The notes beneath the pieces were generated by a model that saw only the letters and a list, made by a program, of their open reading frames with translations, searched no databases and had not been told where the DNA came from. Below are positions 1 through 34,203 of a DNA stretch of 34,203 nt, in pieces. The position numbers and the translations under genes were made by a program. The stretch spans positions 1 through 34,203 of the forward strand of contig QKAK01000177.1 of NCBI GenBank assembly GCA_003247225.1, in the 5' to 3' direction. Position 1 is the stretch's first letter, and the number at the start of each line of letters is the position of its first letter. This DNA is from Spirochaetota bacterium (GTDB lineage: Bacteria > Spirochaetota > Spirochaetia > Treponematales > UBA12059).

Positions 1-1199
1 GACGCGCCGGCCTCGGCGTGATCTCGCCGCTCCTCGGCGGAACGATAACGGCGTCCGCGAGCGGCTCCGTCTCCGACAAGGGCGTACCCGGCAGCGTCTC
101 GTACGCGTCCCCGAGCGCCTACCAGAAGGAGTACGCGGCCAGGGGTATCGTGGGATGGGGCTCGGACGCCCTGGCCGACGGCGACGCGAGCGTCGACGCC
201 GACGTTTCCGCCTCGTGGTCTAGGCTGAACTACGTCGACCCGGACGGCTGGCCGGCCGGCACCGACGATACGCACGACTCGCTCGGCGGCGCCGCCAACC
301 TGCGCTCCGTCCTGGCCGTCGGGCCGGCGATCGTACGGGCGGGACTGACCGGCGGCGTCGAGACGGCCGCCAGCAGCGCGATAGGCGAGCGGTCCCGGCT
401 GTCGGCCGGCGCGTACGCCGCGCCGGAGCTGGCGCTGGGCGACGTGACCGTCGCCCCGTCCCTGCGCTACGACCTGTACAGCGACTACGCCGCCGGGCTC
501 AGCTACGGGCTCGGCGTATCATGGCGCGGGGACGCGTTCGCCCTGCGGGCGAACGGCGCCAGCGCGTATAAGGCCCCGTCGTTCAACGACCTGTACTGGC
601 CCGACGACGGCTTCACGGTCGGCAACGCGGCCCTGAAGGCCGAGCGCGGCTGGAGCGCCGAGCTCGGCGCCGAGTACGCGACCGAGGCCTTCAGCGTCGG
701 CGCGTACCCGTTCTTCCGCTACGTGCGCGACATGATAGCCTGGGCGTACTCCGCCGAGACCTTCAAGTACTCGCCGTCGAACGTCGATACGGCCGCGTAC
801 GCCGGCGCCGACATGTCGGCGAGCGTCGCCAGCGGCCCCTGGTCGGCCGAGGCGTCGTACTCTCTCACGCTGGCCCGCGACCTGTCCGACGGCGAGCCGT
901 TCGCCGAGGCGGCCGCGCTGGCCTTCGTCCCGGCACACGCCGTCGGGGCGGAGATCGCGTATAGCGCGGGTATCGTTCGGGCCTCGGTAGACGCCTCCTT
1001 CAAGGCCGGCCGGGTCGACGCCGCAGCCGAGGCCCTGCCCGACCTGCTGCTGCTCGGAGCGGCCGCCGAGCTCGAGGCCCTCGAAGGCTGCTTCTTCGGC
1101 ATCCGCCTGGACAACCTGCTCGACGAGGACTACTACGAGTACACGGGCTACCCGATGCCGGGCATGTCCGCGACCCTCTACGCGCGCGTAGAGCGATAG
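1..1199 (+). CDS. TonB-dependent outer-membrane receptor, C-terminal part (5' truncated by window edge)
   Basis: The reading frame (first full codon at base 3) is open from the window edge, so the plug domain and most of the N-terminus lie outside. What remains looks like the beta-barrel of a TonB-dependent receptor of the BtuB/vitamin-B12 or siderophore type. It has alternating aromatic/small-residue strands, the motif AYKAPSFNDLYWPD followed by GNAALKAERGWSAELG (the usual 'K.PSf..ly.p...GNp.LkPE.s...E.G' block), and the C-terminal signature LDNLLDEDYYEYTGYPMPG. These receptors import chelated metals or cofactors across the outer membrane using TonB-ExbBD energy. The substrate cannot be told from this fragment. 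The chain ends LYARVER rather than in the aromatic residue usual for barrel insertion signals. A 14-bp hairpin terminator follows directly. Confidence 0.85.
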   Translation, partial: RAGLGVISPLLGGTITASASGSVSDKGVPGSVSYASPSAYQKEYAARGIVGWGSDALADGDASVDADVSASWSRLNYVDPDGWPAGTDDTHDSLGGAANLRSVLAVGPAIVRAGLTGGVETAASSAIGERSRLSAGAYAAPELALGDVTVAPSLRYDLYSDYAAGLSYGLGVSWRGDAFALRANGASAYKAPSFNDLYWPDDGFTVGNAALKAERGWSAELGAEYATEAFSVGAYPFFRYVRDMIAWAYSAETFKYSPSNVDTAAYAGADMSASVASGPWSAEASYSLTLARDLSDGEPFAEAAALAFVPAHAVGAEIAYSAGIVRASVDASFKAGRVDAAAEALPDLLLLGAAAELEALEGCFFGIRLDNLLDEDYYEYTGYPMPGMSATLYARVER

Positions 1200-1204
1200 C
1201 GGCG

Positions 1205-1247
1205 ATACCGCGCGCCGGCCGTCGGGGCCGCGACCGGCGCGCGGTAT
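1205..1247 (+). terminator. Intrinsic terminator after the TonB receptor gene
   Basis: A perfect 14-bp inverted repeat (1205-1218 with 1234-1247) encloses a 15-nt loop, and a short A/T-rich run (ttctaaattt) begins within and just after the 3' arm. It starts 6 nt after the stop codon at 1199. The stem is almost entirely G/C. The T-run is imperfect, so termination efficiency is uncertain. Confidence 0.6.
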
Positions 1248-1269
1248 TCTAAATTTCCCCGTCCATCGG

Positions 1270-1275
1270 TATACT
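1270..1275 (+). promoter_or_regulatory. -10 box (TATACT) upstream of the EIIA gene
   Basis: TATACT, the -10 sequence seen before several genes in this window, lies 45 nt before the EIIA start. A convincing -35 is lacking: the hexamer 17 bp upstream is TTCTAA. It sits just after the terminator of the preceding gene, where a promoter would be expected. Confidence 0.3.
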
Positions 1276-1320
1276 GAAGCCGAACGGTCGAGCCGCAGGC
1301 GGCCGCCGGCAGGAGAGGCA

Positions 1321-1779
1321 ATGGATCTATCGTCGCTAATTACCCGGGGAGGGGTCTGGTACAACGTTCCTGGCAAGGATCCGGCCGAATTCGTCGAGGC
1401 CCTGGCCGCGACGCTCAGGCTGCCCGCGGGCGTGTCGCCGGGCGACCTGGCCATGGCCTGCGCCAGGCGCGAGGCCAGCTCGCCGACCGCGATGGGGCGC
1501 GGCCTGGCCTTCCCTCACCCCGGTACGCCGCTGATCGCCGAGGCGGATAGCGCGATGGTCGCGCTCGCCTATTCCCGGTACCCGGTGGACTGGAAGGCTC
1601 CCGACGGGGCGCCGGTCAGGGCCGCGTTCCTGATCCTATCGGCCTCGCGGAACGAGCACCTCGTCACCCTGTCCGCCCTGGCTAAGCTGTGCGGCGACGC
1701 CGAATTCTACGCGGCGCTAGGCCGGCGGGCGGCGATCGAGGATATCGTCGCCCTGATCGGGCGGAAAGCCAAGGCCTGA
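1321..1779 (+). CDS. PTS EIIA (fructose/Ntr-type) domain protein
   Basis: A single-domain protein of 152 aa, the usual length of PtsN/EIIA-Ntr. The phosphorylation site is visible as RGLAFPHPG with His66, matching the family 'G.aiPH' motif. The C-terminal LILSASRNEHLVTLSALAKLC block matches the conserved 'p...hl..La.la.l' helix. Such proteins accept phosphate from HPr/NPr and usually act as regulators, or as the EIIA of a sugar PTS. No EIIB/EIIC, HPr or EI gene is adjacent, so a regulatory role is more likely; this is inference. The start is supported by AGGAGAGG at 1311-1318, with 2 nt to the ATG. It is convergent with rlmE, with only 4 nt between the stops. Confidence 0.85.
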   Translation: MDLSSLITRGGVWYNVPGKDPAEFVEALAATLRLPAGVSPGDLAMACARREASSPTAMGRGLAFPHPGTPLIAEADSAMVALAYSRYPVDWKAPDGAPVRAAFLILSASRNEHLVTLSALAKLCGDAEFYAALGRRAAIEDIVALIGRKAKA

Positions 1780-1783
1780 GGCG

Positions 1784-2380
1784 CTATTTCCTGCCGAGCC
1801 CTATCAGGTAGGTCTCGAAGCTGACCGTGCGGCACGCCTCCGGCTTGAAGGCGCGCGCGCCCGCGTACGAGGCCTTCATCCTATCCAGGAGCTCGCGCTG
1901 GCCGCCGCCTATGAACAGCTTGGCGACGACCGATCCGCCCGGCTTGAGCAGGTCGTCGGCGTAGCCGAGCACCGCCTCGACGATGGCCTCGGATCGGTCG
2001 GTATCGAGCCCCCGGTTGCCGCTCGTCGCCGGGGCGGCGTCCGACAGCACGAGGTCGTAGGGGCCGCGCTCGGCTAGGGCCGCCTTGACCGCGTCGTCGT
2101 AGAGGTCGCCGCGGATGAAGTAGAAATTCGAGTAGCTCGGGCTGATGCCGAGAGGCTGCAGGTCGACGGCGGACAGGAAGCCGCTTCCGTTCAGCCGCTT
2201 GAGCGCCCAGAGGCTCCAGCTGCCCGGCGCGGCGCCGATGTCCAACACCCGCAGCCCGGGCCTCAGGATGCCGAATTTCCTGTCCAGCTCGTCGAGCTTG
2301 TAGACCGAACGGGCCGGGTAGCCTTCTTTCCTGGCCTTTTCGGCCCAGAAGTCCGGTTTATCGTAATGCCCTGTAGCCAT
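1784..2380 (-). CDS. rlmE: 23S rRNA (uridine-2'-O)-methyltransferase RlmE (FtsJ/RrmJ)
   Basis: A 198-aa SAM-dependent methyltransferase that modifies a uridine in the A-loop of 23S rRNA on the assembled large subunit. The FtsJ catalytic tetrad K-D-K-E is complete: Lys28 (YKLDE), Asp114 (LSDAAP), Lys154 (VVAKLF) and Glu189 (SFETYL). Its spacing equals that of E. coli RlmE (38/124/164/199) with a constant offset of 10. The SAM motif VLDIGAAPGSWS is at 45-56. The start is fixed by GGAGGT a few bases upstream of the ATG. It is transcribed divergently from the nuclease/UVR gene, with 77 bp shared between them. Confidence 0.95.
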   Translation of the reverse strand: MATGHYDKPDFWAEKARKEGYPARSVYKLDELDRKFGILRPGLRVLDIGAAPGSWSLWALKRLNGSGFLSAVDLQPLGISPSYSNFYFIRGDLYDDAVKAALAERGPYDLVLSDAAPATSGNRGLDTDRSEAIVEAVLGYADDLLKPGGSVVAKLFIGGGQRELLDRMKASYAGARAFKPEACRTVSFETYLIGLGRK

Positions 2381-2411
2381 GCAGACCTCCAGCGATAGTG
2401 GACCGCTAAGG

Positions 2412-2441
2412 CTTACATACAGCCGGCGGAAGTTCTATACT
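2412..2441 (+). promoter_or_regulatory. Candidate promoter of the bifunctional-nuclease gene
   Basis: A -35-like CTTACA (2412-2417), an 18-bp spacer and TATACT (2436-2441) lie in the divergent gap between rlmE and the nuclease gene. The -10 ends 16 nt before the ATG. This leaves a leader of about 10 nt that includes a weak GGAAG. Confidence 0.35.
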
Positions 2442-2457
2442 ATATCCGGAAGCGCGT

Positions 2458-3087
2458 ATGGGATCAAATACCTTCGTCCAAGCGGAGGTCTGGACCGTGG
2501 CCCAGACCGACCAAGGCAACGTCGTACTCATCCGGCCCAAGGGCTCGGACCTCGTCGTGCCGATCTTCATCGGCCAGCTGGAGACGCAGGCCATCCTGAT
2601 CGGCCTCGGCCGGGTGGAGATGCCTCGCCCGCTGACCCACGACCTGATACTGTCGATGCTCGCCACGCTCGAGGCCAGCCTGGTCAGGATAGAGATACGC
2701 GACCTGCGCGACCGCACCTTCTTCGCCAACGTGGTGCTGCGCGGCCTCGAGGGCGAGGTGTCGATAGACGCGAGGCCGTCGGACGCGATAGCCCTGGCGG
2801 TCAGGACGACCGCGGAGGTGTTCGTCTCCGAGGACATCGTCGAGATGGCCGGCGTGCCCGTCGATATGATACGCGAGTCCCCGCCCGACGAGGCTCCCGG
2901 CTCGGGAGGCCTCGACGCCGTCCCCGAGGCCGACGGCTCCCCGAGCATAGAGGACGTATCGGTCCTGCGGCGGGGCAGCCCCGAATTCGAGCGGGCCGTG
3001 CTCAACGCCGAGCTCGAGAACGCCATCGAGGCGGAGGATTACGAGCGCGCCGCTCGCATCCGCGACCGTCTCAAGGAGCTGCCGTAG
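2458..3087 (+). CDS. Bifunctional nuclease (DUF151/BFN) domain fused to a UvrB/UvrC (UVR) motif
   Basis: 209 aa. Residues ~1-140 are the BFN/DUF151 fold: 'VVLIRPKGSDLVVPIFIGQL' near the start, then RPLTHDLILSML and the hallmark DARPSDAIALAVR. After an acidic linker (~140-172), residues ~175-209 form a UVR helical hairpin (ELENAIEAEDYERAARIRDRL), the module by which UvrB and UvrC contact each other and which is found on several stress proteins. Plant BFN proteins have RNase/DNase activity, while the bacterial role is unproven. The UVR tail suggests docking to another protein. It is longer than single-domain BFN (~150 aa). Seven of its 15 Ile codons are ATA. The start is preceded only by a weak GGAAG (2448-2452). 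Confidence 0.88.
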   Translation: MGSNTFVQAEVWTVAQTDQGNVVLIRPKGSDLVVPIFIGQLETQAILIGLGRVEMPRPLTHDLILSMLATLEASLVRIEIRDLRDRTFFANVVLRGLEGEVSIDARPSDAIALAVRTTAEVFVSEDIVEMAGVPVDMIRESPPDEAPGSGGLDAVPEADGSPSIEDVSVLRRGSPEFERAVLNAELENAIEAEDYERAARIRDRLKELP

Positions 3088-3163
3088 GCCCGGGCGGCCC
3101 TATCCGTCTCTTTTTCGCTTCCATGATACGCCGTACTCGCGATACAATGGCCCGGGGGTCGAT

Positions 3164-5317
3164 GTGTCACGACGAATGACGATGCTCGCGCTTCTCGCCT
3201 TTGCCGCGTCATGGCTCGGGGCGGAACCGATAGACTTGAGCGCCCACGAGGCCTACGTCCGCAACGGCTTCTCCCTCGAATGGGTCTTCCAGGCGCCGCT
3301 GCCCGGCGAGGCGCCCTGGGTGGAGGCGCCCGGCTCGCCCGGCGACCGCCCGCTGTCGATGCGCGACCTGGGCCTGCCCGACGCCCCTGCGCATAGGGCC
3401 TTCTCGCTCGAGCGCCTCAAGCCGAGCCGCTACACCGTGATGATACCCTTCGACGCCGACGACGAGCTGCTCGCGTCGCGTACCGGCGTCGGGCTCTTCC
3501 TGGCGAGCGTCGGCCAGAACTGGCAGATCTACCTGAACGGCTCGCTCGTGCGCGACGAGGCCTTCACCTCCGGCGACGGCACGATGCGGGTCGAGCGGTC
3601 GGTGCGCGGCGCGCTGGTCGAGCTGGACGCGCGCTACCTGCGCCGCGGCAGGAACCAGCTGTCCATCATGATAGCCGGCGACCCGCGGAACGCGGCGACG
3701 GGCCTGTCCGCGGGCGGACCCTACCTGATAGACGACTACGGCACGCTCGAGTCGACGCGCCGGGAGGGCCTCAAGCTGATGCTGATCGGCATCTACTTCT
3801 TCTTCGGCCTCTACCACGCCATCCTGTTCGCCTCGAGGCCCAAGGCGCGCTCGTACCTGTACTTCGCGATCGCCGCCGGCCTCCTGGCGGTCTACCTGTT
3901 CTGCCGCACCTATATCGTCTACGACGTCATCCTGGACACCCGCGTGATAGCCGGGCTCGAGTACGCGTCGCTGTTCCTGCTCGCGCCGGCCATCCTGGCC
4001 TTCTTCGACGCGGAGCGGGGCAGCCCGGTATCCGTCTTCGCCAAGGCCTACGCGGCGGTCTTCGCCCTGGCCGCCGTCGTGCGGCTGTTCGCCTGGAGCG
4101 ACGAGCTCCTGTCCCTGTGGCGGTATACGATAGCGCTGCCGGCGCTGTACGCCCTGGCCTTCGACGTGGTCAAGCCGACGGCGGACGCGTTCCGGGCCGG
4201 CTCGGGCGCAGCGCGCCGGGGCTCGCCGGCGAGGCTGGCCGCCGCGGTCGCCGGCGGCGGAGCCGTGAAGCCGCTCCTCGCGATCGCCGTCGTCGGCCTC
4301 GCGGCCCTGCTCGACGCCCTCGCCGGCTCGGCCGGCACGGTATCGTTCATGGACTACGGCTACCTGCTCCTCGTGTTCGGCATCGGCGCGACGTTGGCCG
4401 GGCAGTTCGTGAGGGCGCACAACGACAGCGAGGCGCTCGGCGCCGACCTGGCCCGCCGCGTGGCGGCGCGCTCCAGGGAGCTCGAATCGACGCTGGCAGC
4501 CCAGGAGGGGCTCAGCGTCGGGCTGTCCGAGGCCAGCGAGCGGCTCAAGGCGCGCTTGGAGCTATCGGCGCGGGACACGCGCGTGGCGGCCAGGGTCCAG
4601 CAGGGCTTCTTCCCGAGCGCCGCGCCCCGCAACGAGGACTGGGACTCGGCCTTCGCGTTCCTGCCGGCCGGCGGCATCTCCGGCGATTTCTACGACTTCT
4701 ACCGCCGGGGCGACCGGCTCGACGGGCTGGTCGTCGGCGACGTGACCGGCTCCGGCATCGCCCCCGGCCTGATCACGGTGCTGGCGCGCTCCCTGTTCCA
4801 CCGCGCCTTCCACGAGCTGCGCGGGCGGAGCCTCGGCTCCATGCTCGAGTCGATCAACGAGGAGCTGATGGCCGAGCTGCCGGCGGCCGATCATGCCGTA
4901 TCGGCCGCCCTGCTGCGCCTCGACCCGTCAGGGGGCGTCGAGTACTCGAGCGCCGACCACTCGGGAGCGCTGTACCTCGGGGCCGACAGGGTGCGCGCCG
5001 CGCCTCTGCGGCCCAAGGGCCAGGGCGACTACATGGGCCCGCCCCTCGGCCGGCGCGGCGTCGACGCCCCGTATACTTCGATGCGCTTCAAGCTGTTGCC
5101 GGGCGACGTCATCCTGATCTACACGGACGGCTTCGGCGGCGCCGAGAACGTCGACGGCGCCCCGTTCGGCGAGGCGGGCATGCTCGAGGCCCTGACCTCG
5201 GCCCCCGAGGGCGACGCGGCCCAGATGCTCGACTTCATCGTCAGGGAATGGCGCTTCCACGTCAGCGGGGCCAGGGTCTCCGACGACGCGACCGCGGTGC
5301 TGCTCAAGCGGCTGTAG
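3164..5317 (+). CDS. 7TM-DISM membrane sensor with SpoIIE-type PP2C serine phosphatase domain
   Basis: 717 aa. Domain order: an N-terminal signal sequence (~1-21), an extracytoplasmic DISMED-like sandwich (~25-200), seven hydrophobic helices (~203-420), a short coiled coil (~425-475) and a PPM/SpoIIE phosphatase (~480-717). Metal-binding acidic motifs of the phosphatase are present: GISGDFYDF (~503-511), VVGDVTGSGIAPGL, YTDGFGGAEN (~653) and the terminal VSDDATAVLL. The architecture implies that an outside ligand controls dephosphorylation of a Ser/Thr phosphoprotein, classically an anti-sigma-factor antagonist of the SpoIIAA/RsbV type. No such partner is encoded nearby. Start codons possible are GTG 3164 (GGGGG at 3154-3158, 5 nt away), ATG 3176 or ATG 3182. 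I kept the GTG, but the ATGs would also leave a good signal peptide. Confidence 0.9.
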   Translation: MSRRMTMLALLAFAASWLGAEPIDLSAHEAYVRNGFSLEWVFQAPLPGEAPWVEAPGSPGDRPLSMRDLGLPDAPAHRAFSLERLKPSRYTVMIPFDADDELLASRTGVGLFLASVGQNWQIYLNGSLVRDEAFTSGDGTMRVERSVRGALVELDARYLRRGRNQLSIMIAGDPRNAATGLSAGGPYLIDDYGTLESTRREGLKLMLIGIYFFFGLYHAILFASRPKARSYLYFAIAAGLLAVYLFCRTYIVYDVILDTRVIAGLEYASLFLLAPAILAFFDAERGSPVSVFAKAYAAVFALAAVVRLFAWSDELLSLWRYTIALPALYALAFDVVKPTADAFRAGSGAARRGSPARLAAAVAGGGAVKPLLAIAVVGLAALLDALAGSAGTVSFMDYGYLLLVFGIGATLAGQFVRAHNDSEALGADLARRVAARSRELESTLAAQEGLSVGLSEASERLKARLELSARDTRVAARVQQGFFPSAAPRNEDWDSAFAFLPAGGISGDFYDFYRRGDRLDGLVVGDVTGSGIAPGLITVLARSLFHRAFHELRGRSLGSMLESINEELMAELPAADHAVSAALLRLDPSGGVEYSSADHSGALYLGADRVRAAPLRPKGQGDYMGPPLGRRGVDAPYTSMRFKLLPGDVILIYTDGFGGAENVDGAPFGEAGMLEALTSAPEGDAAQMLDFIVREWRFHVSGARVSDDATAVLLKRL

Positions 5318-5506
5318 CTACTTGAGGCCGGGCTTCAGCTCGAAGGACGGGCAGTGGAGCCCGGTCGCCGCGTAGACCTCCGCGCTCGGCATCCGGCGCG
5401 TCTTGATGTCGAAGACGTCGCAGGAGCGGGGGAAGGCCGGGTCCCAGGTCACGCGGAAGTGGACGCATTGCAGGCAGTTCGGCGCCCGCGGCGGGTTGGT
5501 CGGCAT
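5318..5506 (-). CDS. Small four-cysteine (zinc-knuckle-like) conserved protein
   Basis: 62 aa starting MPTNPPRAPNCLQC. It has a CxxC-x-H pair (NCLQCVHFRVTWD), a third Cys in FPRSCDVFD and a fourth in GLHCPSFE, a spacing that suggests a metal-binding mini-domain. It resembles a short protein seen in spirochaetes and other anaerobes that is sometimes mislabelled a uracil-DNA glycosylase; I do not assign a function. The frame is open further upstream (to 5605), but the residues before Met34 look like non-coding GC-rich translation. A promoter-like TTGCCC-N17-TACACT ends 6 nt before this ATG with no SD, so the short start is preferred. Its stop abuts the stop of the convergent phosphatase gene. 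Confidence 0.65.
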   Translation of the reverse strand: MPTNPPRAPNCLQCVHFRVTWDPAFPRSCDVFDIKTRRMPSAEVYAATGLHCPSFELKPGLK

Positions 5507-5512
5507 GACGAT

Positions 5513-5541
5513 AGTGTAGCGGCCCGGCGGCCGCCGGGCAA
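5513..5541 (-). promoter_or_regulatory. Promoter of the four-cysteine protein; predicts a leaderless mRNA
   Basis: On the minus strand there is a -35 TTGCCC (5536-5541), a 17-bp spacer and a -10 TACACT (5513-5518). Six nt (atcgtc) separate the -10 from the ATG at 5506, so transcription would start at or next to the start codon. Confidence 0.4.
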
Positions 5542-5641
5542 GGGCGCGCGTCGTCGCCGTTCCGAGCCTCGAGGCCGCCCCGTCCATGCATAAGGTTCGT
5601 GACACTACACAGAGGCGGCGTTTTTTGCGTACATTAACGGT

Positions 5642-6280
5642 ATGACTTTCCTACAGAGAATCAGGAAGCCCTTCCGCTTCACCAACGGCAACGTCACGCT
5701 CGTGCTGATCGGCGTCAACGTGCTCGTCTACGCGCTGACCAGCGTCGCGCGCGAGGCCTACGTCTACCTGGCCATGATACCCGCCGCCGTGCTCCAGCTC
5801 GGCTGGGTCTGGCAGCCCTTCACCTACATGTTCGTCCACGCCAATCTCAGGCACCTCCTGTTCAACATGCTCGGCCTGTTCTTCTTCGGCACCTCGGTCG
5901 AGCGATCGCTCGGCTCGAGGGAGTTCCTGTTCTTCTACCTGCTGACCGGCGCGCTCGCGGGGCTGTTCTCGCTGGCCGCCTTCTCGCTCGGCGGAGCGAT
6001 GGGCGTCAGCCTGGTCGGCGCGTCGGGCGCGGTGTACGCGGTGCTGCTAGCGTTCGCGGTGATCAACCCGCGGGCCAGGATCTTCATCTGGGGCGTGGTC
6101 CCGGTGCCCGCCCCCATACTCGTGGCCGGCTACACGGTCATCGAGCTGTGGTCCCAGCTGTTCGGCTCCGGCGGCGGCGTCGCCCACCTGACCCACCTGG
6201 CCGGCTTCGCGTTCGCCGCCCTCTACTTCCCTATCAGGCACGGCGTCAACCCGATCAAGCGCCTCGCCTCGGGGCGCTGA
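5642..6280 (+). CDS. Rhomboid-family intramembrane serine protease
   Basis: 212 aa with about six hydrophobic helices, the compact bacterial rhomboid layout. The catalytic dyad is visible: Ser128 in GASGAVY (TM4) and His185 in HLTHLAGF (TM6). The conserved HLLFNM (His71-Asn75, oxyanion-hole side) is in TM2. Rhomboids cleave transmembrane segments within the membrane; the substrate here is unknown. The ATG is preceded by no recognisable SD. A TACATT hexamer (5630-5635) lies 6 nt upstream, so the message may be leaderless. The next gene starts 8 nt after the stop and is probably co-transcribed. Confidence 0.92.
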   Translation: MTFLQRIRKPFRFTNGNVTLVLIGVNVLVYALTSVAREAYVYLAMIPAAVLQLGWVWQPFTYMFVHANLRHLLFNMLGLFFFGTSVERSLGSREFLFFYLLTGALAGLFSLAAFSLGGAMGVSLVGASGAVYAVLLAFAVINPRARIFIWGVVPVPAPILVAGYTVIELWSQLFGSGGGVAHLTHLAGFAFAALYFPIRHGVNPIKRLASGR

Positions 6281-6287
6281 GGTCCAC

Positions 6288-7022
6288 GTGAGGACGACGA
6301 TATGCCGGCACGCCACGCCGCCCTCGCGGGCGGCGCGCCGCTTCGCGGTCGCCGTCGTCGTCCTGCTATCGGCCGCCTCGAGCGTCGCCGGCCAGGACCG
6401 CGACGTGATCCTCCGGGCCGAATTCCCGGTGGACCTGGCGTCTCCGCCGTCGGCGCTGGCGTTCCGGGACGTGGCCGAACCCGGCTACGTAGCCAGGGTA
6501 CCCGACGGCGAGGCGGCCGCGGCCCTGCTCGCCGAGGCGCGCTGGACCTTCTCCGGGATGATATGGGGCTTCTCGTACTCGTATACGCCGAGCGACCGCG
6601 CGCGCTCGATAGACGAGCGCTTCGAGCTGGCGCCGCTGGCTCCCGAGGCGTCCGCCGCGATGATGCCGAGGGCGGTCGCGGCCAGGCTCGACGGTACCGT
6701 GCTGTACGCGACGGTCGAATTCTACCCGGACGCGTCGCAGCGCGCCGAGCTGGCTTCGTGGAAGGCGTCGAGCGCGGCCGCCCAGGGCAGGGGACGGGCG
6801 CCGTTCCTCGTTCCGGGCGCCAGGCGCCTCGCCGTAGAGGACGCCGTCCGGGCCGCGCTCAGGGAGTATCTCCGGCAGGTGACGCATAACAAGCCGCGCG
6901 AGGTGCGCGGCACGGTCGCGCTGGCGGCGCCGCCGCGGCTGTCGCTGCTCGAGGGCAGCTGGGTCGCGAGCGCGCGGGTGCTGGCCCGCGTCGACGAGAT
7001 CGTCTCGTACGGCGCGTACTGA
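6288..7022 (+). CDS. Secreted protein of unknown function, in operon with rhomboid
   Basis: 244 aa. An N-terminal Arg-rich stretch followed by a hydrophobic helix (residues ~19-33, ending SSVAGQ) looks like a Sec signal peptide, so the protein is likely periplasmic or exported. The mature part has no motif I recognise. It contains aromatic segments (WTFSGMIWGFSYSYTP), a block RAALREYLRQVTHNKPREVRG, and a C-terminus of beta character. The GTG start is supported by GAGGT (6279-6283), which overlaps the rhomboid stop, and an 8-nt gap argues for co-transcription. It could be a substrate or partner of the protease, but only position supports that. Confidence 0.7.
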   Translation: MRTTICRHATPPSRAARRFAVAVVVLLSAASSVAGQDRDVILRAEFPVDLASPPSALAFRDVAEPGYVARVPDGEAAAALLAEARWTFSGMIWGFSYSYTPSDRARSIDERFELAPLAPEASAAMMPRAVAARLDGTVLYATVEFYPDASQRAELASWKASSAAAQGRGRAPFLVPGARRLAVEDAVRAALREYLRQVTHNKPREVRGTVALAAPPRLSLLEGSWVASARVLARVDEIVSYGAY

Positions 7023-7057
7023 GGGCCGCGCGCGCGACGTACCCTTATTGTGGCGGT

Positions 7058-7945
7058 CTAGCCTCTCGCCGCGCGCTCGGCCGTATCGTGCATCGCGTCG
7101 AGCTCCGCCATCACCGCGTCGACGATGGCCTGCTTGCGGTCCTGTCCCTCGGCGAGGGACGCCTTCACCGCGTCGCGGAACTCGTCGCAGCGCCTCGGCT
7201 CGCTTATGCCGTAGCGGACCGCGTCGCGGCAGATCAGGTCCTCGAGCATCTCCCCCTCCGGGTTGATGCGCAGGATGCTGCCGTTGATCGACACGAGCGA
7301 CATGTAGTCGAACGATCGGATGTACGAGTCTATCTCCCGCACGCCGCGCTTGGAGGCCGGGTCCCAGGGCCTGAAACGGGTGCCCGCGGGGAAGACCAGC
7401 ACCAGCTTGCCCTGGGTCCGCAGCTCCGCCAGCTTCTTCATCGAGGCCAGGTTGATCGCGTTGGCCTTCTTGGTCTCCGAGGCGAGCGCCTCGGGGTCCT
7501 TGACCTTGTCGGCCAGCTCGTCGATCGAGCGGCTCGGGTAGATCACCAGGCGCGAGAACGCCTCCGAGAACGCGGTGACCACGGGGTTGGTCTCCGACAG
7601 CTTGATGCCGGCTATCGCGACGACGTCGTCGGCTATGCGCCGCCCCTCGGGGCCGGCCTTGCGCAGCAGGTACAGGAAGACCGGCAGGTCGAAGTTGCTG
7701 TAGTGCTCGACGAGCAGGAGGCACTTGGCGCCGTTCCTGGACAGCTCGGCCAGCCGTTCGAGGCGCTCGAACGGCTCGATGGCGCTGTCCGGGGACAGGT
7801 TCTCCTCTATCATGCTGTCGATGAAGGGCGTGATCTCGGTATTGCCGGGCTGGTAGACGCTGTCTATCGTCACCTTGCCCGCGCCCTTCGAATGCGCGAG
7901 CATCTGCAGGATCGTATTTTTATAACGAGCGCTTATCGGTTCCAT
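7058..7945 (-). CDS. Glycerol-3-phosphate / lysophosphatidate acyltransferase (plant-chloroplast-like PlsB type)
   Basis: 295 aa, no membrane helices. The acyltransferase HX4D motif is present as EHYSNFD (His81, Asp86) and the glycerol-phosphate-binding block as VFPAGTRFRPWD (~184-195). A long N-terminal helical region and a soluble character resemble the chloroplast/chlamydial sn-glycerol-3-phosphate 1-acyltransferases more than E. coli PlsB (over 800 aa). The expected reaction is transfer of an acyl chain from acyl-ACP or acyl-CoA to glycerol-3-phosphate, the first step of phospholipid synthesis. A PlsY homologue is also encoded in this window (24406-25080). The start is firm: GGAGGA at 7951-7956 and a near-consensus promoter upstream. 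Confidence 0.82.
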   Translation of the reverse strand: MEPISARYKNTILQMLAHSKGAGKVTIDSVYQPGNTEITPFIDSMIEENLSPDSAIEPFERLERLAELSRNGAKCLLLVEHYSNFDLPVFLYLLRKAGPEGRRIADDVVAIAGIKLSETNPVVTAFSEAFSRLVIYPSRSIDELADKVKDPEALASETKKANAINLASMKKLAELRTQGKLVLVFPAGTRFRPWDPASKRGVREIDSYIRSFDYMSLVSINGSILRINPEGEMLEDLICRDAVRYGISEPRRCDEFRDAVKASLAEGQDRKQAIVDAVMAELDAMHDTAERAARG

Positions 7946-7989
7946 AACGGTCCTCCGGTCGCGACCGCGACCATGTTCGGGCTGCCGGA

Positions 7990-8019
7990 AGTATAGTTGC
8001 GGCGTCGTTCAGGTGTCAA
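7990..8019 (-). promoter_or_regulatory. Sigma-70 promoter of the acyltransferase gene
   Basis: On the minus strand, a consensus -35 TTGACA (8014-8019), an 18-bp spacer and TATACT (7990-7995). This is the best-scoring promoter in the window by eye. The leader would be about 40 nt and contains GGAGGA. Confidence 0.65.
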
Positions 8020-8064
8020 CGCCGCACTATGACATAATGCGCCTGTTTGTCCCGCGATCAGCCA

Positions 8065-9351
8065 TCAGAACGGAAAGGCCACGCCTATCCACGCGGCCGG
8101 GTCGGCCTGGGTCGAGTCTATCATCCCGATGCCGACCTTGGCCGTCGTCTCGGCGACCAGCCAGGCCCCGTCGTCGAACGGGAAGCGCGCCCCGGGGCCG
8201 GGCGCGTCGACGGCGGCGAGGGCGTGCTCGTGCTCGAGCGATACCATCATGATGGAGCGTATGTTCTCGCGGCGCAGGAGTATGGCCATGACGAGGGCCC
8301 TGGAATCGCAGTCGCCGCGGCGCTCGAAGGCGGCCGATATCGGGTTGACCACGTCGGAGCCGTCGGGGTCGCGCTCGTAGGCGAAGCCCTGGACCCAGGC
8401 GAGCAGCGCCTCCGCGTAGGCGCGAGGCTCGGCGGTCGCGCCGAAACGCGGCCCTGCCTTCGCCGTTCCGGCGGCGCCGGAGGCGGTCGCGGCCGTCCCT
8501 GCGCCGGCCGCGACCGCCTTGGGCTTTTTCCCGGCCCAGGCGCCGGATTCCCACGCGGCCGACAGCTCGAGGGCCAGGCGGTCGAGCGACGGCGCCGCGT
8601 CGCGGAACGCCATCCGGTAGAACCTGGCTATCGCGGCGTCTATCAGGTCGGGCGACCGGCCGTAGGCGGTCAGCACGCGGTACTCGCGCTCGACCAGCTC
8701 CTGCGACAGCGCGGCCTCCGCCGGGTTCCACTCGGTCCGTATCTCCGCCTCGCCGAAGCGCAGCGATACCGGCCTCGGCCGCGCCGTTCCGACGGCCGCG
8801 CGGGAGGCTGCGCCGAGCGGCCCCGGGGCGGCCCTGCGGCCGTAGTCGATCGAGAAGCCGTCGATCGCCGACGCGACGAAGTCGGCGTAGCCGTCGTAGC
8901 CGTCGGCCGGCGCGTAGGCCAGCACGACCAGGTCGTACGGCTCGCCCCCGGAATCGGCGGGCGGCGCGACGTCGTTCACGAAGAGGCCGTAGCCGCGCAT
9001 CGCCGACCGGCCCGAGCCGAAGGACAGCTCGCCGAGCGCGGCGCCGCAGCCCTGGTAATCGAAGGCCGCGAACGACCCGCGACCCGACAGGCGCCTGACC
9101 GTATCCTCGGCGCCTTCGCGGGCCTCCTCGAAGCGGTCGTCGGGGTAGGCGATAAGGTCGATCTCCACCGAACCGTCCGGCAGCCCGAACGAGAATTTGC
9201 TCGATCCGTCGCCGCCCAGGAAGACGAAGCCCTCGGGCAGGTCTATCGAGAAGCCGCGTTCGGAGTAGTACTCGTCGCAGGAGGCCCGCCCGTAGGCCGC
9301 GGCGCAGGCGAGGGCCGTTACGATGGCGATGGAGCGTATCGTCGCGTTCAT
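8065..9351 (-). CDS. Secreted transglutaminase-like (Cys-His-acid) domain protein
   Basis: 428 aa. Signal peptide at ~1-24 (hydrophobic core VTALACAAAYG, then a Cys). The middle part is unassigned. The C-terminal third shows the transglutaminase-like papain fold: the nucleophile Cys348 in RRGDCDSRALVMAILLRR, a His at 374/376 (EHEHAL), and an acidic residue Glu401 in LVAETTAKVG where Asp is more usual. In bacteria such domains are mostly periplasmic cysteine peptidases or amidases, not cross-linkers. The frame is open to 9801, but the upstream part is the out-of-frame shadow of the next gene. I chose ATG 9351 because the signal peptide begins there and TATACT ends exactly 6 nt upstream. Confidence 0.72.
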   Translation of the reverse strand: MNATIRSIAIVTALACAAAYGRASCDEYYSERGFSIDLPEGFVFLGGDGSSKFSFGLPDGSVEIDLIAYPDDRFEEAREGAEDTVRRLSGRGSFAAFDYQGCGAALGELSFGSGRSAMRGYGLFVNDVAPPADSGGEPYDLVVLAYAPADGYDGYADFVASAIDGFSIDYGRRAAPGPLGAASRAAVGTARPRPVSLRFGEAEIRTEWNPAEAALSQELVEREYRVLTAYGRSPDLIDAAIARFYRMAFRDAAPSLDRLALELSAAWESGAWAGKKPKAVAAGAGTAATASGAAGTAKAGPRFGATAEPRAYAEALLAWVQGFAYERDPDGSDVVNPISAAFERRGDCDSRALVMAILLRRENIRSIMMVSLEHEHALAAVDAPGPGARFPFDDGAWLVAETTAKVGIGMIDSTQADPAAWIGVAFPF

Positions 9352-9357
9352 ACGCAG

Positions 9358-9363
9358 AGTATA
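9358..9363 (-). promoter_or_regulatory. -10 box (TATACT) directly before the transglutaminase-like gene
   Basis: TATACT on the minus strand is followed by ctgcgt and then the ATG. A transcription start about 7 nt past the -10 would fall on the A of the start codon. No SD sequence is present. No good -35 was found 16-18 bp upstream. Confidence 0.35.
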
Positions 9364-9413
9364 GCGCATCGCCCGCGAAAGGTTGAGCCGCCGCGTCGCC
9401 GCGGCCGGGCCGC

Positions 9414-9824
9414 TCAGGAGCGCCGGGGGGATCGCTTGGCGGCGGCCCGCCCCTTCGTCGACCGTCCGGAGGAGGCTCCGGACGGGGCCTGCTCGGCCGC
9501 CGCGTCGGCGTAGCGGAGGGCGGCCGCCTTGAAGGCGTCGTAGGCCGGCGCCTCGTCGAACGACATGGCGATGCTCGACCCCGAGGCCGTCGTGACGGTC
9601 AGCCGCCAGGTACCGAGTATGTCGGACTCGAGGTCGGCCGACATGACCGGCCTCCGGTCGCCCCGCTCGAAGAAGAACATGCGGTATCGGTAGCGCTCGT
9701 AATGGTGCAGGGGGTTCGGCCTGGACGCCACGGATACCACGCTGAAGCGTCCTCGCTCGAATCGCTCCGCGGGGGAGGATGTATAGAGCTCGCGCATCCA
9801 CGATGGATCCCGGAGGGCGTCCAT
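9414..9824 (-). CDS. Hypothetical protein with basic C-terminal tail
   Basis: 136 aa, no recognised family. The first ~105 residues look folded (FSVVSVASRPNPLHHYERYRYRM... TWRLTVTTASG), with several Tyr/Arg-rich beta segments. The last ~30 are low-complexity and basic (SGRSTKGRAAAKRSPRRS), a kind of tail that could bind nucleic acid or be disordered. It has a strong SD (GAGGAGG) before the ATG and its own promoter-like sequence, which supports it being real. It lies 62 nt upstream of the transglutaminase-like gene on the same strand. Confidence 0.6.
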   Translation of the reverse strand: MDALRDPSWMRELYTSSPAERFERGRFSVVSVASRPNPLHHYERYRYRMFFFERGDRRPVMSADLESDILGTWRLTVTTASGSSIAMSFDEAPAYDAFKAAALRYADAAAEQAPSGASSGRSTKGRAAAKRSPRRS

Positions 9825-9845
9825 TGCGGCCTCCTCGTTACCATA

Positions 9846-9874
9846 AATATAGTCCCGGCGCCGGCGCGGGACAA
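9846..9874 (-). promoter_or_regulatory. Promoter of the 136-aa hypothetical gene
   Basis: Minus strand: -35 TTGTCC (9869-9874), a 17-bp spacer, -10 TATATT (9846-9851), then a short leader with GAGGAGG. Confidence 0.45.
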
Positions 9875-9904
9875 GGCGAACCGGTTTTAGGGGAAGGAAC
9901 GCGC

Positions 9905-9933
9905 TTGCCTCGCGACCCCCGCGAGGCTATACT
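9905..9933 (+). promoter_or_regulatory. corA promoter
   Basis: -35 TTGCCT (9905-9910), a 17-bp spacer, -10 TATACT (9928-9933). Transcription should start near 9940, more than 200 nt ahead of the corA start codon. Confidence 0.5.
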
Positions 9934-9939
9934 ACGTCC

Positions 9940-10151
9940 TATAGCCTATCGCTATCGTCGCCCGTACGGGCGGCCATCCGCGTAACGCAGAGGGGGAGGA
10001 CGTCCATGCCGGACCCGGACAGTTGTTCGAGGCAAGACATTCCGCCATTCCTACGATGGCCCCCGCGCGAGCCGGATCGAGCCTAATCCCATAGCGCCAT
10101 AGCAGCGCGGGATCGATGGTCCGACCGCCCCGGGGGCGGAAGGGATTCATC
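9940..10151 (+). promoter_or_regulatory. Long untranslated leader of corA with palindrome and RBS-proximal hairpin
   Basis: The 327-base gap 9825-10151 has no credible gene. Downstream of the promoter it holds a 14-bp perfect palindrome (CGCCCGTACGGGCG, 9959-9972) at about +20, which could be an operator or an RNA hairpin. Just before corA, CCGCC...GGCGG (10125-10129 with 10135-10139) covers the first bases of the SD GGAAGGG (10138-10144). I could not match the leader to the M-box or other named Mg2+ riboswitches. A regulatory role is inferred from length, position and the transported ion. Confidence 0.35.
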
Positions 10152-11144
10152 ATGATCCGATACTGGAAGAAGGACGGGGCCGCCCTGGTCTCCGTCGACG
10201 CTCCGGGACGAGACGTCTGGGTCGACGTCCGCGACGCGTCCCGCGAGGACCTGGATATCCTAGAGAAAGACTACGGCGTGCTCCCCGAGCACCTGCAGGA
10301 CATGCTCGACGTGGACGAGCGCTCCAGGATCGAGAAGGAAGACGCGTACACCATGCTCATCCTTCGCCTGCCTATCTACGACGCCCGCTACGAGGTGATC
10401 TACTTTACCGTGCCGCTAGGCGTGATCCTGTTCAAGGACCGGGTCGTGACCGTCTGCGCCTCCGACTGCGAGGTGCTCCAGGAGCTGACGGCCGGAAAGG
10501 TCCGCGACCTGTCGGTAGCCAACAAGAGCGCGTTCCTGCTCAGGCTGATGGGCCGGGCGGCGATAGTCTACCTGCGCTACCTCAAGGACCTGAACCGCCG
10601 GACCAACGCGATAGAGCTCGAGCTGCAGCGCTCGATCAAGAACAACGAGCTCGTGAAGCTCCTGGCCATCGAGAAGTCGCTGGTGTTCTTCACCACCTCG
10701 CTGCGCTCCGACGAGCTCGTGCTCGAGAAGCTCCAGAAGGGCTCGGCGGTCCGGTTCAAGGACGACGAGGCGGAGCTGCTCGAGGACGTGGCGACCGATT
10801 TCAGGCAGGCCATCGAGATGTCGCATATCCATAGCGACATACTGTCGGGCATGATGGACGCCTTCGCCTCGGTCATCTCGAACAACCTGAACATCGTGAT
10901 GAAGCGCCTGACCATCATCTCGATCGTGCTGATGGTGCCGACCTTCGTCGTCAGCGTGTTCGGCATGAACGTGCCGTTCCCCGCCGGCGTCGGCTCGTCG
11001 GCTATCGCCTTCCCGGCGATCATGGGCGGCTGCGCCGCGCTCGCGCTGTTCAGCGCGTTCCTGCTCCGCGACCGGCGCAAGAAGCCGGGCAAGGCCCTGC
11101 TGGCGCCGGCGGCCGGGGCCATCGTCGTGCACGCCAGGAAATGA
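10152..11144 (+). CDS. corA: CorA-family divalent-cation (Mg2+/Co2+) channel
   Basis: 330 aa. A large N-terminal cytoplasmic alpha/beta domain and a long helix (through ~residue 265) are followed by two C-terminal transmembrane helices (~267-287 and ~297-317). The family-defining GMN selectivity motif ends the first (SVFGMNVPFP). The pentameric channel passes Mg2+ and sometimes Co2+ or Ni2+. The start is set by GGAAGGG at 10138-10144, 7 nt before the ATG. An upstream in-frame ATG at 10116 would add 12 unlikely residues. The tail after the last helix is basic, then hydrophobic (GKALLAPAAGAIVVHARK). It is probably a single-gene transcript from the promoter at 9905. Confidence 0.92.
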   Translation: MIRYWKKDGAALVSVDAPGRDVWVDVRDASREDLDILEKDYGVLPEHLQDMLDVDERSRIEKEDAYTMLILRLPIYDARYEVIYFTVPLGVILFKDRVVTVCASDCEVLQELTAGKVRDLSVANKSAFLLRLMGRAAIVYLRYLKDLNRRTNAIELELQRSIKNNELVKLLAIEKSLVFFTTSLRSDELVLEKLQKGSAVRFKDDEAELLEDVATDFRQAIEMSHIHSDILSGMMDAFASVISNNLNIVMKRLTIISIVLMVPTFVVSVFGMNVPFPAGVGSSAIAFPAIMGGCAALALFSAFLLRDRRKKPGKALLAPAAGAIVVHARK

Positions 11145-11194
11145 GCGCGCCGGCCCGAGCCGAGCCCGGGCCGAGCCGGGGCGCGAGCTCGGGC

Positions 11195-11223
11195 TTGCGC
11201 CCCGGCCGAGATGCGCGTATGCT
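11195..11223 (+). promoter_or_regulatory. Promoter of the RluA-type gene; nearly leaderless
   Basis: -35 TTGCGC (11195-11200), a 17-bp spacer, -10 TATGCT (11218-11223), then 8 nt to the ATG at 11232 with no SD. Confidence 0.4.
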
Positions 11224-11231
11224 TTGGCGCC

Positions 11232-11870
11232 ATGATCCAGGCCCTGTACGTCGACGACGACTTCCTCATCATCGATAAGCCCGCCGGGCTCGCGACTCAG
11301 CCCGGCGAGGGCGTGAGGACCTGCGTGATAGACGCGGTGGAGCGCGACTTCGGCTTCAGGCCGTACCTGGTGCACCGGCTGGACAAGGAGACGGCCGGCT
11401 GCCTCGTCGTGGCGCGCTCGCCGCGGGCCGCGGCCGAGCTGTCGGCGCTGATGGGCGGCCGGGGAGCCGTGAAGGCGTACCGCGCCGTCGTCGCCGGCAG
11501 GCCCGAGCCGGCCGACGGCGTCTACCGCGACGATATACGGGTCCGCGGCGAGCGCGTGAGCGCCGAGACCCGCTACCGCACGCTCCGCGGCGACGACCGG
11601 CTGAGCCTCGTCGAGGCCGAGCTGGGCACCGGCCGCAATCACCAGATCCGGCTGCATTTCGCCCAGGCGGGCCACCCGCTCGCCGGCGACGACCGCCACG
11701 GCGACTTCAAGCTGAACAAGGCGCTGGCCAAGGAATTCGGGATCAAGCGCCTGATGCTATACGCCTCGAGGATATGGCTGCCGCTCGATCCGCCGGTCGG
11801 GGCGGAGGCTCCGGCGCCGCCCCATTTCGCGGCGTTCTACGAGCGCTGGGCCTCGGGGGGCGCGCCGTGA
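11232..11870 (+). CDS. RluA-family 23S/tRNA pseudouridine synthase
   Basis: 212 aa. It has the catalytic motif HRLDKETAG with Asp51, the N-terminal DDDFLIIDKPAGLATQPG, and the C-terminal GRNHQIRLHFAQAGHPLAGD, all diagnostic of RluA/RluC/RluD enzymes that isomerise uridine in 23S rRNA or tRNA. There is no N-terminal S4 domain, so it is closer to RluA or TruC-like members than to RluD. The target base cannot be assigned. ATG 11232 is preferred to upstream in-frame codons because the family begins at this point and a promoter -10 ends 8 nt upstream. The stop overlaps the start of the next gene (GTGA). Confidence 0.9.
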   Translation: MIQALYVDDDFLIIDKPAGLATQPGEGVRTCVIDAVERDFGFRPYLVHRLDKETAGCLVVARSPRAAAELSALMGGRGAVKAYRAVVAGRPEPADGVYRDDIRVRGERVSAETRYRTLRGDDRLSLVEAELGTGRNHQIRLHFAQAGHPLAGDDRHGDFKLNKALAKEFGIKRLMLYASRIWLPLDPPVGAEAPAPPHFAAFYERWASGGAP

Positions 11871-12256
11871 CCGCCCCGTTCGAATGGGTCCGCGGCGCCG
11901 CCTGGCTGTTCCCCGACGGCACGCTCGACGTCGTCCCCGGCTTCCACGACGAATGGATCGCCGCCCACCAGGACCTGGCGCCCGGCTGCTCGAACGTAGC
12001 GGACGTGGTGACCGGGCTCGGCTGGCTGTCGGTGGTCTCGTACTCGCGCGGCTACGTCGAGTTCATGATACGCTCCAAGTCGGACTCGGGCTCGGTCCGG
12101 CTGTGCGTCGAGCACCTGGGGCGCAACCTCGGCCGCTGGGAGAACGCGCTCGTGATGACGATGGACGAGGAAGGCTACGCCAAGCTGACTCCGGACGACT
12201 TCGCCGACGGCGCCTCGCCCGAGTCGAAGATACGCGGCATCTTCTCGGTCGACTAG
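11867..12256 (+). CDS. Hypothetical protein coupled to the pseudouridine synthase
   Basis: 129 aa from a GTG that overlaps the preceding stop (GTGA). No family is recognised. The sequence is acidic and aromatic (FEWVRGAAWLFPDGTLDVVPGFHDEWI near the N-terminus, then VEFMIRSKSDSGSVRLCVEH and ALVMTMDEEGYAKL), without signal peptide or membrane helix, so it is probably a small cytosolic alpha/beta domain. The 4-nt overlap suggests translational coupling. Its stop overlaps the stop of the convergent DUF72 gene by 4 nt. Confidence 0.7.
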   Translation: MTAPFEWVRGAAWLFPDGTLDVVPGFHDEWIAAHQDLAPGCSNVADVVTGLGWLSVVSYSRGYVEFMIRSKSDSGSVRLCVEHLGRNLGRWENALVMTMDEEGYAKLTPDDFADGASPESKIRGIFSVD

Positions 12257-13026
12257 CCGCCGAGCAGCTCCTTGAGCTCGCGCGCGTTGCGGACGGCGTT
12301 GCCCCGCGCGTGGTTGTTGAACGCGACGAGCAGGTTCCCGCCCTTGGCCATGCGCCTGAGCCTCGGCGCGGAGGCCGCCAGCTCCTCTGGCGAGTACAGG
12401 TAGTCGTAGCGGCTCGTCGCGTCGCCGTTCCACCAGGCGTCGGCGTTGCGGCCGTGGAAGCGCAGGTAGGCCAGGTCGCCGGTCACGCGCTCCTCGACCG
12501 CCGGCAGCCCGGGCAGCTCCGGGCGGTCGACCATCGCGACGCCGACGCCGCGGCGGTCGAGCTCGTCGTAGACGCGGTCGCCCCGCCACTCGTCGTTGCG
12601 GAACTCGACGACGAGCGGCAGGGGCCTGAGCGCGTCGAGCAGGGCGGCCAGGTAGCCGCGGTTGTCGGGCGTATGGTGGAAGCTATACGGCAGCTGCACC
12701 AGCACGGCCGCGAGCCTGTCCCCGTCCGCCAGCGCGCCGGCCGCCGACGCGAACTCGGCCGCGTCGGACCTCCACGATCCGGACGGCTCGTGCGTAAGGC
12801 TCCTGTGCGCCTTGATGCTGAAACGGAAGCCCGACGGGGTCCTGGCCGCCATCGAGCGCAGGTTCGAAGCCTTGGGCATCGCGTAGTACGAGAAGTTCAG
12901 CTCGACGAACGGGAAGAACAGCGCGTAGTAGCGAAGGAACTCCGCCTTGGGCAGTTCCTCGGGGTAGAAGGCGCCGCGCCAGTCGTCGTAGGAGTAGCCG
13001 CTCGTGGCCACCAGGATGTCGCCCAT
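12253..13026 (-). CDS. DUF72 (YecE-like) TIM-barrel protein
   Basis: 257 aa. The DUF72 pattern is clear: ATSGYSYDDWRGAFYPEELPK at the N-terminus (family 'G.sgW.Y..W.g.fYP..l'), FVELNFSYYAMP, FRFSIKAHRSLTH, LLVQLPYSF-type segment, VEFRNDEW and LRFHGRN. These are TIM-barrel proteins of unproven biochemical function, often near Fe-S or DNA-repair genes. The frame is open to a TTG at 13062, but ATG 13026 starts where the family starts, and a promoter-like TTGCGC-N17-CATAGT ends 7 nt upstream. No SD is present. Confidence 0.88.
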   Translation of the reverse strand: MGDILVATSGYSYDDWRGAFYPEELPKAEFLRYYALFFPFVELNFSYYAMPKASNLRSMAARTPSGFRFSIKAHRSLTHEPSGSWRSDAAEFASAAGALADGDRLAAVLVQLPYSFHHTPDNRGYLAALLDALRPLPLVVEFRNDEWRGDRVYDELDRRGVGVAMVDRPELPGLPAVEERVTGDLAYLRFHGRNADAWWNGDATSRYDYLYSPEELAASAPRLRRMAKGGNLLVAFNNHARGNAVRNARELKELLGG

Positions 13027-13033
13027 GCGAAGA

Positions 13034-13062
13034 ACTATGCCGGCTTCGCGCCTCCGGCGCAA
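13034..13062 (-). promoter_or_regulatory. Promoter of the DUF72 gene; nearly leaderless
   Basis: Minus strand: -35 TTGCGC (13057-13062), a 17-bp spacer, -10 CATAGT (13034-13039), 7 nt to the ATG at 13026. Confidence 0.35.
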
Positions 13063-13084
13063 GTGCCGCCGGATTGCTCGCGAA

Positions 13085-13114
13085 TTAACGCCGCCTTAAC
13101 GCCCTCCTAACGCC
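13085..13114 (+). promoter_or_regulatory. Three TTAACGCC-like direct repeats at 11-bp period (PhoB/OmpR-type box)
   Basis: TAACGCC occurs at 13086-13092, 13097-13103 and 13108-13114, exactly 11 bp apart; the first two copies are preceded by an extra T. Direct repeats on one helical face are the normal target of PhoB/PhoP/OmpR winged-helix response regulators. The site lies 34 bp before the metallophosphoesterase start, in the gap divergent from DUF72. Confidence 0.45.
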
Positions 13115-13148
13115 AGGCTGGAACGATGGCCGTAGTCGGAGGCGGATC

Positions 13149-14207
13149 ATGAAGACCATCGAGTTCATCGCTACGATGCGCGCCATGATGGAACGGGCCA
13201 GGCGCGAGAGCCTGACGGCCGATTCCAAGATAGTGTTCATCAGCGACCTGCACATGGGCGACCGCGGTTCCCGGGACGATTTCAGGCACAACGCGGAGCT
13301 GATGGCGGAGACCCTGTCGGGCCGATACCTGGCGGAAGGCTGGAAGCTCGTGCTGAACGGCGACGTAGAGGAGCTGCATAAGTTCGAGCCGGAGACGATA
13401 CGCTCGGCGTACGGCGATATATACGGCCTGTTCCGATCCTTCGAGCGGGGCGGCGGGCTCGTCAAGATACTCGGCAACCACGACCTCGGCCTGCTGCTCC
13501 GCGACGACCACGAGTTCAGGCTCGAGCACGCCCTGCGCCTCGACCGGCCCGACGGGGCGCTGCTGGCCTTCCACGGCCATCAGGCGAGCAAGCTGTTCAT
13601 GAAGTACAACTACCTGTCCGACTTCGTCGTCCGCTACGTCGCCGATCCCCTTAGGATCAAGAACGACGAATTCCCGATGACCTCGAAGAAGCGCTTCAAG
13701 ACGGAGCGGCTCGTCTACCGGGCCGCCAAGGAGCTCGGCGTCATCGCGGTCACCGGGCATACGCACCGTCCCCTGTTCGAGTCGTACTCCAAGTACGACT
13801 CGCTCCGTTGGAGCATCGAGTCGCTCCTCCGGCGCTACGCGTCCGAGGGCCCCGATGAGCGAAGCGGCACGGCCGCCCTGCTGGCGGTCTATTCCGCCGA
13901 GTTCAAGCGCCTGTCGAAGCGCGAGCGCAAGAGCAAGGTATCGAGGAGCCTCTACGAGCGGGAGGAACTCCTATCGCCCTGCGTGTTCAACTCCGGCTGC
14001 GCCACCGCGAGGCGCGGCTATACGGCCATCGAGCTGACCGGGGACGCGATATCGCTCGTATACTGGACGACCGAGGGCCGGGCCAAGGCCTACGTCGAGC
14101 GCGAGGCGCTCTACCGCGACCGGCTGCCGGGCACGCCCTGGCTGCGCTACACCGTCGCGTCCGACTCGCTCGACTATATCGTGGCCCGCTCGCGGCTGGT
14201 ATCGTAG
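13149..14207 (+). CDS. Calcineurin-like metallophosphoesterase (LpxH-like fold)
   Basis: 352 aa. The five blocks of the dimetal phosphoesterase fold are intact: SDLHMGD (Asp33, His35), NGDVEE (Asp72), GNHD (Asn110-His111), FHGH (142/144) and GHTH (203-206). Order and spacing resemble UDP-2,3-diacylglucosamine hydrolases, but it is about 110 residues longer, with a helical insertion (~214-260, SLRWSIESLLRRY...) and an extra C-terminal beta region. The substrate is therefore uncertain: lipid-A precursor, nucleotide or phosphoprotein. The start has an SD (GGAGG) 7 nt upstream. The triple 11-bp repeat upstream hints at phosphate- or stress-responsive expression. Confidence 0.87.
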   Translation: MKTIEFIATMRAMMERARRESLTADSKIVFISDLHMGDRGSRDDFRHNAELMAETLSGRYLAEGWKLVLNGDVEELHKFEPETIRSAYGDIYGLFRSFERGGGLVKILGNHDLGLLLRDDHEFRLEHALRLDRPDGALLAFHGHQASKLFMKYNYLSDFVVRYVADPLRIKNDEFPMTSKKRFKTERLVYRAAKELGVIAVTGHTHRPLFESYSKYDSLRWSIESLLRRYASEGPDERSGTAALLAVYSAEFKRLSKRERKSKVSRSLYEREELLSPCVFNSGCATARRGYTAIELTGDAISLVYWTTEGRAKAYVEREALYRDRLPGTPWLRYTVASDSLDYIVARSRLVS

Positions 14208-14221
14208 GGCGGCGCCCCGGC

Positions 14222-17200
14222 TTATTTCCGCCGGATCAGCATCATCGTCAGGTCGTCGTACTGCTCGTCCTCCTTGAGGTGGCCGTAGTACAGGTACTCC
14301 TTGCGCCTCGGGTCCGGATGGGGCTGCTTGTCGCGGCAGAACCTGGGGTACTGCTTCCAGCACTTGGCCAGCACCTCGTCGATGCGGGCGTCGACGATGA
14401 CCTTGTCGTCGGCCCCGGCGGTCGGGTCGGGGATGATCCTGAAGACCTTCTCCACCGCGGCTATGCCGAGCACCAGGTCGTCCGGCCCGGCGTCGAGGGT
14501 CGAGAAGTCGAAGTCGTAGGCGGCGTCGGGCCCGAGCGGGTCGCCCTCCTTGCGCAGCGTGTACGAGCCCCGCGCCATGATCGCCTCGGTGACCGCCTTG
14601 ATGCGCTCCTCGCCGAGCTGCTCCACCTGGGCCTCGCGGTGCTCGCTCTCGTTGCCGTCGCGGTCGCGCAGCTTCTGGACCCTATAGAGCGGCTTGAAGT
14701 CGGGGCCGCGCATCGCCCGGCTCGATTCCTCGAAGCCGTCCGTGTAGAGCAGCATCGTGTCGCCGTGGCCGAGGGGCAGGAGGACCTGCTTGTACGGCGA
14801 GGTGGACTCGACGAGGTCGTTCGGGAAGGTGCCGGCGGTCGGCGCGCTGTCGAGGGTATGGGTGACGACGGCGCGCTTATCGGCCTCGTAGACGCGCAGG
14901 ATGTTGTCGCCTGCGTGGCAGAGGTAGGCGGCGCCGGTCTGGGAGTCGTAGACGCCCATGATGAACGCCGCGAACCGGCCCTTGAAGCCGCGCTTCTCGA
15001 TGAAGTCGTTGATCTTGTAGGTGATGCGGTCCAGGTGGATGCCGTCGCGCTTGAACGACCAGCCCGTTAGCTCGGTCGTGAATATCGTCGCGACGCCGAC
15101 CATGATGAGGGCGGCCGGCACGCCCTTGCCGGATACGTCGCACTTGATGAAGGCCCAGAACCGGCCGTCCAGCGGCGTGTAGTCGAAGTAGTCGCCCGAC
15201 ACGCCCTTGGCGCCCTCGTAGTAGCCGAAGAAGACGTGCCCGGCCTGGTCGTCGTAGCCGGTCGTCAGCTTCTCGCCCAGCTCGTTCGTGACGAGCGGGA
15301 TGAACATCTTCTGGACTTCCTTTCCCACGGTCAGGAACTCCGCCTCCTTGGCGGCCTCGACGAGGCCGGCCGTCATCTCGTTGATGGTGCCGGCGAGTAT
15401 CGACAGCTCGTCGCGGCTCTTCACGTCGATGGAGAAATCGGCCAGCTTCCGCTTGTCGCTCTCGTCCCTGATGGTCTCGATGCCCCGCACCACCTTCATC
15501 AGCGGGCCGATGATGATGCGCGACAGGCCGAAGGCTCCGACCACGCCGATGGCCAGCGCTATGGCCGCTACTACCGCGACGCTCCTGACGAGCTCGTCCC
15601 GGGCCGCGTTCACCTGGGCGACTATGGTCTCCGTGGAGACCGACAGCCTGACGAGGCCGCGGTAGTACACCGCCTCGCGGCCCTGCCTGAACAGGATCGG
15701 CTTGTAGAAAACGTATTCCTCGGCGGTCGCGCCGAGCTTGGTGGCGTCGAAGCCCGGCTCGGACGCGACCGAGGCGTCGGCGATGGCCGCGAGGCGCTCG
15801 TTCAGCTCGCGCTCCATCACGCTGGCGCCCGAGGCTATCTCCGCCAGGCGGTCCTGGCTGGCCGCGTCGAGGTTCGCGGCGAGGGCGCGGCCCTCGTCCT
15901 GCATCTGCTGCAGGGCCTCCGCTATCGCGCCGACCTCGGCGTTGGCGCGCGCGTCGATCTCGGCGGCCATCGAGGCTACCCGCGGCGATAGCGGGTCGCC
16001 GAGCAGCGAGACGCCGGGCAGCAGGGCCGGCCCGTCGATCTTGGAGGCGATGTCCGGGTCGTTGCTCGCCCATACGACGTCGGGGTTCGTGGCCCCGGAG
16101 CCGCCGAAGCCGGTAATGGTCAGGTAGCGCGCCTCGGCGACGGCGCTGGCCTGGTTCGGCAGCAGCGACAGCTCGAGCACGTTCTTGGCGGGCAGGTACG
16201 ACTTGCCGCCCTGGACGGCGCTCTCGAGCAGCACCCGGGCCCGCTGCTCGAGGCCCCGGGCCAGCGTCTCGCTCTGGGTATCGAGCATCTGCATGCCCAG
16301 CCGTATCGACACGAGGGCGACGATGAACAGCACGAGCAGGCTGATCGTCATCGCGAACTTGGCGGTCAGGCCGGCTCCCCTGCGGACGGCCCGCTCGGCC
16401 TTCCGCCTGCGTTCGGATTCGGGCATTGGCTTTCCCTCCAGTAGCGCTATCGCCTCGGCTCGCGCCGCCCTCATCTGCCCCGCCAGCGCGACGACGTGCC
16501 TGAGCGACAGGACGATGCCGAGGGACGGCAGGAGCAGGGCGGCTAGCGTGAACAGCGCGGATACGCTGACTATCGACGTCGGGGCGGGGGCGAAGGACCA
16601 GGTCGGCGACCATGGCGCCCCGCGCTCGCCGAATTTTACGGTGCCTGAGTAGTCGACCGCCAGGCGCGGCGCGGTGAAGTACCAGCCGCGATCCGGATGG
16701 TAGAGGCCGATGCGGTACGAGCCCGCCCGCAGGTCGGAGACCTCGGCGACGCGCAGCAGGCGGTCCGACGCTATAGAGTACTGGCGGTCGGCCAGCGAGA
16801 AGACATAGTCGAACGGCTCGCGCCCGTCGGCGTCGATGGCCAGCCTGGTCACGGCGCCGTCGTCCAGGAAGCCGCGTCCGACGACGGAGAGCTCCAGGTT
16901 GCCGAAGTCGTCGCGCCTGGCGCCGACGTCGGTGACGGCGGTGTACGGCCTGAACTTGTCCGTCCTGAGCAGCGCGCGCGTCGGTTCGCCGACATTGCCG
17001 ACGCCGTCTATCGCGGCCACCGAGAAGACCCAGTAGCCGTCGTCGACGTTCGAGAACGAGGTGCTAGGCGAGCGCGTGCGCAGCGACGGGGCCGGCGGCG
17101 CCGGCTCGGCCGAGGTCCAGAGCCAACGCTCGTAGTCGGTGGTCGGCCAGAGGTCGTAGGCGGCCGCGGGGCGCCGGGCGCCCTCGTCCGCCGGCGGCGC

Positions 17201-18994
17201 CGGGCGCTTGCGGGCCGGCGGGCGGTCGAGAGGGCCGAGGTACTCGACGGCCCAGGCGTAGCCGGCGACGTCCGGGTCGGCCGGGGGCTCCCAGGCGAGC
17301 GCGAAGCTGCTCGACGCGATGAAGCCGTCGGCCGACGCGGCCGGGGGCGTGATCGCCGGCTTGCCCGGCGGCGTCGTGTCTCGTACGAAGCGCACCCTCG
17401 ACGCGCCCGACCAGTTGCCGGCGTAGTCCTGGGCCTTGATCGAGAAGAACCAGTCGCCGTCCTCGTCCGCGTCGAAGGCGGCGCGGGTCAGCGTCTCGAG
17501 CGCCATGACCGTCTCGGGCGGCTCCGCCTCGGGGTCCCTGGTCCACAGGTAGGAGAACCCGAGTATGCCCGACGAATCGTCCGGCGCCGTCCATCGGACG
17601 GTGGCGCGGCCGCGCCTGGTCGGCTCGCCCGGGACGAAGTCGACGGCCGAGATGGCGGGCGGCCGGGCGCTCGTGTCGGGTACCATGCCGATGACCGAGG
17701 AGAGCGAGCCCGAGCCGGTCTGCCAGAACGCGTACAGGCCGCGGTCGGTCGATACGACCCTGCCGAAGGTGCCGTCGCCGCGGGACCTGCCCGACAGGTC
17801 GCGCTCGGTCCAGAGCGCCCCCGACTTGAACGCGGTGAAGACGCGGTTCGCGCCCCGCCGGTCGTCGAACCAGGCTATGGCCGGCTCCGCGTCCGGCCCC
17901 TCGCCGAGCGGGTACAGCCTCGGCTCCGAGCAGGCGCCCTGGCCGAGGGTGACGCGCTCCGGGCTGTCCGGAACGAGCGCGCCGTCGGCGTCGAGGCGGG
18001 CCGCGTAGACCTGAGCCGGCCCGGATAGCAGCCTGCGCTCCCAGGTCAGCCAGAGCGATCCGCCTATCCTGGCCAGGTGCGGCCGTTGGTTGTCGAAGCG
18101 GTCCGGGGCCTGGGCCTCGCGGTGCACCGGGTCCATGAAGCCGGTGATCCGTAGGGGCGGCGACCAGGACAGGCCGGCGTCCCGCGATACGGTCGAGTAT
18201 AGCTGGTAGCTCGGGCGGTCGCCGCCGGACAGCGTCTGGAACACGACGACGTCCGTCCCGTCGACGGAGGCGGCCGTCGGCAGGAAGTTCGGGTCGAGGC
18301 CCACGTCGCCGCCGACGAACGGGGCCAGCGGCGCCCACGACGAGCCGTCGTCCGACCGGGTATAGAAGATCGACAGCGACTCGTAGGTCGTGGCGTCGCC
18401 GCCGCCGGCGGGCGTCCGCGTGAAGACCTGGCTCCTCGTGACGAACAGGTACCAGCCGCCGGCCGCGTTCGAGTAGACGCGCGGCGCTACCACCGGCTGG
18501 TCCAGCTCGAGCGCCGACAGTGGCCGGAACGACCGTCCCGAGTCGTCCGACGCGTAGACCTCCACGCGCCGCTCGCCGGCCGAGGCCGCTATCAGCAGCC
18601 GGCCGTTGCCGTCGTCGTCGGCGGAGAACAGGGCCGGCGCGCTCAGGCTGCGCTCGCCCTTGGCCTTGTCGCCTATGGCCTCGTAGAGGAACGGGCCGGC
18701 GAAGCGGTCGCGCCTGAATACGCCGTCGTCCCTGTACGACGCCATCGACAGCCAGGCCTCGCCGCCGCCGTCGGTCGGCACGTTCTCCTGCCAGATCGCT
18801 ATGACGTCGCCGGAGGTCCTGATCGCCTGAGGATAGGCGCCGACGCCCTTGGACAGGCGCGCGGGGGCTTCCCAGTAGAAGTCCGTCGGCGCGGCCTCGG
18901 CGGCCGGCGATACGAGCAGCGCGCAGGCGGCGCAGGCCGCCGCCAGGGCCAGTCCTCGTCCCGCGCGGCGGGATCGTGCGTTCGGAGCGCCCAT
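14222..18994 (-). CDS. Giant SpoIIE-type PP2C phosphatase with sialidase-like propeller, fibronectin-III-like domains and HAMP
   Basis: About 1590 aa. Order: signal peptide (~1-38); periplasmic beta-propeller (~40-440) with three Asp-box motifs (SDDSGRSF ~152, SDDGSSW ~217, SRDAGLSW ~273); two FnIII-like modules (~450-680); a further beta domain; TM1 (~810-835); TM2 (~880-905); a second sensor with coiled coil (~905-1130); TM3 (~1135-1160); HAMP; PP2C (~1250-end). Phosphatase motifs: GVSGDYFDY (~1265), CDVSGKGVPAAL, YTDGFEES (~1418), and a terminal QYDDLTMM separated from YTDG by an unusual insertion of over 100 residues. It probably senses an outside ligand and dephosphorylates an anti-sigma antagonist. 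Possible starts are ATG 18994 (GAGGGG 12 nt away) or TTG 19003 (3 nt away, overlapping the previous stop as TTGA). Confidence 0.88.
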   Translation of the reverse strand: MGAPNARSRRAGRGLALAAACAACALLVSPAAEAAPTDFYWEAPARLSKGVGAYPQAIRTSGDVIAIWQENVPTDGGGEAWLSMASYRDDGVFRRDRFAGPFLYEAIGDKAKGERSLSAPALFSADDDGNGRLLIAASAGERRVEVYASDDSGRSFRPLSALELDQPVVAPRVYSNAAGGWYLFVTRSQVFTRTPAGGGDATTYESLSIFYTRSDDGSSWAPLAPFVGGDVGLDPNFLPTAASVDGTDVVVFQTLSGGDRPSYQLYSTVSRDAGLSWSPPLRITGFMDPVHREAQAPDRFDNQRPHLARIGGSLWLTWERRLLSGPAQVYAARLDADGALVPDSPERVTLGQGACSEPRLYPLGEGPDAEPAIAWFDDRRGANRVFTAFKSGALWTERDLSGRSRGDGTFGRVVSTDRGLYAFWQTGSGSLSSVIGMVPDTSARPPAISAVDFVPGEPTRRGRATVRWTAPDDSSGILGFSYLWTRDPEAEPPETVMALETLTRAAFDADEDGDWFFSIKAQDYAGNWSGASRVRFVRDTTPPGKPAITPPAASADGFIASSSFALAWEPPADPDVAGYAWAVEYLGPLDRPPARKRPAPPADEGARRPAAAYDLWPTTDYERWLWTSAEPAPPAPSLRTRSPSTSFSNVDDGYWVFSVAAIDGVGNVGEPTRALLRTDKFRPYTAVTDVGARRDDFGNLELSVVGRGFLDDGAVTRLAIDADGREPFDYVFSLADRQYSIASDRLLRVAEVSDLRAGSYRIGLYHPDRGWYFTAPRLAVDYSGTVKFGERGAPWSPTWSFAPAPTSIVSVSALFTLAALLLPSLGIVLSLRHVVALAGQMRAARAEAIALLEGKPMPESERRRKAERAVRRGAGLTAKFAMTISLLVLFIVALVSIRLGMQMLDTQSETLARGLEQRARVLLESAVQGGKSYLPAKNVLELSLLPNQASAVAEARYLTITGFGGSGATNPDVVWASNDPDIASKIDGPALLPGVSLLGDPLSPRVASMAAEIDARANAEVGAIAEALQQMQDEGRALAANLDAASQDRLAEIASGASVMERELNERLAAIADASVASEPGFDATKLGATAEEYVFYKPILFRQGREAVYYRGLVRLSVSTETIVAQVNAARDELVRSVAVVAAIALAIGVVGAFGLSRIIIGPLMKVVRGIETIRDESDKRKLADFSIDVKSRDELSILAGTINEMTAGLVEAAKEAEFLTVGKEVQKMFIPLVTNELGEKLTTGYDDQAGHVFFGYYEGAKGVSGDYFDYTPLDGRFWAFIKCDVSGKGVPAALIMVGVATIFTTELTGWSFKRDGIHLDRITYKINDFIEKRGFKGRFAAFIMGVYDSQTGAAYLCHAGDNILRVYEADKRAVVTHTLDSAPTAGTFPNDLVESTSPYKQVLLPLGHGDTMLLYTDGFEESSRAMRGPDFKPLYRVQKLRDRDGNESEHREAQVEQLGEERIKAVTEAIMARGSYTLRKEGDPLGPDAAYDFDFSTLDAGPDDLVLGIAAVEKVFRIIPDPTAGADDKVIVDARIDEVLAKCWKQYPRFCRDKQPHPDPRRKEYLYYGHLKEDEQYDDLTMMLIRRK

Positions 18995-18999
18995 GGCCG

Positions 19000-21900
19000 T
19001 CAATAGCCCCTCGCCGATAGGCGCGCGTCGAGGTCGGAGACCTTCTGCATCGTCGCGCCCTTGGGATAGACGGCCGCGAGCCTCGTCAGCCTGACGCGGG
19101 CGTTCAGGTAGTCGCCGGCGGTGAAGAAGGCTACCGCCTCGTTATACAGCGTCTCGGCGGCGCTCGGCAGGACGATAGCGGTGTCGCCCCCGATGTAGGT
19201 GGCGATGCGGTCCTTGAGGGCGCTGGCCTCGGCGTTGTTCGGGTCGAGGCCGAGCGCCTTCTCGAGCTGGGCGCGCGCGAAGGTGAACTGGGCTACCTGA
19301 CCCGAGTCGACGATGCGCCTGGCCGCGGCGACCAGCGATCGCGCCTCGGCTATCGCCTTCGGGTCGGGCGGCGGCTGCCTGAAGCCGAGCAGTATCTCGG
19401 CCCGCTCGATCTGGGCGCGCAGCCCCGGGTAGCGCGGGTTGATCGCCTCGAGGTCCTGCAGGTCGCTGTAGGCCGTCGTCAGGTCGGCCCGCTCGTCGAT
19501 CTTGGCCTTGGCCTCGTTGAACAGCCTCGCGAAGCTGCGGCCGAACTCGTCGGGGTCGGAGAGCTGGTCGATCTGCAGCTCGAGCACGCGAGCCTCCTGG
19601 TTGAGCGGGAAGATCACCTTGACCTCGGAAATCTTCTGCTTGGCCTGCGTGAAGGCGCGGATGGCGCCGGTCTTATCACGCTTGGCGAGCAGGCTCGCGC
19701 CTTCCTGGTAGTATTGCTTGGCCAGGGACAGGAGCTGGCTCATCTCCGGGAAGAGCGGCGCCGTGACGGGGATGTCGCGGCCGGTCTTGACCGATAGCGC
19801 GGTCTGCACCAGCTTGAGCCAGTACTCGACCTCGACCTCGGGCGTCGAGTTGGTGGTGCTCCAGCGCGCCCGGGCCTGGAGCAGCGTCGACTCGGCCCGG
19901 TCGAACTCGCCCTGCAGGTAGAGGTTCCGGCCGCCGGTCACGAGGCGCCTCGTCTCGGCGACGACCAGGTCGTTCTCGGTCTTCAGGATGGTCGCGGCCA
20001 GCTCCGACAGGAGCCGGTCGGACTCGACCCTGAGGACGGGGTCCTGCTCGATCGATAGCGACGCGAGGTAGCGCTCGCGGGCCCGCTCGAGGCGCTCCCT
20101 GGCGGTCTCGAAATTGTTGGCCCTGAGGGCGTTCCTGGCCTCCGCCACGCGCCGCTCCGCCTCGAGCTTGCTCGAGTCGGCGAGCCGCTTCTGCTCGCTG
20201 GCGCGGACGGTCAGCGCCCTCGAGTCGGCGACGCGCTCGGCGGCCGACGCGGCGAGCGCCCTGGCCCGCTCGGTCCACTCGAGCACGGACGCGTCGCTCG
20301 CCACGTAGTCCGGCCTGGAGGCCTGCGACGCGACGAAGGCGTCGATGTCGGCCCGGAGCGCCGCGAGTATACTGTCGGCGGACGCCAGCGACGACAGCGC
20401 CTTGCCCGGATAGCGGAACACGGCGTCGGGCAGCTGCGGGTCGTCCGACGGCACGCCGTCGAGCGAGGTCCGCGCCGATTCTATCGCCGCGACCGCCCGT
20501 TCGGCGGCGGCGGACAGGAGGCCGTACCTGAAGGAGGCCGCCGCGGCCACCGCTCCGGTCTCGAGCGTCCTCGACAGCCCGAGCGCGTTCGCTATGCGGC
20601 CGTCCAGCTCGCCCTGGGCGGCCTGGGACTTGTCGGAGCCGTAGCCGGCGCGGGTCCACTCGGCCATCCTGGTGGCCGACTCGCCCGACTCGAGCCTGAG
20701 CGCGTCGATCTCCCGCTGCGCCCGGACGAACGCGAGGCGGCTGGACTCGTAGGCGTCGAGCGTAGCGGCGGGATTAGCCGTATCCGGCTCGACGGCGGCG
20801 AGCGCGCGCTCGTCCGCGTCGGCCGCCCGCCTGACGGCCGCGAGCGCGGCGTAGGTCCTGGCGCTCGCCGCGAGGTGGCGCAGGCGCAGGTAGTCCTCGC
20901 CCTTGAGCTCGAGCACCGCCTGCCCGAGCGTCGTCGAACGCTCTGCCAGGTCGCTCGGCGCGTAGTGGGCCCAGAGCGACAGGAGCGCCAGGCCCCGGTC
21001 GGCGAGCGCCGCCGCGCCGGAGAACAGGCCGCCCGCCGCGTCCCACGACCCGGCGTCGTAGGCGGCGAGGGCCTCTCCGGCCTCGGACTCGAGGCGCCCC
21101 TCGAGGGCGGTCTGGGCCGAGCCGAGCGCGTTGGCCCAGCGGGCGTCGATGGCGCCGGCGACGCCCTCGAGCCGGCCCTCGGACTGGCGGCCGAGCACGA
21201 GGCGGAACGCGAACGGCAGGAAGGAGTTGTCGGTGACCGTCTCGTCCTTGGACGACAGCTCGGCGAACGAGCGCTCGAGGGCGCGGCCCTGATCGACGAC
21301 GAAGCGTCGGGTCGCGGCCATGGAGGCCGCGGACGACTGGGCCAGCGGCCATGCCGCGTCTATCGCCGCGGCCTCGCCGCCCGAGTACGCGGCGGCGAGC
21401 TCCTCGAAGGCCGCCCTCATCGCCTCGCCCTGCTCCTCGAAGGTGATTATCGCGCCGGATACCGACGCTACCCTCTCGAACGCCCCGTCGACGAAGCCCG
21501 GGTCCAGGCCGGCCTCGGTGAATTCCTGCCGGTACAGGGTGAAGCCGGCCTCGTAGGCCCTGGCGGCCTCGACGTACCGCCCCGAGTCGATCAGCGATCG
21601 GCCCTGGGCCATGTATTCCTCGAATTTCGCGCGGTTATAGGTGAATAGCGCCAGGTCCTTCGTCTTGGCCACGAACTCCTGGACCGCAGGGTTCGGCGCC
21701 CGTTCGTAGCCCTCGAGCTCGCGGATCATCGCGAGCTTCTTCTCCTGGTTGGTCGGGTCGTTGGTCATCACGTCTATCAGCGTCTCGGCCGACTTGTTAT
21801 AGGCCGCCCTGATCTTGGTGATCTGCCTGAGCTTCTTCTGCGCCTCGTCGAAGCGGTCGGGATAGCGCTTCATGAAATCGGTGATGTAGAGGATGGCCTC

Positions 21901-22032
21901 GTCGTACTTCTGCTGCGCGATCAGGGTATCCGCGTAGGCCAACGGATCCTCGCGGCCGCCCATTGCCCAGGCGGTCGAGGCGCAGCAGAGGATGATAAGC
22001 ATGACCAGCGCCAACGGGCGGCTCATTTTCAT
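19000..22032 (-). CDS. Large TPR/coiled-coil periplasmic protein
   Basis: 1010 aa with a signal peptide ending TAWA|MGG (residues ~1-24). The rest is almost wholly helical with recurring TPR-like units: ADTLIAQQKYDEAILYITDF near the N-terminus, LYLQGEFDRAESTLLQARARW, LLAKRDKTGAIRAFTQAKQK, and near the C-terminus LYNEAVAFFTAGDYLNARVRL. The middle (~200-680) is Ala/Glu-rich and coiled-coil-like. It is probably a periplasmic scaffold. The frame is open to 22224, but ATG 22032 is where the signal peptide begins. GGAGGAG is present but 17 nt away, and a TAGGCGCCTA palindrome lies between it and the start. The stop overlaps the possible TTG start of the giant phosphatase, so the two are coupled and may form one signalling unit. 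Confidence 0.82.
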   Translation of the reverse strand: MKMSRPLALVMLIILCCASTAWAMGGREDPLAYADTLIAQQKYDEAILYITDFMKRYPDRFDEAQKKLRQITKIRAAYNKSAETLIDVMTNDPTNQEKKLAMIRELEGYERAPNPAVQEFVAKTKDLALFTYNRAKFEEYMAQGRSLIDSGRYVEAARAYEAGFTLYRQEFTEAGLDPGFVDGAFERVASVSGAIITFEEQGEAMRAAFEELAAAYSGGEAAAIDAAWPLAQSSAASMAATRRFVVDQGRALERSFAELSSKDETVTDNSFLPFAFRLVLGRQSEGRLEGVAGAIDARWANALGSAQTALEGRLESEAGEALAAYDAGSWDAAGGLFSGAAALADRGLALLSLWAHYAPSDLAERSTTLGQAVLELKGEDYLRLRHLAASARTYAALAAVRRAADADERALAAVEPDTANPAATLDAYESSRLAFVRAQREIDALRLESGESATRMAEWTRAGYGSDKSQAAQGELDGRIANALGLSRTLETGAVAAAASFRYGLLSAAAERAVAAIESARTSLDGVPSDDPQLPDAVFRYPGKALSSLASADSILAALRADIDAFVASQASRPDYVASDASVLEWTERARALAASAAERVADSRALTVRASEQKRLADSSKLEAERRVAEARNALRANNFETARERLERARERYLASLSIEQDPVLRVESDRLLSELAATILKTENDLVVAETRRLVTGGRNLYLQGEFDRAESTLLQARARWSTTNSTPEVEVEYWLKLVQTALSVKTGRDIPVTAPLFPEMSQLLSLAKQYYQEGASLLAKRDKTGAIRAFTQAKQKISEVKVIFPLNQEARVLELQIDQLSDPDEFGRSFARLFNEAKAKIDERADLTTAYSDLQDLEAINPRYPGLRAQIERAEILLGFRQPPPDPKAIAEARSLVAAARRIVDSGQVAQFTFARAQLEKALGLDPNNAEASALKDRIATYIGGDTAIVLPSAAETLYNEAVAFFTAGDYLNARVRLTRLAAVYPKGATMQKVSDLDARLSARGY

Positions 22033-22035
22033 ATA

Positions 22036-22045
22036 TAGGCGCCTA
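22036..22045. promoter_or_regulatory. 10-bp perfect palindrome at the TPR gene start
   Basis: TAGGCGCCTA lies 3 nt upstream of the TPR gene's ATG (22032, minus strand), between the SD-like GGAGGAG and the start codon. It may be an operator half-site, or may fold to bring the SD closer. It is short, so chance cannot be excluded. Confidence 0.25.
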
Positions 22046-22171
22046 AAGGCTCCTCCAGCGAGCTGGCCGGACGCTCCGAGGCCCGGCTCCTCAGTATCAT
22101 TGTCGGCGCGCGCCCGGCTAAGCTGAGCGTTACTATCGTTTATACGGATAGAAATTATCGCTATCGTACTG

Positions 22172-22177
22172 TATATT
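22172..22177 (+). promoter_or_regulatory. -10-like TATATT in the AT-rich divergent region
   Basis: The 155-bp gap between the divergent TPR and UPF0164 genes has a markedly AT-rich half (22130-22187), typical of promoters in such a GC-rich genome. TATATT lies 10 nt before the UPF0164 ATG. I found no good -35, and no SD. Confidence 0.3.
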
Positions 22178-22187
22178 CCATTGTAGC

Positions 22188-23459
22188 ATGAAGAGGATAG
22201 CCGGCCTCGCGCTACTGCTAGCATTACTCCCGCGCGCCCGGGCCGAAGCCCAGGACCTGTACGCCGACGCCTACGAATTCATCTACAGCATGTTCTCCCT
22301 CGGCGGCGAGGACCCGAACGAGGGCATGACCACCTTCCTGTCGACGCTGGTGCCGGTAGGCGGCAGCGCCGAGAGCATGGGCATGGCCTTCGTAGCGGTG
22401 GCCGACGACGCGTCCTTCCTCGAGCTGAACCCGGCGGGCAGCGCGCTGCAGGACCGCACGCAGTTCGCGTTCTACCACAACAACTGGATAGCGGATACGC
22501 GGCTCGAGGCGGTCGCCTATACGATGCGCCTCGGCTCGCTCGGCCTGTCGCTCGGCGGCAAGTGGCTGTACCTGCCGTTCACCGAGTACTCCGACTTCGG
22601 CGAGCGGCTCGCCACCGGCTACTACTCCGAGGCCCTCGGCACCTTCAACGCGTCGCTCCACCTGTTCCCCGGCTACTATTTCTACGGCGTCTCGCTCGGC
22701 GCCAGCGCCAAGCTTGCGTTCAGGTCGATGCCGAGCTACAGCGACGACGAGGGCGGCTTCGTCTCCGGGCTGTCCCAGTCGGCGCTGGCCGTGATGGCGG
22801 ACATAGGCGCGCTGACCAGGTTCAACCTGTTCAAGCTCTATAATTCCCGCGAGAAGAATTTCGCCGTCGGCCTGGCGCTCAAGAACGTGGGTCCCGCGGT
22901 GCGGGACGAGCCGCTGCCGACCGTCGCTACCGCCGGCTTCTCGTATAAGTTCCTGAAGCCCATCCTCGTGTCGGCCGATATCAGCAAGCCGATCAACCTG
23001 GTCGACCCGTCCCTGAGCGAGTCGTTCTACTGGGGCGTCGGCTACCGGATGACCGTGACCGATTTCTGGGACCTGCAGGCCGGCTTCCTGGTCAAGGGCG
23101 GCAACCCGAGGATCAGCGTCGGCGCGGCCATAGACTTCTCCCCGCTGACCCTCGAGGTCAACTATACCCTCGACCTGACCACGCAGTTCTCGCCGCTCAA
23201 CCGCATGAGCATCGAGGCGCGCTTCGATATGGGCGACATGGGACGGGCGGCCAAGGCCGCCCGGGCCGAGGAGCTGTACCTGCAGGGCCTGGACGCGTAC
23301 GCGGCCGGAGACCTGCAGCTGGCCATCTCGTACTGGGACGAGTCGCTCAGGCTCAACCCGAACTTCGACCCGGCCAGGGAGAACCGCGACACCGCGCAGG
23401 AGGCCCTGGACCTCCGCCAGCGCATGCTCGAGCTGCAGCGGCTGGAGCGGGGCGACTGA
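22188..23459 (+). CDS. UPF0164/PorV-like outer-membrane beta-barrel protein with C-terminal TPR
   Basis: 423 aa. Signal peptide at ~1-21. The N-terminal VGGSAESMGMAFVAVADDASFLELNPAGSA block is the hallmark of the UPF0164 (Treponema FadL-like) and PorV/PorQ barrel families. The barrel runs through ~345 with alternating strands. The last ~70 residues leave the barrel and form a TPR unit (EELYLQGLDAYAAGDLQLAISYWDESLRLNP) and a helix, presumably periplasmic. FadL-like proteins move hydrophobic compounds such as long-chain fatty acids; that role here is inferred, though it would suit the fatty-acid activation genes at 24406-27543. It is divergent from the large TPR protein. Confidence 0.85.
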   Translation: MKRIAGLALLLALLPRARAEAQDLYADAYEFIYSMFSLGGEDPNEGMTTFLSTLVPVGGSAESMGMAFVAVADDASFLELNPAGSALQDRTQFAFYHNNWIADTRLEAVAYTMRLGSLGLSLGGKWLYLPFTEYSDFGERLATGYYSEALGTFNASLHLFPGYYFYGVSLGASAKLAFRSMPSYSDDEGGFVSGLSQSALAVMADIGALTRFNLFKLYNSREKNFAVGLALKNVGPAVRDEPLPTVATAGFSYKFLKPILVSADISKPINLVDPSLSESFYWGVGYRMTVTDFWDLQAGFLVKGGNPRISVGAAIDFSPLTLEVNYTLDLTTQFSPLNRMSIEARFDMGDMGRAAKAARAEELYLQGLDAYAAGDLQLAISYWDESLRLNPNFDPARENRDTAQEALDLRQRMLELQRLERGD

Positions 23460-23483
23460 GACTATAGAACGAATGGAGTCATC

Positions 23484-24065
23484 GTGCTGAGAACCGTCCT
23501 AGGGCTGCTGTCCGCGGCCACGTCGATCTACATGCTGCTATGCGTCGTCCGCGTGTTCATGTCATGGCTGCCGAGCGCCCGGCTAGGCAAGCCGGCCGAG
23601 CTCGTGGAGCGCGCCACCGAGCCGTACCTGTCCTGGTGGAGGCGCTTCCCGGTACTCCGGTCCGGCGGCGTCGATTTCTCGCCGATAGCCGCGCTCGCCG
23701 CGCTCTCGGGCCTGTCGAGGCTGTTCACCGTCGCGTCGTACGGCGGGCTGAGCCTCGGCGTGGCGCTGGCCCTGGTCGTCGAGGTCGCCTGGTCGCCGTT
23801 CGGCTTCCTGCTCGGCTTCTTCGCCGTGCTCGTCATAGCGCGCATCGTCGCCTACGCCGCCAGGTGGAACAGCCTCAACCCGCTGTGGCGGGCAATCGAC
23901 GCGATGATCAACCCCGTCCTGTTCAGGATAAAGCGCTTCGTCTATAAGGACAGGATCGTCAACTATATGCAGGGCCTTATAACCGGCGCGGTGGCCCTCG
24001 TCGGGGCCAGGGTGCTGCTCGGGATGGCCTTCGGCCTCGTCATAGGCCTCCTGCAGAAGCTGTAA
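23484..24065 (+). CDS. YggT-family integral membrane protein (two repeats)
   Basis: 193 aa, close to E. coli YggT (188 aa), built of two YggT repeats: RVFMSWLPSARLGKP...ATEPYLSWWR and, in the second half, RIVAYAARWNSLNPLWRAIDAMINPVLFRIKRF. Each is flanked by hydrophobic helices, giving about four in total. The function is unclear; proposed roles involve osmotic stress and membrane or division-site protein assembly. The GTG start is backed by GGAG at 23475-23478. It lies 24 nt after the UPF0164 stop and 11 nt before yhbY, so the three are probably one operon. Confidence 0.85.
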   Translation: MLRTVLGLLSAATSIYMLLCVVRVFMSWLPSARLGKPAELVERATEPYLSWWRRFPVLRSGGVDFSPIAALAALSGLSRLFTVASYGGLSLGVALALVVEVAWSPFGFLLGFFAVLVIARIVAYAARWNSLNPLWRAIDAMINPVLFRIKRFVYKDRIVNYMQGLITGAVALVGARVLLGMAFGLVIGLLQKL

Positions 24066-24076
24066 AGGAACAACTC

Positions 24077-24370
24077 ATGCTGACATCGAAACAGCGGGCC
24101 AGGCTGTCGTCGCTCGCGAACGAGCTCAACCCCATCGTATTCCTCGGCAAGGCCGGCCTCGTCGACGGCGTCCACGAGGCGCTCGACCGGGCCCTGACCG
24201 ACCACGAGCTGGTCAAGCTGCGCTTCGTCGACTTCAAGGGCGAGCGCAAGGAGCTGGCCAGGGAGCTGGCCGAGAAGGCGGGGGCCGAGCTCGTGCGCGT
24301 GATCGGGCACGTGGCCATCATCTATAGGCCGAGCCCGGACCCCGAGAAGCGGTCGATCGCGCTCGACTAA
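24077..24370 (+). CDS. yhbY: YhbY/CRM-domain RNA-binding protein
   Basis: 97 aa, a single CRM domain. It has the N-terminal LTSKQRARLSSLANELNPIVFLGKAGL (family 'Lt.kqr..LR..ah.l.pvv.iGk.Gl'), then VKLRFVD and the C-terminal IGHVAIIYRPSP matching 'iG...vLYR'. YhbY binds pre-50S ribosomal particles and assists rRNA maturation. The SD AAAGGAA lies 6-10 nt upstream of the ATG. It is the last gene of the run before a hairpin terminator. Confidence 0.93.
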   Translation: MLTSKQRARLSSLANELNPIVFLGKAGLVDGVHEALDRALTDHELVKLRFVDFKGERKELARELAEKAGAELVRVIGHVAIIYRPSPDPEKRSIALD

Positions 24371-24373
24371 GCG

Positions 24374-24403
24374 GGCGACGGGGCCGCGCGCCGGCCCCTC
24401 GCC
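24374..24403. terminator. Bidirectional hairpin between convergent yhbY and plsY
   Basis: A 12-bp stem with one bulged C (24374-24378 plus 24380-24386, pairing with 24392-24403) and a 5-nt CGCGC loop fills the 35-nt gap between the two convergent stops. There is no clear T-run on either strand. Confidence 0.5.
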
Positions 24404-24405
24404 GT

Positions 24406-25080
24406 TCACTCGTCCTTGAGGCCCTGGTACTCCGCGGCGCGATGCCGCATGAACGAGCCGTTGAACCACAGCAGCAAGAGCGACATCGCGAAGGCGCAGG
24501 CGACGACCGGCCAGGGGTGGCCGCCTATCGATATATGCGCGAACAGCGGCACGTCGACGAGCAGGGTCGTCGCCAGGGTGACGAAGGGCGTCAGGATGAC
24601 GAACATGATGGGCGTCCACTGGGCGTACTTGTGCTCGGTATGCCTGAAGGCCGTGATCGCGACGACGCCGCCCGCCAGCAGCGAGAAGGCGAACTCGACC
24701 GGCACCATGAACAGCGAGACGCCGAGCATCGTGCCTATGCCGCCGCCGCCCTTGAAACCGTAGAACAGCGGCCTGCAGTGGCCGACGACCGCGGCCATGC
24801 CGACCGCGTACGTGAACGCGAGGCTGGCCCCGTCGTCGCCCTTGAATAGCCAGAGCCTCGCCGCGAGCATCGGGACGACGGCCTTGAGGCTGTCCAGCGC
24901 GCAGACGAGGACGCCCCAGCCCTTGCCGACCGTGCGCGCGACGTTCGAGGTGCCGGGGTTCAGGTTGCCCTGCTTCCGTATGTCCTTCCCGGTCACCAGC
25001 CTCGTCACGACGACGGCGTAGAGTACCGAGCCCGATAGGTAGCTGACGGCGACTGCGAGCGTCGCGGCGAGGTAGCGCAT
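24406..25080 (-). CDS. plsY: PlsY-family acyl-phosphate:glycerol-3-phosphate acyltransferase (divergent active site)
   Basis: 224 aa, about six to seven hydrophobic helices, aligned over its whole length with PlsY (DUF205). Motif 1 reads IRKQGNLNPGTSNVAR where the family has R..GSGN.GATN..R. Motif 2 reads DSLKAVVP for D.lKG. Motif 3 reads GHCRPLFYGFKGGGGIGT for GH..pvf..FKGGKG.AT. Thus the P-loop lysine and the first SG of motif 1 are replaced. Canonical PlsY transfers an acyl chain from acyl-phosphate to glycerol-3-phosphate in the inner membrane. Position supports that role: it follows fakB and fakA by 11 nt, and FakAB makes acyl-phosphate. Altered substrate preference, or a non-acyltransferase role, is possible. 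Confidence 0.82.
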   Translation of the reverse strand: MRYLAATLAVAVSYLSGSVLYAVVVTRLVTGKDIRKQGNLNPGTSNVARTVGKGWGVLVCALDSLKAVVPMLAARLWLFKGDDGASLAFTYAVGMAAVVGHCRPLFYGFKGGGGIGTMLGVSLFMVPVEFAFSLLAGGVVAITAFRHTEHKYAQWTPIMFVILTPFVTLATTLLVDVPLFAHISIGGHPWPVVACAFAMSLLLLWFNGSFMRHRAAEYQGLKDE

Positions 25081-25091
25081 GGCGTCCTTCC

Positions 25092-26711
25092 TTACTCGAG
25101 CGATATGATCAGGAGCTCGCGGCCCTGGCCGCCGTACAGCGACTCGAATTCGGCGTCCGGGTTGATCGCGGCGACGCCCGCCCGGAGGCCGTCGAGCAGG
25201 GCCGGGTCGAAGTCACGCCCCAGGTAGGCCGAGACGTTGCCCTTGCCGGCCAGGCCGGCCGCCTCGAGGGCCTCGAGCGCCGCGCCGATCGGGTCGTCGC
25301 CCATGGCCGCCACCTCGTCGCCGCTCATGACGAAGTACGCGCCCTCCGGTATGGCCAGGTCGCCGAAGGTGGAGTCGGAGGCGCTGCGGTACAGGCATAG
25401 GCACGCGGCCAGGCCGACGCAGTCGCCCATGTTGCGGGCGTTGTCGCCGAGGCCGTCGTTCTCCGAGTATCCGTAGGCCGCCGCCACGCCCTCGACGACG
25501 TTCCTCGTCGGCACGACGACCACGTCCCTCCCGCAGAGGTCCCTGGCCAGGGTCGCCGCCGGAGCGATGTTGGCGTTGTTCGGCAGGATGATGACGGCGG
25601 GCGCGTCGATCTCGGTCAGCGCGTCCAGGATGGCGCCGGCGCTCGGCAGCTCCTTGCCGTACTCGAGGCAGCGCGCGACGCCGAGCCCGGCGAACAGCTC
25701 GGCGAAGCCCGGGCCGGGCACGCAGGCGAGCACGGCGCAGGCCGAGCCGTCGAGGTGGGCCGCGACGACGGCCGCCGCCTGCTCGCGCATGTCCTCGACC
25801 TTGGACGAGCCGATGCGCCCTATCGCGCCCAGGTAGCCGATGACGTCGTCCGGGTCGTCGGTGTGGATGTGCAGCTTGATGAAGCGCGGGTCGATCACGA
25901 GCGCTATGCTGTTGCCGCGGCTGCCGAGGAAGTCGCGGAGCGAGCCGCCGTCGCAGCCGCGCGGGTCCTCGACGTAGACCTCGGTGCAGTAGCGGTACTC
26001 GGGCTGGGGCTTCCAGTTGACGAGGGCGGCCGGGTCCGGCTTGAAGCGGTATCCGTCCTCCGGCTCGGCGGTCACCGAGGCGTTGGTCAGGCCGCGGAGC
26101 ATGCCCTCGACGATGAAGATGAAGCCGAGGGCGCCGGCGTCGACCACGCCGGCCTTGGCGAGCAGCGGCAGCATGGTCGGCGTCAGGAACAGCGACTCCC
26201 TGGCGGCCGCCAGCGCGTGGCGCAGGCAGCCGCCTATGTCGAGGACCGGGCACTCGTGCAGCGCGCGGGTCATCGCCGCGATGATGGTGATCATCGTGCC
26301 CTCGACCGGGGTGAACAGCGAGGAGTTGACCTGGTAGGCGCCGTTCTCGAAGCCCTCGAGCAGCTCCGCCCGGGTCAGCCGCTCGTGGCGCTCGACCGCG
26401 GCCAGGAAGCCGGAGAAGAACCAGGCGACGATGAAGCCGGAGTTGCCCCGGCTGTTGCGCAGCAGCTCTCGCCGCATCGACTCGGACAGCTCGCGGAGGC
26501 TCGACGCCGGCCGGTCGCCGAGGGCGCGCAGGCCGGCCTGCAGCGTGGCGACCATGTTGGCGCCCGTGTCGCCGTCGGGCACCGGGAACACGTTCAGGTT
26601 GTCGAGCACCGCCTGGTTCAGGCTGAGGTACTCGCCCGCCTTGACGAAGGCCCCGCGCAGGTCCTCGGCGTCGAGGGCCTCAATCGATATGAGCGATGTA
26701 TCCGATGTCAT
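25092..26711 (-). CDS. fakA: FakA-like fatty-acid kinase subunit (DhaL/DAK2 domain)
   Basis: 539 aa, matching the ~550 aa of FakA. The N-terminal DhaL/DAK2 nucleotide-binding domain (~15-210) has the Mg-ATP motif NVFPVPDGDTGANM (Asp46, Asp48). A middle region carries RGNSIALVIDPRFIKLHIHTDDP, and the C-terminal FakA domain (~320-539) contains ILPNNANIAPAA. FakA phosphorylates a fatty acid held by FakB to give acyl-phosphate. The ATG at 26711 lies inside the end of fakB (32-nt overlap), which implies tight coupling of the two subunits. The next start, plsY, is 11 nt beyond the stop. Confidence 0.88.
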   Translation of the reverse strand: MTSDTSLISIEALDAEDLRGAFVKAGEYLSLNQAVLDNLNVFPVPDGDTGANMVATLQAGLRALGDRPASSLRELSESMRRELLRNSRGNSGFIVAWFFSGFLAAVERHERLTRAELLEGFENGAYQVNSSLFTPVEGTMITIIAAMTRALHECPVLDIGGCLRHALAAARESLFLTPTMLPLLAKAGVVDAGALGFIFIVEGMLRGLTNASVTAEPEDGYRFKPDPAALVNWKPQPEYRYCTEVYVEDPRGCDGGSLRDFLGSRGNSIALVIDPRFIKLHIHTDDPDDVIGYLGAIGRIGSSKVEDMREQAAAVVAAHLDGSACAVLACVPGPGFAELFAGLGVARCLEYGKELPSAGAILDALTEIDAPAVIILPNNANIAPAATLARDLCGRDVVVVPTRNVVEGVAAAYGYSENDGLGDNARNMGDCVGLAACLCLYRSASDSTFGDLAIPEGAYFVMSGDEVAAMGDDPIGAALEALEAAGLAGKGNVSAYLGRDFDPALLDGLRAGVAAINPDAEFESLYGGQGRELLIISLE

Positions 26712-27543
26712 AGAAGTCCGGGCCCGCGTGGGCCATGTTGCTATGGTTGGTGTACGACAGGGTGATCGCGGCCTCGTAGCCGAGGCCCTCGACGGCGCGC
26801 TTCAGGTGCTCGGCCTCCTCCTCGTGCGGGCCTATGACGCTGATGACCGCCGATAGGCGCCTGGCGCCGCGCGCCTCCATGTCCTCCTTGACGATGGACG
26901 CGAAGCGCTGGTTGGCCTGGACGTGGTTCTTGACCTTGCCGATCGACTTGAGCACGCCGGGCTCCTCCGAGGAGCTCAGGATGGCGATGATCTTCATCGC
27001 GGAACCGAATACGGCCTTGGCCAGGCCTATCCTGCCGGTGCGGTGCAGGTAGAACAGGTCGTAGACGACGCCGAGGTGCCTCGTCGCGGCGCGGGCGCTC
27101 TCGAAGCGGGCGATCACCTCCTCGTACGACAGGCCCGCGCGGATCGCGAGCGCGGTGTCCAGCACGAGCGCGCTGTACGCGCCGGTCAGGTGCCACGAGT
27201 CAAGGAAGGTGACGTCGAGGTCCTTGCGCTCGGAGACTATCTTCCTGACGACGGCCGCGGTGGCGGACGAGGCGCGGCTCGACTGATGGAGCGACAGGAT
27301 GCGCTCGCCCTTATGCCGCTCGTACAGGGCGACGAGGTCCTCTTCCCTGAGGCCCGAGGTGGTCACCTTGTTGTCCTTGTCCTTGAGCAGCCGCCTGAGC
27401 TCGTCCTTCTCGGCTCGGCTCATGCGGATGGAGGCCGGGTAGGGCTCGCCGTTCAGGAACATCGGGTACTCGACGACGCCGACGCCCAGCTCGTCGAGGG
27501 TCTCCGGGCTCAGCTGCACCGCCGAATCGGCTATCAGTACCAT
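26680..27543 (-). CDS. DegV/FakB-like fatty-acid-binding protein
   Basis: 287 aa DegV fold: N-terminal IADSAVQLSPE, KVTTSGLREED (the DegV 'TSqPs' loop), LHQSSRASSATAAV (family 'sS.LSGTy.sA'), VTFLDSWHLTGAYSALV and LHRTGRIGLAKAV (family 'L.kgGRi'). DegV/FakB proteins bind a single fatty acid and present its carboxylate to FakA. The overlap with fakA supports this pairing. Several loop residues differ from typical FakB, so the preferred acyl chain may differ. The start is set by an SD (AGGAGG) 7 nt upstream, which sits in the 14-nt gap after the reductase stop. Confidence 0.86.
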   Translation of the reverse strand: MVLIADSAVQLSPETLDELGVGVVEYPMFLNGEPYPASIRMSRAEKDELRRLLKDKDNKVTTSGLREEDLVALYERHKGERILSLHQSSRASSATAAVVRKIVSERKDLDVTFLDSWHLTGAYSALVLDTALAIRAGLSYEEVIARFESARAATRHLGVVYDLFYLHRTGRIGLAKAVFGSAMKIIAILSSSEEPGVLKSIGKVKNHVQANQRFASIVKEDMEARGARRLSAVISVIGPHEEEAEHLKRAVEGLGYEAAITLSYTNHSNMAHAGPDFYDIGYIAHID

Positions 27544-27557
27544 CGCTCGCCTCCTGG

Positions 27558-28769
27558 CTATCGGTCGGGATCCTCGGGAACGTCTATACTACAGTTGGAC
27601 AACGGGAAAGCCTTGCACGGGTGCACGAAACCGTAGCGTTCGTCGGCGGCCCTGGCGCCGGGGCCCGGCGGCGAGTAGCAGCGGCCCTCGACGAGGCGCG
27701 AGCGGCACCAGCCGCACTCGCCCGCCCGGCACAGCGACGGCGGGCGCAGCCCGGCGCGCTCCATCGCGACGAGCAGGGGCTCTTCCGCGGCGGCCGGGAT
27801 CGAGACGGTCTCGGGGCCGATGCGCGCCTCGAGCGTAAAGGTCCGCGAGGCGGCTTCCGGCGGGTAGCCGGGCCAGTCCTCGGGGCTGAAGCGCGCCGGG
27901 GCGGCCTCGAGCCGGACGCGCCGGGGCGGCCGATCTAGGCCGGCCAGCTCGCCGAGCGCGAAACGCCGCATCGCGTCCGGGCCGCTGACGAAAAACGCCG
28001 CGTCGTCGGCCCAAGTCGCCGCGCGCTCGATCAGGGCGGCCGTGATATAGCCGCGCTCCCCGGTCCAGGCGCCGGCCGGTCCGTCCCGCTCGACGACCGG
28101 CAGGTACGAGAAGCGGTCCGGATAGCGCTTCGCCAGCTCGCCGAAATAGTCGGAGAACAGTAGCTCCGCGGGCTCGGCCGCGCCGTGGATCAGCGCGACC
28201 CGGGCCTTGCCGCGGGCGAGCGCGTCGCCGACGATGGACCTGAACGGCGTGACGCCGCAGCCGCCGGCCAGGCAGACGAGGCTATCGCCGTCGCGGAGCG
28301 GCTCGCGGTAGAAGACGCCGGAAGGCCCGGAGCAGCGGACGGTCGAGCCCGGCTCCCAGGTCTCGCGGATGATCGGCGCGCAGAAGCCGCCCGGCGCGTC
28401 CTTGACGGTCAGCTCGTAGTAGCCGCCGCCGGCCGACTCGTCCGGGGTCGAGGATATGGAGTAGGGGCGCGAGGCCCGCGCCCCGCCGGCCTCGACGAAT
28501 ACGCTCAGGTACTGGCCGGCCCTGAACGGCGGCAGCCTCGCCGAGCCGTCCGACGGCGCCAGGCGATAGGTACTCGTCGTCGGGCTTTCGTCGCGCACGG
28601 AGACTATCCGTAGTGCGAGCCCGGCCGGATGCAGGGCCTCGGCCAGCTCGGCGACGTGGCCCCTCGGCTTGGCCTCGCCCGGCGCCTCGCGGAAGCGCCT
28701 CGAGCGCTCGCGGAACGGCGCGACGAAGGCCAGGGCGTCGCGGAGCGGGCCGCGTATCGTCACGCTCAT
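27558..28769 (-). CDS. Ferredoxin-reductase-like FAD/NAD(P) protein with C-terminal [2Fe-2S] domain
   Basis: 403 aa. After an ~50-residue Arg-rich N-terminal segment comes a flavin domain with the RxYS motif (RPYSISS), an NAD(P)-binding domain with GGCGVTPFRSI and FFVSGPDAM, and a plant-type [2Fe-2S] ferredoxin domain with Cys ligands in LCRAGECGWC and a fourth in the HPCKAF/SNC region. The order FAD-NAD-2Fe2S is that of Hcr- and oxygenase-reductase proteins that pass electrons from NAD(P)H to a partner enzyme. The ATG overlaps the stop of the CrtI-like gene (ATGA), so that flavoprotein is the obvious partner. The frame is open upstream, but that part merely shadows the neighbour. Confidence 0.9.
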   Translation of the reverse strand: MSVTIRGPLRDALAFVAPFRERSRRFREAPGEAKPRGHVAELAEALHPAGLALRIVSVRDESPTTSTYRLAPSDGSARLPPFRAGQYLSVFVEAGGARASRPYSISSTPDESAGGGYYELTVKDAPGGFCAPIIRETWEPGSTVRCSGPSGVFYREPLRDGDSLVCLAGGCGVTPFRSIVGDALARGKARVALIHGAAEPAELLFSDYFGELAKRYPDRFSYLPVVERDGPAGAWTGERGYITAALIERAATWADDAAFFVSGPDAMRRFALGELAGLDRPPRRVRLEAAPARFSPEDWPGYPPEAASRTFTLEARIGPETVSIPAAAEEPLLVAMERAGLRPPSLCRAGECGWCRSRLVEGRCYSPPGPGARAADERYGFVHPCKAFPLSNCSIDVPEDPDR

Positions 28770-30328
28770 CGTCCGCCCCCTCGGCCGAGCCTGGCCAGGG
28801 TCCGCTCGGCGGCGGCCTTGCCCGAGAGTATCGAGCTGCCGTAGCCGTGGCAGCGGTACGAGAACCCGCCGCAGAAGTCCAGCCCGGCCAGGTAGCGCTC
28901 GCGGTCGAGCGACACGGCGCGCGGCAGGATCGAGTCCCAGGGCGCCGGCTCGTAGCCGTATACGACGCCGTCCCAGGCGCCGGTATAGCGCGCGAAGGTT
29001 ACCGGCGTCGCGACCTCCAGCTCCTCGATACGGCCGCGCAGGCGCGCGCCGGTGGCCGCCTCGAACTGGCCGATCAGCTTGTCCGCCAGCAGCGACTTTA
29101 CCCTGAAGTAGTCGTCGGCCTCGACGCAGGACCAGGCCTCCGGCCTGACGCCGGCGGTGATCGACACGATCGAGGTGCCCGGCGGCGAGCAGTCGGGGAT
29201 GGCCGAGTTGAGGCAGATGGACGCCTGCATCACCTGGTCCGAGTCGAGGTCGTACAGCGAGTCGTACAGTAGCCGCGTGTCCATGTGGGGCGCGATGAAG
29301 TAGCTGTAGTCGGTCAGGCCGAGCGTCTCCCGGTCGGCGTCCAGGCCCAGGTAGACGACGACGACCGAGAAGCCGTGCTTCCTGGCGTTCACGGCGCGCA
29401 GAGCCGCCTGCGGGCGCTCGGAGGCCGGGTAGACGAGCGACTCGAAGACGGCCGTCGGCGAGGCGTTGCAGACCACCTCGGCGGCCCGTATCGTCTCGCC
29501 CGAGGCCGTCGTCACGCCCCATGCGGCGCCGTCGTCGACCAGGACGCGGTCAACCCGGGCGTTGTAGCGGACCTCGCCTCCGTTGCGGCGTATGGCGGCG
29601 TCGAACGCGACGGCTATCTCGTGCGATCGCATCGTCGGTATGACCGCGCCCGACGACAGGTACGAGTGCAGCAGCGAGGCCCAGATAGGGAAGGAGAGGG
29701 TATCGGCCGGAACGCCGAGGTAGCACCAGTACGCGAACAGGATGTCGTGGGCGCGCTTCGGTACGCCTAGGGCCGCGGCCACCTCGGCCGCCGTCGCGGA
29801 GGCCGTGCGCACGAAGTCCCCGTGGTCGCGCAGCAGCCTGGCCAGGTTCGGCGAGCGGGCGCGCGCGTTCAGGTAGCCGAAGCCGTCCTGCACCTCGCGG
29901 CACAGCTCGAAGTACGCGGTGACGGACGGGCGGCTGCCAGGCGCGGCGCGCTCGACCTCGGCTATGCAGGCCTCTATGCCGAAGGGCATGCGTACGTCGA
30001 CGCCGTCGTCGGTCAGGATGAGCCGGTAGGCCTCGGGCACGCTCGCGAAGCCTACGTCGAGGCCGGCGTCGTCGAGCAGGTAGCGCACCACGCCGGTCGC
30101 CTCGGAGATGGAGCGCATATCCGGCAGCTCGTGCAACGACGGCTCGAACTCGAAGCGGCCGCGCGCGAAGCTCGTGGCGAAGCCGCCGGGCAGGTTATGC
30201 CGTTCGAGGAGTAGCGTCTTGGCTCCGGCGCGCGATAGCTCGAACGCCGCGCAGAGGCCTCCGAGGCCGGCCCCGACGACGACGCAGTCGTAGGCGCCGG
30301 GCGCGCCGGCCCGACCGATTGTTGCCAT
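28766..30328 (-). CDS. CrtI/RetSat-like FAD-dependent oxidoreductase (phytoene desaturase / retinol saturase family)
   Basis: 520 aa. The N-terminal dinucleotide fold is CVVVGAGLGGLCAAFELSRAG (GxGxxG at 19-24), followed by LLERHNLPGGFATSF, the CrtI-type second motif. The C-terminal FAD motif is LDFCGGFSYRCHGYGSSILSGKAAAE. Family members desaturate, isomerise or saturate long conjugated or isoprenoid chains. No carotenoid genes are seen here; instead the downstream genes handle fatty acids. ATG 30328 is chosen because TATACT ends 7 nt upstream with GGAG between; a longer frame to 30412 would run through the promoter and a hairpin. It is the first gene of the minus-strand cluster ending at plsY. 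Confidence 0.87.
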   Translation of the reverse strand: MATIGRAGAPGAYDCVVVGAGLGGLCAAFELSRAGAKTLLLERHNLPGGFATSFARGRFEFEPSLHELPDMRSISEATGVVRYLLDDAGLDVGFASVPEAYRLILTDDGVDVRMPFGIEACIAEVERAAPGSRPSVTAYFELCREVQDGFGYLNARARSPNLARLLRDHGDFVRTASATAAEVAAALGVPKRAHDILFAYWCYLGVPADTLSFPIWASLLHSYLSSGAVIPTMRSHEIAVAFDAAIRRNGGEVRYNARVDRVLVDDGAAWGVTTASGETIRAAEVVCNASPTAVFESLVYPASERPQAALRAVNARKHGFSVVVVYLGLDADRETLGLTDYSYFIAPHMDTRLLYDSLYDLDSDQVMQASICLNSAIPDCSPPGTSIVSITAGVRPEAWSCVEADDYFRVKSLLADKLIGQFEAATGARLRGRIEELEVATPVTFARYTGAWDGVVYGYEPAPWDSILPRAVSLDRERYLAGLDFCGGFSYRCHGYGSSILSGKAAAERTLARLGRGGGR

Positions 30329-30335
30329 CCGCTCC

Positions 30336-30363
30336 AGTATACACGCTATCGGGAATGCCGCAA
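30336..30363 (-). promoter_or_regulatory. Promoter of the CrtI-like/FNR/fakB/fakA/plsY cluster
   Basis: Minus strand: -35 TTGCGG (30358-30363), a 16-bp spacer, -10 TATACT (30336-30341). The ATG follows after 7 nt that include GGAG. Confidence 0.45.
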
Positions 30364-30378
30364 ATCGAATCGACCTCG

Positions 30379-30469
30379 GCCGCGCATCCTTGCGCGGCGC
30401 GTCGTCGTCCATGGCGTTCCCGTCCGCCTAGCGGACGGGCCATAGCGTGGCCGCGCCATCCTTGGCGCG
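30379..30469 (-). terminator. Three-hairpin array downstream of the EF-G gene
   Basis: The 162-nt gap between the EF-G stop and the next gene holds three stems. In the order EF-G transcription would meet them: 30452-30457/30464-30469 (6 bp), 30419-30427/30431-30439 (perfect 9 bp, 3-nt loop) and 30379-30385/30392-30398 (7 bp). The two outer hairpins share an identical hexaloop (AAGGAT on the minus strand). They probably end EF-G transcription, although no U-run follows. Confidence 0.45.
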
Positions 30470-30490
30470 CGATGCGGTACTGGGCCTCGG

Positions 30491-32518
<2,028 letters not shown>

Positions 32519-32535
32519 GCGGTGCTCCGGCCGCT

Positions 32536-32565
32536 ACTATAGACGGAAAGGCGCCCCGCTTGCAA
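32536..32565 (-). promoter_or_regulatory. EF-G gene promoter
   Basis: Minus strand: -35 TTGCAA (32560-32565), an 18-bp spacer, -10 TATAGT (32536-32541), with a short leader containing CGGAG. Confidence 0.45.
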
Positions 32566-32659
32566 TATTAGCGCGGCGTTACGAACCTTATGTACCGCGC
32601 GGTCCGGGCCGGACCTACCGCGCTCATGACGCCGAGAAACGACACGAGGAGTACCTGCA

Positions 32660-34075
32660 ATGGCTAAGCCGAAGGGCGAGCGCTTCGAGCGCGACCTCCA
32701 GTACTACAAATTCTGCGCGTACGGTTTCCTGAAGGACCTGCGCTTCTTCGATCCCTTCATGATACTCATGTTCCTGGACAAGGGCCTGTCCTACGCGCAG
32801 ATCGGCAGCCTCTACGCGCTCCGCGAGGTGCTGATCAACGTGATGGAGATACCGTCGGGCGTGATGGCCGACGCGCTCGGCCGCAGGCGGACGATGATAG
32901 CGTCCTTCGCCGCGTACATCGCGTCCTTCGTCGTCTTCTACCTGGCCCGAGGCTACGCGGTCCTCCTACTCGCCATGGGCGTCTTCGCCTTCGGCGACGC
33001 CTTCCGTACCGGCACGCACAAGGCGATGATCTTCGACTACCTGAAGCTCAAGGGCTGGGCGGACCAGAAGACGCACTACTACGGGCACACGCGCTCGTGG
33101 AGCCAGCGGGGCGCCGCGCTGTCGTCGCTCATCGCCGCCGCGCTCGTGATCTGGCGCGGCGAGTACCGCGTCGTCTTCCTGTTCACGCTGATACCCTACG
33201 TGCTCGACCTGCTCCTGATGCTTAGCTACCCCGCCAGCCTGGACGGGCCGCGCAGCGCGGCCTACCGCGCCGCGATCGCCGGCTCGGGCGATCCCGCGCC
33301 GGCGGCGTCCGAGGGCGCCGACGCCCACGCGGCGTCCCGCTCCGTGGCCGAGGAGTTCCGCCACGTGATCATGGCCTTCGCGTCGAGCTTCAAGGACCTC
33401 TTCGTGCTGAAGGCCATATCGAACCAGTCGCTCTATACCGGCTACTACAAGGCCGCCAAGGACTACCTGCAGCCCCTCCTCGCCGGGCTGGCGCTCGGAC
33501 TGCCCGTGCTACTGTCGTGGCGCGAACAGGAGCGGACCGCGCTCGTCGTCGGTCTCGTCTACTTCGTCCTCTACCTGGCCACGTCGTACGCCTCGCGCTC
33601 GTCGGGCCGCTTCTCCGAGCGCTTCGCGTCGCTGGCCAGGCCCCTGAACCTCACGCTGCTCGGAGGCCTGGGGCTCGGCCTCGCCAGCGGCCTGTCCTAT
33701 GGCCTTGGCCTGATCGCCCCGGCCGCCCTGCTCTATACGGGCATCTACGTCATCGAGAACCTGCGGAAGCCGATGGGCATCGCCTACGTCTCCGAGCTGA
33801 TGAACCAGGACGCCCTGGCGACGGCCCTGTCGGCCGAGTCCCAGGCGGAGACCCTCTTCGCCGCCATCGTCTCGCTCGGCCTCGGCTTCGCCGCCGACGC
33901 CCTCGGCCCCGGCATGGGCCTGGCCGTCGTCTCCGGCGCCTGCCTCTGCCTGGGCTTCCTGCTGCGGCTGCCGGAGTCCCGCGATTCGGGGATGAAGGGC
34001 GCGCCGCCGCTCGCGCGCGTAGCGCGGCCCCTCACGGCCTATCGGCTTTCCGGGGTTCCAGCACCCGAAGCGTAA
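32660..34075 (+). CDS. Major facilitator superfamily transporter
   Basis: 471 aa with about twelve hydrophobic segments in two halves separated by a hydrophilic loop (~195-235, rich in Ala/Ser/Asp). The MFS loop 2-3 signature is present as SGVMADALGRRRTMI (family G...D..GRR). The N-terminus is cytosolic and basic (MAKPKGERFERDLQYYKF). The substrate is unknown; such spirochaetal proteins are usually annotated as drug or metabolite exporters. The SD GAGGAG lies about 8 nt before the ATG. Its last 44 nt overlap the 3' end of a convergent gene. No clear promoter is seen in the 141-nt gap divergent from the EF-G gene. Confidence 0.87.
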   Translation: MAKPKGERFERDLQYYKFCAYGFLKDLRFFDPFMILMFLDKGLSYAQIGSLYALREVLINVMEIPSGVMADALGRRRTMIASFAAYIASFVVFYLARGYAVLLLAMGVFAFGDAFRTGTHKAMIFDYLKLKGWADQKTHYYGHTRSWSQRGAALSSLIAAALVIWRGEYRVVFLFTLIPYVLDLLLMLSYPASLDGPRSAAYRAAIAGSGDPAPAASEGADAHAASRSVAEEFRHVIMAFASSFKDLFVLKAISNQSLYTGYYKAAKDYLQPLLAGLALGLPVLLSWREQERTALVVGLVYFVLYLATSYASRSSGRFSERFASLARPLNLTLLGGLGLGLASGLSYGLGLIAPAALLYTGIYVIENLRKPMGIAYVSELMNQDALATALSAESQAETLFAAIVSLGLGFAADALGPGMGLAVVSGACLCLGFLLRLPESRDSGMKGAPPLARVARPLTAYRLSGVPAPEA

Positions 34076-34203
34076 CGTCGTCCCAGCGGGCGAGGCCGGG
34101 GCCGATCAGGGATAGCGTCACGCCGACGGCCGCCGTCCCCTCGGGTATCTCGGCGATGGCGACGAGCTCGGTCCAGCCGGCGTCGCCGGATATGGGCTTG
34201 GAC
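34032..34203 (-). CDS. C-terminal fragment of a beta-sandwich (carbohydrate-binding-like) protein, truncated by window edge
   Basis: The minus-strand frame is open from the window edge (first full codon at 34202) to a TGA at 34034-34032, giving 56 residues. The fragment includes GWTELVAIAEIPEGTAAVGV and ends GLARWDDVTLRVLEPRKADRP. The pattern W..l...v.iPeGt..v.v.l...G.g..w.DDV.L is typical of the last strands of galactose-binding/CBM-like beta-sandwiches in secreted or lipoproteins. It overlaps the MFS gene's 3' end by 44 nt, tail to tail. The rest of the gene lies outside the window, so its full function is unknown. Confidence 0.6.
   Translation of the reverse strand, partial: SKPISGDAGWTELVAIAEIPEGTAAVGVTLSLIGPGLARWDDVTLRVLEPRKADRP

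Follow-up and report, generated by a model that had tools for sequence, protein, structure and literature searches.

We propose, with a probability of about one half, that five adjacent genes of an uncultured spirochaete form a mobile cassette that saturates unsaturated fatty acids at the expense of NAD(P)H and couples this step to the formation of acyl-phosphate. According to this proposal, an FNR-[2Fe-2S] protein would oxidise NAD(P)H and relay the electrons via its own FAD and then its iron-sulfur cluster to the FAD of a CrtI-like flavoprotein, in what we infer to be a direct transfer. The flavoprotein would reduce a C=C bond of what is presumably an unsaturated fatty acid, either free or bound to a carrier, and isomerisation might precede or accompany this reduction. 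In the lineage of the window (the whole stretch of 34,203 nucleotides that was analysed), this redox pair is joined to its own FakB and FakA, by which the free acid would be bound and phosphorylated to acyl-phosphate, and a PlsY-like protein may then transfer the acyl group, either to a different acceptor or to glycerol-3-phosphate via an altered site.

All five genes lie on the minus strand. The leading gene (28766..30328) encodes a CrtI/CrtISO/RetSat-type FAD flavoprotein of 520 aa (Pfam DAO/Amino_oxidase/NAD_binding_8), a putative fatty-acid saturase or isomerase, and is followed by the gene for an FNR-type NAD(P)H reductase of 403 aa with a C-terminal plant-type [2Fe-2S] domain (27558..28769; Pfam FAD_binding_6, NAD_binding_1, Fer2). 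Downstream of these are the genes for a FakB-type (DegV) fatty-acid-binding protein (287 aa, 26680..27543; Pfam DegV, TIGR00762), a FakA/YloV fatty acid kinase (539 aa, 25092..26711; Pfam Dak2, FakA-like_M and FakA-like_C) and a PlsY-like membrane acyltransferase (224 aa, 24406..25080; Pfam G3P_acyltransf PF02660, 118.7 bits). The flavoprotein and reductase genes overlap by 4 nt and the FakB and FakA genes by 32 nt, while the other two junctions are gaps of 14 and 11 nt, exactly as the original prediction had described them. However, the single promoter that it had placed at the head of the cassette was not recovered, since the 162-nt spacer (30329..30490) between the cassette and the upstream EF-G gene (fusA, 32518-30491, minus strand) contained no detected sigma-70-like promoter, and the sole such site within the scanned region 24000-32700 lay upstream of fusA (32565-32536). 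As fusA and the cassette share a strand and are separated by these 162 nt, read-through from fusA into the cassette is possible.

The flavoprotein contains the GxGxxG Rossmann motif for FAD binding (GAGLGG at residues 19-24), of which G19, G21 and G24 were invariant in 70 sequences, and its AlphaFold model reached a pLDDT of 89.1 and a pTM of 0.90. In 61 homologues of the reductase the flavin, nicotinamide and cluster-cysteine motifs were conserved, as was the LHP of an N-terminal extension carrying a conserved N..A..LHP pattern. Electrons in FNR-[2Fe-2S] chains normally come from NAD(P)H, and the reductase is probably the electron donor of the flavoprotein. The two leading genes are a separate unit that is far more widespread than the cassette. 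The CrtI-like family comprised 246 loci, and in all 80 named loci the FNR partner adjoined the CrtI-like gene, was fused to it or was masked by a contig end or gap: it was adjacent in 74 loci, fused in the order FNR then CrtI in L055 and L056 according to Pfam, and hidden by a contig end in L037, L067 and L075 or by a run of N in L034. An apparent CrtI-FNR fusion in L034 was dismissed because its reading frame passes through the stretch of N. In L057 and L059 two different CrtI-like proteins share one FNR. Many of the pair-bearing relatives are of rumen or gut origin. The pair was carried by 14 of 299 genomes of the family Lachnospiraceae and by none of five genomes of the genus of G405, the one genome that matched a 16S primer sequence of Butyrivibrio hungatei (PMC4786556), used as a probe for that genus. 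A search of PLSDB for plasmid carriage gave no match.

The complete order CrtI-FNR-FakB-FakA-PlsY recurred in nine named spirochaete loci, one of which ends at a contig edge, and this recurrence exceeds chance. Across the nine loci the identity of the CrtI-like protein to that of the window ranged from 93% down to 49-50%, so that the gene order, whose conservation among spirochaetes had been put forward as a check, is kept beyond close relatives. FakA orthologues with at least 56% identity were restricted, among 59 relatives, to the pair-bearing genomes G000 (the window's own genome), G003, G005 and G010, and in the phylum-wide search they occurred in one of 393 genomes, again the window's own. 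Judged by these sequence searches, the cassette type of FakA is found exclusively within the cassette in the genomes searched, and the Fak module appears dedicated to it. Consistent with this, G000 was found to contain one FakA, one DegV match and one PlsY-type protein, all of them those of the cassette, and PlsX was not found in this genome.

FakB and FakA together turn free fatty acids into acyl-phosphate, from which PlsY acylates glycerol-3-phosphate. The window FakB passed the TIGR00762 model (143.9 bits, cut-off 99.7) and aligned over its full length with the solved FakB1 structure 6dke; it did not pass the FakB1 equivalog (50.1, cut-off 350), and its matches named no further FakB class. 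In an alignment with 7w7h, the window FakA kept NVFPVPDGDTG, the C of YCTE and the HxH motif, and thereby the residues matching N32, D38, D40, C240, H282 and H284, which are catalytic in S. aureus FakA (PMC9136124). Formation of acyl-phosphate by the cassette proteins is expected.

That the redox pair acts on acyl chains, as had been predicted, is favoured by fatty-acid gene contexts that occur independently in other taxa. In addition to FakB-FakA-PlsY beside the pair in the nine spirochaete loci, fabD-fabF-fabZ directly preceded it in Treponema bryantii B25 (L079) and fabF/fabZ lay just upstream in L093 and L095. An AMP-dependent acyl-CoA ligase was found directly upstream in L067, an acyl-CoA ligase together with EtfA, EtfB and acyl-CoA dehydrogenase near the pair in L060, and, two genes downstream of the pair in L174, a PlsC-type acyltransferase. 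Most pairs had no adjoining lipid gene, and the commonest neighbour, accounting for 16 of 111 neighbour proteins, was a regulator of the GntR/FCD type. This regulator was considered as proof of fatty-acid control of the FadR type and was downgraded to a generic GntR/FCD protein, as its FadR-like score was no better than those of the NanR or PdhR models. Likewise, the position of the pair behind fabZ suggested an enoyl-ACP reductase of Treponema fatty acid synthesis, an assignment weakened by the presence of a FabV-type enoyl reductase in G000, G003, G004, G024 and B25, because of which the pair would be dispensable for ordinary fatty acid synthesis.

An isoprenoid substrate, with the pair saturating or desaturating polyprenols, carotenoids or retinoids in an incidental neighbourhood, is quite improbable, even though the fold family is shared with CrtI, CrtISO and RetSat and the solved relatives are carotene desaturases. 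The best NCBIfam match of the window flavoprotein, carot_isom (TIGR02730), reached 102.6 bits against a cut-off of 586.9, its crtI_fam (TIGR02734) score was 98.7 against 238.1, and seven homologues likewise remained under the curated carotenoid cut-offs. Where relatives have a phytoene synthase, it adjoins other CrtI paralogues, which scored 445-461 with crtI_fam and thus above the cut-off, whereas pair members scored at most 147. In the tree, too, 62 pair members formed a supported group apart from the phytoene-synthase-linked desaturases, and the clustering with true carotenoid desaturases that would have spoken against the original prediction was not observed. A phytoene/squalene synthase (PF00494) was not found in G000, G003, G004, G005, G010 and G024, while 7 of 14 control genomes were positive, in agreement with the earlier statement that carotenoid genes are missing here. 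No isoprenoid genes were found among the recurrent neighbours of the pair, and the isoprenoid chains that had also been suggested as substrates thus received no support from any neighbour gene. By every sequence test run, the flavoprotein is not a carotenoid enzyme.

Since CrtI-family enzymes include desaturases and isomerases, the direction of the reaction is not readable from the sequence, and two further readings were weighed against saturation. A CrtISO-like, redox-neutral isomerase, in which reduced FAD serves as a catalyst only and the FNR keeps the flavin reduced, might convert cis to trans or methylene-interrupted to conjugated double bonds before activation. It would account for the carotenoid isomerase model ranking first among curated models for the window protein and for each pair member tested (94-216 bits), and for the two CrtI-like proteins per FNR in L057 and L059, as expected if an isomerase and a reductase share one donor. 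However, every score was far under the isomerase cut-off, and a reductase that is dedicated to the flavoprotein, linked to it throughout and in some loci fused with it suits stoichiometric electron use better than priming, which makes this reading unlikely. Reverse electron flow, by which the pair would act as an anaerobic desaturase making unsaturated fatty acids for the membrane, is highly improbable: CrtI and CrtN are desaturases and the spirochaete neighbour genes act on acyl chains, but FNR-[2Fe-2S] chains normally draw their electrons from NAD(P)H, and on general redox grounds NAD(P)+ is a strongly unfavourable acceptor for the desaturation of a chain that is not activated. NADH-driven alkene reduction, as proposed here, is strongly downhill.

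With regard to the last step, the fifth gene had been called PlsY, and its product is a PlsY homologue according to Pfam, albeit a divergent one. Against TIGR00023 (cut-off 137.2) the window protein scored 85.8 and that of L032 95.0, compared to 160.9 and 148.7 for canonical relatives. In all nine cassette copies Asn stands in place of Ser35 and Gly in place of Lys104, and the HxxN motif is absent, so that of S35, R45, K104, N180 and H177 only R45 is kept; the canonical PlsY of relatives keeps the glycerol-3-phosphate-binding residues. By sequence, the cassette proteins have lost the glycerol-3-phosphate clamp. Their acyl-phosphate site is kept, with H92 retained and T41 present as Ser, so that the acyl group would probably go to another acceptor, or to glycerol-3-phosphate by an altered site. 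Esterification of the modified chains to glycerol-3-phosphate as in Firmicutes, which is a matter of the acceptor alone and does not conflict with saturation by the pair, could draw on the retained Arg45, His92 and Thr41 (as Ser), on the fact that no second PlsY-type protein was found in G000, and on the role of Fak-made acyl-phosphate as PlsY donor in S. aureus (PMC9136124). This step is nevertheless doubtful given the residues lost in nine copies, the activity of 5% and 7% left in the aaPlsY mutants S35A and K104A (PMC5700162), and the separate canonical PlsY maintained in G003. The original view of a straightforward incorporation of the chain into phospholipid by PlsY is accordingly not borne out by these residues.

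Butyrivibrio is the best-known hydrogenating genus, and hydrogenation of unsaturated fatty acids was reported in 1971 for a rumen spirochaete designated B25. The pair is present in T. bryantii B25, its link to the strain with the reported activity resting on one strain name. No gene for the hydrogenating activity was found in the sources searched. For B. fibrisolvens a CLA reductase has been described (Hughes 1982; Fukuda 2007, both as cited in PMC4478896), and Hackmann and Firkins drew a CLA-reducing oxidoreductase without finding a family-database entry for it (PMC4478896). The literature search joining biohydrogenation with phytoene-type oxidoreductases gave one match, which deals with the linoleate isomerase of P. 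acnes (PMC2885616). We put forward only tentatively that the pair might be a genetically unrecognised fatty-acid-saturating electron-transfer system of T. bryantii B25 and many rumen, gut and sediment anaerobes, spread by horizontal transfer and, in the window lineage, firmly joined to a Fak module of its own and to a PlsY that has taken on a new role and passes the acyl group to some other acceptor. As the two-gene candidate sits in a cultured strain with recorded hydrogenation activity, it is directly testable, and the cassette moreover presents a PlsY subtype in which the acyl-phosphate site is retained and that for glycerol-3-phosphate is not.

Compared with known systems, the cassette resembles the Fak-PlsX/PlsY route of Firmicutes in its FakA domains and catalytic residues, its FakB/DegV protein and the acyl-phosphate chemistry expected from them, but differs in the window genome being without PlsX, in a PlsY-like protein without the glycerol-3-phosphate clamp and in the redox pair at its head. 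The DAK2-DegV fusion and canonical PlsY of G007, G014 and G003:C83 likewise have the kinase, the binding protein and the acyltransferase as neighbours; there, however, kinase and binding protein are a single fused protein, no redox pair adjoins, and PlsY retains its glycerol-3-phosphate residues, with the G007 and G003 copies passing TIGR00023. The flavoprotein shares the FAD fold, length and full-length alignment of the CrtISO/CrtI family (TIGR02730, TIGR02734), and the profile of the pair family matches, along its entire length, the solved structure 4rep of gamma-carotene desaturase, whereas the flavoprotein's scores far under the curated cut-offs, constant FNR-[2Fe-2S] partner, separate clade and missing phytoene synthase set it apart. 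Vertebrate retinol saturase (RetSat) is a flavoprotein of the CrtI/CrtISO superfamily that uses the fold reductively, and the window flavoprotein is similar to it by family membership rather than by direct sequence comparison, but has a dedicated bacterial reductase partner and no retinoid context. The CLA reductase of B. fibrisolvens, likened here by reaction and not by sequence, catalyses the reaction that we propose for the pair.

The flavoprotein of the CrtI/CrtISO/RetSat type and the FNR-[2Fe-2S] reductase form a widespread pair. The scan of 84,980 genomes yielded 246 flavoprotein relatives, and among the best 80 of these, which were read, the FNR gene directly followed the flavoprotein gene in 74 loci; in two further loci (L055 and L056, both Syntrophales) Pfam domains placed the FNR as an N-terminal fusion to the flavoprotein, and in the remaining four a contig end or gap lay where the FNR would be expected. 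Continuation of the pair into FakB, FakA and PlsY was found within these 80 loci in Spirochaetes only (L031-L036, L038, L042, which is cut, and L053); by appearance, L031 lies on the same contig as the locus of genome G005 and L034 corresponds to that of G010, and the lists of loci and genomes are not independent. Conservation of this gene order beyond close relatives, on which the original prediction depended, was borne out: the order is kept down to a CrtI identity of 49-50% to the window (L042 and L053), from 93% at the top, and is therefore either old or moving as a block. The tree gathers the Fak-linked flavoproteins into one group relative to the other labelled groups, adjoining Syntrophales within a larger clostridial radiation; G004, a genome of the window's own genus, instead has a pair of clostridial type accompanied by a GntR regulator. 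This tree position and the G004 pair point to horizontal spread. A contig binned as Lokiarchaeota (L046) carries the pair as well. In addition, L057:749-5052 and L059:9989-14292 are CrtI-FNR-CrtI clusters with two diverged CrtI-like proteins per reductase, of which one may be an isomerase and the other a reductase.

In the window, the reading frames and domains of the five minus-strand genes at 24406-30328 agree with the predicted junctions (overlap of 4, gap of 14, overlap of 32 and gap of 11 nt). The 32-nt FakB-FakA overlap holds, since no further in-frame ATG, GTG or TTG lies between 26711 and the FakA motif NVFPVPDGDTG. The single promoter proposed at the cassette head was not recovered: the promoter scan gave no sigma-70-like site there, and the lone such site lies upstream of the EF-G gene, itself a same-strand gene upstream of the cassette that stops 162 nt short of it. 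At 14222-22224 the minus strand has two very long reading frames, of about 1594 and 1074 aa, arranged head to head with the UPF0164 gene that lies at 22188.

Against the carotenoid isomerase model the window flavoprotein reached 102.6 bits, where the cut-off is 586.9, and against the CrtI model 98.7 bits, where it is 238.1; its homologues from seven other loci likewise scored under the carotenoid cut-offs. Phytoene synthase was found neither in the window's genome nor in the pair-bearing relatives examined. In G001, G027 and G031 it adjoins other CrtI paralogues that score above the cut-off (445-461 bits), and the tree, in which long branches near the root leave the exact outgroup order unsure, places 62 pair members apart from these paralogues rather than among true carotenoid desaturases. 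By these tests, the window flavoprotein is not a carotenoid enzyme. A plain enoyl-ACP reductase role of the pair is unnecessary, since FabV was found in pair-bearing genomes (G000, G003, G004, G024 and B25).

The FNR motifs for flavin (RPYS), nicotinamide (GG(C/S)G(V/I)TP) and the plant-type cluster (CX4CX2C...C) are kept over 61 homologues, as is an N-terminal extension carrying a conserved N..A..LHP, a possible docking site for the partner; the predicted fold of the flavoprotein is confident (pLDDT 89.1). Double-bond reduction by NAD(P)H is the downhill direction. Going beyond these domain assignments, we infer that electrons would pass from NAD(P)H via FAD and [2Fe-2S] to the FAD of the flavoprotein and on to a double bond.

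FakA orthologues (56-95% identity) occur in only four of 59 related genomes (G000, which is the window's genome, G003, G005 and G010), all of which also carry the pair, and across 393 genomes sampled evenly from the phylum the sole FakA orthologue is the window's own. From these homology searches, the Fak module is one that belongs to the cassette itself. G000 has one FakA, one DegV and one PlsY-type protein, all three within the cassette, and a genome search (assembly 95% complete) found no PlsX. Other relatives have a different protein beside canonical PlsY, a DAK2-DegV fusion in the case scanned. Such DAK2-FakA_M-DegV fusions, adjoining canonical PlsY without PlsX, were seen in related spirochaetes at L150, L162-L164, L167 and L169 (G007, G003:C83, G014) and represent a putative one-protein fatty acid kinase carrying its own binding domain.

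The original prediction had PlsY simply fixing the chain into phospholipid, which its residues do not favor. In aaPlsY the phosphate of glycerol-3-phosphate (G3P) is bound by Ser35, Arg45, Lys104 and Asn180 and its 2-OH by Ser142 and His177 (PMC5700162). In the alignment, the window protein and eight cassette orthologues have Asn at 35 and Gly at 104 and lack HxxN, while Arg45 and His92 are kept and Thr41 is replaced by Ser; this pattern suggests that acyl-phosphate is probably retained as donor and the acceptor changed. Weak G3P activity may persist by analogy, because the aaPlsY mutants S35A and K104A keep 5-7% activity (PMC5700162). Canonical PlsY of G003 and G007 scores above the TIGR00023 cut-off, the cassette type below. 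The subtype combining S35N, K104G and loss of HxxN, in which the G3P clamp is gone and the acyl-phosphate site remains, was seen only in the cassette (window 24406-25080; L031-L036, L038, L053).

In some loci elsewhere, fatty-acid genes also lie near the pair. L093 and L095 have fabF or fabZ a short way upstream of it, and L067 has an AMP-binding acyl-CoA ligase immediately upstream; L060 has a gene run of ligase, EtfA, EtfB and acyl-CoA dehydrogenase facing the pair and a GntR gene, and the pair of L174 is followed by a DUF5692 membrane protein and then a PlsC-type acyltransferase. DUF5692 (PF18948) directly follows the pair in both L173 and L174 (G024, G043), of a second spirochaete family. 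Among 111 neighboring proteins GntR (16) was the sole strongly recurrent family, with FCD (12) and FadR_C (9); little weight is placed on it, because the fatty-acid regulator FadR did not stand out among the curated models for these proteins. In Treponema bryantii B25 (L079), fabD, fabF and fabZ precede the pair on the same strand. Given the shared strain name, this is likely the same culture as the rumen spirochaete B25 reported in 1971 to hydrogenate unsaturated fatty acids. According to a passage of Hackmann and Firkins (PMC4478896), genomic search could not confirm the butyrivibrio fatty acid oxidoreductase, for lack of a family database entry; the same source cites Fukuda (2007) for a CLA reductase that was purified and its gene sequenced. 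If that CLA reductase belongs to the family of the flavoprotein, the enzyme is already known and the novelty lies in the cassette only.
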